From positions 124,001-188,000 of the forward strand of contig VEPM01000001.1 of the NCBI GenBank assembly GCA_012026795.1: DNA of 64,000 bases, in the 5' to 3' direction. Under the pieces are notes generated by a model that worked only from the letters and a program-made list of their open reading frames with translations, was not told where the DNA came from and ran no database searches. Source of the stretch: Candidatus Methanoperedens sp. GTDB taxonomy: Archaea; Halobacteriota; Methanosarcinia; Methanosarcinales; Methanoperedenaceae. Shown here in pieces: positions 1-64,000 of the stretch (position 1 is the first letter of the stretch; the number at the start of each line of letters is the position of its first letter). The position numbers were made by a program, and so were the translations under genes.

Positions 1-1227
1 ATTTCAGGAGGGACTTTCAGCTGGATAGGGAACAATATGACCTATACTCCGGGTTCGAGCCTTGGGTTTAACACAACCTACAATATCACGATCGGAACCG
101 GTGCAAAGGACCTGTATGGCAATAATATGTCATCCCAGTATAAATGGGCGTTTACTACAAAAGAACAGGATCTGACGCCGCCATCGGTCACCGGGAATTC
201 GCCCATCGGAACGGGTGTTCCTGTGACCGCGCGGATAACAGTGAATTTCAGCGAAGAGATGAACCAGTCATCGGTAATATCATCCTTCTCAACGAATCCG
301 GCTACAAATGGAAGTTTCAGCTGGATAGGAAATAATATGACCTATACCCCGGATTTGAATCTTTCATATAATACACCCTATTCTGTTGGAATTGGAACCG
401 GCGCAAAGGACATGGCAAATAATATGCTGCCTGCATATTCATGGCAGTTCACAACGATTCCTGATACATTTGCGCCCTCGGTGATCAGTAAAACACCCGG
501 TGGAACAAATGTTCCAGTCCTTTCCTCGATAGATGTGACCTTTAGCGAAGCGATGAATAAATCATCTGCTGAGTCAGCGTTCTCCGTGATTCCTGATATT
601 TCAGGAGGGACTTTCAACTGGAGCGGCAACACCATGAAATATACGCCGCCCACGAACCTTTCCTACAATACTGTCTACAATGTAACAGTCGGGACAGGTG
701 CGAAAGATATAGCTGGTAATAGTATGGCGGCATCGGTTACCTGGCAGTTCACAACCGTATCCATGCAGCCAAATCTGGTCAGCAATGGCGGGTTTGAATC
801 GGGAACCACATCATGGAGTTTCTACACGAACGGAGCATGGACTTATAGTGCAGCACCTCCTGGTTATGACGGAACTGGCAACGCATTAAAAATTGCTTTC
901 ACCACTGTTGGTACGAATATGCAGACATACCAGACAGGAAGGACTCTGGAACCGAATACTCGCTATCGGCTGAGTTTTGCAGGATATTCAACCGCGGGAC
1001 ATGATGTGACTGTGAATTTGCTTAAGGACGTTTCACCATACACCAACTATGGTTTATCCAAAACGTTTAATCTTAATAGCAGCTGGCAGTCCTTCATCAC
1101 TGAATTTAACACAAGCGGTTTCTCCGGGACAGTGAAAGATGGAAGAATACGGTTCTGGTTTGTCAGTTTTGCAGCAAAAGGAGAGACTTATTACTTCGAC
1201 GACATCAGGTTGGAAAAAGTAACCTGA
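1..1227 (+). CDS. Secreted Big_5 / CBM4_9-like surface protein, 3' part only
   Basis: The reading frame is open from base 1, so the gene begins upstream of the window and 408 C-terminal residues are seen. They hold the end of one Big_5-like Ig fold (to about residue 53), two complete ones (about 58-152 and 156-253, each with an 'FSEAMN'-type strand and a 'GTGAKD' turn), then a CBM4_9-like beta-sandwich (about 258-408, 'GGFESGTTSW' to 'YYFDDIRLEKV'). Such proteins are exported and bind carbohydrate. No catalytic domain or membrane anchor is visible. The Big_5 units are related at DNA level (bases 1-25 and 599-623 are almost identical), pointing to internal duplication. The same CBM occurs in the next two genes and in three more proteins in the window. 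The function of the missing N-terminus is unknown. Confidence 0.85.
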   Translation: MSGGTFSWIGNNMTYTPGSSLGFNTTYNITIGTGAKDLYGNNMSSQYKWAFTTKEQDLTPPSVTGNSPIGTGVPVTARITVNFSEEMNQSSVISSFSTNPATNGSFSWIGNNMTYTPDLNLSYNTPYSVGIGTGAKDMANNMLPAYSWQFTTIPDTFAPSVISKTPGGTNVPVLSSIDVTFSEAMNKSSAESAFSVIPDISGGTFNWSGNTMKYTPPTNLSYNTVYNVTVGTGAKDIAGNSMAASVTWQFTTVSMQPNLVSNGGFESGTTSWSFYTNGAWTYSAAPPGYDGTGNALKIAFTTVGTNMQTYQTGRTLEPNTRYRLSFAGYSTAGHDVTVNLLKDVSPYTNYGLSKTFNLNSSWQSFITEFNTSGFSGTVKDGRIRFWFVSFAAKGETYYFDDIRLEKVT

Positions 1228-1265
1228 TGTGAACTGTAAATAGAAAAATAAATTGAGGAACAAAG

Positions 1266-4200
1266 ATGAGCTTAATGAAAAGATACACAGGATGCTTGTT
1301 AATCAGCGTCCTGTTCCTTGCAATCCAGGTAAGTCCATTATCAGCAGAGCCACTGAATGCAGTTTCTAATCCGGGATTTGAGTCGGGTACCTCTCCCTGG
1401 CTCTTCTATACCAATGGGGCAGCCAAATTTTTGAACGATGCGCAAGGTGCAGGAAGCCCGCATGCAGGTCATATTACAATTTCCCTGCAGGGAACCAATG
1501 TCCAGTTATATCAGGCAGGCCTTGTGCTTGATCCTAAAACTAAATACATCCTGAGCTTTAAGGCATATTCTAACACAGGCCACGATCTTTCTATTTCGCT
1601 TCGGAAGCAGGGCTCCCCCTATACCAATTATGGATTATCGAACTATGTGGTGAACCTTGGCACTTCATGGGCTGAATATTCAGTCCAGATAAATACAACT
1701 GGTTTTTCCACAGCAGTGAGCGATGGCCGCCTGATGTTCTGGCTGGCACCATACGATGCTGCTTCTGATCAGTATTACTTTGATGATGTTGTTCTCACCA
1801 AAGTTTCCCAGGACACGCAAGTACCGCCGACAATTATTACCCAGCCAGTTAGCCAGACAATTACAGCGGGACAGACCGCTGCATTCAGCGTTGCGGCCAC
1901 GGGCACAGCGCCGTTGACGTACCAGTGGCAGAAGAATGGGACAAACATCACCGGTGCCACAGGCGCATTGTATACAACGCTTCCCGCGACCATATCAGAT
2001 AATGGGACAGTATATCAGGTAATAGTGTCAAACGCTTATGGAAACGTGACAAGCGATGAAGCAACACTGTCGGTAACTGAAGTTTCGACCAGGAACATCG
2101 TTTCTGATGATTTCAATGCTTTCACCCTGAATGCTTCGGTCTGGAAGCCGATAAATCCAAGAGGCGATGCTACAATTACTGTTATTGGTAATGGCACACA
2201 GGATGCACTGTTATCTATCGCTGTTCCCGGAGGTCTATCACATGATGCCTGGATAACGAACAATGCTCCGCGTGTAATGCAGTCTATCGACAATAAAAAT
2301 TTTGAGACAGAGTTAAAATTCCAATCCGTGACGGCATCCCCATATCAGAGCCAGGGAGTAATTATCGAGCAGGATAGCAGCAATTACATCAGGTTTGATT
2401 TTAACAGTAATTCGGCAACATCAGCAACAACCAATATATTCGCATTAAGTGTTAATGCAGGATCTCCCTCAGTGCGATACAACCTCAGGATTCCTCAAAG
2501 TAATCCCATGTATATGAAAATTAACAGGACAGGGAACAACTGGAAACAGTTTTACTCAAACGACGGTGTGAACTGGATTCTTGCTGCTGATTTCAGTTAT
2601 GTATTAACAGTGAATTCTGCAGGACCGTTCGCCGGGAATGCAGGAAGCAGCAGCAGCAACAGTCCTGCCTTTACCAGTCTTGTCGACTATTTCTTTGATA
2701 CCTCTTCTCCTGTTGTTCCTGAAGATACACCGCTGCCAGCAATCATAACAATGCAGCCTGTAAATACAACTGTATTGAATGGGTCAACAGCGATGTTCAG
2801 TGTTGCGGCAGGCGGAACCCCGCCATTGAGTTACCAATGGAAGAAGAATGGTGTGGACATAGCGAATGCAACCGGTTCTTCGTACACAACTTCTGCCGTT
2901 TACTTACCGGATAACGGCACCAAGTTCAGTGTTGTAGTGTCAAACGGTTATGGAAGCGCGACAAGCAATGAGGTAACACTGTCAGTAGTTGAAGCTGATT
3001 TACAGTGGTGGGATGCACAGCGCAATTTCCGCATACCTGTGATAGTTAATGCCACACAGTACGAACGATCTGAAAAACCAGTTGAAGTGAGTTTAAACTT
3101 TACCAACATGCTTAACATACTTGGACAGGCTGGCACCTTTGATGAGAACTCATTACGGGTTGTTGAGACAGATAGCCTGGGCGTGGTGTTGAGCTCTACG
3201 GTCCCGTTCCAGTTCGATAAAGACCCTGACTTTGATCCAGCTACAAAAGCGACCGGGACTGTCGTTTTCATCATGACTGGAAAGACACAGGCAAACGCTA
3301 ACAGGTATTACCAGGTTTACTTTGGCCTGGCAGGCATACCTTATTCCCCCCTGTCTGTGACTCCACAGGTTACACTTACCGATAATGTCTCTGATGAAGG
3401 GCAGTTAAGCTATCAGATAGGGGCAGCCGGAAGCACTTATTATTTCCAGAAACAGGCAGGCGGTTTGTCAAGTCTTGTGGATGCATCAAATAATGACTGG
3501 ATCAATTTCCATCCGACTCCCTGGACCAGTGCAGGAGGGGGATACCGCGGCATTCCCAATGTTTATGCTAATGGTATTTTTCACCCTGGCTGGACAACAG
3601 GAACAAGCAGTATAGTCTCACAGGGACCGCTAAAGATCAGGGTAAGGTCAGTCACAAATAACGGACTATGGGAAAGTCTCTGGGACTTCTATCCAGGATA
3701 TGCTACAAATACCATAGTGAAAGCAGGTGGCACCTACTGGTGGCTCTACGAGGGTACTCCAGGTGGGTCCTTAGATCAAAATACGGATTTCATGGTCAGG
3801 TCAAACAATCAAAAGACCCTGCTCTCTGTGAGAGTTAATCTTGACATCCCCACGGACGAATGGGTTTATTTCAGTGATCCGAATGTGAATCGCTCCCTGT
3901 TCCTATCGCACCATGAGGATGACTCATTAATTGATGAATACCATCCGATGACTGATACCGGAGGCTCAATGGTAGTCTTTGGTTTTGGCAGGACTTATTC
4001 AATGACTCCTACAATTTCGCCACAATCCGGTCCGCAGCATTTCACAATGGGTCTTATGGACGGGACAGAGTTTGCACCAGGCTCGAAGACCGTTTACTCA
4101 GCATATAAGGATCTGGGTATTACTACAGGCATGGTGGAACAATTTGACAGTGTAAGCCCACCGATCATTGTAACGCAGCCTTCAAGCATTTCAGTTACAT

Positions 4201-4925
4201 CGGGAAAAACAGCAACATTCACTGTCGGTGCTACAGGCCAATTACCCCTATCCTACCAGTGGCAGAAGAATGATGTATCCATACCCGGTGCTACCAATGC
4301 GTGGTATGCGACCCCTCCCGTGACCCAATCTGATAATGGGACGCTGTATTCTGTCATAGTGACAAACGTAAAGGGAAGCGTTACCAGCAACCAGGCAACT
4401 CTGACTGTTAAAGCACCGTCCAATCCCAACCAGCTTGTTATAATTGATGAATATTATACCCACAATAATGTTACGATGGCGTTCTCATTCTTCGGCGTTG
4501 GCAATATCCCGGGTAACCTGGTTTCACCTATAAATTACGCAGGTGGAACAATCTATCAGAGGCTTCAGGTAATCACCAAACCAAGCACGAAAACTGTAAA
4601 TTACCAGTTATGTCTATTCCAGGATAAAATTGTAGCAGAGAAGCATGCCTGTACAAATTACATGAAGTTCGACAGCACAGGCACCTATTATGCCAGTCAG
4701 TCAATGACATCATTGTATCAATATTACAATATCTCATGGGACAGGAAACTCCTTGACCGGATGCTTGTCGTAAAAGATAAAAACGGTATGCCGGTAGATA
4801 CTCGATATCGACCTCCTTTTGGGCCATTTGATGGCGGAAACTTAGGTCTATATTATCCGATGCAGGTAAGATATACTGCCATAGTAGTACCGCCGGGCGG
4901 CGGACAGCCGGTTTGGGACAATTAG
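1266..4925 (+). CDS. Large secreted modular CBM/Ig-domain protein with unknown central domain
   Basis: This 1219-residue protein has a signal peptide (about 1-27). It is followed by a CBM4_9-like module (30-180), an Ig-like domain (187-273), a concanavalin/DUF1349-like sandwich (275-485), a second Ig-like domain (490-577), a 390-residue region I do not recognise (577-965), a third Ig-like domain (965-1050) and a C-terminal domain (1054-1219) shared with the next gene. The ATG is preceded by a GAGG at seven bases' distance. The three Ig units share the 'YQW(Q/K)KN' core. The 577-965 region begins like a jelly-roll substrate-binding part and has a Trp/Gly-rich middle ('YRGIPN', 'FHPGWT'), so it could be catalytic, but this is a guess. 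It lies 38 bases after the previous surface gene and probably serves matrix or glycan binding outside the cell. Confidence 0.85.
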   Translation: MSLMKRYTGCLLISVLFLAIQVSPLSAEPLNAVSNPGFESGTSPWLFYTNGAAKFLNDAQGAGSPHAGHITISLQGTNVQLYQAGLVLDPKTKYILSFKAYSNTGHDLSISLRKQGSPYTNYGLSNYVVNLGTSWAEYSVQINTTGFSTAVSDGRLMFWLAPYDAASDQYYFDDVVLTKVSQDTQVPPTIITQPVSQTITAGQTAAFSVAATGTAPLTYQWQKNGTNITGATGALYTTLPATISDNGTVYQVIVSNAYGNVTSDEATLSVTEVSTRNIVSDDFNAFTLNASVWKPINPRGDATITVIGNGTQDALLSIAVPGGLSHDAWITNNAPRVMQSIDNKNFETELKFQSVTASPYQSQGVIIEQDSSNYIRFDFNSNSATSATTNIFALSVNAGSPSVRYNLRIPQSNPMYMKINRTGNNWKQFYSNDGVNWILAADFSYVLTVNSAGPFAGNAGSSSSNSPAFTSLVDYFFDTSSPVVPEDTPLPAIITMQPVNTTVLNGSTAMFSVAAGGTPPLSYQWKKNGVDIANATGSSYTTSAVYLPDNGTKFSVVVSNGYGSATSNEVTLSVVEADLQWWDAQRNFRIPVIVNATQYERSEKPVEVSLNFTNMLNILGQAGTFDENSLRVVETDSLGVVLSSTVPFQFDKDPDFDPATKATGTVVFIMTGKTQANANRYYQVYFGLAGIPYSPLSVTPQVTLTDNVSDEGQLSYQIGAAGSTYYFQKQAGGLSSLVDASNNDWINFHPTPWTSAGGGYRGIPNVYANGIFHPGWTTGTSSIVSQGPLKIRVRSVTNNGLWESLWDFYPGYATNTIVKAGGTYWWLYEGTPGGSLDQNTDFMVRSNNQKTLLSVRVNLDIPTDEWVYFSDPNVNRSLFLSHHEDDSLIDEYHPMTDTGGSMVVFGFGRTYSMTPTISPQSGPQHFTMGLMDGTEFAPGSKTVYSAYKDLGITTGMVEQFDSVSPPIIVTQPSSISVTSGKTATFTVGATGQLPLSYQWQKNDVSIPGATNAWYATPPVTQSDNGTLYSVIVTNVKGSVTSNQATLTVKAPSNPNQLVIIDEYYTHNNVTMAFSFFGVGNIPGNLVSPINYAGGTIYQRLQVITKPSTKTVNYQLCLFQDKIVAEKHACTNYMKFDSTGTYYASQSMTSLYQYYNISWDRKLLDRMLVVKDKNGMPVDTRYRPPFGPFDGGNLGLYYPMQVRYTAIVVPPGGGQPVWDN

Positions 4926-5216
4926 ATTTAATTGTTGGCAGTCCCGCAAAGGAGAATATTCAGAAAACCGTATAAAACATCGAAATTTAAAAACTTATCT
5001 CATGGAAATATAACCTATAAGCTCAAAATATCCGGCATATGATCAATTTTAAGTCCTGATATTAAAATAAAATGATATTAGCCAATTAAATTACTGAATA
5101 TGACTTAATAAACTTTAAAAACGCCATATAAACCAAAAAAATTGTCGAAATATTTAATAGATAATAATATTGAACTGTCAACTATCTTTGATTAGATAAA
5201 CAGGAAGAGATAGAAA
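4926..5216. other. AT-rich intergenic region between two paralogous surface genes
   Basis: No ORF with coding character is seen. Several A/T runs such as AAATATTTAATAG near 5147 could be an archaeal TATA region for the gene at 5217. The break suggests that the downstream gene has its own promoter. Confidence 0.4.
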
Positions 5217-6587
5217 ATGCTAAAGAAAAATGATGGGTCTTATATAGCGGAAACAGGAATTTTACGAATAAAACTGGAATGGATAAAAAGGTATCTCGGA
5301 TTTCTATGTATTTTAATACTGGCAATACCGGGTATATCTTCTGCCACGTCGGTCAACATTCTTATAAATCCGGGATTTGAGTCAGGCATCTCTCCCTGGT
5401 CCTTCTATACGAATGGGGCAGGAAAATTCTTAAATAACGCTCCTGGCATCGTGGGTACTTATGCAGGCCATATAACGATATCCTCACCAGGGACAAATGT
5501 CCAGTTATTTCAGAAAGGCCTGGTGCTTGATCCCAACTCTAAATACAACCTGAGCTTTAAGGCATATTCTAACACAGGCCATGATCTTTCTATTTCTCTT
5601 CTGAAGCACGGCTCTCCCTATACCAATTATGGTTTGTCGGGCTATGAAGTTAACCTTGGAACTTCATGGAAACAATACTCAATTCAGTTTACTACAACTG
5701 GTTTTTCCACAACAGTGAGCGATGGCCGCCTGATGTTCTGGCTGGCACCTTACGATGCTGCTTCTGATCAGTATTACCTTGATGATGTTGTTCTTACGAA
5801 AGTTTCCCTTGATACACAAGCACCACCGACAATTGTTACCCAGCCAGTTAGCAGGACAATTACAGTGGGACAGACCGCTACATTCAGCGTTGCGGCCACG
5901 GGCACAGCGCCATTGGCGTATCAGTGGCAGAAGAATGGGACAAATATCCCGGGTGCGACAGGCGCATCGTACACAACCCCTTCCGCGACTCTATCATATA
6001 ATGGGGCAGCATACAGGGTCAAAGTGACAAATGCAAAGGGAAGCGTTACCAGCAACCAGGCGATCCTGACTGTTAAAGCATCATCCAATACCAGACAGCT
6101 TGTTATAATTGATGTGAACTATATCCACAATACGAATACGAGGGCATTCTCGTTCTTCGGCGTTGGCAATATCCCGAGTAATCTTGTTTCTCCTGTAAAT
6201 TACGCAGGTGGAACAATCTATTCGAGGCTACAGGTAATCACCAAACCAAGCACGAAAATTGTAAATTATCAGATGTGTTTATTCCAGGATGCACTTATAG
6301 CATCAAAACATGCCTGTACAAATTACCAGAAGTTCAACAGCACAGGTACCTATTATGCCAGCCAGCCAATGACATCATTGTACCAGTATTACAAAATCGA
6401 CTGGAGCAGGCAGCTTCTTGAACGGATGCTCGTTGTTAAAGATAGATATGGTATGCCGGTAGATAATCGATATAGACCTCCTTTTGGGCCATTTGATGGC
6501 GAAGACTTCAGCCTGTATTATCCGATGAAGGTACGGTATACTGCTATAATAGTGCCGCCTAATGGCGGGCAACCAGTATGGCCCTGA
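5217..6587 (+). CDS. Secreted CBM4_9 / Ig-like protein, short paralogue of the 1266-4925 gene
   Basis: This 456-residue protein has an unusually long basic N-terminus before a hydrophobic signal (about 27-44). It then has a CBM4_9-like module (50-200), one Ig-like domain (203-288) and the same C-terminal domain as its neighbour (292-456; 'FSFFGVGNIP', 'LFQD', 'RPPFGPFDG'). Compared with the 1219-residue neighbour it lacks the concanavalin-like, unknown central and two Ig-like regions. The DNA of the shared parts is very similar, which suggests a recent duplication followed by internal loss or gain. An AGGAAGAG sequence precedes the ATG. Two cysteines in the C-terminal domain are conserved between the two copies. 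No catalytic motif is recognised. It is likely a matrix or polysaccharide-binding protein. Confidence 0.83.
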   Translation: MLKKNDGSYIAETGILRIKLEWIKRYLGFLCILILAIPGISSATSVNILINPGFESGISPWSFYTNGAGKFLNNAPGIVGTYAGHITISSPGTNVQLFQKGLVLDPNSKYNLSFKAYSNTGHDLSISLLKHGSPYTNYGLSGYEVNLGTSWKQYSIQFTTTGFSTTVSDGRLMFWLAPYDAASDQYYLDDVVLTKVSLDTQAPPTIVTQPVSRTITVGQTATFSVAATGTAPLAYQWQKNGTNIPGATGASYTTPSATLSYNGAAYRVKVTNAKGSVTSNQAILTVKASSNTRQLVIIDVNYIHNTNTRAFSFFGVGNIPSNLVSPVNYAGGTIYSRLQVITKPSTKIVNYQMCLFQDALIASKHACTNYQKFNSTGTYYASQPMTSLYQYYKIDWSRQLLERMLVVKDRYGMPVDNRYRPPFGPFDGEDFSLYYPMKVRYTAIIVPPNGGQPVWP

Positions 6588-6701
6588 GGTTGAATTATAT
6601 CATGGAATTATTGTACTGGAATGTATATCGCTGAGCTACCCTGAAGGTGCTTCAGGGTATTCGGAAAGTACTGCATTCACAGATATCTATATAAGATAGT
6701 C

Positions 6702-6710
6702 TATATATAA
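6702..6710 (+). promoter_or_regulatory. Candidate archaeal TATA box for the polysaccharide gene cluster
   Basis: TATATATAA lies about 40 bases before the ATG at 6750, in an otherwise non-coding stretch. Position and composition fit an archaeal TATA element, but no BRE could be confirmed. Confidence 0.4.
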
Positions 6711-6749
6711 GAACATAGTTCACTAAAAACAGGGAAAACAGTTGGTAGA

Positions 6750-8024
6750 ATGAAAATAGCAATTATCAATCAACCTATCGGCCAGATGTTTCCACCATCC
6801 TCACGGGGTTCGATTGAGATAATAACATACGAGTTTGCACGCCGATTGGCTGGTTCCCATAATGTCATTGTTTATTCACCCGGACCAGGCATCCGGAAGA
6901 AAGAAAAATGGGAAGATAAAATAGAATATTTACAAATACCTACTTATTTTGATAGGAAGTTCCTGCTGAAATTTATTTCTCCATTTTCAAAGCTTCGTCC
7001 GGTTAAACAACCTATGTTCCTATCCAGGTTGTATTATCTTGGATATATTTTGCAGGTAGCAAACGACCTGAGGAAGCAGAGATGCGATATCGTTCATATC
7101 TACAATTTTTCCCAGTTTATTCCAGTTATCCGTGCTTTAAATCCCGGACTCAAGATCGTCCTGCATATGGAATGTGATTGGATGGCGCAGCTTGATAAAA
7201 GCGTTATTGGAAAAAGGCTCAGTAAGGCCAATTTAGTACTTGGCTGCAGTGATTTCATTACTGAAAATATCCGATGCCGTTTCCCTCAATTTGCAAGCCG
7301 GTGCCAGACCGTCTATAATGGCGCTGATATTAACAATTTCCCGGCAAAATATGATAAAAACCCCACGAAAAACAATGATATTAAAAAATTGCTGTTTGTG
7401 GGCAGGATTTCGCCGGAAAAAGGCGTGCATGTATTATTAGAGGCTCTTAAGACGGTTGTAGAAAAATTTCCTGAAATACAGCTTGATGCCGTTGGTCCTG
7501 ATGCCGAAACACCATTTGAGTTTATCATTCGTGTAGAGGACGATGAAAAAGTATCCAGGCTGGCGTTATTCTACGATAAAAGCTCAGGCAGCAGTTATTT
7601 CACCCAACTTCGGGATAAAATGCCTAAGGATCTGGCAAATCACATAAATTTCCCGGGCAATATTGCGCAATCACAGTTAAGAGCTTATTATTTAAACGCT
7701 GATATATTTGTATTTCCTTCGGTCTGGGATGAGCCTTTTGGAATGCCCATTATTGAAGCTATGGCCTGTGAGATTCCGGTAATTACGACGCGCGGAGGAG
7801 GAATAACCGAAATTGTGGAAGATGGTAAGACCGGATTACTGGTTGAACGGGATGATGCGGGTGGTTTAGCCAGTGCAATATTAAAGCTTATTTCAGATGA
7901 TGAATTGAGGGAGAAGATGGGGAAGGCAGGCCGACAGCGGGTGATTGAAATTTTTTCATGGGACAGGGTGGTTGAGAATTTATTACATAATTATGAAAAA
8001 ATTTTGGATGGTCATCAGATATAG
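6750..8024 (+). CDS. Glycosyltransferase family 4 (GT-B fold)
   Basis: This 424-residue cytosolic enzyme should transfer a sugar from a nucleotide donor during polysaccharide or glycan assembly. The N-terminal acceptor domain begins 'MKIAIINQPIG' with a Ser/Arg/Gly loop. The C-terminal donor domain starts near residue 210 ('LLFVGRISPEKGVHVL') and carries the retaining-GT EX7E motif at E328 and E336 ('EPFGMPIIE'), followed by a 'TRGGGITEIVEDGKTGLLV' loop typical of GT4. Length is normal for the family. It opens a run of plus-strand polysaccharide genes that continues to 14502. Donor and acceptor cannot be deduced. Confidence 0.9.
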   Translation: MKIAIINQPIGQMFPPSSRGSIEIITYEFARRLAGSHNVIVYSPGPGIRKKEKWEDKIEYLQIPTYFDRKFLLKFISPFSKLRPVKQPMFLSRLYYLGYILQVANDLRKQRCDIVHIYNFSQFIPVIRALNPGLKIVLHMECDWMAQLDKSVIGKRLSKANLVLGCSDFITENIRCRFPQFASRCQTVYNGADINNFPAKYDKNPTKNNDIKKLLFVGRISPEKGVHVLLEALKTVVEKFPEIQLDAVGPDAETPFEFIIRVEDDEKVSRLALFYDKSSGSSYFTQLRDKMPKDLANHINFPGNIAQSQLRAYYLNADIFVFPSVWDEPFGMPIIEAMACEIPVITTRGGGITEIVEDGKTGLLVERDDAGGLASAILKLISDDELREKMGKAGRQRVIEIFSWDRVVENLLHNYEKILDGHQI

Positions 8025-8305
8025 ATATAAATATGGATTCAGGATATATGGGTCCGAAAAAGGGCAGGATTTCTTTTCATTCCAATAGCTAATGTTTTCT
8101 CCTTATTAAGAGATTTGTTGCTATATAATATATATAGAGTCTCAACATAATAGACTATAAATTTGCCTTTATAAGAAATTTCCAAAGAACTAAATTCTGC
8201 CTTTGAATTGCTTTCTCGTAAGGTATCTTATGAAACCGGGATTATCCAATAAACGGGTCGCTGAGAAATTGCCAACAATATCCTGAGTTAGAGAGGAGTA
8301 TAATT
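8025..8305. other. Intergenic region before the flippase gene
   Basis: This AT-rich, 281-base gap has no credible ORF. A TTTATAAG sequence near 8168 could be a promoter element for the flippase gene. Nothing else is recognised. Confidence 0.35.
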
Positions 8306-9766
8306 ATGTCCTTAACAAAAAAAACGTTGAAAAATATAAGTGCTGTTGGTTCATTTCAGGTTTTTGGAAAAATTCTCAATTTAGTAACCCTGATTATCCT
8401 GGCTCGACTACTCTCGCCATCGGATTTTGGCATTGTCGCAATAGCCGGTATATTGATTACATTAGTTGATGGATTAAAAGATTTTGGAATGTCCAGTGCA
8501 GTAATTCAAAGAAAGGAAAACGTTGAAGACTCCTTAAGGACCGGATTTTCTATTAGGTTAATAATGAGTGTTCTTCTTTTTGGTGTAGTTTATATTGTCG
8601 CTCCTCTATGGGCAAATTTTTTTAAAGACCAGGTAATTTCCTCAATCTTGAAAATTTCTGCGATTGTTATTATAATTGAAAATTTCAATTTTATACCTAA
8701 TACGAAATTGACAAAGGAACTCAGGTTCGAAAAGATCGTTATATCCGGTTTTTTAGGCACTATTTCATATTCCGGAGTGGCAATTTTCATGGCGTATAGC
8801 GGCTATTCTTTTTGGAGTCTTGTATATGGCAGAATTATACAAGGGGTAGTCTCTTCTATCATTTTCTGGATAATAAACCCATGGAAATTCCATTTACAAT
8901 TAGATAAAAAAATAGCAAAAGAACTTTTCAACTATGGAAAGTACGTAATGGCAACCGGATTTATAATTTTAGCTTTTGATAATTTAATTTATACCGTTTT
9001 AGGAAAGCTAATAGGACCAACAGTTGTGGGATATTACATAATAGCTTATACCTGGGCAACCTTTTCATCCAGGCAGATAGTTGTAATATTTGATAAAGTC
9101 CTGTTTTCAACATTTTCAAATATCAGTAATGATATTCCCAGACTGGGAAATGCATTTTTAAAAACCCTGAAATATACCTCTATCATCACCATACCTATTA
9201 CACTTGGTATCTTTGCAATCGCCCCGGAATTTGTAAAGATAGTACTCGGAGAAAAATGGGCTCCCTCAATTTTACCTTTACAGATATTATGTATTGCAGG
9301 CTTGGTTTATTCACTTTCTTCAGCAACGAGCAGTCTATACCTTTCTATGGGAAAGCCCAATATACCAACAATACTGGTTGGAATGCAATTATTTTTAATA
9401 ATTTTATTTATTATCCCTGCAGCAAAAATTTTTGGTTTAACTGGAGTAGCATCTCTTGTTTCTCTCTCCGGATTAATTTTCGCACCTATTAGTTTTAGTC
9501 TTGCAGTAAAATTTCTGGGAATAGAGGGAAAGAGTTTTGTCAAAATATTAATACCACCATTTTTCTCAGCAATTCTAATGGCAATTTTTATTATAGGAAT
9601 TAAAGAATATACAAAAATGTATGATATTATTTCAAAATATCCTTTGTTGTATCTAATATTTCTAGTCCTGTCAGGAATTATTATGTATGTATTAATCCTT
9701 TTTATTCTGACAAATGGCAGATTAAAAGAAGACATTCGAATGTTATATTCAAACCTGATCTCATGA
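8306..9766 (+). CDS. Wzx-like polysaccharide flippase (MOP superfamily, PST family)
   Basis: This 486-residue integral membrane protein has about a dozen hydrophobic helices spread over the whole length. The N-terminal helix pair 'ARLLSPSDFGIVAIAG' and 'SSAVIQRKE' is the hallmark of the PST branch of polysaccharide exporters. These proteins flip lipid-linked oligosaccharide units across the cytoplasmic membrane. The start is supported by GAGGAG about eight bases upstream of the ATG. It lies between a GT4 enzyme and sugar methyltransferases, so the transported substrate is probably the glycan made by this cluster. Its codon use is more AT-rich than that of the rpo genes at the far end. Confidence 0.9.
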   Translation: MSLTKKTLKNISAVGSFQVFGKILNLVTLIILARLLSPSDFGIVAIAGILITLVDGLKDFGMSSAVIQRKENVEDSLRTGFSIRLIMSVLLFGVVYIVAPLWANFFKDQVISSILKISAIVIIIENFNFIPNTKLTKELRFEKIVISGFLGTISYSGVAIFMAYSGYSFWSLVYGRIIQGVVSSIIFWIINPWKFHLQLDKKIAKELFNYGKYVMATGFIILAFDNLIYTVLGKLIGPTVVGYYIIAYTWATFSSRQIVVIFDKVLFSTFSNISNDIPRLGNAFLKTLKYTSIITIPITLGIFAIAPEFVKIVLGEKWAPSILPLQILCIAGLVYSLSSATSSLYLSMGKPNIPTILVGMQLFLIILFIIPAAKIFGLTGVASLVSLSGLIFAPISFSLAVKFLGIEGKSFVKILIPPFFSAILMAIFIIGIKEYTKMYDIISKYPLLYLIFLVLSGIIMYVLILFILTNGRLKEDIRMLYSNLIS

Positions 9767-9844
9767 TGATATTAACTTTAACAACATTTAATATGCGTTA
9801 AATTTATTATAAAAGCAAAAATTTTACTAATGAAAGGAATTACA

Positions 9845-11029
9845 ATGTTAGAAAAAAGATCATGTCCGAATTGTGGCTCATTGGAAATGCCATCCATAAT
9901 TTATGAAATTGCAGACATACCTATTCATAGTGTACAATTATTAAAAACCAAGGAGAAAGCCATAACATATCCGAAAAGAGATATTGAACTGGGATTTTGT
10001 GAAAAATGTGGTTTTATCTCAAACGTTTCATTTGACTCAAGTGTCCATGAATATTCAAATGAATATGAATCAACACAAATTTATTCAACAACTTTTAATC
10101 TATTTGCCCGGAAATTAGCCCGGAGTTTAATTGATCGCTATGATCTTCATGGCAGGGACATAATTGAAATCGGATGTGGTCAGGGGGAGTTTTTATCAAT
10201 GCTTTGCGAGCTTGGGAATAATCGCGGCAGGGGCTTTGATCCGGCTTATATACCAGGACGCAATGATAATCTTGAAAAAAACCACGTTTCCATCATAAAA
10301 GACTTTTATTCAGAAAAATATGCTGATATTCAATGTGACTTCCTTTGCTGCAGAATGACACTTGAACATATATATGAAACAGCTGATTTTATAAGAACTG
10401 TTAAAAAATCAATTCATAACAAACCTGATACCACAGTATTTTTCCAGGTTCCCGATGTCAGGCGAATCCTGAAAGAGCAGGCATTCTGGGACATATATTA
10501 TGAACACTGCTCGTATTTCAGTCCGGGATCCCTGGCTAGATTGTTTAGAAATAACGGTTTTGAAATTACGGATCTGTATATTGATTATGACGATCAGTAT
10601 ATAATGTTGGGAGCACGGTTAAGCCAGGGAGGGAAACCTAATTTGTTACCAGCGGAAGAGGATATAGTGCAACTAAAAAGCCAGGTTGATATCTTCTCTA
10701 AGAACTGTAAGAAACAATTAAATACGTGGAAAAGCTACTTTGAAAATTCAAGGAAAAAAGGCCGCAAAGTAGTCCTCTGGGGAGGAGGTTCCAAAGGAGT
10801 TGCATTTCTAACCACTCTCAACATTCTTAAAGAGATAGAATATGTAGTTGATATCAATCCAAAAAAACATGGAACATATATGGCAGGTACAGGGCAAAAG
10901 GTCATTGCCCCGGAGTTTTTAATTCAGTACAAGCCTGATACAATTATAGTTATGAATCCAATTTATCGTAATGAAATCCAGGAGACTCTTGATAAAATGG
11001 ATGTTACTGCAGAACTAAAATCCGTTTAA
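9845..11029 (+). CDS. SAM-dependent C-methyltransferase-like protein (copy 1)
   Basis: This three-part protein belongs to the NovU/TylC3-type sugar C-methyltransferase superfamily. It has an N-terminal zinc-binding domain ('CPNCG' and 'CEKCG'), a central Rossmann SAM-binding domain with 'IIEIGCGQGEF' as motif I, and a C-terminal Rossmann-like domain ('VVLWGGGSKGVAFL', 'YVVDINPKKHG'). An in-frame ATG lies at 9830, but AAAGGA sits about six bases before the ATG at 9845, so I prefer the later start (394 residues). It probably acts on a nucleotide sugar or glycan in the cytoplasm. The next gene is a clear paralogue. The exact acceptor is unknown, and family members with this architecture also include non-methylating relatives. 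Confidence 0.85.
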   Translation: MLEKRSCPNCGSLEMPSIIYEIADIPIHSVQLLKTKEKAITYPKRDIELGFCEKCGFISNVSFDSSVHEYSNEYESTQIYSTTFNLFARKLARSLIDRYDLHGRDIIEIGCGQGEFLSMLCELGNNRGRGFDPAYIPGRNDNLEKNHVSIIKDFYSEKYADIQCDFLCCRMTLEHIYETADFIRTVKKSIHNKPDTTVFFQVPDVRRILKEQAFWDIYYEHCSYFSPGSLARLFRNNGFEITDLYIDYDDQYIMLGARLSQGGKPNLLPAEEDIVQLKSQVDIFSKNCKKQLNTWKSYFENSRKKGRKVVLWGGGSKGVAFLTTLNILKEIEYVVDINPKKHGTYMAGTGQKVIAPEFLIQYKPDTIIVMNPIYRNEIQETLDKMDVTAELKSV

Positions 11030-11079
11030 CAAATTTAGAGCATGGAAAAAAGAAAATTGAACATAATTCGAATGAGCCG

Positions 11080-12303
11080 ATGTTAGTGAATAATAAGAAT
11101 ATAGTGAATAAGGATATAGTGAATAATAAGAATGCTTGCAAAGAAAGTATATGTCCTGTCTGCAGATCATCAAATACTGATGTTTTTCTTAAGATTCCGG
11201 ATGTCCCCGTCCATTGCAACCTTCTCTGGGAAACAAGCGACGATGCTTTGAACGCTCCAAGGTCCGATATTATTTTAATGTTCTGTGAAGATTGTGAACA
11301 TATTTTTAATTGTGCTTTTGACCCCAGGCTAATGGAATATACGCAACAATATGAAAATTCATTACATTTTTCTCAAATTTTCCAGGGTTATGCTAAAGAA
11401 TTGGCAGATAGATTGACAGAAACCTACAATTTACACGGAAAAAGTATAATTGAGATAGGATGCGGAAAAGGGGATTTCTTAAAATTGCTATGTAAAACCG
11501 GCAAAAACCGGGGAGTTGGATTTGATTCCAGTTATGAAAATGTCGGGGAGACACCCTGCCCTGATCCGGAAATTACTTTCATTAAAGATTTTTATTCGCA
11601 AAGATACCTGGATTACAGGGCTGATTTCATATGTTGCCGGCAGGTCCTGGAACATATCGAATCTCCGGTTGATTTTCTGACTGAAATTCGCAAAATGATA
11701 GGTGATAATCGTACAGTTGTTTTTTTTGAGGTCCCGAATGCAGATTATACTTTGAAGGATCTTGGAATATGGGACCTGATTTATGAGCATAGGTCATTTT
11801 TCAGCAAACGATCACTTGCTTATTTATTCGCTTCATGCGGATTCTCGATTTGTGCATTAAACGATTCATATAATGGTCAATTTCTTTTCATAGAGGCTAT
11901 AGCTGGTACTTCGCAATCCAGCCGAAAAACAGGATATGAATCCAATATGAAACTTTTATTGGACCTGTTTGTAAGGAAATTCCATACTAAAATAAGAACC
12001 TGGAAGAAAGAAATCAAAACTGTTGAACAGTCCGGACAGAAGATTGTATTGTGGGGAGCCGGCTCTAAAGGTGTCACGTTCTTGAATATGATCGGGGCCA
12101 AAAAGCAGATAGGATATGTCATTGATATCAATCCCCGTAAACAGGGAAAATATATTCCGGGGACAGGCCAGAAAATATGTTCACCTGAGTTCCTGAGAGG
12201 ATACCAGCCTGATAAAATAATAATAATGAATGCAATATATAAAAATGAAATCCAGCAGATAATGAATGGTTTAGGAGTATCAGCACAATTGATATTTGTT
12301 TGA
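11080..12303 (+). CDS. SAM-dependent C-methyltransferase-like protein (copy 2)
   Basis: This tandem paralogue of the preceding gene has the same order: cysteine pairs 'CPVC' and 'CEDC', SAM motif 'IIEIGCGKGDF', and a C-terminal 'IVLWGAGSKGVTFL' with 'YVIDINPRKQG'. Its N-terminus carries an extra low-complexity tract rich in Asn, Lys, Val and Ile, encoded by a small tandem repeat of GTGAATAA-type units at about 11085-11135. Copy 1 lacks this tract, and it might be non-coding if a later start is used. No convincing ribosome-binding site was found before the ATG at 11080. The pair may methylate two different sugars or positions of the same glycan, or one copy may have taken on another role. Confidence 0.83.
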   Translation: MLVNNKNIVNKDIVNNKNACKESICPVCRSSNTDVFLKIPDVPVHCNLLWETSDDALNAPRSDIILMFCEDCEHIFNCAFDPRLMEYTQQYENSLHFSQIFQGYAKELADRLTETYNLHGKSIIEIGCGKGDFLKLLCKTGKNRGVGFDSSYENVGETPCPDPEITFIKDFYSQRYLDYRADFICCRQVLEHIESPVDFLTEIRKMIGDNRTVVFFEVPNADYTLKDLGIWDLIYEHRSFFSKRSLAYLFASCGFSICALNDSYNGQFLFIEAIAGTSQSSRKTGYESNMKLLLDLFVRKFHTKIRTWKKEIKTVEQSGQKIVLWGAGSKGVTFLNMIGAKKQIGYVIDINPRKQGKYIPGTGQKICSPEFLRGYQPDKIIIMNAIYKNEIQQIMNGLGVSAQLIFV

Positions 12304-12316
12304 GGTTGATAAAAAA

Positions 12317-13333
12317 ATGAATCCGGGATCAGAAGGAGAAAAATATAATAATAAAAAATCCAGAGTTCCAGTAAGTTTCGGTTTACCAGTGTACAATGGT
12401 GAAAAATATCTTGAGGCGGCGCTGGACTCAATCTTGGCCCAGACGTTTACGGATTTCGAGCTGGTAATTTCTGACAACGCCTCCACGGACAGAACGCAGG
12501 AAATCTGTCAGGCATACGCAAAGAAAGATTCCCGTATTCGTTATCACAGGATTGAGAAAAATCGCGGTGCTGCCTGGAACTTTAATAACGTATTTAGTTT
12601 ATCTTCAGGTGCCTATTTCAAATGGGCTGCACATGACGACCTCATAGCTCCGGATTATCTATCAAAGTGCATAAAAGTTCTTGAGGAAGATAATTCAATT
12701 GTGCTTTGCAGTTCCAGAACTGAGATCATCGATGAATATGGGACTGTCATTGCAGACTACATTCTTAAGCTGAATACCAACCAAACCAATAAAAAAATCC
12801 GATTCAATCTTCCATTCAGCAGACGCTACTTAGCAAGAAAACTGAGTGTTAATTCCGTGAAGCCCCAGGATCGGTTCGGTGACGCCATATTCTTTCATCC
12901 GATGTGTTTTGAGGTATTCGGATTGATCCGGTCCGATGTGCTCAGGAAAACTTCACTTATCAAATCTTATCCGGGTTCTGACCTGGGTTTACTTGCCGAA
13001 CTTAGCCTGCTCGGTCGGTTCTTTGAGATTCCCGAATATCTTTTTTTCAACAGGGACCATGCAGAGCGCTCTGTCAGGGCGCACCCGGATATGCACCATC
13101 GCAGTGTCTGGTTCGATTCGTCAAAGGGAGGACAGATATCATTTCCGCACTGGAGGTTTTTTTTTGAATATTTCAATTCAACAAATCGCTTTTCCCTGGC
13201 CTTTTATGAAAGAGTATGCTGCTATGGACATTTAATGAACTGGCTGCGATCCCATTCCAGGCAGATGGCCATGGAACTGAAATTTGCTGCCATATATTAT
13301 TTGAATCCTGTCAGGAAAAAAAATAAATTATGA
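12317..13333 (+). CDS. Glycosyltransferase family 2 (GT-A fold)
   Basis: An inverting-type GT2 enzyme of 338 residues. The N-terminal nucleotide-binding part reads 'PVYNGEKYLEAALDSILAQT', 'SDNASTDRT' and 'NRGAAWNFN', and the metal-binding position is 'HDD' rather than the common DXD. The reading frame opens at a TTG at 12296, but a GAGGTTGAT sequence stands about eight bases before the ATG at 12317, which is the better start. The C-terminus is basic and not obviously membrane-spanning, so it is probably a soluble cytosolic transferase. The gene ends in an ATGA overlap with the next glycosyltransferase, indicating translational coupling. It should add one sugar to the growing repeat unit. Confidence 0.87.
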   Translation: MNPGSEGEKYNNKKSRVPVSFGLPVYNGEKYLEAALDSILAQTFTDFELVISDNASTDRTQEICQAYAKKDSRIRYHRIEKNRGAAWNFNNVFSLSSGAYFKWAAHDDLIAPDYLSKCIKVLEEDNSIVLCSSRTEIIDEYGTVIADYILKLNTNQTNKKIRFNLPFSRRYLARKLSVNSVKPQDRFGDAIFFHPMCFEVFGLIRSDVLRKTSLIKSYPGSDLGLLAELSLLGRFFEIPEYLFFNRDHAERSVRAHPDMHHRSVWFDSSKGGQISFPHWRFFFEYFNSTNRFSLAFYERVCCYGHLMNWLRSHSRQMAMELKFAAIYYLNPVRKKNKL

Positions 13334-14502
13334 ATATACTTCTCTTAGCACCGAATCCGCCCTACCCGCCGAATAGTGGAGCAAAAATCAGAAATTTTAA
13401 TTTAATTAAAACAATATCAAAATACCACGATATCTCCGTATTATTTTTAGTTCGTCCCGGTGAAATTAAAGATGTAATGGGACTGGAAAAATATTGTACC
13501 GTTTATCCATTACCATTCCTGGCGAAAAAATATGGGCGGCTAAGATCACTCTTATCCCGGAACCCTTATGAGACAATGTTAAGTTGTTATTCAACAAAAA
13601 TTCAAGAGCAGATCTCTCATATAATCAATCATAATAATTTCCAGATTCTCCATGTTGAATCGCTTTTAATGTCGGCGTACGTGAAAAATATTTCAACCAT
13701 TCCAAAAGTATATGATGCACATAATATCGAATCCGATATATTATATAGAACATTTATAAATAAATTCAGTACTAAGTCGGTTTTGACTTTCCTTGACTAT
13801 CTTAAAAATAAGAAATTCGAACAGGATGCTGTCAGGAGTTTTGATTCCTGCATCTGTGTCTCTGAACACGATAGTAAAAGGCTCGGAGCAATGGGGGCGC
13901 AAAATATAATGATGCTGCCCAATTGTGCGGATCTGGATTATTTTTATCCTGTTGAACGGAAAGACTTTAGCCCGAACATAGTGTTCACCGGTCTTATGAA
14001 CTGGTATCCGAATGTAGATGCAGTTAAATCTTTCTGCAGGGATGCATATCCAGTTTTAAAAGAAAAAATCCCTGAAGTCAAACTCTATGTTGTAGGAAGA
14101 AATCCCATCAGTACCCTGAAGGACATCGAAAAACACACTGATATCTTCTTAACGGGTGAGGTGCCTGACGTAAGGCCGTTTATTTCTAATTCGGATGTCT
14201 GTATAGTCCCATTGCGTATCGGTGGCGGGACACGCCTTAAAATTCTTGAGTATTTCGCCATGGAAAAGCCTGTAATTTCAACCTCGATCGGCGCGGAGGG
14301 CATTGATGTGATAAATGGAAAGCACCTGATAATAGAGGATGATATCAGTAAATTCCCTGATAGAATCAATGAATTATTAAATGACCCGGAATATGCAAGA
14401 TATATTGCTAAAAATGGAAGAAAACTGGTGGAAGAAAAATACTCCTGGGATCAGTATGGAGAAAAATTGAGTCAGATTTATTATAATTCCTCCACTAAAT
14501 GA
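13330..14502 (+). CDS. Glycosyltransferase family 4
   Basis: This 390-residue GT-B enzyme starts with 'LLAPNPPYPPNSGAKIRNF', a glycine-containing N-terminal loop, and has the donor-binding signature 'VPLRIGGGTRLKILEYFAM' followed by 'PVISTSIGAEGI', typical of a GT4 subfamily common in exopolysaccharide clusters. The middle contains 'YDAHNIESD'. The ATG overlaps the stop codon of the GT2 gene by four bases, so the two are co-translated. It is the last plus-strand gene of this block; the next gene is convergent only 26 bases away. Specificity is unknown. Confidence 0.88.
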   Translation: MNILLLAPNPPYPPNSGAKIRNFNLIKTISKYHDISVLFLVRPGEIKDVMGLEKYCTVYPLPFLAKKYGRLRSLLSRNPYETMLSCYSTKIQEQISHIINHNNFQILHVESLLMSAYVKNISTIPKVYDAHNIESDILYRTFINKFSTKSVLTFLDYLKNKKFEQDAVRSFDSCICVSEHDSKRLGAMGAQNIMMLPNCADLDYFYPVERKDFSPNIVFTGLMNWYPNVDAVKSFCRDAYPVLKEKIPEVKLYVVGRNPISTLKDIEKHTDIFLTGEVPDVRPFISNSDVCIVPLRIGGGTRLKILEYFAMEKPVISTSIGAEGIDVINGKHLIIEDDISKFPDRINELLNDPEYARYIAKNGRKLVEEKYSWDQYGEKLSQIYYNSSTK

Positions 14503-14528
14503 CTATCCGAATATACAGTATAATTTTT

Positions 14529-15311
14529 TTAATTCAATTTTTTAAAATATACGCGCGAATAATCGATCTTTATTAGTTCTACTTTCAGGTTTCTCATACT
14601 GATAAATTCATCGACCGCTTTTTTACATCCCGGGAAAAAGCCATAATCGTCTATTATTATATATCCTCCTTCAATAACCTGGTCATAGAGATTCTCTAAA
14701 CATGTTTTTGTTGACTCATACCAGTCCCCATCAACTCTAAGAATAGCGATCTGACCTATTTGATCTTTGTATTTCGGGATTGTCTCCTGGAACCAGCCTT
14801 TTGCAAAGATTATATTACTCTTATTTAAATTTAATTTTTCAAAAAATAATTCCTTAACATCCTCTATTAGAGCGATATTCGTACCCACAGGAGTTAATTT
14901 GCCACTCATTTTGCCTTCAGCCAGTTCCATGGCATTCTCTCCCGAATCCATTCCCGTAGCTTCCGGCATCCCCTCAAATGAATCAAAGAGCCAGATTTTC
15001 CTGTTGTTCCCGGCTTTATCAGCAATAATAGCCATAACCGCAGCGCACCCGCCTTTCCATACGCCGCATTCAACGAAACTTCCCCTGGTGTTATTCTTTT
15101 CTATTACTTTAGCGAGATCATAAACATTTGAAAGGCTTGCATAATTTTGCTGGGAATATGGAAAAAGTTCCCAGAATAGAAGGAGCTTCCTGATATTTGC
15201 ATATTCTTTAACCGGAACATATTTCCAGGAATCAGACATTCGCCTGGAGAATAGACGTGTATGAATGAATATTTTATTTTTCCGAACAAGATTTTTGACC
15301 TGGTTTATCAT
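14529..15311 (-). CDS. TylF/MycF-like O-methyltransferase
   Basis: This 260-residue protein of the macrocin O-methyltransferase (TylF) family uses SAM and a divalent metal to methylate sugar hydroxyls. The SAM-binding segment is 'FVECGVWKGGCAA' followed by 'WLFDSFEGMPEATG'. The metal and catalytic region is seen as 'RVDGDWYESTKTCLENLYD' and 'GGYIIIDDYG', with the adjacent aspartates that bind metal in this family. AAAGGTATTT precedes the ATG. It converges on the GT4 gene and is separated by 275 bases from the membrane GT2 upstream. It probably decorates the glycan assembled by this locus. Confidence 0.88.
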   Translation of the reverse strand: MINQVKNLVRKNKIFIHTRLFSRRMSDSWKYVPVKEYANIRKLLLFWELFPYSQQNYASLSNVYDLAKVIEKNNTRGSFVECGVWKGGCAAVMAIIADKAGNNRKIWLFDSFEGMPEATGMDSGENAMELAEGKMSGKLTPVGTNIALIEDVKELFFEKLNLNKSNIIFAKGWFQETIPKYKDQIGQIAILRVDGDWYESTKTCLENLYDQVIEGGYIIIDDYGFFPGCKKAVDEFISMRNLKVELIKIDYSRVYFKKLN

Positions 15312-15460
15312 AAATACCTTTCAATTAACGCTGAATGACTATATCATATACTAATATATTTATGCTTATTCTATCAAAAATATACATTTTGGACTTGAAA
15401 AGATTTTTATATATCAATCTCACTCATTAGAAAAATTAGAACTCTCTAAACCGGATTGAT

Positions 15461-15565
15461 TTACCCACGGTATTCCTGATGAATGATCGAATTGTCTCCG
15501 ATATTAACTCCCTTTAAAATTATCGCCCTTGCTCCGATCCAGACATTATTTCCAATAACTATCTC
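15461..15565 (-). pseudogene. Remnant of a hexapeptide-repeat acetyltransferase
   Basis: Reading the minus strand from 15565 gives about 34 sense codons with the left-handed beta-helix signature 'VIGNNVWIGARAIILKGV' and then 'NIGDNS', closed by a TAA at 15461-15463. A stop codon lies immediately upstream at 15566-15568. This matches the C-terminal coils of sugar O-acetyltransferases, but there is no start, no N-terminal half and no acetyl-CoA lid. It is a decayed fragment. An intact member of the same fold is encoded at 17741-18274. The rest of the 15312-15586 gap is AT-rich with nothing recognised. Confidence 0.75.
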
Positions 15566-15586
15566 CTATCATTTTTGAAAATGCTG

Positions 15587-16750
15587 TTAAAACTTCCTTG
15601 ATCCTTTGAAAAATGGTGTTACTTTTTTATATGTGAGCATTGCATAAAAATATACAAGATATACGAAGATTGGAAAAACCAGGGCAACCCACCCATATTT
15701 TAACCATTTTCCGTTTCCATCGATCCTGTATAAAGCCAGGGGTTTAATTACATTTAACAGGATTACAAGTGAGAAATAAATGAACCATACTTCCAAAAAG
15801 ATAAATGAGGCTTTATTACCTATTATATAGTAAAGAAGAAGGGATACAGGTAACCCTGATGTGAAATAAGTTGCATTCAGGAGCGTAAATAAGACATTTT
15901 TTCTTTTATTGTTGTAGAGTAATGTGGTATGCAATAATATCCTGACCCATCTTACTCCATTGGTTAAAAATCCAGCAAAAGTGCCGGGAATATCTGTTCT
16001 TACTACGCTGTCTTTAACGAATTTTATTTTATATTTGTCTGCACATTGAATATTCAAATAATAATCATCTGCAATAACTTTGTCATCAAGCACGATTCCA
16101 TTATCAAAAACGGCACTTTCGAATGCAGTTGAACCTCCAAAAAAGCCTTTTTTATCTGTTACATATCTCAGATAACTATGATATAAAGAATACCATGTTG
16201 TTACCCAGTTTTCTATATAAGGTTTGAAATCAGCAACTGTTATGTTTGCCTCTTTGTTAATAATCGGTTTAACCAGGTAATTTAGCCAGTTTTCATCAAC
16301 AAGGCTGTCAGCATCCAGGAATATGACTATTTCGCCCTGTTTATGTTTCAAACCTTTATTTAAAGCCGCACTCTTTCCGAGAGGCTCCTGTTTGATTGCC
16401 TTTATCCTCTTATCTTTCTTAGAAAGATCATCTGCAAGTTCAAATGTTTTATCTTCTCCGCCAGCGATAACAATTAATTCGAAATTAGTATATGTTGATT
16501 TTAATATATTTAATATGCTTCTCTTTATGGTGCCCTCTTCGTTCCATGCCGGGATAATTATAGAAACAAGCGGGAATGTCGAAGGTTCTTCGATTGTATC
16601 AATATTTTTAAGAGGCTTGAGATGCAGAATATTTATTAATATATAAACAAATAAAATTATTAATATAGTATATTTCCATACAATGTCAAATAGACTGAGT
16701 AATATATATGATAGGATCATAAAATATATAATTTTGTTATTTAATTTCAT
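15587..16750 (-). CDS. Membrane-bound glycosyltransferase family 2
   Basis: This 387-residue processive-type GT2 has two N-terminal hydrophobic helices (about 8-45). Next comes the cytosolic GT-A domain ('SIIIPAWNEEGTIKRSI', 'GKSAALNKGL', metal-binding 'FLDADS' near residue 145), a 'GVRWVR' segment resembling the Q/RXXRW region of cellulose- and hyaluronan-synthase relatives, and two or three C-terminal helices. Such enzymes build or start beta-linked polymers at the membrane. It is the last gene of a minus-strand block with the FemAB-like and acetyltransferase genes. Whether it is processive cannot be decided from the sequence. Confidence 0.87.
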   Translation of the reverse strand: MKLNNKIIYFMILSYILLSLFDIVWKYTILIILFVYILINILHLKPLKNIDTIEEPSTFPLVSIIIPAWNEEGTIKRSILNILKSTYTNFELIVIAGGEDKTFELADDLSKKDKRIKAIKQEPLGKSAALNKGLKHKQGEIVIFLDADSLVDENWLNYLVKPIINKEANITVADFKPYIENWVTTWYSLYHSYLRYVTDKKGFFGGSTAFESAVFDNGIVLDDKVIADDYYLNIQCADKYKIKFVKDSVVRTDIPGTFAGFLTNGVRWVRILLHTTLLYNNKRKNVLFTLLNATYFTSGLPVSLLLYYIIGNKASFIFLEVWFIYFSLVILLNVIKPLALYRIDGNGKWLKYGWVALVFPIFVYLVYFYAMLTYKKVTPFFKGSRKF

Positions 16751-16827
16751 CGGACTTATTTATCCCCTGTTTTATTACAAATTTTTCCATATCCCTGTCA
16801 TTTAATTACAGATTTCCTGTCACCAAT

Positions 16828-17751
16828 TTACAAATGTCTCATTAATTTAAATCGCGCATTTATTAATGCCGTATTAATTTTATATCTTAATTTGTTCGTT
16901 ATTATCTGAAACTTATAAATTTCTTTATACTCTCCACCGAATTTCCTCTTGAATGAACTTGGGCCTTCTCCACTTCCTTCATCTATCGGTACACCATTAG
17001 CATCATATCGTGGAGGTAATGCCCCCCCCATATCATAATATGAATACCCCTGTTCTTTTGACCATTCAATAATTTCCCATTGAAGTAAATGGTTTGGTCT
17101 GAATTCCGAAAATTCATGGTTTGAGCCCCCCAATTTCCATATCACTCCTGTACTGGATAATAAAATCAGATTGCCAGAAACAATTTTATTCCCTATTTTT
17201 GCAACAAAAAGCCGCGAAATCGTTTTGTTTTCAAATAACTCTTTAGTAAAATTATATGATTCTAAAATAAACTCTTTACGGCCAGCGGTCTTTGAATATA
17301 TATCCCACCACTCTAAAAAATCTTTTTCGCTGCCTGTTATTACCACCTCAACATTCTTTTTCTTAGCCTGCCTTATTTGATTCCTTGCTTTTTTGTTCAA
17401 ATTATTCCATAACGTTTCGATATCATCATGAAGATTTATTATATAAGTTCCACTATTTTTATGGGGGAATTGTAAGAATGCTTTATCCGTAATTGAAGTT
17501 TGTATCTCTATTAGGGGGATGTTTTTTTCTTTCGAAAGCAAATAACATCCATCAATGAATTCATCCACATTACCATTATAGTAAAATACGTTAGCTTTTA
17601 CGGTTCCTATTACAGGTCTTTTTATTAAAAAACCGGTATTTTCTAATACCTTTATAAATATGTAATTTCTATGCTTTGCATATAAACCGGCATATTCATT
17701 ATTCTGGAAAATTTCTCCGCTTTTCCATTCTGCGATACTTTTATCCTCCAT
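16828..17751 (-). CDS. FemAB-like aminoacyl/acyl transferase (GNAT fold)
   Basis: This protein of about 307 residues has the double-GNAT look of the FemAB family ('NLNKKARNQIRQAKKKNVEV', 'LLQWEIIEWSKEQGYSYYDMGG', C-terminal 'FKRKFGGEYKEI'). In bacteria this family transfers aminoacyl groups from tRNA to lipid II. Archaea with pseudomurein-free envelopes have relatives in polysaccharide clusters whose substrate is not established to my knowledge. The frame opens at a TTG at 17775, but AAGGAG followed ten bases later by ATG at 17751 favours the shorter form. That start lies inside the end of the acetyltransferase gene, so the two are coupled. It possibly attaches an amino acid to the surface glycan. 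Confidence 0.82.
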   Translation of the reverse strand: MEDKSIAEWKSGEIFQNNEYAGLYAKHRNYIFIKVLENTGFLIKRPVIGTVKANVFYYNGNVDEFIDGCYLLSKEKNIPLIEIQTSITDKAFLQFPHKNSGTYIINLHDDIETLWNNLNKKARNQIRQAKKKNVEVVITGSEKDFLEWWDIYSKTAGRKEFILESYNFTKELFENKTISRLFVAKIGNKIVSGNLILLSSTGVIWKLGGSNHEFSEFRPNHLLQWEIIEWSKEQGYSYYDMGGALPPRYDANGVPIDEGSGEGPSSFKRKFGGEYKEIYKFQIITNKLRYKINTALINARFKLMRHL

Positions 17752-18274
17752 ATTGCATATTCTCCTTTTTAGCAAGGTTCTTCACAACTCTGGCAGGAAC
17801 ACCGGCCACTACAGTAAAAGAAGTAACATCTTTTGTAACCACTGCACCAGCTCCCACAACTGCCATCTCATGAACAGTCACACCTGGCAGAATAATTGCG
17901 CCAGTACCGATATACACGTTATCTCCAATAACTATAGGTTTCTTAAACGGCTTATAGAACCTGTTAAGTTTATTGACCTCTAACCTGGAGTTCTGGTTTG
18001 TAATTATCTTTGCAAAAGGTCCAACTGCAGTGTTTTTGCCAATTTCTATCCTGTCATATGCATGCAAATAAACGCCCTGTGCGATCTCTACATTCTCTTT
18101 AAGGTAAACATTTTCAAAATTACCACCTATATGCACACCGTACTCAATTGTTACTCCTTTTTCCATCTTCAGGCCTGCTAATTTATAGAGCAACATCCGG
18201 AAAGCTCCAAATGGGACCGGAATATATTCTGCTATATACAAGAAAATTCTCTTTATTGTTCTTAGAATTTTCAT
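17741..18274 (-). CDS. Hexapeptide-repeat O-acetyltransferase (LbetaH fold)
   Basis: This 177-residue protein is dominated by imperfect [LIV]-G-x4 hexapeptides ('IEYGVHIGG', 'VEIAQGVYLHAYDRIEIG', 'VIGDNVYIGTGAIILPGVTV', 'VVGAGAVVTKDV') and ends with the 'VAGVPARVVKNL' motif of the WbbJ/maltose-acetyltransferase family. It should work as a trimer that acetylates a sugar hydroxyl using acetyl-CoA. The insertion loop between coils ('NQNSRLEV') contributes the usual active-site region. It overlaps the FemAB-like gene downstream and the deacetylase-like gene upstream (four bases), so the three form one transcription unit. Confidence 0.9.
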   Translation of the reverse strand: MKILRTIKRIFLYIAEYIPVPFGAFRMLLYKLAGLKMEKGVTIEYGVHIGGNFENVYLKENVEIAQGVYLHAYDRIEIGKNTAVGPFAKIITNQNSRLEVNKLNRFYKPFKKPIVIGDNVYIGTGAIILPGVTVHEMAVVGAGAVVTKDVTSFTVVAGVPARVVKNLAKKENMQYGG

Positions 18275-19287
18275 TTCATAACCTCTCCGGCTGCTTCCTT
18301 TGCAGTTAGAAATCTAAAGGGAACGCCATAATTTCTCGAAGCTTCATGTATATATTTCAGATTTCTCTTAAAGTAAGTCGATGTTAATGAATCTTTTCCA
18401 GTCAATTCATCTGCATGGAAATATGAAACCAAAAAGGTCATGCAATTATTTTCCTTACTTTCAAAGAACTTTCTTATAACACAGGACTTAAAAAAATCCG
18501 GATGATCATCTATTTTAGCCGGATTTCTTTTTCCTAAAGGATATCCCCTGCCTGGCCTGAGAAATCTTTTTAGTATCCTTTTAATTTGCCAGGATAATGA
18601 TATCTCAAAATTTGTCAGTGGAATTTCCAGAATGTTCAAAGATCGCTCATTCATATCCGCTTCTCTACGATAATCTGACTGTGATGGAAAATATGGTGGA
18701 TCTTTAGTAATTTCCCAATCATAGTAAAGAGAATCCGGTGAGTCATTTACTGGTTTGATAGATTTTTGCCCCGGCATTCCTGTAATATCCACTTTCAATC
18801 CGAGTTCATCCATCTTATTCATTGTGATATTGCTATGAAAATTCCAGCACATCCTGCTGCTGGTCAATTTAAACTCTTCTGGAAATCCTTTGTATCCTTC
18901 TTCCATACAATTTTCAATCCATATTCGATCTTCCAGTTCAGGATACCAGCTTTTTATGGATTCATTCCATCTCCACAGGTGAGGATGCCAGCCAATTTCA
19001 TCCCCTTCGGATTCAAGGCTTTTCCATTTATCCATGAAATTTCTTACCATCCATGCTGGATCTCCATATAACTCTTTCATCTGGTCATCGGATCTGAGAA
19101 ACCATGTTATTTTAGCATTATGCCCTTTCGTATCCTCAACAGAATTAGAAATTTCTTTAGCTTCAGGGATACCTTCCTCTATGCCTTTCCACGTGTGTTT
19201 TCCAAAATGCACATCGTAATCCAGACCGCCATATTGTGGTTGATCCGGTTCTGTGTCACAACAAATAATAACTATTACTTCATTCAT
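18271..19287 (-). CDS. Polysaccharide-deacetylase-like protein (NodB-type fold)
   Basis: This 338-residue protein has features of the CE4/NodB superfamily: an N-terminal 'CDTEPD' aspartate motif and a 'GDEIGWHPHLWRW' segment with histidines in the place of the HxxxH metal site. A late 'HADELTG' matches a C-terminal motif. There is no signal peptide, so it is cytoplasmic, unlike the secreted chitin/peptidoglycan deacetylases. Relatives often sit in archaeal and bacterial glycan clusters. Substrate and even deacetylase activity are unproven. It starts a three- to four-gene minus-strand unit, with about 200 bases of AT-rich sequence between it and the divergent gene at 19486. Confidence 0.75.
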   Translation of the reverse strand: MNEVIVIICCDTEPDQPQYGGLDYDVHFGKHTWKGIEEGIPEAKEISNSVEDTKGHNAKITWFLRSDDQMKELYGDPAWMVRNFMDKWKSLESEGDEIGWHPHLWRWNESIKSWYPELEDRIWIENCMEEGYKGFPEEFKLTSSRMCWNFHSNITMNKMDELGLKVDITGMPGQKSIKPVNDSPDSLYYDWEITKDPPYFPSQSDYRREADMNERSLNILEIPLTNFEISLSWQIKRILKRFLRPGRGYPLGKRNPAKIDDHPDFFKSCVIRKFFESKENNCMTFLVSYFHADELTGKDSLTSTYFKRNLKYIHEASRNYGVPFRFLTAKEAAGEVMK

Positions 19288-19485
19288 AAATTCTTTTAAT
19301 TAAGTCTATTTAGTACTTATCTCTATTAACTTATTAGGTTTATTTATATTGAGAAGCCTTAAAAAACTCAATATCGTATTCTATTATAATAATATTTATG
19401 GCCATATCTTTGAAATGCATGTTCATGTGTTCTCCTGAATAAAGGCAAAAGGTTGAAAAAAATACTATTAACAGAAGGAGATAAC

Positions 19486-21699
19486 ATGAAAAATATACAA
19501 TATAACTCAACTAATCACATCCTTAAAGCTACATTAATTGCCATTATAATAGTGGCAACTACATTACCACCAGCAAATGCATCACCTGATATGTCAAAAA
19601 ATGTAATCGGCAGGGCATTATGGGAACATTATTGGAATATCCAGAACACTCCTGAATATTATAATGGGCTACTTGATAGGGCTCAATATATCAATGCGGA
19701 CTCAATCGTTATGCCGTGGGGGACATGCTTCTTTGTTAAAGAGATTGCGCCAGGACAGGGATACTATGACTCACTGGGTAGAACAAAGAAAACTCTTGTG
19801 GATTTCTTAGCAAATGCACATAGTAGAAACATTACGGTTATTTTACTTTCCCCGGCTAATAAAATGACACTTACGGGAGATAGTTCATGTAAAGGGTATT
19901 TTGGCACACAGTATTTCCCTAAAGATAAAAATGGAACTAATTTAGAAAGTACCGGGACGAATTATCTGGATTTCAACTATCCTGAAGCCAGAGCAAAAAG
20001 AATCGGATTAATAAAATATGCAGTAAGCAATTTTGATTTCGATGGAGTTCTTATCGAAGAACCTGGCCTGTGGTTAGCAGGAACCACTAATACCGGATAT
20101 GGAGTTGAATGGTCAGGAAGAGAGGGTATTTTAAAAGAACATGGTTATGATATAAACATGTATTCATATCCATTTGAAAACTCGCCTCCTAATGCAAATC
20201 CGGTTTTACTTGATATGCTTCATGAGAGAGAAAAGGGAATGACATTGTTCTTCAAAGAACTCCGGGAAAGCATCTCATCATTAGGAAATGATTATAAATA
20301 TCCTTATTTTTTGATCGCGGCACAGACATATCAGACCTCGTACAATTCAGGTTGTGTTCTTGGAAATGGATGTGCTTCATACTCAATAAATCTTACAGAT
20401 TTAAATAAAAATAAATATATTGATTTATGGCTAACTGAGCGTACATCACCAGATAAAATTGGAACTTATACTCTCACCACACAAAAAAACTATTTGGAAG
20501 AAAATGTTAGAAGCACTCCTGATATTTATCATTCTGCGATAACGTATATTACGGATAGCGCCCTAAACGGTACGTACCTGAATCCATTATTCTTTGATGA
20601 AATATCAGCCATATCATCACTTGGTGGGACATCAGAAATAATTTATGCCGCTGGATTTTTAAATTATAATACATATCCACCTCTATGGAATCGAGTTCCA
20701 TCTGTATCATCTGTTTCTCCCTATGAATGGTTAAGAAACAACTTACCAAAAACTAAACGCACATTCAATCCAATTGGATTGAATGCTGACAGCTTGTCCT
20801 CGGGACTCCCAAATATTACCTCTCATCCTGCAAATAAAACAAGTGCTGTAGGGCAGGCTGCCACATTCAGCGTGGTGGCTACAGGAGCGTCGCCGGGATA
20901 TCAATGGCAGAAGAATGGCGTGAATATTCCTGGGGCGACGGGTTCATCTTACAATATTACTGTAACAGACTTATCTGAGGACAGATCAACGTTCCGTGTA
21001 AACTTGACGAACTCTTTTGGTAGCGTGGTGAGCAATGCTGCAACTTTGACAGTTGTATCAACCTCTTCAATTAATCTTGTCAGGAACCCGGGTTTTGAAT
21101 CAGGTACAACTTCATGGCTGTTCTATACAAGCGGAAATGGGACTTTCAGTACAATATCCCCTGGATACAACGGGACAAAAGCTGCCAATCTTTCATTGAT
21201 CAGTGGTGGTTCGAATATCCAGTTGTATCAGACAGGGATAACACTGGAACCAAATACCCCCTACTGGTTGAGTTTTACAGCATATTCAACAACAGGGCAT
21301 GACCTGACAGTGAATTTGATCAAACATAGTTCGCCATATACAAATTATGGTTTGAGCTTTACACCAGACCTTGGGACGAACTGGCAAACCTTTACAACTG
21401 AATTTACCACAAATGGTTTCTCAGGAACAGTGAATGATGCACGTTTGATGTTCCAGCTTGGGCAGTTTGTTGCTCCAGGAGATAGATATTATATTGATGA
21501 TATAAGACTGGAGAAGGTCGAAAATACCAATAGTATCTATGATATAAACAATGATAGCATCGTGAATAAGTATGATCTGTTTGAAGTCTCTCTTCATTTT
21601 GGTGAGAATACAGCAATACCTTACCCGATTTATGATGTAAATGAAGATGGAAAAGTAGATCTTTCGGATTTAATTTTGGTGAGTAGCAATATTATTTAA
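19486..21699 (+). CDS. Secreted glycoside-hydrolase-like protein with Ig, CBM4_9 and dockerin-like C-terminus
   Basis: The preferred ATG has GAAGGAGAT just before it; an in-frame TTG at 19453 is less likely. The 737-residue product has a signal peptide (to about 34) and a 400-residue TIM-barrel-like domain resembling the GH10-like 'GHL' families ('FDGVLIEEPGLW' could hold the acid residues). These are followed by an Ig-like domain (about 442-525), a CBM4_9-like module (530-685), and a C-terminal pair of 12-residue calcium loops, 'DINNDSIVNKYDL' and 'DVNEDGKVDLSDL'. The two loops are the type I dockerin pattern. It should act outside the cell on a polysaccharide. Catalytic activity is inferred only from fold resemblance. 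The neighbouring convergent gene has a similar N-terminal domain. Confidence 0.8.
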   Translation: MKNIQYNSTNHILKATLIAIIIVATTLPPANASPDMSKNVIGRALWEHYWNIQNTPEYYNGLLDRAQYINADSIVMPWGTCFFVKEIAPGQGYYDSLGRTKKTLVDFLANAHSRNITVILLSPANKMTLTGDSSCKGYFGTQYFPKDKNGTNLESTGTNYLDFNYPEARAKRIGLIKYAVSNFDFDGVLIEEPGLWLAGTTNTGYGVEWSGREGILKEHGYDINMYSYPFENSPPNANPVLLDMLHEREKGMTLFFKELRESISSLGNDYKYPYFLIAAQTYQTSYNSGCVLGNGCASYSINLTDLNKNKYIDLWLTERTSPDKIGTYTLTTQKNYLEENVRSTPDIYHSAITYITDSALNGTYLNPLFFDEISAISSLGGTSEIIYAAGFLNYNTYPPLWNRVPSVSSVSPYEWLRNNLPKTKRTFNPIGLNADSLSSGLPNITSHPANKTSAVGQAATFSVVATGASPGYQWQKNGVNIPGATGSSYNITVTDLSEDRSTFRVNLTNSFGSVVSNAATLTVVSTSSINLVRNPGFESGTTSWLFYTSGNGTFSTISPGYNGTKAANLSLISGGSNIQLYQTGITLEPNTPYWLSFTAYSTTGHDLTVNLIKHSSPYTNYGLSFTPDLGTNWQTFTTEFTTNGFSGTVNDARLMFQLGQFVAPGDRYYIDDIRLEKVENTNSIYDINNDSIVNKYDLFEVSLHFGENTAIPYPIYDVNEDGKVDLSDLILVSSNII

Positions 21700-21734
21700 C
21701 AAATATTATATTATTAAACAATTAAAAAAGAAAA

Positions 21735-21760
21735 GATACTTTCGATTTATCGAAAGTATC
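21735..21760. terminator. Perfect inverted repeat between convergent genes
   Basis: GATACTTTCGAT is followed after two bases by its exact reverse complement ATCGAAAGTATC, between the stop codons of the convergent genes ending at 21699 and 21772. It is preceded by an A-rich run. It could form a bidirectional terminator hairpin or be a protein-binding palindrome. Confidence 0.55.
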
Positions 21761-21771
21761 TACAAACCCAA

Positions 21772-24531
21772 TCATACCGTATTGCTGTCATTGATCATTT
21801 CCAATCGTATATCATCAATGTAGTATATATCCCTGGCAGAGGCAAATGGTCCAAGCTGGAACGTCAAACGTGCATCATTCACTGTTCCTGAGAAACTGCT
21901 GGTCTTAAATTCAGTTGTAATGGTTTGCCAGTTCGTTCCAAGATCTGGTGTAAAATCCAGACCATAATTAGTATATGGTGAATCATGCTTGATCAACTTC
22001 ATGGTCAGATCATGCCCTGTTGTAGAATATGCTTTAAAACTCAACCGATAGAGGGTATTCGCTTCCAATGTTATTTCTGTATGATACAACTGTATGTTTG
22101 TACTGCTGCTGCTCAAAGCAAGCTTTGCAGCATTGTTCCCCTCATATCCTGGAGAGGACATACTGAATGTCCCGGAGCCACCTGTGTAGAATAACCAGGA
22201 TGTGCTTCCCGATTCAAACCCTGGATTGCTGAGTAAATTATTGGCTGGGCGTAAATCCGTGGTGAACTGCCAGTTATACGGTGAAGCCATATTAGTGCCG
22301 GATAAATCCTTTGCATCATTTCCAATAATTACATTGTAAACTGTATTGTATGAAAGGTTCACAGGGGTATAAGTCATATTGTTTCCCGACCAGCTGAAAT
22401 CACCTGTTGTTTCCGGAATAGTGGAGAATGATGATTGCACCGATGACTTGTCCATCGCCTTACTGAATTCCACCGTTATCTTCTCTTCTACAGAAACGTT
22501 CTTTCCTGTTGGCGAATTTTCGATCACTTCCGGAGGTATGACTTTCTCCAGTCGGATATCATCTATATAATAAATGTCTCCTGCTTCTGCAAAATCTCCA
22601 ATGAAGAACATCAAGCGTGCATCATTCACTGTACCTGCAAAATCGCTTGAAGTAAATTCAGTCGTAAAGGTCTGCCAGCTTGTTCCCATATCAGGTATAA
22701 AATCCAGACCGTATGGATCATATGGGGAATCATGCTGAATCAAACGAACTTTCATTCCATGTCCGGTTGTGGAATAAGCCGAAAAACTCAAACGATATTG
22801 TGTGTTAGGTTCCAATATTATATCCGTTTGATATAACTGGATGTTCGATCCGCTACTCTTTAAATAGAGCTTCGCAGCATTGTTTCCCTTATAGCCCGGA
22901 GATACAATACTGAATGTTCCCAGGCCATTCGTGTAGAATGTCCATGAGTTGTCTCCTGATTCAAATCCCGCATTGTTGATAATTGTAGGTGTCAAATTTG
23001 TATCCGGTGGGCTAATAGTATATGTTGCTGTGACTATATCGCTTGGTGTTAATCCCGATTTCCATGCTCTTGCTTTCAAAGTTTTAGTTGAGGAAATAGT
23101 GATCGGGCCTGAGTATGCTGGAGAGTATTCGGTTGGTGTAGTGCCATCCGTAGTATAGTGTATTGTTGCACCGACAGTACTTGTTGAGATCGAGATACTC
23201 AGTGGGCTTGAATAAGTGCCTGAATTATAAGAGAGTGTTGGGGTTGCGACCGTTGGAACTATAACTGGTGTGGGGGTAGCTGTCGGAGAGTTTGTCGGGA
23301 CTGTTGATGTTCCACAGGAAGACGTAGGAATGCCCCGCAAAGTATTCATGATATTCTGTCCGTTTATAGTTCCCGCTAAATAGACCCAGGAGAAGATACC
23401 CACAGCGTCTGCACCGTATTTACACGCAGTTGCAGCCCTATCGAAAAATACAGGATTTGGCAAATTTCCTGTAGAAGAATGATAATACGGATATATTGTT
23501 GCGACTATGGGGATCTCAGGAATGGCTTTTGAAGCATCCTGAACTTTTTTCCCGAAACTGTCCATAGTATTACCGCCAATTTGAAGCGAATACCAATCAA
23601 TCAGGTTATTTTTAGCCAGATATTGCGGGTCAAGTCCGGCGATAGTTGCTGAGCTATACCAAATAATCCAGCTGTTTGCAGATAATTGAAAATCAGGGTT
23701 AGCCTTGTTGGCATTTATAGAGTTTCTTAATCTTGTGAAAAATGTATTCCATGAATCTCTTTGTATATCTGTAATATCTTTTTGTACCTGTAACTGGGTT
23801 CTTCCTCCAGGATACAGCGGGTCATAACCATATTTATTTTTTACCTTTTCACGCACTGCTGTTGAATATGAATAATGCAAAAGAACGGGTTCTTCAATAT
23901 GAAGCCCATCCAGAGTTGGATAATGTTTCGCTACCCATGTATACAAACCTATTTCGTAATCTTGAAGTTCTTTGAATGATATATCCAGGCGGTAATATGA
24001 ATTTGATTTAATTTTACTCCCGGATTGGGTAACTATATTAAATGGATAATTAGCAGAAGGGCCAAAAAGTCTATATTCTGCCCTGAATGAACCACTAACG
24101 ATGCTAACGGCAGACCACGCATGAACCTGTATATTATTTGCATGAGCTTTCTTAATAAAATATTCAAGCATGGGTAATCCATTATATGTCGGCTTCGCTC
24201 GATCATCCCAGCTTGCTTTATTTACCGGGTCGCGGGTTGCTTCAAAATATTCACTACCTACCTGTACTGCAATAGCATCAGCCTTTATGGCAACAGCATC
24301 CGAGATAATCTTGTCTATTTTTGCTGTGGTATCAAGTGCGCCTCCCCATTCATTTACATAAAGCAAACGATTGAAAGGCTGTCCTTCTGAAGCACCTGCT
24401 ACATCCATTCCCCCAAACGCTAATATTAATAATAACATAATGCTGAGAATGGATTTATTGTTTATTGGACAATTTCTTAAAACATTTTTAATAACTTCTT
24501 CAGAATTTTGCCGCATAATTGTATAACTCAT
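21772..24531 (-). CDS. Secreted glycoside-hydrolase-like protein with CHB_HEX_C, Big_5 and two CBM4_9 modules
   Basis: This 919-residue protein has a hydrophobic signal segment at about 26-46 after a longer than usual N-terminus. An AAGGTGATT ribosome site supports the start. Residues about 50-415 look like a GHL10-type TIM barrel ('LLYVNEWGG', 'LDGLHIEEPVL', 'PIVATIYPYYHS'). A Thr/Pro linker leads to a chitobiase-C-terminal-like domain ('TIHYTTDGTTPTEYSPAYSG'), a CBM4_9-like module, a Big_5-like domain and a second CBM4_9-like module. The protein probably cleaves or binds surface polysaccharide. It shares the 'IEEP' region and the CBM with the convergent neighbour, so the two may be a functional pair. 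The upstream 24532-24803 gap is AT-rich without recognised features. Confidence 0.8.
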   Translation of the reverse strand: MSYTIMRQNSEEVIKNVLRNCPINNKSILSIMLLLILAFGGMDVAGASEGQPFNRLLYVNEWGGALDTTAKIDKIISDAVAIKADAIAVQVGSEYFEATRDPVNKASWDDRAKPTYNGLPMLEYFIKKAHANNIQVHAWSAVSIVSGSFRAEYRLFGPSANYPFNIVTQSGSKIKSNSYYRLDISFKELQDYEIGLYTWVAKHYPTLDGLHIEEPVLLHYSYSTAVREKVKNKYGYDPLYPGGRTQLQVQKDITDIQRDSWNTFFTRLRNSINANKANPDFQLSANSWIIWYSSATIAGLDPQYLAKNNLIDWYSLQIGGNTMDSFGKKVQDASKAIPEIPIVATIYPYYHSSTGNLPNPVFFDRAATACKYGADAVGIFSWVYLAGTINGQNIMNTLRGIPTSSCGTSTVPTNSPTATPTPVIVPTVATPTLSYNSGTYSSPLSISISTSTVGATIHYTTDGTTPTEYSPAYSGPITISSTKTLKARAWKSGLTPSDIVTATYTISPPDTNLTPTIINNAGFESGDNSWTFYTNGLGTFSIVSPGYKGNNAAKLYLKSSGSNIQLYQTDIILEPNTQYRLSFSAYSTTGHGMKVRLIQHDSPYDPYGLDFIPDMGTSWQTFTTEFTSSDFAGTVNDARLMFFIGDFAEAGDIYYIDDIRLEKVIPPEVIENSPTGKNVSVEEKITVEFSKAMDKSSVQSSFSTIPETTGDFSWSGNNMTYTPVNLSYNTVYNVIIGNDAKDLSGTNMASPYNWQFTTDLRPANNLLSNPGFESGSTSWLFYTGGSGTFSMSSPGYEGNNAAKLALSSSSTNIQLYHTEITLEANTLYRLSFKAYSTTGHDLTMKLIKHDSPYTNYGLDFTPDLGTNWQTITTEFKTSSFSGTVNDARLTFQLGPFASARDIYYIDDIRLEMINDSNTV

Positions 24532-24803
24532 GTATTCTAATCACCTTTTTACATTGTAAGAACTTATAATCAGATATTTCAATTTTATTTAAACATGTTG
24601 ACAGTTTTTCTAAGTTTTTTAAGTTTTAAAGAATTACCGTGATTTATTTCAAGAATTAAAGAGTGGATATTGGATATTTATTCAATTCTATGGATTCTAA
24701 CGCTTTAAACATATTTTAAGAAAAAAAGAACCCACAAATTCTATAATCAAGTAGCATATTACAAAAGTGGGGCTTATGATAATAGCATTTGAATCATTAT
24801 GGA

Positions 24804-26318
24804 TCAAAATAAATTTCTAAGATTCCATATACTGATATTCCCATTATCAAATACCTTGTCAACCTCATCGATTCTTGATCCCAAAAATACAGAAATAGCT
24901 CTCTCATTCTTTATGTAATAATTAATATTGAAATTTTGAGCAAGATTGCCCCACCTGCCATCTAAACCCTCTGAATTTAATTTATACCACATCCATGTGG
25001 TCATTCCGGTTTGGTTTTCCAAATTGTAAGGGCCATCTAAATAAAAAAGACTCGAGAATGGAGACCTCATTGACACATTGAAATCTCCCAGATAACCTTG
25101 AACAGGATATACTACAGGGCCTTCACTGAACATAGTTATTCCCGAATAAGCAAGCACTCTGCGGTTAAGTACCCCATCGTCAGTATATACCAATTTGTTC
25201 GTAAATGATTTGGTCCATTGAGCAGCATTAATGGTACTTTCTTCTGCCCAATATGCATTTGATTTACTTTGACCTTCAATATTAGACCTGCCAAATTGAT
25301 AATACTCTGAAACTCCCATAGAAATTATAATAAAGATTAACATAATATAATATGCAGTTTTCCTGTTTTGGGATATCCTGATCAGGTTCACAACTCCATA
25401 GCTTGCCAGCAATGCTTCCAGAGGTAACATGAAATATTTGGCATACATCACGATTCCAAAAAGAGGCGTGAAAAATAATAAAACCAATATGATAAAACTT
25501 TCTTCAAAGGTTCTATTTTTTTTAAACAGAAGAGAAATGAAACCTCCTATTGCGAAAAAACCCATTATCCCGACATATCTGGAATAATTGAGAATTAATT
25601 TATCCAGAGTAGTTTCCTGGATGGAAAGCTCCATAAATAAAAATATGAATAATGCTAATAGTACTATAGATCCGAAAAAAACCGATGATTTGAATTGAAT
25701 ATTGCGAATTAATACAGCAAAGAAAAAACTTAGTACAATAGGAATAACGAGTAAAAAGAGATTATGTGTCGCAAAAAGCAATATAAATAATAGAATAGTA
25801 AATAAAACATATTTTAATTTAGAAAAGCGATATTTGATCAGGAAATAAATAAATAATGGTAACATCACCAGGAAAAAACCCCTTCCTGAGGCGCTCCATG
25901 TTGTCAGATACAATATTCCCGGTGATGTTGAATATATAAGTGCTGTAATAAACTTGAATATTTTATCATTATTTATCACTCCTGCCATTAAATATGATGT
26001 AAATAAACTAAAAATCCCTAACGATACCAGAGCAACCCAAATTGCCTGTTCCATTTCCAGAGATATTAATTGTGACACTCCGGATAAAAAAAAAGGCAGG
26101 GCACTTGCCTGAGAAAAAGGATACAAACCAACTATTGAGAGTGGATGGATCCACCATTTTGCATGACCGGATACAGATATGGAATCTGAAATAAAGTGGA
26201 TCAGGAACGAGTCATTTCCGATTTCATGGGGCGTTACGGGGAATCTCAAAATAACATTGATAAGAATCAGGCAAATCCATAGAAAAATCCAGCTGCGTTT
26301 TGAAAAATTATAATCCAT
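24804..26318 (-). CDS. Polytopic membrane protein, GT-C-like
   Basis: This 504-residue protein has about ten to twelve hydrophobic helices in its first 350 residues and a soluble C-terminal part of about 150 residues. The first extracytoplasmic loop contains 'HEIGNDSF', an acidic motif in the place where GT-C glycosyltransferases keep a catalytic Asp or Glu. Such enzymes use lipid-phosphate sugars outside the membrane. I do not recognise the exact family, so the assignment is structural only. It is the last gene of an eight-gene operon and begins four bases after the GT2 gene. Confidence 0.6.
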   Translation of the reverse strand: MDYNFSKRSWIFLWICLILINVILRFPVTPHEIGNDSFLIHFISDSISVSGHAKWWIHPLSIVGLYPFSQASALPFFLSGVSQLISLEMEQAIWVALVSLGIFSLFTSYLMAGVINNDKIFKFITALIYSTSPGILYLTTWSASGRGFFLVMLPLFIYFLIKYRFSKLKYVLFTILLFILLFATHNLFLLVIPIVLSFFFAVLIRNIQFKSSVFFGSIVLLALFIFLFMELSIQETTLDKLILNYSRYVGIMGFFAIGGFISLLFKKNRTFEESFIILVLLFFTPLFGIVMYAKYFMLPLEALLASYGVVNLIRISQNRKTAYYIMLIFIIISMGVSEYYQFGRSNIEGQSKSNAYWAEESTINAAQWTKSFTNKLVYTDDGVLNRRVLAYSGITMFSEGPVVYPVQGYLGDFNVSMRSPFSSLFYLDGPYNLENQTGMTTWMWYKLNSEGLDGRWGNLAQNFNINYYIKNERAISVFLGSRIDEVDKVFDNGNISIWNLRNLF

Positions 26319-26322
26319 AATA

Positions 26323-27213
26323 TCATGTCCTTCTGGACTTATTATTAAAATAATATTGCCAGATCTCCCTGGGTTTTCGATAATAATAATATTCCCTGAT
26401 TACAGGGTCATTTGTTTTTTCTTTTCGATGTATGTAACTGCTAATATATCCGAATAAATATGCAAATCCTAAATAATGCGGTCTCTTGAAACAATACTTA
26501 AATCCTTTTGCAGCAACAATACATGGATTCATATCCAGGTAATATTCAGAGGTGCCTTTTAAATAATAACCTTTTTTCAATCCTTCTGCGCTACCTGTTT
26601 CTCTTGAATGGATCATTTTTATATCATTAAATCTTTTAATTTTCCATTCTTTTAGCATTGCTTTCACCCTCATAACGCTTTCCCATGCATAAGATACCGG
26701 AACTCCGCCAATTTCCTCAATACATGCTCTCCTGCACATCATTTCACCCCCTGAAATTGTATCATATCGACTTTGGGCATCCTGCAAATTACCAGAGGCA
26801 TCGATATATTGGATATTTCCACTTGCAATTCCTAGATCCTCATCTTTTTCAAATACGGCGAGGAGTTTTTTAAAAAAATCGTTGTCTTGCGTATACATAT
26901 CAGAATCAAGAAACATAATACAATCATATGTCATGGTATGTTCTTTACAAAAACTTTGTGCAAAGTCAAAGCCTCTTTTTATAACTTCAGAGATATGAAT
27001 CGTCAGATCCCTGTATCCTTCATTTAAATAAATGCTTTCAACCCAGCTATGATTTTTCCTGGTATCTTGTATTATCTCGGATGTTTTATCAGTGCTTCCA
27101 TCGTCTACAATGACCCATAATGCCGGTTTGATTGATTGGGATAATATTGATCGGATTAAATCCTTTAAACTTTTTTCTTCATTCTTAACCGGTGTAATAA
27201 TTATGTAATTCAT
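26323..27213 (-). CDS. Glycosyltransferase family 2
   Basis: This 296-residue GT-A enzyme has 'ITPVKNEEKSLKDLIRSIL', 'IVDDGSTDKTSE' and the metal-binding 'FLDSDM' near residue 123. The family includes dolichyl-phosphate-sugar and similar synthases. There is no clear transmembrane segment, and a basic, aromatic tail may associate with the membrane. It lies between a DUF354 gene (five bases away) and the GT-C-like membrane protein (four bases away). It might make a lipid-linked sugar donor for that protein, which is inference from the pairing. Confidence 0.85.
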   Translation of the reverse strand: MNYIIITPVKNEEKSLKDLIRSILSQSIKPALWVIVDDGSTDKTSEIIQDTRKNHSWVESIYLNEGYRDLTIHISEVIKRGFDFAQSFCKEHTMTYDCIMFLDSDMYTQDNDFFKKLLAVFEKDEDLGIASGNIQYIDASGNLQDAQSRYDTISGGEMMCRRACIEEIGGVPVSYAWESVMRVKAMLKEWKIKRFNDIKMIHSRETGSAEGLKKGYYLKGTSEYYLDMNPCIVAAKGFKYCFKRPHYLGFAYLFGYISSYIHRKEKTNDPVIREYYYYRKPREIWQYYFNNKSRRT

Positions 27214-27218
27214 AACTC

Positions 27219-28274
27219 TTACAGGATATTTGAGAAACTATCCGGGAAATTTTCGACAAACTCGATCATAAATTTTGACACATCAATTTTATCTTTTAAC
27301 ATGTTATCCCTTTTTTTCGCCCAGGTACCTTTTATGTCTTCCTGCTCTAATAATTTAATTGCAGTTCCAAGAATATTGTCATATGATCTTTCAACTTCTG
27401 AAAAACTGAAGATCAGACCATATTTTTTTTCTTGTTCATCAATATATCCAGTACGCAGGTTATTGATGTAGATCGCCGGCGTGCCAAGTACGGCAGCCTC
27501 GCTGGCCATTGTACCGCCTTCTCCGATATACAGTGTCGCATAGCTAAGCAGGTCATGCAGCATTTCCGGTCCTACTTTGATACGATAGGCTTCAAAATCT
27601 TCCGGAAGTGCTGTTTCCGATGAAATAAATACTTTACCATATTTTTCCAGTTCTTTTATTAATTTTAATTTCATTTCAAAACTTAATCTTTTTTGGCCAA
27701 CATCATGGATAGCATTCCACGAAACAAAACGAAATATGAAAAAAACATCGCCCTTGCTCAGGTTCATTTTAGATAATATTGACGGATCCGGCCGGAAATG
27801 ATCTGGATGAAGGTACGCCAGCTCAAAATAACCATTGAATCGAACTTGTTTCCTGCCAAAGTCTTTTTTAAAGCAATCCGATGTGACTATTGCTGAAGTA
27901 AATGGTAATACTATTTTATGTAAATTTTCAACGTGTTCGGTATCTTCAAAAACGATAAAAGGTTTCTTCAATAAAGCACTGACATGGGCAAAGTGGGGCA
28001 AAGCCTGTCCTATAAAAATATCCGGCCGAAATTCCAGGGCTATTCTAAGTGTATAATATTCCCACATTATCAAATTTAATATTTTCTTAAATAATGTCGG
28101 TTGATTTTTTCCAATGACATCATATTTAATATTAAATTTCTCAAGAAGGTATCCTGTGATTTCTTTTTCAACCAGGACTACCCTGACTTCGTGATCCCTC
28201 GCACTCATCGCCTTTATGAAGTATTTAAACATATATACTTGCTTCGGATGTGAGATCCCGATTAAAATTCGCAT
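27219..28274 (-). CDS. DUF354 family protein (UDP-GlcNAc 2-epimerase/GT-B-like fold)
   Basis: This 351-residue protein has the DUF354 pattern: an N-terminal 'ISHPKQVYMFKYFIKAM', 'RPDIFIGQALPHFAHV', and a C-terminal 'YIGEGGTMASEAAVLGTPAI' nucleotide-binding loop like that of UDP-GlcNAc 2-epimerases and GT-B enzymes. The family is common in archaeal polysaccharide clusters and its activity is not established. GAGGT stands six bases before the start. It starts only a few bases from the end of the kinase-like gene upstream, so it is part of the same operon. Confidence 0.82.
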   Translation of the reverse strand: MRILIGISHPKQVYMFKYFIKAMSARDHEVRVVLVEKEITGYLLEKFNIKYDVIGKNQPTLFKKILNLIMWEYYTLRIALEFRPDIFIGQALPHFAHVSALLKKPFIVFEDTEHVENLHKIVLPFTSAIVTSDCFKKDFGRKQVRFNGYFELAYLHPDHFRPDPSILSKMNLSKGDVFFIFRFVSWNAIHDVGQKRLSFEMKLKLIKELEKYGKVFISSETALPEDFEAYRIKVGPEMLHDLLSYATLYIGEGGTMASEAAVLGTPAIYINNLRTGYIDEQEKKYGLIFSFSEVERSYDNILGTAIKLLEQEDIKGTWAKKRDNMLKDKIDVSKFMIEFVENFPDSFSNIL

Positions 28275-28278
28275 GGAG

Positions 28279-28926
28279 TTACCTCTTTGATGAATTGAAC
28301 AGTTTTTCCTCTAAGTATTTTTTAATTTCTTCATTAACAATTTCAAAGGGTTTGGATGTGTTGAATATGGGATAACTGTTTTCTTTGGCAATTTCCAGAT
28401 ATTCTTTTCTTTCACAAGAAAGCTGGTCTGAATTATATAATATATGATTACCCCTGTAATCTATTGTTTCCATTGATTTTTCCAGAGGCGCATCAAGCAA
28501 TAAGCCAATATCGGTTCTAATATTTTTCCAGATAGGACGCAACCATTCTACATGGTAATTCAGGGCTTTTGATTTTATGAGAGTCGCGCATACAAACCGA
28601 TCAAAAATAATAATATCATAGTCTCTATATTTCCATTTGCTGTAGTAGAACATCAAGATGTTATCAAGCAAAGCCACGGGAGGTTTAAGTAAAGCTGAAA
28701 ACGAATATTTTGCGGGAGTATAAGGCTTCAAAGAATCACGATTTCTCCCGCTATCCACATACTTCCCGACCCGTCTTTTCAGTACATCTGCAAACATCCA
28801 TTTATGAAATGGGATAATTATGCAATTTAATTCCTTTTCCTTAAACCATGAACCTATTTTTTCCGCATGAGTAGATTTTCCAGTGCCGTCTACTCCAAGA
28901 AATGCAATTGTGATTTTTTTTTCCAT
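28279..28926 (-). CDS. Thymidylate-kinase-like P-loop protein
   Basis: This 215-residue protein of the thymidylate kinase superfamily has a Walker A 'GVDGTGKST' near residue 12 and a 'DIIIFDRFVCATLI' segment matching the DR motif of TMP kinases. The lid and base-recognition parts are not canonical, and the protein lies within a polysaccharide operon. A role in phosphorylating an unusual nucleotide or sugar is therefore as likely as dTMP metabolism. It sits between an HprK-like gene (46 bases) and the DUF354 gene (four bases). Confidence 0.75.
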   Translation of the reverse strand: MEKKITIAFLGVDGTGKSTHAEKIGSWFKEKELNCIIIPFHKWMFADVLKRRVGKYVDSGRNRDSLKPYTPAKYSFSALLKPPVALLDNILMFYYSKWKYRDYDIIIFDRFVCATLIKSKALNYHVEWLRPIWKNIRTDIGLLLDAPLEKSMETIDYRGNHILYNSDQLSCERKEYLEIAKENSYPIFNTSKPFEIVNEEIKKYLEEKLFNSSKR

Positions 28927-28972
28927 TTCATACCTTCTTTAATCTTTGCACTCATATCATAGCAATAATTCA

Positions 28973-30052
28973 TTATTCTTTCAAAATCAAATTTATGTTA
29001 CTACTCACTTCTTTAAATACAACATCATCATACTCGCCTGGAATTTCCATCTCATATATGGGTATGCCTTTTAAAAAACCAATAAGTCTGTTTTTCATAT
29101 TTATCCAGTGTGCAGCGATCTGACTTTCCGGAAAAATAAAAGAATATGCCAGCATGTATTCAAAAAACGGATTTGAAGATATGCCCATGAGATTGGGCAT
29201 ATAAGCATGGTTCATTTCCATCATATTATTTGCGATTAATTTATCAACGGCTTTTTCCAGGTCATATTCATTTAGAGTCATTGATTTTCTTGCGGATTTT
29301 TTAACGATAAAAAACAGTGCCTTTAATTCAGACCTCTCAGGGACATTTACTTTAAGCCGCCCCAGATTGTCGTAATTATTGATATTATGTTTTATCAAAC
29401 CTATTTTATCCAGAAAATTACGTTTATTTTCTGTTGGTAAATAGCTGCATCTGTAATCAAATGAAATCAGGCCAACCGGATAACTCCGGATTTGTCCGTC
29501 ATTAAATATTACTCTTTCATCTCCGAAAAAATCAAAACCTGCTTTCCGGATAAAATCCATTGCCAGGGTTGTTTTGAATGCTCCTCCCATCCCAGCCAGC
29601 AGAAATGCCTTATTATCTTTTCCAAGGCCTGCGGAATGGATTAAGAAATATCCTTTACTTGATAATTTATAATCAATAACAGAACTCAGGAAAAGATTAT
29701 GGGCACTTAAGATGGGCAGAAAACCCCTTATTCCGGGAACCTTAATATCGAAGTTTATTATCGTGTCTCCTGATTCGAATCCGGATAGCTCCACTTCCCA
29801 TTTCGTTGTACCTTCCGAATCCTTACAGTAAAAATAATTGTTTTTTATATAATATTTACCATCAACAATATAACTATCTTCATTCGACGGCTTAAACTTA
29901 CCGATATTAAGGATAATATCCGGTTTATCTACATGATCGACCTCAAAAAATCGATGCTCAATATTAAAATAGTTAAATAAATTAAATTTTTTATCTATTA
30001 AAATTTGAAATTTTAATATGTTATGAATATTGTAGTTTAATGTTTGTTTCAT
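28973..30052 (-). CDS. HprK-like P-loop kinase
   Basis: This 359-residue protein has a C-terminal half resembling HPr kinase/phosphorylase and PEPCK-type P-loops: 'FLLAGMGGAFKTTLAMDFI' is the nucleotide-binding loop, followed by 'FFGDERVIFNDG' as the usual acidic strand. The N-terminal 130 residues are unlike known HprK domains. Archaea lack the sugar phosphotransferase system's usual HPr target, so the substrate is probably different. HprK-like proteins occur in glycan and peptide-modification clusters of bacteria. It is third from the end of the kinase/ATP-grasp/PHP set by transcription order and should be co-transcribed with it. Confidence 0.75.
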   Translation of the reverse strand: MKQTLNYNIHNILKFQILIDKKFNLFNYFNIEHRFFEVDHVDKPDIILNIGKFKPSNEDSYIVDGKYYIKNNYFYCKDSEGTTKWEVELSGFESGDTIINFDIKVPGIRGFLPILSAHNLFLSSVIDYKLSSKGYFLIHSAGLGKDNKAFLLAGMGGAFKTTLAMDFIRKAGFDFFGDERVIFNDGQIRSYPVGLISFDYRCSYLPTENKRNFLDKIGLIKHNINNYDNLGRLKVNVPERSELKALFFIVKKSARKSMTLNEYDLEKAVDKLIANNMMEMNHAYMPNLMGISSNPFFEYMLAYSFIFPESQIAAHWINMKNRLIGFLKGIPIYEMEIPGEYDDVVFKEVSSNINLILKE

Positions 30053-30099
30053 GTTTTATCCTTACCAGTGTGAGATATATTTATTTATTTTTCCTTATA

Positions 30100-31263
30100 T
30101 TATTTATGTCTGCTGCCAAGGACGTCCTTCAATCCCTTATAAGCGAACATCATAGCAGGTAATGCGTCATTAATCGAAAAAGCATCATAATAAAGGTCTT
30201 TTTCATAGAATTTAAAAAATTCCTTAAACGTTGCAAAGCGATGGTTTGAATTTTTAAGATGGCTGATAAGAGCACGGAAGTCATTTAACAAAAAACGGGT
30301 CTTAACACCGACCTTATAATTAAAAACCGGCTTAACATCACCGAATAAAGCCATTTCATAGAGGAGGTATGGAAAATTAACACCTGCAGCAATCGCCTGG
30401 TATACAGATCCCCAGAAACGCGGATTAACCTCGATAAGGACTGGCCTGTTGGTGCGCTCATCGAGTTTAAATTCCACCATTGCAACCCCATGCCAGTTAA
30501 CGTGATCCAGTATCTTCCTGGCAGCTGTCTCCATCTCCTGGTTCCTGACACTTACCCGCAATGTGCTTGGTCCGCCCGTTATAGGATATTCCCTCAATCT
30601 CTTATGGGTGAATGAGGCTCTGATGTCTCCCTGGTTATAAAGCATTGACACACCATATCCGGATCCGGGTATATACTCCTGCACGATAGGATATTCCGAA
30701 GGTTTAAGATTAAATTTCTGGATTGTTTGCCTATATTTTGAAACAAATTCAGAGGCGGAATATACATAAGATATACCGACACTGCTTGTTGCGTTTCTTA
30801 ATTTGATCACCACCGGATATTCCATTTCTTTTGAGAATTTTTCTATGTCTGCGGCATTAACGATCTCATACGTTCCTGGAATACGTATATCAAGTTCCGA
30901 TGCGAGCCTCATAACTTCATTTTTATTATGAAGTTGCATCATTTTTGGGAAATCCTCAAAAGGTACTTTTGTAAATGGCGTAAATTTTTCTTTATATTTT
31001 GAAATAAGATTTGTTTCCGTGCTATTAATCGGCATTAAAACATCGATTTTATTTCTTTTTATATGATTTTGAATGGAGTTTACGAAATCAGTTTGTGTTC
31101 TTTCTGGAGGAGCACACAGGAAATGATGTTTAGAATACCTGGAAAAAAATGCCGCAGATAAATATTCACAATCCGTAGTTGTAATTTCTACACCTTTTTT
31201 ACCCAGGCTCTGTGTAACTACAAGACCTTTAACATTTGATGCATTTGTTATAAGTACGCTCAT
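30100..31263 (-). CDS. ATP-grasp carboxylate-amine ligase-like protein
   Basis: This 387-residue ATP-grasp enzyme has an N-terminal pre-ATP-grasp domain ('MSVLITNASNVKGLVVTQSL'), an ATP-binding lobe ('YPVVIKLRNATSSVGISYV', 'PIVQEYIPG') and the metal-binding carboxylates in 'MVEFKLDERTNRPVLIEVNP'. This family joins a carboxylate to an amine or thiol through an acyl-phosphate. GAGGTGATT at proper distance confirms the start. The gene stands 10 bases after a PHP domain gene. It could attach an amino acid to a sugar or lipid carrier in the glycan made here. Substrates cannot be read from the sequence. Confidence 0.85.
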   Translation of the reverse strand: MSVLITNASNVKGLVVTQSLGKKGVEITTTDCEYLSAAFFSRYSKHHFLCAPPERTQTDFVNSIQNHIKRNKIDVLMPINSTETNLISKYKEKFTPFTKVPFEDFPKMMQLHNKNEVMRLASELDIRIPGTYEIVNAADIEKFSKEMEYPVVIKLRNATSSVGISYVYSASEFVSKYRQTIQKFNLKPSEYPIVQEYIPGSGYGVSMLYNQGDIRASFTHKRLREYPITGGPSTLRVSVRNQEMETAARKILDHVNWHGVAMVEFKLDERTNRPVLIEVNPRFWGSVYQAIAAGVNFPYLLYEMALFGDVKPVFNYKVGVKTRFLLNDFRALISHLKNSNHRFATFKEFFKFYEKDLYYDAFSINDALPAMMFAYKGLKDVLGSRHK

Positions 31264-31273
31264 TATAGTTAAA

Positions 31274-31981
31274 TCACCTCAATAAGATCTTACGCAAACC
31301 GGCGTTAAATAGACCTGTTATTCCGGCTTTATTATATTTACCAATCCCTGCACTTAACATACGGATGTGAAAGGGAGACGTATTCCCCCATGTGTTTACT
31401 TTTCCGTCAAGCAGATATTTCCTGATGTCTTCGCTATTATTGGATATTCTTTCGCCAGTCAGGACCAAACGCACGCGTCCTATTTCAAAAGATGTATGAG
31501 CATCGCTTCCCGCAGCTATTTTTTTTCCAAATTTTTTGGATAAAATGCTGGCTTTTTCATTCAATTTTTTTGAAATTCGTGAATTCATTACTTCTACCAT
31601 GTCAACATCCGTGACCAGGTCCTCTGGATTTGCGAATTTATTTTTATACGGATGCGGTAAAATTGATATCCCTCCCTGATCTTTTATAATATCAATTACA
31701 TCTATAAATCTTCTTGAAGTTATGTTTTCATTTAAAAACAATCCGATCACATCCCCCTTATCAGTCGATATTTCCGACCCCGGGATGACCATGAAATCAT
31801 CGCCTGCAAGAGATCTCATCTTTTCTGCACCAGCCATTGTATTATGATCGGTTATCGCTATCCCTGAAAGACCCCTTTTCCTGGATATTTTGATAATTGT
31901 TTCCGGCTGCAAAGTTGAATCATGTGAGTATTTGGAATGCACATGTAAATCAAGATTATATATCGTTGGTACCCTTTTCAT
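31274..31981 (-). CDS. PHP-domain metal-dependent phosphoesterase
   Basis: This 235-residue PHP protein has motif 'LDLHVHSKYSHDS' (metal ligands HxH), 'GIAITDHNT' (D-H), 'ILPHPY' and 'AGSDAHTS', so the main metal-binding positions are present. PHP enzymes of this size are usually histidinol-phosphatase-like or act on nucleotides and phosphosugars. It is a stand-alone cytosolic enzyme and not the domain of a DNA polymerase. It lies 14 bases after the deacetylase-like gene and 10 before the ATP-grasp gene. It probably removes phosphate from an intermediate of the pathway. Confidence 0.88.
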   Translation of the reverse strand: MKRVPTIYNLDLHVHSKYSHDSTLQPETIIKISRKRGLSGIAITDHNTMAGAEKMRSLAGDDFMVIPGSEISTDKGDVIGLFLNENITSRRFIDVIDIIKDQGGISILPHPYKNKFANPEDLVTDVDMVEVMNSRISKKLNEKASILSKKFGKKIAAGSDAHTSFEIGRVRLVLTGERISNNSEDIRKYLLDGKVNTWGNTSPFHIRMLSAGIGKYNKAGITGLFNAGLRKILLR

Positions 31982-31995
31982 AGCATTTTGTCATA

Positions 31996-32796
31996 CTAAT
32001 GTTTATTTTTCCTGTACCGGATAATTCCTGCTTTCCCGATATTTTTCAGGTTTTGTAATACCAATTCCCCAATCCAGTCAATAATTCGGCCATGCCATCT
32101 GTCCGGGTGCGCCAGAAGACATATCCGGGGATATCGTTCTTCTTTTATCAAATTAATGATATCATCTGTTGTTGATATATTTCCAACCAATAAATTATTT
32201 TTTTGATGATCCTTGATAACATCTTTTACCCTGATATTCTTATCCGCCCAGGTACGACCAGTATCTGTAAGGTAAATAACATCTTTATAATCAAGGGATA
32301 GATATGGTTCACCAATGATTCCAAAATCCCTGAAATCATATTTATTCCAGATATTCGAATTCAACCATGGAGAAAACGGATTCCCATGCATACATACGGT
32401 CCTTATATCGGTAAATTCCCGGAATGTGTTCAGTTCCTGACCAAATATCTTAATTGCCTCCCCCATATCGCCTTTTGCTTTATCAAGTGTTTCATAGTGA
32501 TATCCGATCTCATGCCCCATAGCGGCTATTTCCCGGAAATATTCCGGTTTAAATACTTTTTCTGTCGTTCTGCAATAATAAGTAGAAACCAGATTTAATT
32601 CATGTTCAATCCTGGCCATTTTATGTGCATTAGAAATATTTCTGTCTACATCATGCCTCAGGAGGATGCAATTATTTGGTGATTTTTCCTGATTAAAATA
32701 TTGCTCAAAAGTAAATGTGGTGTATGAAGAATTTGAAATTGTTTCACACAATGTCTTGTATTTTTCCAATGTAAAATCTATATTCAATTTTCTCAT
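31996..32796 (-). CDS. Polysaccharide-deacetylase-like protein
   Basis: This 266-residue protein has the NodB-like signature 'LLRHDVDRN' (metal-binding Asp pair), 'GHEIGYHYETLDKA' (histidine motif) and 'LLAHPDRWH' near the C-terminus. There is no signal peptide. It differs clearly from the protein at 18271-19287, although both belong to the same broad superfamily. It starts the eight-gene minus-strand operon after a 127-base gap from the PEF-CTERM gene. N-deacetylation of a sugar, or of a lipid- or nucleotide-linked precursor, is the plausible activity. Confidence 0.8.
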   Translation of the reverse strand: MRKLNIDFTLEKYKTLCETISNSSYTTFTFEQYFNQEKSPNNCILLRHDVDRNISNAHKMARIEHELNLVSTYYCRTTEKVFKPEYFREIAAMGHEIGYHYETLDKAKGDMGEAIKIFGQELNTFREFTDIRTVCMHGNPFSPWLNSNIWNKYDFRDFGIIGEPYLSLDYKDVIYLTDTGRTWADKNIRVKDVIKDHQKNNLLVGNISTTDDIINLIKEERYPRICLLAHPDRWHGRIIDWIGELVLQNLKNIGKAGIIRYRKNKH

Positions 32797-32923
32797 CTCT
32801 TATTTCATATGTTTAACCAGTATTTTAGAAATGCAATTGCGCCTCAAACAAGAAGAAAAATATATGGTGACAACTGTTGGCTACTCTACAGTTCTTTAAA
32901 TATTTTGTCTTAATAGTTTCTAA

Positions 32924-33529
32924 TTATTTCCTTTTCTTCATTATGAAAAGCAATGCCATTATGGCTATAACCGGCAGCATTATTGATGGAAATTCCGGAA
33001 TTTCATCAACTTTTTTAGTTGTTGTTTGTGTGTTAAAACCTGTGTTACTGCCACTACCTTCATATCCATTAACACAGGGGGGAGACTGTATTTCGAGTTC
33101 TCCCCCGTTACCGGATACTAATTTAAAAGTAGAAATCCCATAAGGAATATGGAGATCTATCCTTTTTATTTGTTTAGGCAACAAATTGATTGTAAAATTC
33201 AAAGGATAAATAGTAATGGATTCATTATCAGAAATGAAATTACTTAGCCTTACGTCAATAACACGTTCAATATCGCTTTTATTAGTACAGGTTAGTATCT
33301 CTCCGGAAAAATTTGATTTTATGGATTCCGGCTGTGGATTTTCCTGGAATACTGCAGAGCTCAAGTTAGATAATTGGAGGTTTTCTGTATTTGATTTTTC
33401 AAGAACATTGTTATCCAGAATTGTATTAGCTCCATTTTTTTCAGTTCCGTATCTTTCATTTATAACTAATATGCCGATTAAGATAAACAATGATATTAAC
33501 AATATTATTCCTTTTTTAATAACGGTCAT
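32924..33529 (-). CDS. PEF-CTERM surface protein
   Basis: This 201-residue exported protein has an N-terminal hydrophobic segment (about 7-24) and a C-terminal sorting tail 'IPEFPSIMLPVIAIMALLFI' ended by basic residues. This is the archaeal PEF-CTERM pattern recognised by archaeosortase C. The centre (about 85-150) looks like a small beta-sandwich and is followed by a Gly/Thr-rich linker. The function of the mature domain is not recognised. After cleavage the protein would be lipid-anchored at the cell surface. No archaeosortase gene is present in the window. Confidence 0.82.
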   Translation of the reverse strand: MTVIKKGIILLISLFILIGILVINERYGTEKNGANTILDNNVLEKSNTENLQLSNLSSAVFQENPQPESIKSNFSGEILTCTNKSDIERVIDVRLSNFISDNESITIYPLNFTINLLPKQIKRIDLHIPYGISTFKLVSGNGGELEIQSPPCVNGYEGSGSNTGFNTQTTTKKVDEIPEFPSIMLPVIAIMALLFIMKKRK

Positions 33530-33679
33530 AATTTGGTCATTACTCCCTTATTAACTACCATGATTAATTCTTTATGTTATTTTAACATTAAAATAACCTC
33601 ATCATTTCACCACGTTGTGGATTAAAAAGCTTTCGCTATACCAGCCGATCCTCTTATCATTTGTTCAATTCAGATGAGC

Positions 33680-34042
33680 CTAAAGAAATTTCCGGATAAT
33701 ACCGTCCGGCAGTTTATAATATTTTTTAATTATATTGATAAATATTTTTTCCTGGGCGAATTTAGTCATGGAATAATTATCTTCGAAATCCTCGATATTT
33801 TCAAGGTCTTTGGCGACAAGCCGCATCCTGACACTTGAACCCGGGAGATTGAGGTGTTTTTCCAATTGAGATAGTGCATTAATAAAATAACCTGAACCGA
33901 CAGCTCTATCAGGGCCTATATTTTTTACCATTCCGCAATGGATGCAGTAAGGGTGGGATTTTAAAACTATAGGGCGCTCTCGTATAATATACGGCAGCCA
34001 CACCTTCTCAATATTTCCACAATCTACATGTTCGCATTTCAT
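33680..34042 (-). CDS. Small cysteine-rich protein of unknown function
   Basis: This 120-residue protein has two cysteine pairs near the N-terminus ('KCEHVDC' and 'YCIHCG'), consistent with one zinc site, and a helical C-terminal part rich in Lys and Ile. The 'CxHCG' pair resembles a zinc ribbon knuckle. There is no signal peptide. I do not recognise the family. Its ATG has only a weak GAGAG before it. Possible roles are nucleic-acid or protein binding. Confidence 0.65.
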   Translation of the reverse strand: MKCEHVDCGNIEKVWLPYIIRERPIVLKSHPYCIHCGMVKNIGPDRAVGSGYFINALSQLEKHLNLPGSSVRMRLVAKDLENIEDFEDNYSMTKFAQEKIFINIIKKYYKLPDGIIRKFL

Positions 34043-34355
34043 TTATTTTGTTCTCTCTTGTCATGACACAACTTTACTGGTCATATAATTATCTATTGCA
34101 ATGATATATATTGTTATAATGATTATCGTGGGTATTTTAATTCTCATGAATGTTTTGGATCGCCAGAATTTCCGATATCTGACTTACTGAAATTCGGAAA
34201 CAAAAATCAATAGTATGAACGCTATACATCCGAATCTACTGCAAGTCCATGATGAGGTAATTGATATTCACATATAAATACTACTTTAACTATAACTTGA
34301 ACCGATAGTATATTGAACAAGAGATATTAAATAAAAATTCCAAGGTGTGATTTTA
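34043..34355 (+). promoter_or_regulatory. Intergenic promoter region of the CDP-sugar cassette
   Basis: This stretch separates the divergent gene at 34042 from rfbF. CATATAAATA at 34271-34280 is a good archaeal TATA box candidate about 76 bases before the ATG, which leaves a leader of about 50 bases. An AAGGTG ribosome site lies at 34342-34347. No ORF is seen. Confidence 0.5.
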
Positions 34356-35126
34356 ATGAAAGTAGCGATTCTTGCCGGGGGATACGGCACACGTTTAGCA
34401 GAAGAGACAGAAATAAGGCCAAAGCCACTGGTCGAGATAGGAGGAAAACCGATCCTGTGGCATATTATGATGCACTACGCTCACTATGGTTTCAAAGATT
34501 TTGTTATAGCCCTGGGATATAAAGGTGAAGCAATAAAAAAATACATGGTGGACTATTGTTCTTTGAATAGTGATCTGACCATCGATCTTAAATCAGGCAA
34601 AATAGAGATGGATGGTGGCTACAAACCCGACTGGAAGGTAAAACTTGTTGACACGGGGACGAATACCCAGACAGGGGGCAGGATCAAAAGACTTGCGCAG
34701 CATCTTGGCAATGAGACATTTATGTTAACCTGGGGGGATGGAGTATCTGATGTTGATCTTTATAAACTTCTGGCATTTCATCGCTCGCATGGAAAATTAG
34801 CCACCCTGACAGCCGTAAGACCTCCTGCGCGTTACGGTCACCTGAAATTTGATAATAACAGGATAACGGAATTCACTGAAAAACCCCAGACGGGTGAAGG
34901 CTGGATAAACGGGGCTTTTTTTGTACTTGAGCCGGGTGTTTTTGATTATATCGCAGGCGATGAAATAGTATGGGAGAAAGAACCTCTGGAAGGACTTGCA
35001 AGGGATGGGCAATTGATGGCCTATCAGCACACGTCTTTCTGGCAATGTATGGATACATTACGTGAGAAATATATACTGGAGAAATTATGGCAAAGCGGAA
35101 AAGCACCCTGGAAAATATGGGAGTGA
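34356..35126 (+). CDS. rfbF: Glucose-1-phosphate cytidylyltransferase
   Basis: This 256-residue nucleotidyltransferase should make CDP-glucose from glucose-1-phosphate and CTP. The signature 'ILAGGYGTRLAEETEIRPKP' opens the protein, 'WGDGVSDVDLY' carries the metal-binding aspartates, and 'NGAFFVLEPGVFDYI' and 'FWQCMDTLREKYILE' are the RfbF-specific C-terminal motifs. A GTG lies in frame nine bases upstream, but AAGGTG fits the ATG at 34356 better. It is followed after four bases by an SDR enzyme and then a C-methyltransferase. The three probably make a deoxy, branched CDP-sugar for the surface glycan. Confidence 0.93.
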   Translation: MKVAILAGGYGTRLAEETEIRPKPLVEIGGKPILWHIMMHYAHYGFKDFVIALGYKGEAIKKYMVDYCSLNSDLTIDLKSGKIEMDGGYKPDWKVKLVDTGTNTQTGGRIKRLAQHLGNETFMLTWGDGVSDVDLYKLLAFHRSHGKLATLTAVRPPARYGHLKFDNNRITEFTEKPQTGEGWINGAFFVLEPGVFDYIAGDEIVWEKEPLEGLARDGQLMAYQHTSFWQCMDTLREKYILEKLWQSGKAPWKIWE

Positions 35127-35130
35127 GAAA

Positions 35131-36183
35131 ATGAAAGTATTAGTGACAGGACATAACGGTTATGTAGGCACGGTCATGATGCCCATGTTAATAAAAGCAG
35201 GGTATGATGTTACAGGGCTTGATTCGAACCTGTATAAAGGCTCAACATTCGGGGAAATGGTTAGAACCGAAGACTATCCTGAAATAGAAAAAGACATACG
35301 GGATATCCGGTCTTCTGACCTGAAAGGATTTGAGGCCATAATTCACTTAGCCGGCCTTTCAAATGATCCCCTGGGGGATCTAAATCCCGACCTGACGTTT
35401 GAGATCAATCATAAAGCATCAGTGAGACTGGCAAAACTTGGTAAAAACGCCGGAGTAAAACGTTTCATTTTTTCATCATCATGCAGTAACTATGGTGCAG
35501 GCGGCCAGGACTGGCTGGATGAAAAATCAGCTTTCAATCCGGTTACACCATATGGCACATCCAAAGTTCGTGTTGAACAGGAGGTATCCGGACTTGCAGA
35601 TGGTAGTTTCAGCCCGACTTTCCTGCGAAGCGGTACTGCATATGGGGTCTCACCGCGCCTGCGTTTTGACCTGGTATTGAATAATCTGCTGGCCTGGGCA
35701 TATACCACAGGAAAGGTCTTTCTGAAAAGCGATGGCCTGGCATGGCGTCCGATCGTGCATATCCGGGATATGTCGCTTGCTTTCCTGTCTGCCCTGGAGG
35801 CCCCCATCGAACTTGTCCACAATGAGGCTTTCAATGTGGGCCGCACAGAGGAAAATTACCGCGTACGGGATCTGGCGCAAATTGTTGCAGAAACCGTACC
35901 TGGCAGTAAAATAGAGTACTCCTCAGGGGCTGAACCTGATAAGCGTAATTATCGTGTGTTATGTAATAAAATAGCAGAAACGCTTCCGGGATATAAACCA
36001 TGCTGGACTGCCAGGCAGGGCGCAAAAGAATTGTATGAAGCTTATAAGAAAATCGGCCTTCGCCAGGAAGAATTTGAAGGATCCCGCTACCGCCGTGTAG
36101 ACCATATCAAGCAATTGTTAAGTAGCGGCCTTTTGGATGATACCCTTCGCTGGGTTAAAGATGCTAAAAACCAGGAGAATTAA
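35131..36183 (+). CDS. NAD-dependent extended SDR sugar epimerase/dehydratase
   Basis: This 350-residue protein starts with the NAD-binding 'VLVTGHNGYVG'. It has 'HLAGLSNDP', the catalytic serine region 'SSSCSNYG' and the Tyr-x3-Lys motif 'YGTSK', and ends with the substrate-binding part seen in extended SDRs. An open frame extends to 35062, but GGGAGTGAG before the ATG at 35131 is the clear start. The position after rfbF suggests a CDP-sugar as substrate, but the sequence is closer to general sugar epimerases than to RfbG (CDP-glucose 4,6-dehydratase), so 4,6-dehydration is unproven. The next gene starts only three bases after its stop. Confidence 0.88.
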   Translation: MKVLVTGHNGYVGTVMMPMLIKAGYDVTGLDSNLYKGSTFGEMVRTEDYPEIEKDIRDIRSSDLKGFEAIIHLAGLSNDPLGDLNPDLTFEINHKASVRLAKLGKNAGVKRFIFSSSCSNYGAGGQDWLDEKSAFNPVTPYGTSKVRVEQEVSGLADGSFSPTFLRSGTAYGVSPRLRFDLVLNNLLAWAYTTGKVFLKSDGLAWRPIVHIRDMSLAFLSALEAPIELVHNEAFNVGRTEENYRVRDLAQIVAETVPGSKIEYSSGAEPDKRNYRVLCNKIAETLPGYKPCWTARQGAKELYEAYKKIGLRQEEFEGSRYRRVDHIKQLLSSGLLDDTLRWVKDAKNQEN

Positions 36184-36186
36184 ATA

Positions 36187-37416
36187 ATGGATCGCCCAGA
36201 GCCCGCATGTTTTTCCTGCGCAAATACCCGGCTGAGATCAATATTGGATTATGGCCAGACACCTATTGCTGACCGTCTTCTCACTAAAGAAAAATTGGGG
36301 AAACCTGAAATAACGGCTCCCCTGGAACTTGTTTTTTGCCCTGAATGCAGGTTAGTGCAAATAACCGAATCCGTATCCCCGGAAATCCTGTTTGTTAAGG
36401 ATTATCCCTATTTCTCTTCCGTATCGCCTGCATTACTTGAGCATTTCAGGAAGAGTGCAGAGGCAATAATCGGATCAAGAAAGCTGAACTCTGCAAGCCT
36501 GGTGATTGAAGCCGCAAGTAATGATGGCTATATGCTGAAAAATTTTGTCAAAATGGGTATTCCTGTGCTGGGCATCGATCCTGCCCAGGACCCGGCAGAA
36601 GCTGCCACGAAGGCAGGCATCCCGACACTTTGCACGTTCTTTGACAGGGATCTGGCAGGCAAACTTAAGAACGAAGGCCGCATGGCAGACGTTTTCCTGG
36701 CCAACAATGTCCTTGCCCATGTTCCAGATCTCAATGGTTTTGTTGAAGGCTTTAAAATGCTATTAAAGGATACCGGCGTTGCTGTAATGGAGGTTCATTA
36801 TGTGGCTGATCTTGTTGATCACCACGAATTCGACACTGTGTATCACCAGCACCTGTGCTATTTTTCAGTTACCGCACTGGATAACCTTTTCAGGAAGCAT
36901 GGTCTTTTCCTGAATGAAGTTGAACGTATTCCTACCTACGGCGGATCATTGCGTTTGTTTGTAGAACACCATGAAAACGTGAGTGAGTCTGTAAGGTCAC
37001 TGATGGAAGAAGAGTCAAATAAAGGGGTCGACCAGATCGATTATTTCCTGGATTTTGCAGATAAAGCACATGAAATGAAGGATTCCCTTGTAGAGCTTTT
37101 ACATGATCTGAAACAGAAAGGAAACAGGATAGTAGCTTATGGGGCAGCCGCAAAGGCTGCAACATTCCTCAGTTATTGCGGATTGGGGAAGGATCAACTG
37201 GATTATATAATTGACTTGAACAAATTCAAACAGGGTCGCTATATGGGTGGAAACCATCTCCTGATTGTACCGCCGGAAAAGCTTGTACAGGACATGCCGG
37301 ATTATGTCCTGCTTCTTGCATGGAATTTTGCAGATGAGATATTAAAGCAGCAGACAGCTTACAGGGAAAAGGGTGGGAAATTTATCATTCCGATCCCCTA
37401 TCCAAAAATCACATAG
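36187..37416 (+). CDS. Sugar C-methyltransferase (NovU/TylC3-like)
   Basis: This 409-residue protein has the three typical parts: a zinc-binding N-terminus ('CFSCAN' and 'CPEC'), a SAM-binding core ('[15 protein letters not shown]', with [20 protein letters not shown] as the catalytic segment), and a C-terminal Rossmann-like domain ('[14 protein letters not shown]', '[15 protein letters not shown]'). Family members add a methyl group to carbon 3 of 4-keto-6-deoxy nucleotide sugars. With the upstream cytidylyltransferase and SDR it forms a branched CDP-sugar cassette. The methyltransferase pair at 9845-12303 is a distant relation of the same architecture. Confidence 0.9.
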
Positions 37417-37620
37417 TTTATAAATAGTAAGCAGAGAAAACTTTAATAGTTTCAGGGATTTTATAATAAATTGATATAGGGTGGTTAATTTTCCACTTGA
37501 TGCAGTGGAAACATACCCTGTTATCTTTATATATCTGGATGTATAATATAGTAATATAGTAACCTATATATACAAGGCATGTAAGGTAACGGCACAAGTA
37601 GATATATTGGTGTTGATGAT
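37417..37620. other. AT-rich intergenic stretch
   Basis: TATATAT-type runs at about 37530-37575 are candidate promoter elements for the small genes that follow. An ORF on the minus strand here has no coding character. Confidence 0.35.
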
Positions 37621-37731
37621 ATGGCAAAAACCAAGCAGTACCTAATTAAAATTGTGCCTACTGTATCAAGCAATTTCGCTAAATGGTTACAACCCACAGA
37701 TGTGCGAAATCTTGGTTTAGGGAGTGAATAG
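37621..37731 (+). CDS. Possible 36-residue leader-like small ORF
   Basis: A short frame of 36 codons starts at an ATG and ends with TAG immediately before a strong ribosome site for the next gene. The product has a basic, slightly hydrophobic N-terminus ('MAKTKQYLIKIVPTV'). It may be a true small protein, a translational leader or chance. No ribosome-binding site was found for it. Confidence 0.3.
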   Translation: MAKTKQYLIKIVPTVSSNFAKWLQPTDVRNLGLGSE

Positions 37732-37742
37732 GAGGAAGGAAC

Positions 37743-37925
37743 GTGGCTAAGGAAACAAATGATATATGGGATAAGGACTTTGGAGATATTATTGTTGATA
37801 GGGAAAAAACAAAAAGGTTTTCATATAGATATAGGGGTTCTATGAGGATGTCCATGGGGCTATTTTTCTCTAACAATGAATATGATTGTTGGCGTAATGC
37901 AGTTTTATCTAAAAAATTGCCATAG
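37743..37925 (+). CDS. Small protein of unknown function (60 aa)
   Basis: A GTG start follows GGAGGAAGG at a spacing of about seven bases, one of the best ribosome sites in the window. The 60-residue product is highly charged ('DREKTKRFSYRYRGSMRMS') with one cysteine and no membrane segment. I do not recognise it. The following gene overlaps or lies very close downstream, so the two may act together. Confidence 0.55.
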   Translation: MAKETNDIWDKDFGDIIVDREKTKRFSYRYRGSMRMSMGLFFSNNEYDCWRNAVLSKKLP

Positions 37926-37950
37926 TCCACCTTTTTTAATTTCATCTTAC

Positions 37951-38604
37951 ATGGAAAACGGCGCACACATGTTCTCAGAAACTGAAGAAAGAAATCTCAA
38001 ATATATTACAGAATTGTATGGCAAAGTTAAAGAATTGATAATTTTTTGTGAGGAGAACCAAGAAGAGTTTAAAACTAACCTCCATATAGTGAAGGAATTA
38101 AGAGATGCTTTTGACCACTTAATGCGTGTTTTTGCCGTAAAGCTTGAATTGAAGGAAGGGAGGGGGAATGGATATATACAAACAAGCTTAGATAAAGTAT
38201 TGGGGCATGTATTTAGGGCAGGATATGATACATTAGATTTTGCCACAATTATTTTGAGAGATAAAATTAATAAAGAAGTATCAGATTTTTCACCTTCTGC
38301 AATACAAGCTTCAATCCCAAATTATTACTCTGAAATGCGACCCTCGATTGAATCTATGACAGCAGATATAATCAAATTAAGAAATAATAAAGACATAGCA
38401 CAACCATCTCCAGACTTATTTAGTGAGTATTTTAAAAATGTTATTAAACTACAAGAAATATTTAAACAAATAGTTATAGCCAAACCATCGTTGATAGAGT
38501 ATGCAAACAAAGAGCGGAAAAGAAAATGGAGTGATTTTTCCATACAGATTGTTGTAGGTATTATTATAGGTGCTATATTGGTTTGGGCAGGACTAAGCGG
38601 ATAA
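37951..38604 (+). CDS. Coiled-coil protein with C-terminal membrane anchor, unknown function
   Basis: The protein has about 217 residues from the ATG at 37951. A longer frame from 37876 overlaps the previous gene and a shorter one starts at 37969, so the start is unsure. It is mostly helical and charged with likely coiled-coil stretches, and ends in a single hydrophobic helix 'IVVGIIIGAILVWAGLSG'. A tail-anchored cytosolic protein is the likely topology. No family was recognised. Its base composition is AT-rich compared with the FAD enzyme that follows. Confidence 0.6.
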   Translation: MENGAHMFSETEERNLKYITELYGKVKELIIFCEENQEEFKTNLHIVKELRDAFDHLMRVFAVKLELKEGRGNGYIQTSLDKVLGHVFRAGYDTLDFATIILRDKINKEVSDFSPSAIQASIPNYYSEMRPSIESMTADIIKLRNNKDIAQPSPDLFSEYFKNVIKLQEIFKQIVIAKPSLIEYANKERKRKWSDFSIQIVVGIIIGAILVWAGLSG

Positions 38605-38649
38605 TTCCCACCGATTCACCAACCGCCTTTTCACCGGAATTATTTTACA

Positions 38650-39960
38650 ATGACTACCCAATTCTCACCAAAGCTGAAAACCGTAATTATCGGAGGAGGA
38701 CTTGCAGGTCTTGCTGCTGCATACAGGCTTGCAGGAAAAGATGAAGTAGTTATCATCGAGAAAGAACCTGAACTCGGAGGCATGGCTTCAAGCTATACTG
38801 TAAAAGGCACGGAATTTTACCATTATCATATTGAAAAATATTATCACCATATATTTGCAAGCGATAAGGAACTCATAGCCATTATTGACGAGCTGGGAAT
38901 CGGCAATAAGCTTGAATGGCTGCGCGGGACTACCGGATATTTTTTTAACGGGAAAATTTATCCCATGAATACGCCATTTGAGATTCTAAAGGCCCTGCCT
39001 TTCATGGATGTCATAAGATTGACATTGCTTGTCCTTAAAGCCAGGACCATAAAGGACAGGACTGCTTTTGATGATATCACAGCAAAAAAATGGATCATGG
39101 ACACAGCAGGCGAATCAGTATATAATAATTTTTTCGAGCCGCTGTTATCAAGTAAATTCGGGGATAATAAGGAAAAAGTATCTGCTGCCTGGCTGCTTGG
39201 ACGGGTGCAGATCCGCTCGAACAGAGGCGCAAAAGGCGAAAAGCTTGGATACATGCGCGGGGGTTTTTATGCTATTGTCGAATCAATGGCTGATGCCATT
39301 CGGGAAAAAGGTGGCAAAATAATCAATGGGAGCGTATCGGATATTGAGATAAGAGATGGTTGTGTAAGGAGCGTCGTTGCAGATGGAAAAATCATCGAAT
39401 GCGATAGGATTATTTCAACTGTAGCCCCTCATGTTCTTAAAAAAATAATTGATCCTCAGCTTCCCGGATTTGACCTGGACATAAGTTATCAGGGGACGGC
39501 CTGCGCACTTTTCGGTTTAAAGGAAAAGCTCATGGATGAAGTATATTGGCTTAATATCAAGGAGAATGTTCCTTTTGGTGCAGTGATCGAGCATACTAAT
39601 TTTATTCCGTTATCTGATTATGGCGAACATCTTGTATATGTTACTTCATACTTCCAGAACCCGGATAGTCCTCTGTGGAGTTTAAAAGATAAAGAGGTCA
39701 TTGAACTATATCTGAAAGGTCTTGAAAAGCTATTTTCCGGGTCCAGGGAAAAAGTAAAGTGGTGGCGACTTAGAAGGGATATGGATACTGCGCCTGTTTA
39801 TGAAGTCGGGTATGGGAAGAAAGTACTTCCTTATAGGACGAATATCAAAGGGCTTTATCTTGCAGGTATGTTCTCGGAAGCGAATTATCCTGAGAGGAGC
39901 ATGAATGGATCGATCATAGCAGGGTTTAAATGTGCCGATGAAGTAATAAAAGGACAATAA
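38650..39960 (+). CDS. FAD-dependent amine-oxidase/UDP-galactopyranose-mutase-like oxidoreductase
   Basis: This 436-residue flavoprotein opens with the FAD-binding Rossmann motif 'VIIGGGLAGLAAAYRL' and 'VVIIEKEPELGGMASSY', and closes with 'GLYLAGMFSEANYPERSMNGSI', the second FAD-contact region. It belongs to the broad COG1232-like class that includes protoporphyrinogen oxidase, phytoene desaturase and UDP-galactopyranose-mutase relatives. In a surface-glycan locus, a nucleotide-sugar or lipid-carrier redox role is reasonable, but the substrate is unknown. No good ribosome site precedes the ATG. Confidence 0.85.
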   Translation: MTTQFSPKLKTVIIGGGLAGLAAAYRLAGKDEVVIIEKEPELGGMASSYTVKGTEFYHYHIEKYYHHIFASDKELIAIIDELGIGNKLEWLRGTTGYFFNGKIYPMNTPFEILKALPFMDVIRLTLLVLKARTIKDRTAFDDITAKKWIMDTAGESVYNNFFEPLLSSKFGDNKEKVSAAWLLGRVQIRSNRGAKGEKLGYMRGGFYAIVESMADAIREKGGKIINGSVSDIEIRDGCVRSVVADGKIIECDRIISTVAPHVLKKIIDPQLPGFDLDISYQGTACALFGLKEKLMDEVYWLNIKENVPFGAVIEHTNFIPLSDYGEHLVYVTSYFQNPDSPLWSLKDKEVIELYLKGLEKLFSGSREKVKWWRLRRDMDTAPVYEVGYGKKVLPYRTNIKGLYLAGMFSEANYPERSMNGSIIAGFKCADEVIKGQ

Positions 39961-39970
39961 AATGATCATG

Positions 39971-40270
39971 TCAATTATTTTTACCGGACTCTTCATAAAG
40001 GATTTTTTCCTTTTCTCTCTTTAAGTCCATTTCACGGCGCACAACGGCTTTCATTGCTTCCGAGGGTTTTACGGTCACCTGTATCCTGTGCTTCCTGTCG
40101 CTCATATAGGCAGCATAACCATAGACCATATATGCAATGAATGCAGCCGGGATAACGAACAACCATCCTGCGGTAAAGGCAAGGAATGTTTCAGCCGGAT
40201 AATAATATGACGATACCATAGAGACACCCCCAAGGAAAAGGGCTGCGATGTATTTTATTCGATTATCCAT
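39971..40270 (-). CDS. Small membrane protein (about 99 aa)
   Basis: Two hydrophobic segments (about 6-25 and 30-52) are followed by a positively charged helical tail. A GTG start at 40282 is an alternative that adds four residues. It ends 11 bases from the convergent FAD gene. The family is not recognised. It is a plausible integral membrane protein of the coat locus. Confidence 0.55.
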   Translation of the reverse strand: MDNRIKYIAALFLGGVSMVSSYYYPAETFLAFTAGWLFVIPAAFIAYMVYGYAAYMSDRKHRIQVTVKPSEAMKAVVRREMDLKREKEKILYEESGKNN

Positions 40271-40644
40271 ACAAAACCACACTCATATATCCTTTTATAA
40301 TGACAATGTTAAAAGAATATTTGATTGCGGATTTAGCGGCTATGAACCTGTTGCGTCATGATCTGTATGATGTGTACTCATTGTGCCATATTCTTCGGAA
40401 TATGAACTTAATCTGCCATTATAATATCAATACAACTTGCACCTCTTTTTTAAATGACTGTATATTCTTGTTTTTTCTAATCGCTTATGCAAACTGCTAT
40501 AGTCATATATATCATTATTATGCTCATTTTATTTTAATTAAAAAATTAAATCAATAATTTTATATAGAATCATAGCATCAAAACCTGCTGGCTTCTTCAT
40601 TTAAGAGATGCGGGGAGCCTCCATTTCAACGGATAGGTGGTAAT
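40271..40644. other. Intergenic region before the subtilase gene
   Basis: AT-rich sequence with a TTTTATATAG near 40559 that may be the TATA region of the gene at 40645. An ORF at 40300-40557 has no ribosome site and an implausible composition and was not accepted. Confidence 0.4.
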
Positions 40645-43600
40645 ATGGTCTTTAATAGTCACATTTTGAGAGGGTACGCCCCGGGGATCACGGGTGGAAT
40701 AACAATGCTTGCATTGGCAGCAGTTGTGGTAGTTCTCGTTAATCCATCTGTGGCCCTGGAGCCTCCTATAATCCTTAATTCCTCGCATGATCCTTCAATT
40801 GCAATTTCACAGAATTTCAGTAATACGGCGAGTCCTGTGAGCATGAAATATAGTAAGAAATATGAACGTAAACCAGGGGAACTGCTCGTAAAGTATACCA
40901 ACAAATTATCAACAAATGATTTTAAAGACTACTACAAGTCGCAGAACATCACGCTAATAAAGAGTTATCCTGAAATTGGATATCATCTGATTCGAGTCGA
41001 TGAGTCGAAAATTGAAACTACTATTAAAGCGCTCTTCATATCTGATAAATTCGAGAGTGCGGAGCCAAATTATATAGTAAAGGCGTTAAAAAGACCAGAT
41101 GCTCCTGAATTTGATCAACTCTGGGGCCTGGATAATACAGGCCAGACCGGAGGCACACCTGATGCAGATATAGATGCACCTGAAGCATGGAACATCTCCA
41201 CCGGATCCAGGGGAGTTATTGTAGCTGTAATTGACACAGGTGTCGATTATACCCACGAGGATCTTGCAGGGAATATGTGGACAAACCCGGGGGAGATACC
41301 GGGTAATGGAATTGACGATGATCATAATGGTTTCGTGGATGATTATTATGGATGGGACTTTGCATATGATGATAATAACCCCATGGATGGAAATTATCAT
41401 GGAACACATGTCTCAGGGATCATAGGAGGAGTCGGGAACAATGGCAAAGGTGTGGCAGGTGTATCATGGAATGTCAGTATTATGGCTGTGAAATTCCTGA
41501 ATGATGAGGGTGATGGCTATGTATCAGATGCAATCGATGCAATAAATTATGCAACCCTGATGGGTGCTGATATAATGAGCAACAGCTGGGGAGGAGCAGA
41601 TTACTCATCAGCATTAGAAGCTGCTATCAAAGCTGCAGATAATGCCGGGATCCTTTTTGTGGCATCAGCGGGAAATTATGCAGCAAATACAGACGATTCT
41701 CCGGTTTATCCTGCAGGATTTGATGTTGCCAATATCATCTCAGTAGCGGCAACGGATCACAATGATAGTATCGCCGATTTTTCGAATTATGGAAATATGA
41801 CCGTCGATATCGGGGCGCCAGGTGTTGGTATTCTCAGTCCGGTACCAGGCAATGGATATGATTCATATAGTGGAACTTCAATGGCCGCACCCTATGTCTC
41901 AGGAGCGGCTGCTCTATTAAAAGCATTCAACCCGACACTAACACATTATCAAATCAAGAATATTTTAATGAATAGCGTCGATACTCTCCCCTCCCTGAAT
42001 GGAAAGACCGTGAGCGGAGGACGTTTGAATATTCATAAAGCCATTACTATTGCCCCTCCCCAGGTTAATCTCATTAAAAATCCGGGGTTTGAATCAGGAA
42101 CACTATCGTGGTCATTCTTTCCGACCGGAACCGGGAAATTCTCAGTTGTATCCCCCGGTTATGAGGGAACAAAAGCTGCCAGGCTTGCACCCGGCGAAAA
42201 TGGCACCAACATACAATTATATCAGACAAATGTGGTACTTGAACCAAAAGGAATTTATCGACTGAGCTTTGCAGCTAGTTCAACGACGGGACATGACCTG
42301 GTGATGCGATTATATCAGCATGTCCCACCATACACGGACTATGGTTTAAACCAGAATTTCGATATTGGTACGGGCTGGGAAAGATTCACAACTGAGTTTA
42401 CTGCGCCAGATTTAACAAACACAGTATATGACGGACGTTTAATTTTCTGGCTTGCCCCATTTGTAGAATCAGGGGATATATATTACATCGATGACGTTCG
42501 ATTGGAGAAGATCGGTGTTGATAACACCCCTCCGATGGTTATAAGGAATACGCCATCCGAAGAAAATGGCCTGGCAAATACTAAAATAAACGTAACTTTT
42601 AGTGAAGCGATGAACAGGGTATCTGCTCAATCTGCTATCTCAATATCTCCAGTAACCACAGGGAGCTTTAGCTGGAACGGAAATACCATGATATTTACTC
42701 CTGATCCAATTCTTATCAATAGCACAATCTACACAGTTACAGTGGGAACAGGCGCTAAGGACATAGCAGGTAATAATCTGCAATCCTCGTTTAGCTGGCA
42801 ATTCAGCACCGGTCTTACACATAACATCAACAAGGGAATAAATTATTCCAGTATTCAGGCTGCTATTGATGCTGCCAGTCCCGGAGATGAGATACTTGTA
42901 GACCGGGGTATTTATTGGGAGAATATAATTATTACAAGGCAGCTAATCCTGCGCGGGGAGAGTAATCTGACTACTATAATCCGGGGGAATGGCAAAGGGA
43001 ATGTCGTAGAAGTGGAAGGTAAAGGAGTGATTATCGAAGGGTTCAGGATACAGAACGGTTCAAATGGGATATATGTAAATTCAAGCGACAATGTGATTTC
43101 AAATAATGTTATAACAAATATGCATGGCATAAATGGAACAGATAATAAGGACGATTCCGGAGTGGGTGGAAATGGAGGTCTTTCTTCCGGAATCTATATA
43201 TCAAGGTATATTAACAACACTATCTCAGGCAATACTCTCAGCAATATTACAGGGGGAATAGGAGGAGCAGGTGGATCTTATGGTTCAGGGGGAGCCGGTG
43301 GTCCCTCCTCCGGCATTTATCTGTCCGGTTCTACAAAAAACATCCTGACAGGCAATACGATTAGCAATATTGTTGGGGGAACGGGAGGAACTGGTACGGA
43401 CTCTGGTGATGGCGGCTCTGGCGGTCTATCATCAGGTGTCTATCTTTCTAATTCCACAAACAACGCTCTTGCAGGAAATATAATAAGCAGTATATCCGGA
43501 GGAGAGGGAGGGGAAGGAGGCTGGTATTTAATAGATTATCGGGCTTATGGCGGCGGGAACGGGGGTTCCGGAGGTATTTCCTCAGGCATATATGTCTCCG

Positions 43601-45978
43601 ATTCTCCAGATAATTCCCTCACCGGGAATATGGTCAGCTACATATCAGGAGGGGCCGGGGGAACCGGAGGATATGGTAGTTCCGGCGGCAGTGGTGGTTT
43701 TTCCTCAGGTACCTCTCTTATGGGTTCTCAAAACAATATTGTCAAAGGCAACAGCATCAACAACATAAAAGGAGGGGGTGGAGGAAACGGCGGAATTGAT
43801 GTTGAACACGGCGGTGGCCCTGGTAGCAATGGAGGGATATCTTCAGGTATCTACCTCTCCGGTTCCTCAAACAACAACCTCAAAAGTAATATTATAGGCA
43901 ATTTGACAGGAGGGATGGGAGGAAACGGTGGAATTTATTGTGGTTCAGGCGGCAATGGGGGTATCACAGCAGGTATATATATTTCATATTCAACAAATAA
44001 CATTATCATAGGAAACACTGTCAATTATACCACAGGAGGCACTGGCGGAGCAGCGGGGTACGATGAGTACATAAATTGCGGCTCAGGTGGTTCAGGCGTT
44101 TCCTCCTCCGGGATTTATCTTACCGGTTCTACAAGCAATACACTTAGCCGCAATATTTTATCGGACAGCAACTATGGGCTTTCTCTTGACTTATCCAGCA
44201 ACAATACAATATACGACAACATATTCATCAATAATAATGATGTCCAATCCTATGGTTCAAACGTAAACATATGGAACATTACCGGGCGACCAGGCACCAA
44301 TATCATCGGCGGCAACAATCTCGGCGGGAACTTCTGGGCAAATCCATCGGGTAAGGGTTTTGGCCGGACATGTAATGATATTGATAAAGACGGGATTTGT
44401 GACTTGCCCTATGTTCTTGATGCGAACAATACAGATTATCTGCCGCTTGCATATAAGTCCCTGCCAAGAAATATTACATCCTGCACAATAATTTCGTCGT
44501 CCGGGGAATTTACACTCAATAATAGCATACTTAGCAGCGGTGCTTCAAATTGCATTAGCATAACCGCAAGTAATGTAGTCCTTGACGGGGCAGGCCATAC
44601 TATAGATGGCATAGATGCAGAAGGGACCTCCGGGATCTATGTTTATAACTCTTCAAAAATTATTACAAATGTTACGGTAAAAAATATCAGGGTTACAGAC
44701 TGGTCTAATGGTATTTATTATATAAATTCCAAAGATGGAATAATAATAAACAACTCTGCAAATTCGAATAGCAACGGAATACTCCTGAAATCTTCAAGCA
44801 TTAACAACGTAACAGGCAACAATATCTCGAATAGTACTAACATCGGGATTAATGTTTATGAAAATTCGAATAATAATACTATCAGCAGCAATAAAGTCAA
44901 TAACAGCAGGTCCGGCATATTTTTCTTATATGCGTTTAACACCACGGCTTCCAATAACATAATGGAGAATAACAGTTTTAACTTTGGAGTAGGCGGGGAT
45001 CTGCAATCTTATTTTGATGGTAATAATATAGATACTTCGAATCTCGCTAATGGAAGACCTATTTATTACATCAAATATGGAAAAAACACTATCTATGATG
45101 GTTCAACGAAGGCAGGCACTTTCTTCTGTATTTTATGTAATAATGTGACTGTCAGGGACCTGGAAATGCATAATATGGATAAAGGAGTATATTTCCTGTC
45201 AACAATCAACTCCCGGATTCAAAATATCACAGTTAAAGAAAGCGGATGGGGCGTTTTCCTGAGAAATTCTGCGAATAATATTATACAGGATAGCGAATTT
45301 TCAAACAATAATATATATGATTATTCTGAAAAAGGAGTGTCAATATATTCTTCTGATAGTAATATATTAACAAATAACACTTTTATTTCAAATAATTACG
45401 GGATAGAGTTCTCTTCTTCCAATAAAAACACTATCTATAACAACTATTTCAATAATATTAATAATTTGCTTTTCAGGGGAACGAACAATAACATCTGGAA
45501 TATCACTAAGAAATCAGGTAAGAATATAATTGGCGGATCATATATAGGTGGGAACTTCTGGGGAAATCCAGGCGGTACAGGGTTCAGCCAGGTCTGTCCG
45601 GATAGTAATAATGATGGATTATGCAATTTAAAATATTCACCAGGTAGTAACAATAATGACTACCTGCCGTTAAAATTTAAAGCTGTTACAGGGATTACAG
45701 TTAACTCTCCTAAAGGCGGCGAGAACTGGACCAGAGGCACTGCTCAGACCATAAGCTGGAATAATGCAGGCAATCCTGGATCGTATGTAAAGATCGAACT
45801 CCTGAAGTCAGGTACTCTGAGCAGAACGATTGTGGCAAGCACCCTGAATGACGGTTCCCATAGCTGGATAATACCAGCAACCCAGCCCGCAGGAAATGAC
45901 TATAAGATCAGGATTACCAGCAAGAGTAATCCGGCGTATGCTAATTCCAGCAAAAGCAACTTCAATATCAGCAGTTAA
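40645..45978 (+). CDS. Secreted subtilisin-like protease with CBM, Big_5 and Gly-decorated beta-helix
   Basis: This 1777-residue exported protein has a hydrophobic signal (about 16-37) and a pro-region resembling an I9 inhibitor domain (about 65-150). The S8 protease domain has triad Asp197 ('VIDTG'), His252 ('HGTHVSG') and Ser412 ('GTSMAAP'), with oxyanion Asn344 ('ASAGN'), so it should be active. Then come a CBM4_9-like module (about 470-629), a Big_5 domain (628-728), and two NosD-type parallel beta-helix sections (about 735-1270 and 1280-1675), each closed by a 'GGNFW' motif. A Kre9/KNH-like C-terminal domain follows (about 1682-1777). Eight Gly-rich inserts sit in the first helix. It probably acts on surface proteins or matrix. 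There is no membrane anchor. Confidence 0.9.
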   Translation: MVFNSHILRGYAPGITGGITMLALAAVVVVLVNPSVALEPPIILNSSHDPSIAISQNFSNTASPVSMKYSKKYERKPGELLVKYTNKLSTNDFKDYYKSQNITLIKSYPEIGYHLIRVDESKIETTIKALFISDKFESAEPNYIVKALKRPDAPEFDQLWGLDNTGQTGGTPDADIDAPEAWNISTGSRGVIVAVIDTGVDYTHEDLAGNMWTNPGEIPGNGIDDDHNGFVDDYYGWDFAYDDNNPMDGNYHGTHVSGIIGGVGNNGKGVAGVSWNVSIMAVKFLNDEGDGYVSDAIDAINYATLMGADIMSNSWGGADYSSALEAAIKAADNAGILFVASAGNYAANTDDSPVYPAGFDVANIISVAATDHNDSIADFSNYGNMTVDIGAPGVGILSPVPGNGYDSYSGTSMAAPYVSGAAALLKAFNPTLTHYQIKNILMNSVDTLPSLNGKTVSGGRLNIHKAITIAPPQVNLIKNPGFESGTLSWSFFPTGTGKFSVVSPGYEGTKAARLAPGENGTNIQLYQTNVVLEPKGIYRLSFAASSTTGHDLVMRLYQHVPPYTDYGLNQNFDIGTGWERFTTEFTAPDLTNTVYDGRLIFWLAPFVESGDIYYIDDVRLEKIGVDNTPPMVIRNTPSEENGLANTKINVTFSEAMNRVSAQSAISISPVTTGSFSWNGNTMIFTPDPILINSTIYTVTVGTGAKDIAGNNLQSSFSWQFSTGLTHNINKGINYSSIQAAIDAASPGDEILVDRGIYWENIIITRQLILRGESNLTTIIRGNGKGNVVEVEGKGVIIEGFRIQNGSNGIYVNSSDNVISNNVITNMHGINGTDNKDDSGVGGNGGLSSGIYISRYINNTISGNTLSNITGGIGGAGGSYGSGGAGGPSSGIYLSGSTKNILTGNTISNIVGGTGGTGTDSGDGGSGGLSSGVYLSNSTNNALAGNIISSISGGEGGEGGWYLIDYRAYGGGNGGSGGISSGIYVSDSPDNSLTGNMVSYISGGAGGTGGYGSSGGSGGFSSGTSLMGSQNNIVKGNSINNIKGGGGGNGGIDVEHGGGPGSNGGISSGIYLSGSSNNNLKSNIIGNLTGGMGGNGGIYCGSGGNGGITAGIYISYSTNNIIIGNTVNYTTGGTGGAAGYDEYINCGSGGSGVSSSGIYLTGSTSNTLSRNILSDSNYGLSLDLSSNNTIYDNIFINNNDVQSYGSNVNIWNITGRPGTNIIGGNNLGGNFWANPSGKGFGRTCNDIDKDGICDLPYVLDANNTDYLPLAYKSLPRNITSCTIISSSGEFTLNNSILSSGASNCISITASNVVLDGAGHTIDGIDAEGTSGIYVYNSSKIITNVTVKNIRVTDWSNGIYYINSKDGIIINNSANSNSNGILLKSSSINNVTGNNISNSTNIGINVYENSNNNTISSNKVNNSRSGIFFLYAFNTTASNNIMENNSFNFGVGGDLQSYFDGNNIDTSNLANGRPIYYIKYGKNTIYDGSTKAGTFFCILCNNVTVRDLEMHNMDKGVYFLSTINSRIQNITVKESGWGVFLRNSANNIIQDSEFSNNNIYDYSEKGVSIYSSDSNILTNNTFISNNYGIEFSSSNKNTIYNNYFNNINNLLFRGTNNNIWNITKKSGKNIIGGSYIGGNFWGNPGGTGFSQVCPDSNNDGLCNLKYSPGSNNNDYLPLKFKAVTGITVNSPKGGENWTRGTAQTISWNNAGNPGSYVKIELLKSGTLSRTIVASTLNDGSHSWIIPATQPAGNDYKIRITSKSNPAYANSSKSNFNISS
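43141..44139 (+). repeat. Tandem beta-helix repeats with glycine-rich inserts in the subtilase
   Basis: Eight units of about 45-55 residues each contain 'SSGIYLSGSTNN'-type coils separated by inserts of the form 'GGxGGxGG'. The units are similar but not identical in DNA. They are part of the coding sequence and not a CRISPR array. Confidence 0.8.
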
Positions 45979-46069
45979 GCCCTGGAAAATGTGAAACAAA
46001 AGCATGGCAGGGGCAAAAAAGATAAGCTTTGGCACTAAGTATAACCTGTAGAAAAGGAGTGACAATAAA

Positions 46070-46912
46070 ATGAACCGGAAGATTGAAAACATATTGGAAG
46101 GCAAACCAACACTGGAAGGCGCAGGAGTTCATCTTAAAAGGGCATTTGGTTTCAATGAAGTGCCTTTATTGGACCCTTTCCTGCTTCTTGATGATTTCCA
46201 TTCGGACAACCCCGCTGATTATATTGCAGGATTTCCCTGGCATCCGCATCGCGGTATTGAAACAGTGACCTATATGCTGCAAGGCAGGGTGGAACATGGT
46301 GACAGCATGGGAAATGAAGGTGTGATCCTGCCAGGCGATGTGCAATGGATGACTGCGGGAAGCGGAATAACCCACCAGGAAATGCCAAAGGGAGATAATG
46401 GGCATATGTGGGGTTTCCAGTTATGGGTGAATCTTCCATCCACTCATAAAATGATGAAACCAAGGTACAGGGAAGTAAAAAAATCACAGATACCGGAAGT
46501 CACGACAGATAAGAACGTTATTGTGAGAATAATTTGCGGGGAATTCGGGAATACAAAAGGACCAGTACGGGATATTGTGGTCGATCCTGAGTATCTTGAT
46601 ATTACGATTGCTCCGGGTGCGGAATTTGAACATGGTATCAAGAAAGGGTACAGAGCATTTGCTTATGTGATCGAAGGAAGCGGTTTTTTTGATGAGGATA
46701 AGAAAAAACCAGTCGGCATCGAACATCTGGTAATTTTCAAGGATGGGGATAATGTGAAAATTACAGCAGGTAATAAAAGTCTGCGTTTCCTCCTTGTATC
46801 CGGAAAACCTATTGGCGAGCCTGTAGCATGGGCCGGACCTATTGTTATGAATACACAGAAAGAACTGTATATAGCTTTTGAGGAATACCGCAATGGTACG
46901 TTTATCAAATAA
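46070..46912 (+). CDS. Pirin family protein
   Basis: This 280-residue bicupin has the metal ligands His58 and His60 in 'WHPHRGIETVTYMLQGRVEH', then His102 and Glu104 in 'GSGITHQEMP', so the N-terminal cupin iron site is intact. A C-terminal cupin follows ('RAFAYVIEGSG'). Pirins are cytosolic redox-responsive or quercetinase-like proteins. AAAGGAGTGA stands just before the ATG. It is a single gene in its own unit between two giant surface genes and shows no obvious link to them. Confidence 0.93.
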   Translation: MNRKIENILEGKPTLEGAGVHLKRAFGFNEVPLLDPFLLLDDFHSDNPADYIAGFPWHPHRGIETVTYMLQGRVEHGDSMGNEGVILPGDVQWMTAGSGITHQEMPKGDNGHMWGFQLWVNLPSTHKMMKPRYREVKKSQIPEVTTDKNVIVRIICGEFGNTKGPVRDIVVDPEYLDITIAPGAEFEHGIKKGYRAFAYVIEGSGFFDEDKKKPVGIEHLVIFKDGDNVKITAGNKSLRFLLVSGKPIGEPVAWAGPIVMNTQKELYIAFEEYRNGTFIK

Positions 46913-47338
46913 TTTAGTCTTTCGAAACTGGTAATATTTTAGATTTTAAACAACACTTCTCGAAACAAACAATTTCACAGAATTTTTTGCCGTAAATCAT
47001 TGCAACTGTCAAATGTCAAGTTTCTCGTTTCACTAAGAGCATGTCTGAATATTTATTCTGGACAGGATTTACAGGATGGGCCGGATTAATTTCCATCCTG
47101 TAAATCCTGTAATCCTGTCCAAAAATGCATCTGAACACTCACTCAGAACCAATTATGTTCATCGAATCGGTGTGAAAACCAAGTGAAATTCAAATTTTGG
47201 TCACATTATAAAATTTTTATCTTGCTTAAGAAAGTATATATATCATCATAACCATGATAATCCAAATGTAAATTTTGTGGGTAGCCCACGAAATTTATAA
47301 TTATGGTGTTATTTAATAATACGGAGGAAATGGTATTA
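46913..47338. other. Intergenic region with hairpin repeat and promoter of the large surface gene
   Basis: The stretch contains the palindrome described separately and AT-rich TATA-like elements (TTATAAAAT near 47206, TATATATAT near 47235). A GGAGG at 47323-47327 serves the ATG at 47339. A CATAACCATGATAAT sequence at 47247-47261 recurs with one mismatch upstream of the gene at 57980. No ORF was accepted. Confidence 0.5.
47059..47121. repeat. Long inverted repeat (TGGACAGGATTTACAGGAT type)
   Basis: The left arm at 47059-47077 pairs with most of the right arm at 47095-47121, which carries the inverse copy plus an extra ATCCTGT step. This sequence type is a widespread intergenic repeat in many bacteria and archaea. 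The hairpin could mark a REP or MITE-like element, or act as a terminator for the pirin gene. Confidence 0.6.
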
Positions 47339-50300
47339 ATGAAAAGAACTGAGGGTAAAATGTTAGATTTTTTAAGAATTGTTGTGACCACACTGCTGTT
47401 TTTAGGGTTTATAGCAGGGACAGCGAGCGCTTTTAATTTTCAAGGATATACTTATAATGAAACAAAAGGCGCTCTGAACGGTACTAATGTAAGTATAGAG
47501 GTTTACACATTTGGTCAACAGGGTCCTCAATTAAACACAACTTACTCTAATTTGAGTAATGCATCAGGATATTTTAATGTCAGTGGTGTTATAGATAGCG
47601 TTGGTTTCCCACCTTACTTTTATAAAATAGTGCTGAGGCATTTTAATGAAACAAGTAATACCCTTGACTATATCGGTCAGTCATTGCCAGAGTTTCCATA
47701 TCAACAAATAAACCAACTTACTATGGGCTCTCCGATCGATTTTTATCTAAGACCCGGCGGCACAATAAATATTACAGCAGTAAATGTGACCGGTGACGCT
47801 ACAACTTTCAGGTATCAAATAAAGGACACAAAACTTGGGTATCCAATAGCTTCAAACTTTAATAGCGAAGTACCAAATGCTCTGGTCTATGTTCCTGCAA
47901 ACAGGAATTATTCTATCATGATATATCCGAACCAGAGTTTTCCTGTAAGCTATGACCTGAATAACCTCACAACATATACGAATAATTATGCAAATATTTC
48001 CTTTAACACCTCCAACTTATTAAGAAGAGTCACCGGTTATGCAAATTTATCCAGTGGTTCATCTAACTTCACGGATCTAAAAATAATAGCTTACCTGATG
48101 GAACCTGGAAGCATGGTATTTCAGGATCATCCGATGCCTTATAACATGAGCGCATGGGATTGCGCGGGTCCGGGTCCGACAAATTGCACGAGTGATATTT
48201 ATGACCCCACAAATGGTACTTATAATATAACACTGCCCGGGGCGAAAATGACAGCAAACATATTGTTGTTTGCAACGGCATATAACGCTACAGGTTATTA
48301 TGGGGCGTTTAGAAATATATCCCTGAACTACTCGAATACAACAGTAACCAACTTTAACTTCACACTGGAGACACTTCTGGGTACTCCAACAACCATTAGT
48401 TTGAATAACGCAAGTGGAGGACCAGGAGGGCCGCCGGGTATAACCAATGTGACGACCAAAAAGTTATCCTTCCAGTTGAAGAATGAAACTTCACAGGCAA
48501 ATATAACCGGTTTTGCGCACATTGAGGTGAAGATTAATTACTCTGCTTATAACGGCTCAACTTTTAACTGGATGACAGATGCTTCGCAGGGCTCTAATGG
48601 TTCATTCAGCATTCCTGTAATCAACGCGGATATAAACAAGATAAATATATTCACACAGGATTTTGCGCCTCTTAAGACTTCAAAGACAGCAGCCCAATTG
48701 ACGCCTGAGCCTGTAGTTATTAATCTTACATCATTTGAACCAGGGGCAATAAATCGCAGCGGACCGCCACCGGATATTAAGATAAAGATGCTGAAAAGCA
48801 ATCCACAGTGTGATGTTCCACAGCCTGCACCAGGCTGCAATTTATTCAATGACGCCGGCGGCGAAAGGAACATGGCTGATTTTAACCCGTTCAAGGTAGT
48901 TATCGGCGGCGGCAAAATAAGCATGAGGATGAAGCTTGTCAGCAATAACATCACAGTGCATTACAAGAATGTTGATATGCTGGCATCAGGACCGCCGGAT
49001 GCAGTGTTTGATCCCAGTGCAAATCGAACATCCCAGAATGGGACACTATTAGAACAGGTATGGCGGTTTGGAAGCATGGGACCTGAGATATATGATGAGG
49101 TTCTCATAGGTATTCCTCTTGGTAGTGTAAATCCGAACAATGTTTCGGTTAAACTCGGGAAACTGTATGATAATAACTGGAACGAAGCATGGAATATGAG
49201 TGTAAATGATACATCTCAGATTCCGTCAGATTATAGCGCTTTCAATACAACCTGGTTTAATAGCACCACAGGCATGCCTTGCACTACCAGTATAACATCA
49301 CCATGTTATCTGGATATAACAAGGAGAATGGTCTGGCTCACCATACCTCACTTCTCAGGAGTAGGACCTGCTGTTTCGGGAACTGCGGGAAATTTCACTG
49401 CGAATCTTACAAACAGCACAGGCATCGCAGGGAGAAACGTAACCATGTATTTCACCATGAATGATACCGCGAATACTACTTCATGGTACAACATCACGTT
49501 CCCCAGCGACTTTAATGCAGGTGCGGCTTCAGTTAATTTAACTATCAATGGTTCAGCAGGTCCGTCAGGATGGGGAAATACCACCGGTCCGCTCTTCGTG
49601 AATGTATCATCAAGCGCTGACCCGGTTAATGCCAGTGCTGGTGTGACCCAATATATCAATATCAGCAACATCACATTGCCGGGATCGGCAGGAATTAAGA
49701 CGATTAACGTTACAACAAGTAACGGATTAACTGTTACGTTGAATTATACGGTTGCAACTTACGGCGTTAACCTGTCAGTTTCAGGTGGTGTAACAGGGAC
49801 AACCAATGCAACAGTAAATAATACATATACACTTCTCCTGCAAAATAACGGAACTGCTACCGATACATACAACCTGACCATAGATCCGACCAATGCATCC
49901 ACAGCAGTCCTGAATGTTAGCGGAGATATTACTTTAGGATCAATGGAGACACGGACATTGCTTCTGAATGTGACAAATGCCTCAACAGGAACTGCTTATG
50001 TCAATGTTACTGCACGATCGTTAAACGATTCGACTAAAGCAGGTTATATCAATACTACAACGACCATTACTGCGGCACCTGAAAGAAATGTCAGCCTCAC
50101 AGTTAGTCCGGTGTCGGCTTCAGCTTCAGTCAGGCCCAACGTAAATGCGACCTATACTCTTAACCTGACAAATACAGGAAATATGGTAGACACATATACG
50201 CTGGTATTAGATGGGGATACTACGGCCTCGGTGAATGCCACAAATATTACTTCAGTCAACGACCTTGCAGCAGGAGCATCAAGAATATTCCTGCTCAATG

Positions 50301-52978
50301 TGACAAATACAACGCAGGGAGTATTCCACATAAATGTGACTGCGACCTCGAACGGTAACAGTAGTAAGTTTGCTTCCGTCAATACCACGACGTCTGTGAC
50401 TCTAAGCGCCCCTGATATTGCTGTCTCTTACTGGGGATATGTCGTCATTAATCAGGTTTTAAGCTCAGCTTATATTAGTGTACACGGATCAAACGGTACA
50501 GAAGTTGCAAATACGACCAGCTTCTCTAATGGTACATACCAGGTATCAGTGCCATGGGACGATCTCTATACAACCGCTGATGAGGGTGTAGTTTCAGGTG
50601 AAACCATAACTTTCAATGTGAACAATATATCCGTGTACAGTAGAACCATCAACAATAATGGGACGAACAACAGGCAGGACCTGTCGCTCTACAACGGAAC
50701 CATAATCGGCAGCGTTCTTAAAGCAACTACGGGCCTTGGAATAGACGTCGCTACGGTTACCATCACAAATGCCACGCTTGGCCTGTCGGTAACCACGACA
50801 ACCAACTCATTGGGGTCATATTCAGCTCCGGTTTTCCCTGGAACATACAATATAAGTGTTACAAAGTCAGGATACATAAGCAATACTACTACAACAGGTA
50901 AGATTGTTTATGCAAATACCAGCACATCAGTGGCTGCCATTTTGCTTTCCCCCAATACGGTCACAGTAACAGCAAACAGGACAGTGGGATCGGCAGATAG
51001 AGGACAGAATGTAACCTTCAACCTGACAGTGGCTAATAAAGGTGACAATGCAACGTTCAATGTAACAACATCGGTTACAAATATCACGATAGCGACAAAC
51101 ATTACAACACCATCTCCGCTGCTGCTTAATACCACCACATCCACAGGAAATGTGATTGTGGAAGTGAACAACAGCAACCTTGGAGGCTGGCCTGTCACAG
51201 TAACCATCAGCAATGGTACACAGTCAAAGACCGCAAGCATCACACTGAATGCGATCATGAGGGATTCAAGTGTAGCTAACACCACAATCAACAGTACAGT
51301 CAACAATTCAAATGTCACAGGCGGCGCATACCTGGAAAATACGAGGGTTGACAATTCAACAGTTGCAAACGCAACACTGATAAATGCAACTGTACAGGAC
51401 AATGCAACCATCTCAGGCAATTCGACGTTAATAACGGATTCAACCATAACAGGCCAGGGTACAGTAATCACCGATGGCTCGATTATCAAAGGCACTTACG
51501 TTGATTCCTACATAGACAACTCCATAATTGGAAGTGCAACTGTTGATAGTTCGAATCTTACCGGTTCAACTATAGGTGGTAATGCATCGATCACGAATTC
51601 CACATTGATAGATGCAACAGTTACCAACTCGACATTGACCGATGTGACTGTGAGCGGTGAAAGTTCGATAACAAATGTTGCAAGCCTGGACAATATAACA
51701 ATCGGAGGCGTGACAATCACAGGACAGGCAGCTTATGACTTTGAAGGTATGATCTCAGCAACAACAACCGGCTGGGTAACCTACCAGACAATAAACTTCA
51801 CGAAGGTTTACGAAGCTGTCCGTATTTCCCAGCTGGTTATTGAGCAGAGTGGAGACATACCTGTTCAAGCAAACATATCTACTCGCATAAATGCCACCCA
51901 GGGAGTTTCCAGGAACATCAGTATGAATGTCACTGCCAACAGGAGTATGGCCATAAACATCTCGGAAACATTCATAAGTCCTGATGGTGTCGGACTGGGT
52001 TCAGGTAAAATCGGGAACTACCTGGTCATCCGGAGCAATGATACATCGAATGTCACGAACCATACCCTGAGATTATATCTGGACGTCAATCCGGCAAATT
52101 ATTCAAGTGTCAAGATATATTATTACAATACGACAGCAGCAACGCCGGCATGGCAGGCTTTGACAACAACTGCAAGCGGTAATGAAAGCGGCAGATGGTA
52201 TCTTGAAGCAACACCCAACCACTTCAGTACCTTCGCATTGCTTGGAACACCAGCAACCACACCGTGTAGTAATTGCGATGGAGGCGGCGGTGGAGGCGGT
52301 GGCGGAGGTGGCGGCGGAGGAAGGTCCAATGAAAATACATCAAATATCGAAGTGGTCGAGAAATATGATATGCAGATATCAAAGGATGCTCTTACCGCCT
52401 ACAGGTTCACTGATAAAAAGAACCCCATAATGTACGTCAATATAACAGGCAACACCACCCTGGGGATCATCACCACATCAGTAGAAGTATTGAAGAATAC
52501 CTCGACACTTGTGAGCTTCCCGCCTGAGGGACTTGTGTATAAGAACGCCAATATCTGGGTCGGGACTGCGGGCTTTGCAACTCCGAAGAACATCAAGGAT
52601 GCTCTCATCAAATTCAGGATTGAGAACTCCTGGATGAGTGAGAACCGCGTTCAAAATAGCGCAATAGTCCTTGAGAAATGGGACGGAAGCAACTGGGTTC
52701 AGCTTGAGACAACGTTCGTGTCAAAGGATGGCACCTACTCGATCTTTGAGGGCAGGACAAATTCCTTCTCACCATTTGCAATAGTTGCAAAGTCAAGTGG
52801 CCAGGCAATCCCCACAGTAACATCCACACCGGCCGGAACACCGACACCCGGACCAACAGGAAAACCGGGTACGGGAGGTGAAGGAGGTTTATCGACAGAG
52901 ATCATCATCGGATTGATAATCCTTGTGATCATCGGGGCTATAGCATACTACTTCCTGGTGGTGAAGAAGAATGAGTAA
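47339..52978 (+). CDS. Giant surface protein with NEW3-like, beta-solenoid and PGF-pre-PGF domains
   Basis: The ATG at 47339 is best placed after GGAGG (earlier in-frame ATGs at 47303 and 47330 are poorer), giving 1879 residues. A signal peptide (to about 31) precedes beta-rich domains with many NxS/T sequons and two alpha-galactosidase NEW3-like repeats (about 809-1010). These are followed by a 'SYWGYV' domain (about 1030-1110), a carboxypeptidase-regulatory-like domain (1118-1205), and an Asn/Ser/Thr-rich tract of hydrophobic steps (1307-1460) that may form a beta-solenoid. The C-terminal part has a run of 14 Gly (about 1647), a PGF-pre-PGF domain (1669-1817) and a membrane helix (1853-1874) with a basic end. 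It is probably an S-layer-associated or adhesion-type protein. The gene at 55819 shares the 'SYWGYV' and PGF-pre-PGF parts. Confidence 0.85.
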   Translation: MKRTEGKMLDFLRIVVTTLLFLGFIAGTASAFNFQGYTYNETKGALNGTNVSIEVYTFGQQGPQLNTTYSNLSNASGYFNVSGVIDSVGFPPYFYKIVLRHFNETSNTLDYIGQSLPEFPYQQINQLTMGSPIDFYLRPGGTINITAVNVTGDATTFRYQIKDTKLGYPIASNFNSEVPNALVYVPANRNYSIMIYPNQSFPVSYDLNNLTTYTNNYANISFNTSNLLRRVTGYANLSSGSSNFTDLKIIAYLMEPGSMVFQDHPMPYNMSAWDCAGPGPTNCTSDIYDPTNGTYNITLPGAKMTANILLFATAYNATGYYGAFRNISLNYSNTTVTNFNFTLETLLGTPTTISLNNASGGPGGPPGITNVTTKKLSFQLKNETSQANITGFAHIEVKINYSAYNGSTFNWMTDASQGSNGSFSIPVINADINKINIFTQDFAPLKTSKTAAQLTPEPVVINLTSFEPGAINRSGPPPDIKIKMLKSNPQCDVPQPAPGCNLFNDAGGERNMADFNPFKVVIGGGKISMRMKLVSNNITVHYKNVDMLASGPPDAVFDPSANRTSQNGTLLEQVWRFGSMGPEIYDEVLIGIPLGSVNPNNVSVKLGKLYDNNWNEAWNMSVNDTSQIPSDYSAFNTTWFNSTTGMPCTTSITSPCYLDITRRMVWLTIPHFSGVGPAVSGTAGNFTANLTNSTGIAGRNVTMYFTMNDTANTTSWYNITFPSDFNAGAASVNLTINGSAGPSGWGNTTGPLFVNVSSSADPVNASAGVTQYINISNITLPGSAGIKTINVTTSNGLTVTLNYTVATYGVNLSVSGGVTGTTNATVNNTYTLLLQNNGTATDTYNLTIDPTNASTAVLNVSGDITLGSMETRTLLLNVTNASTGTAYVNVTARSLNDSTKAGYINTTTTITAAPERNVSLTVSPVSASASVRPNVNATYTLNLTNTGNMVDTYTLVLDGDTTASVNATNITSVNDLAAGASRIFLLNVTNTTQGVFHINVTATSNGNSSKFASVNTTTSVTLSAPDIAVSYWGYVVINQVLSSAYISVHGSNGTEVANTTSFSNGTYQVSVPWDDLYTTADEGVVSGETITFNVNNISVYSRTINNNGTNNRQDLSLYNGTIIGSVLKATTGLGIDVATVTITNATLGLSVTTTTNSLGSYSAPVFPGTYNISVTKSGYISNTTTTGKIVYANTSTSVAAILLSPNTVTVTANRTVGSADRGQNVTFNLTVANKGDNATFNVTTSVTNITIATNITTPSPLLLNTTTSTGNVIVEVNNSNLGGWPVTVTISNGTQSKTASITLNAIMRDSSVANTTINSTVNNSNVTGGAYLENTRVDNSTVANATLINATVQDNATISGNSTLITDSTITGQGTVITDGSIIKGTYVDSYIDNSIIGSATVDSSNLTGSTIGGNASITNSTLIDATVTNSTLTDVTVSGESSITNVASLDNITIGGVTITGQAAYDFEGMISATTTGWVTYQTINFTKVYEAVRISQLVIEQSGDIPVQANISTRINATQGVSRNISMNVTANRSMAINISETFISPDGVGLGSGKIGNYLVIRSNDTSNVTNHTLRLYLDVNPANYSSVKIYYYNTTAATPAWQALTTTASGNESGRWYLEATPNHFSTFALLGTPATTPCSNCDGGGGGGGGGGGGGGRSNENTSNIEVVEKYDMQISKDALTAYRFTDKKNPIMYVNITGNTTLGIITTSVEVLKNTSTLVSFPPEGLVYKNANIWVGTAGFATPKNIKDALIKFRIENSWMSENRVQNSAIVLEKWDGSNWVQLETTFVSKDGTYSIFEGRTNSFSPFAIVAKSSGQAIPTVTSTPAGTPTPGPTGKPGTGGEGGLSTEIIIGLIILVIIGAIAYYFLVVKKNE

Positions 52979-53067
52979 GAATCCAGGGGCTTTATGCCCC
53001 TTATTTTATTGTCATGAAATCATGCTAGCTAAAAAGGAGATTAAATGAAATGAAGGAGGCTAAAATT

Positions 53068-55785
53068 ATGAGAAAAGGAATATTAATAGGTATAGGAATT
53101 TTGATAATATTGCTGGCGCTGGCAGGAACGGGAAGCGCAAACCCGAGTGGATCCTTTGGATTGAACTGTGGTCCTGGGTGTCATCCATCTATAACGTCTG
53201 CGATGACAACTTTCTACAACGAAACGCATCGTTATAATGCAACTTCGATCGCTTACAATGTAACAGCGAATAATACGTTGTATTGCGATAAATGTCATGT
53301 AGATGTCTCAACACATAGCAGTGGGGAGGTTATGAATTTCTCTCTTAGAAATGGCACTGCCACATACCTGAATTCTTCGGTATGCAAAGACTGCCACAAG
53401 GCAAAGTACGATAACTGGACAAACACATTGCACCGCGTCATGTTGACCAAGAATACTTCAGGTGCAGTGATGAACCTCAGTCTTCCTGACGGGTTGAACT
53501 GGACTACCACGAACGTATCATATATGATAGTAGGTAAAACCTCTTTTAGATACCTTAATGCGACAGGATATTTATTCAGGAAATATGATGTTGTAACGGG
53601 GAATTTTACGCCTTATAACACAACTGATCCGGAAAATAGACCCCAATACTCATGCGGAGGCTGCCATAACACAGGCTATAATGCAACTGGCGGCAACCAG
53701 AGCAATTTATCCGGAATAATCGGAACATGGGCCGAAGAAGGGATTACATGCGAGAACTGTCATGGGCCAGGCGGCAACGGTCATAACGTGACCGTATACA
53801 CCAAGGGCGAGGATTGTATGAGATGCCATTATGGCGCCAGCAGACAGGGACTTGCAATGACGAACAAACATGCACTGGGCCCTGCTGAAGAATCCACTAA
53901 CCCCAGCTGTACCCAGTGCCATTCGCCGTATAACAGGTATATAGGATCTCCGGCGTCAGAAGGTACTGCTGCAAATGTAACATGTTCAGTATGCCACAAT
54001 CCCCACAGTACAACGAATGATAAGTACGCAGGTCTTCTCGCGCCAAATGGTTTCAACAATATCAGCTATGCTACTGTTGAAGATGTGAAGTTAAGCTTCT
54101 TTAACGGGACTGCGAGCAATGTCAGCAAGTTCAGTAATACCAGCGTGTTCACAGGTACGAATGCTTCACTGGTGGCAGGGAATGATATATTTGATAACCT
54201 GAGCCTTGTCACCGTGTTATACCCATTCCTTGGAAGCACGTCAAAAATCTATAATACCCAGGTAATAGATGACAGCTATGGTACTACAGGCATTAACCTG
54301 GCAGGCCGTCCCGAATCTGAAGTCCTGTGCTCAAAGTGCCACTACAGGCATGGATTGGAACATATAGCAGGCGTGAACCTTAGCCATGGCAGGAATAATG
54401 TAACTAACAGCAGCGAAACTGCAACATGCGTTGACTGCCACATGGCCAATGCAGGCGGCAAGACGGAGCATACCTTCGATGCGGAAAATGCAACGAACTA
54501 CCCGCAGTATACCTGTTCAAAGGGTACGAATTGCCATGTGACAAGCGCGGAGAACCTGAATTTAAGCAATATTTCAATAGTTCCCATAGAAACTGAATGG
54601 GCTGCAAGCAGGCATAACAAAACCCAATTTTACAAAAATGATTCCTACTTTGCAAACCAGACCGGCTATAGCAGCAGCTCCGGCGCCCCCAATCGCAATA
54701 ACAGCGAATGCATGAAATGCCATTCACCATTTGAATGGAACCCTTCGTATATAGTCAGAAACGTATCAGATTTCAGGGGTATAACATGCGGAGTTTGTCA
54801 TAATATCCATGATATGGGTGACTCGATCAACGAATCAGGTCTGAAATATAGCTGGTATAACAGGGATGCGAGTTATTCAAGCGGAAGATACAAAGCTAAC
54901 TACACGCTGATGGCAAATACCACGGAACTGTGCGGCAACTGCCATTCGAATGATAATCCCAGAATATATCGGGCAGGGCCTGGCTGGAATGGAACGGATG
55001 CTACCAGCACCAGCGCCACAGTTTATCCAGTTTCACCGCACGGCTGGCCAGCAAAGGATCTTTTCCTTACTTCCCCGAAGCAGTCAGGCCAGGACTTCGA
55101 ATGTATTGATTGCCACATGTATGTCAACAAGACAAATGCCACAGGATTAGTGGCCGATACCGATAAGATAACAGGACATAGCTTCACAGTGAATCAAACC
55201 GGTCTTCAGAATACTTCAAGATGCGGAGGCTGTCATAATGGAGTATTATTCGATACAATTCCAGACAGGATTGAAGCTGTACAGGCCGCTACCCATACGA
55301 AGTGGAATTCCACTAACTCGACAGTTATGGGCGCACTGGCAGTATATAAGAACTATACAGGCGTGAAGAACCTGAGCGCGGATAAGATCGCCAGGGCATA
55401 CTGGAATCTTAGATTGGTATATTCAGACGATAGCTGGGGTGTACATAACCCGGATAAGGCGACTACACTGCTTGATGAAGCTGCAGCTTATGCGGCTGCT
55501 TCAAATGCCTCTCTCGGGCAGGCATTAGTATCAACAGTCAACCTGACCGCAGGATGGAACAATAAGGCTCTCCAGAATGCATCAGCGGTTACATCCCCGG
55601 TCTCGGTAATGTCTTCGGTGGCAAGCAACATAACCGTGGTCTGGCATTACAACACCAGCAACCCGGCAGACCCATGGGAATTGTATGATCCTGCCATGCC
55701 TTCAAATCTCAACGATCTGACTGAGATAGTTTCAGGAGAAGGCTACTGGATATACGCAATAAGAAATACTGTGTGGACTGTATAA
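53068..55785 (+). CDS. Secreted multiheme c-type cytochrome (16 heme-binding motifs)
   Basis: AAGGAGG eight bases before the ATG at 53068 fixes the start; an ATG at 53050 is less likely. The 905-residue protein has a signal peptide (to about 27). By eye it carries 14 CXXCH motifs plus one CX3CH ('CGPGCH', first motif) and one CX5CH ('CSKGTNCH'), so up to 16 hemes. It has more than 50 N-X-S/T sequons, suggesting heavy N-glycosylation. Most hemes are in the first two-thirds of the protein. The C-terminal 80 residues form a small domain ('NLTAGWN', 'GYWIYAI') seen in other archaeal surface proteins. There is no membrane anchor. It should move electrons outside the membrane, possibly to minerals, partner cells or other cytochromes. 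Confidence 0.92.
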   Translation: MRKGILIGIGILIILLALAGTGSANPSGSFGLNCGPGCHPSITSAMTTFYNETHRYNATSIAYNVTANNTLYCDKCHVDVSTHSSGEVMNFSLRNGTATYLNSSVCKDCHKAKYDNWTNTLHRVMLTKNTSGAVMNLSLPDGLNWTTTNVSYMIVGKTSFRYLNATGYLFRKYDVVTGNFTPYNTTDPENRPQYSCGGCHNTGYNATGGNQSNLSGIIGTWAEEGITCENCHGPGGNGHNVTVYTKGEDCMRCHYGASRQGLAMTNKHALGPAEESTNPSCTQCHSPYNRYIGSPASEGTAANVTCSVCHNPHSTTNDKYAGLLAPNGFNNISYATVEDVKLSFFNGTASNVSKFSNTSVFTGTNASLVAGNDIFDNLSLVTVLYPFLGSTSKIYNTQVIDDSYGTTGINLAGRPESEVLCSKCHYRHGLEHIAGVNLSHGRNNVTNSSETATCVDCHMANAGGKTEHTFDAENATNYPQYTCSKGTNCHVTSAENLNLSNISIVPIETEWAASRHNKTQFYKNDSYFANQTGYSSSSGAPNRNNSECMKCHSPFEWNPSYIVRNVSDFRGITCGVCHNIHDMGDSINESGLKYSWYNRDASYSSGRYKANYTLMANTTELCGNCHSNDNPRIYRAGPGWNGTDATSTSATVYPVSPHGWPAKDLFLTSPKQSGQDFECIDCHMYVNKTNATGLVADTDKITGHSFTVNQTGLQNTSRCGGCHNGVLFDTIPDRIEAVQAATHTKWNSTNSTVMGALAVYKNYTGVKNLSADKIARAYWNLRLVYSDDSWGVHNPDKATTLLDEAAAYAAASNASLGQALVSTVNLTAGWNNKALQNASAVTSPVSVMSSVASNITVVWHYNTSNPADPWELYDPAMPSNLNDLTEIVSGEGYWIYAIRNTVWTV

Positions 55786-55818
55786 GTCCACACATTTTAT
55801 ATATTTTGGAGTGAGAGA

Positions 55819-56838
55819 ATGAAAAAAAATATTTTATTAATAATACTATTGTTTTTGGTCCCTATAGGACAGGCAATCGATGAACCGCTTGTGATTTCAT
55901 ACTGGGGTTATGTAACCGTGGATGGTATCACAAAACAAAATGCTGTGATCACAGTGCTTGATTCATCATGCAATTCAGTTGCAAGTACAACGAGCACACA
56001 AAATTCTTCATACAGGGTAGAAGTACGCATGGATCAAGGAGTAACTTCAGGCGAGACCCTGACATTCAATGTAGATGGCAAGACTGCGAAAACGATAGCA
56101 GTTGGCGGCAAAGGAACAAACAACAGGCTGGACCTGGCAATATCAAGTTCTTCAACGAATACATGTACTGCTGGAGGAGATAGAAACACCAATGGAGGTT
56201 CAGGAGGAGGCGGAGCCAGTGTTTCTGCAGAAGCCTTTGAAAACGTAGTGAAGAAAGAAACGAGAGATGAAGTCTTATCCGTAAATGTTCCCAGGTCATT
56301 TATTTTCACGACCCCGGAGCTGCCTGTATCCGAGGTAGCGATAACTAGCAATATAAATGCCGGCCTTATACATGTCCAGGTCGAGCTTCTAAAAAACAGG
56401 TCCACACTCGTGAAAGATGATGCACCCGGAAATGTTTATAAATATGTCAATATCTGGGTTGGCACATCAGGCTTTGCAGTGCCGCAGAACATAAAAGAGG
56501 CTGTAATCAAATTCAAACTTGAGAATTCCTGGATAACATCAAAAGGTTTCAAAGAATCGGATATTGCAATGCTCAGATGGGACGGGACACAATGGACCTC
56601 ACTTGCTACTGAGAAAAAGAACAGTGACGGGAATTTCACGTACTATGAGGCAAAAACCAACGCATTCTCACCGTTTGCCATTTCAGGAGTTAAAGGAGTG
56701 GTGTCTGCTGCCGGGGTTGAAGTAACAGCCAACCAGACGCAAACTCCTGTACCTGCAGCCACTAAAAAAGCGCCGGGATTAGAGTTCGTTCTTGCCGTAG
56801 CAGGCTTGATGGCTGCAGTTTTAAGAAAGAGAAGCTAA
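55819..56838 (+). CDS. PGF-pre-PGF domain surface protein with PGF-CTERM-like tail
   Basis: This 339-residue protein has a signal peptide (about 1-18), a 'SYWGYV' beta domain (about 25-110), a Gly/Asn-rich linker, a PGF-pre-PGF domain (about 135-285) and a C-terminal 'PGLEFVLAVAGLMAAVLRKRS'-type tail. That tail fits the PGF-CTERM sorting signal of archaeosortase A, with PGL in place of PGF. GGAGTGA precedes the ATG. It is a short relative of the giant surface protein at 47339 and lies just downstream of the 16-motif cytochrome, so it may be its partner at the surface. Confidence 0.85.
   Translation: MKKNILLIILLFLVPIGQAIDEPLVISYWGYVTVDGITKQNAVITVLDSSCNSVASTTSTQNSSYRVEVRMDQGVTSGETLTFNVDGKTAKTIAVGGKGTNNRLDLAISSSSTNTCTAGGDRNTNGGSGGGGASVSAEAFENVVKKETRDEVLSVNVPRSFIFTTPELPVSEVAITSNINAGLIHVQVELLKNRSTLVKDDAPGNVYKYVNIWVGTSGFAVPQNIKEAVIKFKLENSWITSKGFKESDIAMLRWDGTQWTSLATEKKNSDGNFTYYEAKTNAFSPFAISGVKGVVSAAGVEVTANQTQTPVPAATKKAPGLEFVLAVAGLMAAVLRKRS
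56819..56838 (+). repeat. 20-base direct repeat, left copy (3' end of the PGF gene)
   Basis: The last 20 bases of the coding sequence, through the TAA, recur exactly at 57597-57616 beyond the two repeat units. The two copies flank about 760 bases of inserted-looking sequence. Confidence 0.8.
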
Positions 56839-56844
56839 AAGCCA

Positions 56845-56934
56845 TGAAATAGTTTAAAACCACAGAGAACGCAGAGAACACAGAGTTTTGTATTTTATTC
56901 TCTGAGTCCTCCGCGCACTCTGTGGTTTATTTCA
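56845..56934. repeat. ORF-less repeat unit with terminal inverted repeats (R1)
   Basis: This 90-base element starts TGAAATAGTTTAAAACCACAGAG and ends CTCTGTGGTTTATTTCA; the ends are imperfect inverted repeats. It carries a CACAGAG-rich left half and a CTCCGCGCACTCTGTGG right half. The ends match those of the ORF-carrying unit at 57061-57514, so it looks like a deleted, MITE-like derivative. Confidence 0.75.
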
Positions 56935-57060
56935 AATTTCTCTCTCTTTTTTTTTACTTTTATTCATCCTTAATTCGACAACTAACCATCAAAATGGCAG
57001 ATTTTTCTTAATAATCAATTAACGCCATACGTTCTTATTCCATTGATAAGACAAAGCCCA

Positions 57061-57514
57061 TGAAATAGTTTAAAACCACAGAGAACGCAGAGAGCACAGA
57101 GAAAATGGAATTGAATGAAATATCAGAAAAGATCATTGGGGCGGCAATACAAGTACACAGAACCTTGGGACCTGGATTGCTGGAAAGTACATATGAAGCT
57201 TGCTTGAAATATGAATTGGAAAAACGAGGTTTAAAAGTCCTGTCTCAGGTTGGACTTCCTGTCATATATGATGGGATAAAAATTGATTTGGGATATAGAC
57301 TGGATCTTCTCATAGAAGATGCCGTAATCATAGAACTTAAAGCCGTAACTACGGTAACCCCTCTTCATGAGGCACAACTACTCTCTTACCTTAAGTTAAG
57401 CGGAAAACACCTTGGTCTTTTAATTAATTTCAATGTGACGCTTTTAAAGGATGGAATTACTCGGAGGATCAATTAATAACTCTGTGTCCTCCGCGCACTC
57501 TGTGGTTTTTTTCA
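57061..57514 (+). mobile_element. Repeat-bounded unit carrying a GxxExxY gene (R2)
   Basis: This 454-base unit has the same terminal inverted repeats as the R1 unit and contains exactly one gene, which starts right after the left end and stops just before the right end. It could be a mobile or selfish element. No transposase is present and no target-site duplication of a normal transposon type was found. Confidence 0.55.
57105..57476 (+). CDS. GxxExxY family protein (PD-(D/E)XK nuclease fold)
   Basis: This 123-residue protein has the name-giving motif 'GLLESTY' at residues 24-30 and the PD-(D/E)XK-type residues Asp67, Glu77 and Lys79 ('RLDLLIEDAVIIELK'). The family is widespread in bacteria and archaea and its cellular function is not known. 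The gene is tightly enclosed by the R2 inverted repeats: the left repeat lies directly before the ATG and the right repeat begins at the stop codon. No typical ribosome site is seen, so the CACAGAG repeat itself may supply translation initiation. Confidence 0.85.
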   Translation: MELNEISEKIIGAAIQVHRTLGPGLLESTYEACLKYELEKRGLKVLSQVGLPVIYDGIKIDLGYRLDLLIEDAVIIELKAVTTVTPLHEAQLLSYLKLSGKHLGLLINFNVTLLKDGITRRIN

Positions 57515-57596
57515 AACCAGAGAATAATAAAAAGTATTGGATTCACAATCCAACGGTTGATTTGACGCCATAGGTTATTAAATATACTTGCGGCAA

Positions 57597-57616
57597 TTTT
57601 AAGAAAGAGAAGCTAA
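57597..57616 (+). repeat. 20-base direct repeat, right copy
   Basis: This is identical to the last 20 bases of the PGF gene at 56819-56838. Together the copies bracket the R1 and R2 units. Confidence 0.8.
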
Positions 57617-57772
57617 TGGCTATCTCTTTTTGTACATTTTTTTATATTTGCCAGCTTCTATCCTTTTAAATAAAAATAAACCAAATAAAAACAATATAAT
57701 ACTAAAAAAATAGTTATTGTACTTTATTTTCTAATTTAAGACGATAAAAAAACCCAAAAACTTTCAATACAG

Positions 57773-57907
57773 TTATAGAAACCGCTGTTCATAATACAAT
57801 AGAGCGATCGTGATACTAAAGTTAATATATCATCAAATACTTCATATATTTATAGAAACCGCTGTTCATAATACAATAGAACGATCGTGATACTAAAGTT
57901 AATATAT
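57773..57907 (+). repeat. Two 58-base direct repeats upstream of the cytochrome gene
   Basis: Copies at 57773-57830 and 57850-57907 differ by one substitution (GAGCG against GAACG) and are separated by 19 bases. Each contains the palindrome CGATCG and an AAAGTTAATATAT end. They may be tandem regulator-binding sites or a duplicated promoter. Confidence 0.85.
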
Positions 57908-57979
57908 ATCATATACATATCATAATCATGATAATAATAAGAAACCCATTTATCTTATAAATTGTATTGAGTGTATCCT

Positions 57980-60900
57980 ATGAAAAGAGAAAGCGTCATA
58001 ATAATCATTCTGGCATTATTGGCTTATCTTAGTTTAATATATACTGGCAGTGCGTTTGTGCTTGATTGCATGGTATGCCACAGCGGCCCCCAGAACGGTA
58101 GTTTATACCCCGCAATTGACACATCTTCTTTCGGGAACCACACAAATGTGAATAGAACGGATGGGGCCGGAAATCTCACAAGCTGGGATTGTATGGCCTG
58201 TCATTATTCGGCCGATAAGTTCAACCTGCCCCACACTCCCATAGTATCCACATATACCTGTGAGCAATGTCATATCAGCAACATCAGCGGAATAGTTCCG
58301 GCTGATCGCATGGTGTATAACCATAACAGGACAGGCAATGTGTCCGTGACAGCGTCATGTGCTGATTGCCACAACAAGACCTCAAATCTTTTCAGGTACA
58401 GCGCCAATGCAAGCGCTTCCCACTATGGAAGGAATGCAAGCTTTGGCATATCTCCGGGTGAACCATATTGCGCTTATTGTCATGAGAATTCCTCATCTGT
58501 TTACCGGGATTTAATGCAAAACCAGACTAATGCAATGTTAGGGAACCATACATTCGGCAGGCTCAATGCAAGCCATCGAGCCGGGTACCCTAATTGTACG
58601 ACCTGCCACTGGACAGACACGATCCATGGCCCGAACCTCACAAAGCCTGTGCCAAATTCAAGCTTCTGCATTAATTGCCATAAGGAGGACAGACTGCAAA
58701 AGGACATGCATGCAGGAAAAGTAGAATGCAAATCATGCCATACGGAAGTTGATTCCGATATCCATAATATTAAATATTTACTTCAGGACGGAACATATAG
58801 AAGCTCAAATGCTACAAATTGTCTGGATTGCCATGGAGGAAATCCGTGGCCTACGTTCAAACTGACATTCTCTGACCTTGTCGCGAACTGCACTACCTGC
58901 CACCTGGGGAACGGCCTGATAAAATTTTCAGGAGCGCCGCGCTTTCCCTCGCCATTGATGCACAGTTCTAATCCTGTTTCCGGAAGATTGTGGAACGGCA
59001 CACAGGCCGCTTACTGGGACAGCCAGGTAAACGCCTGCTATTATTGCCATGGGAAAACACTTCATGATACTAATGCGCCTGGAAATGTCTCGAATATCAG
59101 TGCGGGAAACGCCCTGAACCAGAGCATTACAAATACGAGTTTCTGGTGCGCCAACTGCCATTACAATGGTAGTGTTCCATCCGGAAATTATTCCTATAAT
59201 GTCACATCTTATTCTCCAGTACCGCCTGAAATGCAGAACAAGTCCGGGCTTGTTCCTGCCACAGCAAGCGATGGGACCACGTTCTATAACCACTCGCTGG
59301 CTGAATATTCCGATCTTGCATGCAGGACGTGTCATGCACCGGATGCTCCTGCAACAAGTGCTTTATTCGTTCATAATGTAGGCGCGGGCGGAGGGGGGCC
59401 GGATTGCATGTCCTGCCATGATAGCAGGGGAGGAGGCGCGCCTGCTGATAAGAGAATAGATATCGTTTCATTTAACCTGAGCGTGCATTATGGCCTGAAT
59501 AACGGCAGTAACGGCGCATGCTGGGCATGCCACGGCAACGGAACTGCGCCTTCGGGACATCCTCCGGAATATAAATCACCCAGGAAGTGCAGCAATGACT
59601 CGTGTCATTCCCTTAACCAGAAATTCCGCGCCCCCATGGTATATTCACATTTCAGGAATGCAAGCCTGATTGACAATCCTACGAACGCTTTTAATTCCAA
59701 TGTCACGACCAGTAATGACTGTCAGGGGTGCCATGCAAACAGCGTGAATTCACAGGGCAGGAACATAAATTCAACCGTATCCCATTTTGCCTCAGGCGAT
59801 CTTTTTGACAGTATCAATTGCATATATTGCCATCTTAATGAGGATAACTCCGAGAAGTGGGGGAATGCTACGCTGATATATGAGAACAGGACCGCGCTTG
59901 TTGAACTCAACAGGGAAAATAACAAATTCACTGCCAGGGAGGGGGAATATATTGACTTAGGTTTCGGTTTCATCCTCAAAGTAGTTGAAGTTTCATCGGT
60001 CAGGAGCAGCGTACTGATCGAACTTAGAAAAGAAAATGTAATTGTTGATAAGAGGCTTATAGGAATTGGAAATTATACATATGAGGAGTATCTAACTATC
60101 GACAATGGTAGTGTGAAAGTGCCTGCGGTTGTAATTAACGTCACAGGCATTTTTAAAGGAAGTGATACTGGTTTAATCAATTATGAGGGTTTCAGGCTAA
60201 AAAGAGTTCATCCTGAGAAAAAAACCACATCATGCTACTCATGTCATGTGAAAGCTATGCCAAAAGCAAAGTACAGGGTCATTGAAAGGGTCAGCGGTGA
60301 GAACAGTGAGAAAGATGAAATATATTACACCAGGGAAACGGCCAATTTTACGGATAATAAAATATTCGATGAAAATGCTGTTCTTCAATTATTAGGGATA
60401 CTTACTGAAAAAGACCTGCATGTGACCATACAGCCTGAAAAACGCAGGTCGCTGTATGAAGGGCAAGTCTGGAATATCTCTGAAAAAACAAGCCTTGTGG
60501 TAAGAGGCGTGGATACCAGGGATGAAAATGTCCTCCTCCAGTTGCAAACAGGTGATTATTTTTATGAGGATATCGTAAACAGGGGAGGCATATTTGAATT
60601 CAGCCCGAAAATTAATTATCTTGGGAACCAGCCAAAAAATATCACGGTTTTCAGGGCAAAGGTGTCAGGAATAATCCAGGCAAGGCCGAAGAATATGGTA
60701 GTTATTGAGGATGTGTTTTCCCTGTCGCCTGATATCAGGAAAATTAATGCAAATCAGACGCTTGCCGGCTATAATGCAAGCTGGCTATGGGAAAATTCAA
60801 CCATTAATGTCGGGAAAATCCCTGATGATTTCCATTCTCTCCAGCTATATGATGGCGGCAACGGTGGGGGAAATTGTCTTTCCTGCCACGGTGGAGAGGG

Positions 60901-61564
60901 TTTTTCAGAGAAAAAAGTACTCTCACTCGGAAAGCATAATATGCTAAACGGCGGAGGGAATAATGCCTGCTATGCATGTCATGGGGGGACTGCGGATATA
61001 CAGGCACATCCGGCAGGTTATAAGAACCCCAGGAACTGCCTGAGCTGCCATGCGGCTACAAGTAATAATTATAGCGCCGTGTATATAGGCGATGAGGAGC
61101 ACAGGAAGGAAAAATGTGGGTCTTGCCATGTATCAAATATTCATCAGATTATAGGGCTGCCCATGGCGCCTTCGGTTAAAAAAATAGTAATTACAAAAGA
61201 AAATAGGACGACCATATTGAGGGCATCGGTATCTGCCGGATATAAAATGAAAGTAAGAGATGCCAGATATTACATTGATACACCGCTTAATAAATCCGCG
61301 ATGTCCCCGGTAGACGGGGTTTTTGATTCACAGGCAGAGGATGTATATGCCCGGATTGATTTATCAAAATTATCGCCTGGCAAACATATGGTGTATGTTG
61401 AAGCCATGGAGCGAAAAAACAAATGGGGAGCGCCATCTTCGCTTGAGTTCACAATAGAGGGAGGGAGTTTGAAAGTCCCGGAGAAGAAAAACATAAGTAT
61501 GCTGACGCTGACAGATACATTAGCAATATTAATCATCACTTTTGTTTTGAGGCGTTTTAGATGA
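57980..61564 (+). CDS. Giant multiheme cytochrome with S-layer-like domains (23 heme-binding motifs)
   Basis: The start is ATG at 57980; a GTG three codons upstream is also possible. The 1194-residue protein has a signal peptide (to about 25). It has 18 motifs in the first half (17 CXXCH and one CX4CH 'CSNDSCH'), an S-layer-family-like domain (about 632-745: 'GEYIDLGFGF', 'IVDKRLIG', 'GLINYEGFRL'), a single CXXCH, a second S-layer-like domain (about 775-925), four more CXXCH, an Ig-like domain (about 1066-1165) and a C-terminal membrane helix (1174-1194). S-layer/cytochrome fusions are known from ANME-2 archaea, where they may carry electrons through the S-layer. The protein has many N-X-S/T sites. 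It is the strongest clue to the organism. Confidence 0.92.
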   Translation: MKRESVIIIILALLAYLSLIYTGSAFVLDCMVCHSGPQNGSLYPAIDTSSFGNHTNVNRTDGAGNLTSWDCMACHYSADKFNLPHTPIVSTYTCEQCHISNISGIVPADRMVYNHNRTGNVSVTASCADCHNKTSNLFRYSANASASHYGRNASFGISPGEPYCAYCHENSSSVYRDLMQNQTNAMLGNHTFGRLNASHRAGYPNCTTCHWTDTIHGPNLTKPVPNSSFCINCHKEDRLQKDMHAGKVECKSCHTEVDSDIHNIKYLLQDGTYRSSNATNCLDCHGGNPWPTFKLTFSDLVANCTTCHLGNGLIKFSGAPRFPSPLMHSSNPVSGRLWNGTQAAYWDSQVNACYYCHGKTLHDTNAPGNVSNISAGNALNQSITNTSFWCANCHYNGSVPSGNYSYNVTSYSPVPPEMQNKSGLVPATASDGTTFYNHSLAEYSDLACRTCHAPDAPATSALFVHNVGAGGGGPDCMSCHDSRGGGAPADKRIDIVSFNLSVHYGLNNGSNGACWACHGNGTAPSGHPPEYKSPRKCSNDSCHSLNQKFRAPMVYSHFRNASLIDNPTNAFNSNVTTSNDCQGCHANSVNSQGRNINSTVSHFASGDLFDSINCIYCHLNEDNSEKWGNATLIYENRTALVELNRENNKFTAREGEYIDLGFGFILKVVEVSSVRSSVLIELRKENVIVDKRLIGIGNYTYEEYLTIDNGSVKVPAVVINVTGIFKGSDTGLINYEGFRLKRVHPEKKTTSCYSCHVKAMPKAKYRVIERVSGENSEKDEIYYTRETANFTDNKIFDENAVLQLLGILTEKDLHVTIQPEKRRSLYEGQVWNISEKTSLVVRGVDTRDENVLLQLQTGDYFYEDIVNRGGIFEFSPKINYLGNQPKNITVFRAKVSGIIQARPKNMVVIEDVFSLSPDIRKINANQTLAGYNASWLWENSTINVGKIPDDFHSLQLYDGGNGGGNCLSCHGGEGFSEKKVLSLGKHNMLNGGGNNACYACHGGTADIQAHPAGYKNPRNCLSCHAATSNNYSAVYIGDEEHRKEKCGSCHVSNIHQIIGLPMAPSVKKIVITKENRTTILRASVSAGYKMKVRDARYYIDTPLNKSAMSPVDGVFDSQAEDVYARIDLSKLSPGKHMVYVEAMERKNKWGAPSSLEFTIEGGSLKVPEKKNISMLTLTDTLAILIITFVLRRFR

Positions 61565-61688
61565 AATATTTAGTATTCTTCAAGGGAAACATTTAAGGTT
61601 AATAGTACCGTATAAGGGGCGCACGTCTGCGAGGTTCTAAGAGAATTGCCATTTATTGAGGAATATTTTTCATCCGTGATTGGTAGAG

Positions 61689-61697
61689 TTTATTTAA
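61689..61697 (+). promoter_or_regulatory. TATA box of the tRNA-Lys gene
   Basis: TTTATTTAA is centred about 25 bases before the first base of the tRNA, the standard archaeal distance. The gap 61565-61717 holds nothing else that I recognise. Confidence 0.6.
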
Positions 61698-61717
61698 GAT
61701 TCGTGGATGATACGGTT

Positions 61718-61806
61718 GGGCTCGTAGCTCAGTCAGGCAGAGCACCGGGCTTTTATTCAAATGAGAAGAAACCCGATGGTCGAGGGTTCAAATCCCTCCG
61801 AGCCCG
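61718..61806 (+). tRNA. tRNA-Lys (UUU) with 15-base intron
   Basis: The sequence folds as acceptor GGGCTCG with CGAGCCC, D-arm GCTC/GAGC, anticodon arm CCGGG with CCCGA (one C-A mismatch at the base), anticodon TTT at 61752-61754, and T-arm GAGGG/CCCTC around TTCAAAT. The discriminator is G at 61806. Without the intron the tRNA has 74 bases. No CCA is encoded. It ends 20 bases before the rpoH start codon. Confidence 0.88.
61756..61770 (+). other. tRNA-Lys intron (position 37/38)
   Basis: Removing these 15 bases restores a seven-base anticodon loop. CTTTT of the loop can pair with AGAAG in the intron, consistent with a short bulge-helix-bulge cut by the archaeal tRNA endonuclease. Confidence 0.75.
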
Positions 61807-61826
61807 TCTGCCCGGGAGGTAATTGT

Positions 61827-62084
61827 GTGAAAGAGAAAGAGAATACCGGCAGGGAATTCAATCCCCTAAAACATAGAATGGTACCGAATCACGAAATATT
61901 AAGTGAAGATGAAGTTGAAAAAGTATTAACCGAATTCAAAATAGAAAAAGAGCAATTGCCTAAAATCCGAATAATAGATCCTACCGTAGTAGCATCAAAA
62001 GCAAAAATTGGAGACGTGGTACGGATCACCCGGGAAAGCAAAACGGCAGGTATAGCTTATTATTATCGCATGGTAATCGCGTGA
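61827..62084 (+). CDS. rpoH: DNA-directed RNA polymerase subunit H
   Basis: This 85-residue small RNA polymerase subunit (Rpo5, homologous to the C-terminal domain of eukaryotic RPB5) ends 'IGDVVRITRESKTAGIAYYYRMVIA', the typical family ending, with 'HRMVPNHEILSEDE' near the start. The GTG at 61827 follows GGGAGGT. An open frame runs back into the tRNA gene, but that is chance. It is the first gene of the rpo operon and is followed after 18 bases by rpoB2. Confidence 0.93.
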   Translation: MKEKENTGREFNPLKHRMVPNHEILSEDEVEKVLTEFKIEKEQLPKIRIIDPTVVASKAKIGDVVRITRESKTAGIAYYYRMVIA

Positions 62085-62102
62085 GCTGTAAATAGAGGTA
62101 AC

Positions 62103-63698
62103 ATGTTGGACAGAAGGGTACTATCAAAAGTGTATTTTACAAGTGACAAAATTGTTAGACATCATGTAGATTCTTTTAATGATTTCCTGGACCATGGTCT
62201 TCAGAAAGTCATTGAAGAGCAGAGAATAATTGAAACTGAAATTGAGGGAACATACGTCAAACTCAAAAAGATAAGAGTTGGTTTCCCTGTTGTGAGGGAA
62301 GCGGATGGTGCTGTTGATAAACTCCATCCCACTGAAGCACGGCTTCGGAATATTACTTACGCTGCACCGCTTTTCCTGAGTATGGCTATCGTCACGCCTG
62401 AGGGAGAAAAGGAAGAAAAAGAAGCAGAGATCGGCTTACTTCCGATAATGATCTGGTCAAAAGCGTGCAATCTTATAGGATTGTCCCAGAAAGAGATGAT
62501 CGAACTGGGAGAAGACCCGCAGGATCCAGGGGGATATTTCATTGTGAACGGAACGGAACGCGTTATAACTACACTTGAAGATCTTGCCCCGAATAAGATC
62601 CTTGTGGAAATGGAAGAACGCTATGGCGAGAATATTGAAGTTGCCAAAGTATTCTCGCAGCGCAGGGGTTATCGCGCCCTTGTTGTTGTTGAGAGGAACA
62701 AAAAATCTATCCTTGAAGTTTCATTCCCATCCATATCAGGAAGGATCAATTTCGTCACTCTTATGAGGGCTCTTGGAATCGAGACCGACCAGGACATTGT
62801 CAATACTGTGTCCGATGACCCTGAGATCATCAAATTCATGCTTGAGAACCTTGAAGAAGCTGAAGCTGCCAACAAGGTCGAAGCAATGGAAAAAATCGGG
62901 TTAAGGGTGGCTTCAGGCCAGTCAAGGGATTACCAGGTCAAAAGGGCGAATTACGTTATTGACCGGTATTTATTACCCCACCTGGGGAATGATGAAATCC
63001 ACAGGATCGTAAAAGCACAGTTTATCGGCAGGATGGCCCAGGCATGTTTTGAACTGGCGCTTGGCAAAAGAGGCAGCGACGACAAAGACCATTATGCAAA
63101 TAAGAGGCTGAAACTGTCCGGCGAATTGATCGAAGACCTGTTCAGGGTATCTTTCAACAGGCTCACACGTGATATCAAGTACCAGCTTGAAAGAGCAAGC
63201 ATGAGGAACAGGGATTTGAATGTCACGACAATTGTCAGGTCAGATGTTTTAACCGAACGGCTTGTTCATGCCCTGGCTACAGGTAACTGGGTAGGGGGCA
63301 GGACAGGAGTGTCACAATTGCTTGACAGGACTGATTATATTGCGACCTTGTCCCATTTAAGAAGGGTCATTTCACCTTTATCAAGGGCACAGCCGCATTT
63401 TGAAGCAAGGGATCTGCATCCCACCCAGTGGGGAAGAATATGCCCTTCTGAAACACCTGAGGGCCCTAACTGCGGACTGGTGAAAAATTTCGCGCAGCTT
63501 GTGGAGATATCAACAGCTGCGGGTAATGAAGTACAGCTTAAGAAAATGCTCCTGGACATGGGTACTGCGCCGATCATACCACAGCTTCTTGGAATGGAAG
63601 AAGTTCCCACAACATATGCCACGGAATTAGAAGCGCTTGAGGAAGCTGAAGAAATAAAAACAAACATGCCCGAAGAGGAGGCTGAATCATTTGAGTAA
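62103..63698 (+). CDS. rpoB2: DNA-directed RNA polymerase subunit B''
   Basis: This 531-residue N-terminal half of the large B subunit contains 'GGYFIVNGTERVITT' (a catalytic-core segment), 'LERASMRNRDL' and 'LHPTQWGRICPSETPEGPNCGLVKN', the family's most conserved stretch. Splitting of the B subunit into B'' and B' is typical of methanogens and relatives. The end overlaps the start of rpoB1 by eight bases. Base composition is less AT-rich than in the glycan genes, as expected for a core gene. Confidence 0.96.
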   Translation: MLDRRVLSKVYFTSDKIVRHHVDSFNDFLDHGLQKVIEEQRIIETEIEGTYVKLKKIRVGFPVVREADGAVDKLHPTEARLRNITYAAPLFLSMAIVTPEGEKEEKEAEIGLLPIMIWSKACNLIGLSQKEMIELGEDPQDPGGYFIVNGTERVITTLEDLAPNKILVEMEERYGENIEVAKVFSQRRGYRALVVVERNKKSILEVSFPSISGRINFVTLMRALGIETDQDIVNTVSDDPEIIKFMLENLEEAEAANKVEAMEKIGLRVASGQSRDYQVKRANYVIDRYLLPHLGNDEIHRIVKAQFIGRMAQACFELALGKRGSDDKDHYANKRLKLSGELIEDLFRVSFNRLTRDIKYQLERASMRNRDLNVTTIVRSDVLTERLVHALATGNWVGGRTGVSQLLDRTDYIATLSHLRRVISPLSRAQPHFEARDLHPTQWGRICPSETPEGPNCGLVKNFAQLVEISTAAGNEVQLKKMLLDMGTAPIIPQLLGMEEVPTTYATELEALEEAEEIKTNMPEEEAESFE

Positions 63699-64000
63699 GT
63701 CAAGAGTTTTTTTAAACGGTGAACTTATTGGTACTATTGCAAATCCAAAAGAACTCGTCCGTGATTTGAGAAAAAAACGAAGAATAGGTGAGATCAAAAA
63801 ACAGGTGAATATCATATTCTATGAGGATACGAATGAGATAATCATCAACTCGGACCAGGGCAGGGCAAGACGCCCTGCAATAATTGTTGAAGCTGGCAAA
63901 CCGCTTGTAACACCGGAACACATTGAACGCCTGAAAAAGAAGGAGATTACCTTTGACAGTCTTGTGGACGCAGGTCTGATCGAGTACCTGGATGCTGAAG
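63691..64000 (+). CDS. rpoB1: DNA-directed RNA polymerase subunit B' (5' part)
   Basis: A TTG start at 63691 follows AGGAGG at nine bases and overlaps the rpoB2 stop. The frame is open to the end of the window and gives about 103 residues, 'SKSRVFLNGELIGTIANP' onward, with 'GRARRPAIIVEAG', which fits the beginning of archaeal subunit B'. The remainder lies downstream. The overlap implies translational coupling with rpoB2. Confidence 0.93.
   Translation, partial: MSKSRVFLNGELIGTIANPKELVRDLRKKRRIGEIKKQVNIIFYEDTNEIIINSDQGRARRPAIIVEAGKPLVTPEHIERLKKKEITFDSLVDAGLIEYLDAE

Follow-up and report, generated by a model that had tools for sequence, protein, structure and literature searches.

The probable product of a predicted eight-gene operon of Candidatus Methanoperedens (source genome G000) is a modified amino sugar at the cell surface. 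The best clue to its function is the gene for a PEF-CTERM protein directly upstream, together with linkage to archaeosortase C (ArtC), and we see an even chance that the operon makes the glycan used by the ArtC/PEF-CTERM protein-anchoring system. What we observed is conservation of the operon, its modularity, the folds and families of its enzymes and the way in which genomes link it to PEF-CTERM proteins and archaeosortase genes; the substrates, the order of the steps and the acceptor role given below are what we infer.

In the window, i.e. the whole analysed stretch of 64,000 nucleotides, the operon occupies positions 24804-32796 of the minus strand and consists of eight open reading frames, each with an ATG start and separated, in transcription order, by 14, 10, 47, 46, 4, 5 and 4 bases. 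This confirms the layout given in the earlier note (eight reading frames on one strand, gaps of mostly 4-47 bases), and its annotations of the eight proteins hold with the qualification that DEAC, HPRK and GTC have no Pfam match. The first gene, DEAC (31996-32796), encodes a divergent NodB/CE4-like protein of 266 aa, which found no match in NCBIfam either and only marginal matches in a sequence search of the PDB. Compared with canonical NodB-type deacetylases by hhalign, its profile reached 92% probability over 79 columns. DEAC carries the motifs HDVD and GHEIGYHYE and the invariant residues R47, H48, D49, D51, H95, H100, E102, H137 and H230, and in several genomes it is fused to a second polysaccharide-deacetylase-like domain. 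The Asp-His-His metal triad of CE4/NodB enzymes is incomplete: HDVD and H100 align, and the position of the second histidine of H-x3-H is not occupied by histidine. Deacetylation by DEAC is unproven because this usual second metal histidine is missing, and we treat it as a candidate activity.

The following two genes encode a CehA/McbA-like PHP metallo-hydrolase (PHP, 31274-31981), which passes the Pfam cut-offs of PF02811 and PF13263 with its motifs HxH, TDHN, PH and SDAH intact, and an ATP-grasp carboxylate-amine ligase of PRK12767/PRK06849-like type (ATPG, 30100-31263), which scores above the Pfam cut-offs for PF15632 and PF02655 and matches the PDB entries 2pn1 and 3vot (L-amino acid ligase). 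Three putative glycosyltransferases close the operon. DUF354 (27219-28274), a core partner of DEAC, is GT-B-type glycosyltransferase-like and passes PF04007 (57 bits); it had no match in a sequence search of the PDB, and we found no literature on this family. GT2 (26323-27213) is a family 2 glycosyltransferase (PF00535, 57 bits), and its partner GTC (24804-26318) is a membrane glycosyltransferase of GT-C fold, whose moderate structural model (pLDDT 65) matches STT3/AglB/PglB, ArnT and ALG12 and which carries PHExGxDSF in its first loop.

Of 30 other Methanoperedens genomes, two have all eight genes in unchanged order, namely G044 (90-97% protein identity) and the more distant relative G064 (41-70% identity, gaps of -17 to 38 bases). 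As the order is kept in both, the arrangement is not due to chance, and in this respect the grouping made in the earlier note, which hung on gene order being conserved elsewhere, stands. The eight genes are not a natural unit, since core and modules recur separately, and we rejected an isolated new eight-gene pathway on these grounds. DEAC is followed by DUF354 in 25 of the 29 DEAC-anchored loci found phylum-wide, the core DEAC-DUF354(-GT2-GTC) is widespread, and GT2-GTC and PHP-ATPG form recurring pairs, the latter also paired in other genomes. The two kinase genes between ATPG and DUF354, HPRK (28973-30052) and TMK (28279-28926), are the least conserved part of this scaffold; they are absent from most related clusters, form a separate pair in only three of 186 genomes of the order and are a lineage-specific add-on. 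An ATP-grasp or FemAB-like gene is present in 31 of 38 DEAC loci (both in six, neither in seven), and PIG-L, formyltransferase or WbqC genes are often added, a gene content that suggests amino-sugar modification. Given the six loci with both enzymes, a strict swap of FemAB for ATP-grasp is not supported. In related archaea, a FemAB-like protein is often encoded within the same cluster; a FemAB gene lies upstream of the operon in G064 and, outside the operon, at 16828-17775 in the window.

How might these enzymes act together? DEAC, with PHP, would expose the amino group of an acetamido sugar, and the ATP-grasp enzyme would couple the freed amine to a carboxylate, which may be that of an amino acid. 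DUF354, GT2 and the GT-C protein would place the sugar in a lipid-linked or surface glycan, and HPRK and TMK would add phosphate or diphosphate as a lineage-specific decoration. We propose the amine-bearing glycan as the nucleophile to which ArtC couples PEF-CTERM proteins, among them the product of the upstream gene, by their new C terminus. The sugar amine is thus plausibly the attachment point for ArtC substrates, an acceptor role that we infer. In its most specific form, the proposal states that ArtC forms an amide bond between PEF-CTERM proteins and an amino sugar which DEAC-type operons make and which carries an amino acid; in Methanoperedens, an ATP-grasp ligase rather than FemAB would add the amino acid, and enzymes of HprK and thymidylate-kinase fold would in addition phosphorylate the sugar. 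That all of this is correct we consider unlikely.

The link to protein sorting starts directly upstream of DEAC, where a secreted protein with a C-terminal archaeosortase C sorting signal is encoded (32924-33529, minus strand; TIGR03024, 27.2 bits with a cut-off of 23). Only two PEF-CTERM signals were found in G000, the second near artC, which lies on the same contig as the operon at a distance of 47 kb (G000:C1:108073-108813). G044 and G064 also have two signals each, one of them adjoining the operon or on its contig. In G044, artC and operon are on different contigs, while a single 45-kb contig of G064 holds the operon, a homologue of the PEF-CTERM protein (48% identical), the archaeosortase gene (10 kb off) and a homologue (82% identical) of a 120-aa Cys/His-rich protein. 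The gene of the latter lies at 33680-34042 on the minus strand of the window; it matches no known family, travels with the PEF-CTERM/archaeosortase locus and has relatives in G063 and, as judged by eye, in G223. Across genomes, an archaeosortase gene was found less than 1 kb from DEAC in nine of 22 and less than 15 kb away in 13 of 22 (expected: 0.04 and about 0.4 (0.39), respectively), many of the linked genomes belonging to one related family and not being independent. Archaeosortases typed as ArtC (TIGR03762, cut-off 100) are the gene of G000 (240 bits) and two DEAC-adjacent genes only, those of G080 (411 bits) and G223 (136 bits).

A rival explanation is an ordinary operon for the decoration of surface polysaccharides or S-layer/N-glycans, which would make a modified amino sugar of the cell coat and share its neighbourhood with the ArtC system while having no part in anchoring. 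We rate this explanation as somewhat improbable. It fits the surroundings of the operon, a large glycan region with a flippase, many glycosyltransferases and sugar methyltransferases, and the occurrence of HPRK homologues elsewhere in glycan clusters unrelated to sorting. DEAC-DUF354 clusters are also found in G148 and G344, genomes without a detected archaeosortase, and on plasmids of Bacteroidota and haloarchaea, hence the DEAC-DUF354 core is not dedicated to sorting. Against mere co-location stand the short distances in nine of the 22 genomes and the position of a PEF-CTERM gene directly upstream in a genome that has only two of them. With the known ArtC/PEF-CTERM system (TIGR03762/TIGR03024), the operon has in common the upstream PEF-CTERM gene, artC in the same genome and, in many members of one related family, an archaeosortase gene next to the homologous cluster; it differs in that core genes of the operon also occur without archaeosortases and that a glycan operon is absent from descriptions of the system in the literature searched, a search that did not extend to Haft et al. 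(2012).

The earlier note had proposed an undescribed pathway for a phosphorylated or amino-acylated lipid-linked sugar, with no known precursor pathway, and it mentions neither the adjoining PEF-CTERM gene nor the link to ArtC. The genes do form a conserved, co-oriented set of glycan-modifying enzymes, and amide-forming plus phosphorylating chemistry appears reasonable, but besides the eight-gene unit the lack of a precursor pathway has to be given up: it overlooks the bacterial Wbp/Vim pathway, in which amino-sugar deacetylation and amino-acid addition yield a protein-linking sugar. This linking sugar is amide-bonded to protein C termini (PMC7468200). Our operon shares with the pathway of Porphyromonas and Tannerella a deacetylase-like and an amide-forming enzyme for an amino sugar as well as a genetic link to protein sorting. 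In contrast, DEAC belongs to another family than VimE, an ATP-grasp enzyme takes the place of the VimA/FemAB-type amino-acid transferase, of which the operon has none, and Wbp nucleotide-sugar enzymes are candidates only: beside artC lie a DegT aminotransferase and a NeuD-like hexapeptide acetyltransferase, whose best models concern other sugars and score below cut-off. A profile search for the VimE family found no match among the operon proteins; a VimE-like deacetylase was seen only in the related cluster of G043 (95 bits, cut-off 440). Bacterial PEP-CTERM/exosortase EPS clusters (including pepcterm_femAB, TIGR03019) likewise combine sorting enzyme, CTERM proteins, polysaccharide deacetylase, FemAB-like protein and glycosyltransferases, whereas here sorting enzyme and signal are archaeal, the glycosyltransferases are of DUF354 and GT-C type, and ATP-grasp, PHP and kinases are added.

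If anchoring to such a sugar is true, amino-acid-bearing linking sugars would extend from bacteria to archaea. To our knowledge, no acceptor is known for archaeosortases other than ArtA. With the linkage described here, a defined set of enzymes can be named and the question of the ArtC acceptor be addressed in a Methanosarcina amenable to genetics, much as synteny of artA, pssA and pssD pointed to an ethanolamine lipid as acceptor of ArtA (PMC7157517). The anchor may also matter to extracellular electron transfer by methane oxidisers, because in ANME-2d some multiheme cytochrome genes carry PEF-CTERM or PGF-CTERM domains (PMC5244752).

The kinases could also be read as defining the function of the operon, which would then be phosphorylation or phosphoglycosylation of a peptide or protein by analogy with lasso-peptide clusters, where HprK homologues phosphorylate the C-terminal serine and a partner nucleotidyltransferase then places hexoses on the phosphate (PMC8498205). 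This reading, which we regard as very unlikely, would agree with G316, in which HPRK adjoins a fusion of NTP_transf_5 to a thymidylate-kinase domain, and with some archaeal HPRK relatives that adjoin PqqD and a protein resembling a radical SAM enzyme. No genes for a precursor peptide, PqqD or a nucleotidyltransferase were seen in the operon of the window, however, and the poor conservation of HPRK and TMK likewise speaks against it. HPRK has the HprK/PEPCK fold with P-loop, histidine and acidic residue, as its predicted structure indicates (pLDDT 88.5): the only credible Foldseek matches were PEPCK and HprK/P, with probabilities reaching 1.00, its profile matches HprK and PEPCK structures, and a Walker A motif (GMGGAFKT), H139, K160 and an acidic pair at 178-179 are conserved. 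These features are common to HPr(Ser) kinase and the HprK-like kinases of lasso peptides, from which HPRK differs by its own N-terminal region, its location in glycan clusters and scores that fall well short of every HprK family cut-off; it did not reach the curated cut-off of TIGR00679 or of HprK_rel_A/B (E-value 1e-6, yet 27.8 and 26.4 bits versus cut-offs of 200). GAK-type systems combine an HprK-related kinase B with ATP-grasp, an assignment that we rejected as the score lies below the family cut-off. We found no literature on HPr kinase with archaeal glycosyltransferases, and a scan of the genome collection with HPRK gave a match only in strain BLZ2. TMK, of thymidylate-kinase fold, passes PF02223 (45 bits) and stays below the cut-off of the dTMP kinase equivalog (35.8 versus 83.25 bits). 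A role as housekeeping dTMP kinase was rejected, as a better Thymidylate_kin match (141 bits) is encoded at G000:C12; TMK is a paralogue of that housekeeping tmk. HPRK was likewise rejected as a general partner of archaeosortases: the HPRK genomes tested have no close linkage, save for the loose case of G056, where 11 kb separate the HPRK pair from an archaeosortase-like gene.

The eight co-oriented genes observed in the earlier note are confirmed: eight ORFs, all starting with ATG and with the seven gaps between them ranging from 4 to 47 bases, occupy the minus strand at 24804-32796 (the window spans bases 124001-188000 of contig C1 in the 3.59 Mb genome, G000). In order of transcription, they encode a divergent NodB/CE4-like protein (DEAC), a PHP metallo-hydrolase, an ATP-grasp ligase (ATPG), a HprK/PEPCK-fold kinase (HPRK), a thymidylate-kinase-like protein (TMK), a GT-B-type glycosyltransferase-like protein (DUF354), a family 2 glycosyltransferase (GT2) and a GT-C-like membrane protein (GTC). 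Pfam supports PHP, ATPG, TMK, DUF354 and GT2; the same search of the operon proteins gave no match for DEAC, HPRK and GTC. For the AlphaFold model of HPRK (pLDDT 88.5, 23 homologues as input), the only credible Foldseek matches were PEPCK and HPr kinase/phosphatase structures (probability up to 1.00), and three conserved residues of the PEPCK/HPr kinase superfamily are kept: the Lys of Walker A, a His and an acidic residue. The GTC model was moderate (pLDDT 65), with the GT-C enzymes STT3, AglB, PglB, ArnT and ALG12 as top matches. A 30-sequence DEAC profile matched canonical NodB-type deacetylases with 92% probability across 79 columns; DEAC retains the HDVD motif and H100, but since the second metal histidine usual in such enzymes is not conserved, deacetylase activity appears plausible from sequence rather than proven.

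The eight genes are conserved together, as the earlier note had asked: the same order is found in the closest named relative, Candidatus Methanoperedens sp. BLZ2 (G044; 90-97% identity, 95% for the HprK-like protein), and in the more distant genome G064 (41-70%; intergenic gaps of -17 to 38 bases). A TMK closely similar to the operon's copy occurs only in these three of 186 genomes of the order, always adjoined by HPRK. Beyond the genus, HPRK relatives lie in glycan clusters, frequently as tandem pairs or triplets. In several archaea, such tandem genes (loci L018:8696-11761, L016:8803-10852, L017:7524-9649, L141:8834-11045 and L142:8894-11060) adjoin genes for GT4/GT2, B12-radical-SAM and large membrane proteins. 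In genome G316 (L143:8151-10902), HPRK adjoins a 574-aa fusion of NTP_transf_5 (PF14907) and a thymidylate-kinase domain, an independent HPRK-TMK association which hints that archaeal glycan clusters hold a kinase-kinase-nucleotidyltransferase module. In lasso-peptide clusters, HprK homologues phosphorylate serine, after which a nucleotidyltransferase adds hexose (PMC8498205). More distant HprK-like proteins (L152:7387-9708, L151:9219-11518) lie beside a radical-SAM-looking protein, in L152 also beside a PqqD-like protein, and are possibly parts of ScmC/SynChlorMet-like archaeal peptide-modification systems.

A profile search of 393 genomes of the phylum found DEAC relatives in 84. Where the sequence continues for at least 5 kb downstream of DEAC (29 loci), DUF354 lies on the same strand no more than 8 kb further 3' in 24 and overlaps DEAC in one more; G000 has only two DUF354 genes. 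Two other adjacent pairs, GT2-GTC and PHP-ATPG, also recur. The variable genes between (FemAB-like, hexapeptide acyltransferase, WbqC, formyltransferase, PIG-L deacetylases, extra ATP-grasp proteins, methyltransferases) point to modification of a sugar's amino group; an ATP-grasp gene, a FemAB-like gene or both are present at 31 of the 38 DEAC loci. DEAC-DUF354 pairs also occur on one haloarchaeal and one Spirosoma plasmid, and the cluster in G043 encodes a VimE-like protein. Three genomes encode DEAC as a fusion with a further polysaccharide-deacetylase domain of canonical appearance (L126:9249-10949, L127:9873-11597, L128:9168-10877), with another DEAC copy next or near; distant DEAC relatives are encoded on seven IMG/VR contigs (L177-L183).

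The first gene upstream of DEAC, at 32924-33529, codes for a protein of secreted type with a C-terminal PEF-CTERM signal (27.2 bits, cut-off 23), the sorting signal of archaeosortase C (ArtC) substrates. Only two such signals were found in G000, and the second lies some 4 kb away from an archaeosortase gene (archaeosortase C model, 240 bits, cut-off 100). G044 and G064 likewise have exactly two each, one of them adjacent to the operon or sharing its contig. A single G064 contig carries the operon, homologues of the PEF-CTERM protein (48% identical) and of 33680-34042 (82% identical) and, at 10 kb from DEAC, an archaeosortase gene. The distance from DEAC to an archaeosortase gene is at most 1 kb in 9 of 22 DEAC-bearing genomes and at most 15 kb in 13 of them (0.04 and 0.39 expected under random placement). 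These genomes are not independent since many belong to one family, but the linkage is also seen in G223, G063, G064 and, outside the set of 22, G303 (about 3 kb). Both DEAC-adjacent archaeosortases typed are archaeosortase C (G080, 411 bits; G223, 136 bits). The product of 33680-34042 (120 aa, rich in Cys and His, no known family) accompanies the PEF-CTERM/archaeosortase locus in Methanoperedens genomes G000, G044, G063 and G064; G223 has a similar-looking protein. A second archaeosortase-family gene in G000 (L176:8231-9109, contig C8) falls below the ArtC cut-off and adjoins a gene whose 791-aa product ends in a CTERM-like tail of another kind; a comparable locus lies close to the HprK pair of G056.

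How might the operon serve sorting? In Porphyromonas and Tannerella, the C terminus of secreted proteins is amide-bonded to a sugar bearing serine or glycine; the amino acid is proposed to be installed by the putative deacetylase VimE and FemAB-related VimA, and the authors noted relatives of VimA beside exosortase genes (PMC7468200). The artA gene is syntenic with pssA and pssD, which prompted the proposal, supported by experiments, that archaeosortase A obtains its amine from an ethanolamine lipid (PMC7157517). From the observed genome linkage and enzyme folds, we infer substrates, an order of steps and an acceptor role: DEAC, perhaps with PHP, would free an amine, which ATPG would acylate; glycan assembly and transfer would fall to DUF354, GT2 and GTC, the addition of phosphate in this lineage to HPRK and TMK, and the amine would be the acceptor used by archaeosortase C for PEF-CTERM proteins. 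Against this mechanism, artC lies 47 kb from the operon in G000 and on another contig in G044, DEAC clusters occur in G148 and G344, where no archaeosortase was detected, HPRK elsewhere is not archaeosortase-linked except loosely in G056 (about 11 kb), and a DEAC locus may carry both ATP-grasp and FemAB. An ordinary cell-coat glycan, merely adjacent to sorting genes, is a serious rival, set against the linkage to archaeosortase genes. The earlier interpretation, an undescribed pathway for a phosphorylated or amino-acylated lipid-linked sugar, is supported in part only. We regard the locus as a variation on a known type, an operon for a surface glycan with ties to a CTERM sorting system; its ATP-grasp and kinase modules were not seen in the published bacterial examples consulted.

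Nearby, a divergent operon at 34347-37416 (sugar nucleotidyltransferase, epimerase/dehydratase and Methyltransf_13/14 C-methyltransferase) suggests a branched deoxysugar, and two more Methyltransf_14 genes lie at 9830-12303. Large secreted proteins at 19453-24531 and 5217-6587, two of them adjoining the operon, share similar repeated C-terminal modules with weak matches to the cellobiosidase CelK model and possibly bind or hydrolyse surface glycans. A PGF-pre-PGF domain protein (153 bits) is encoded at 55819-56838.
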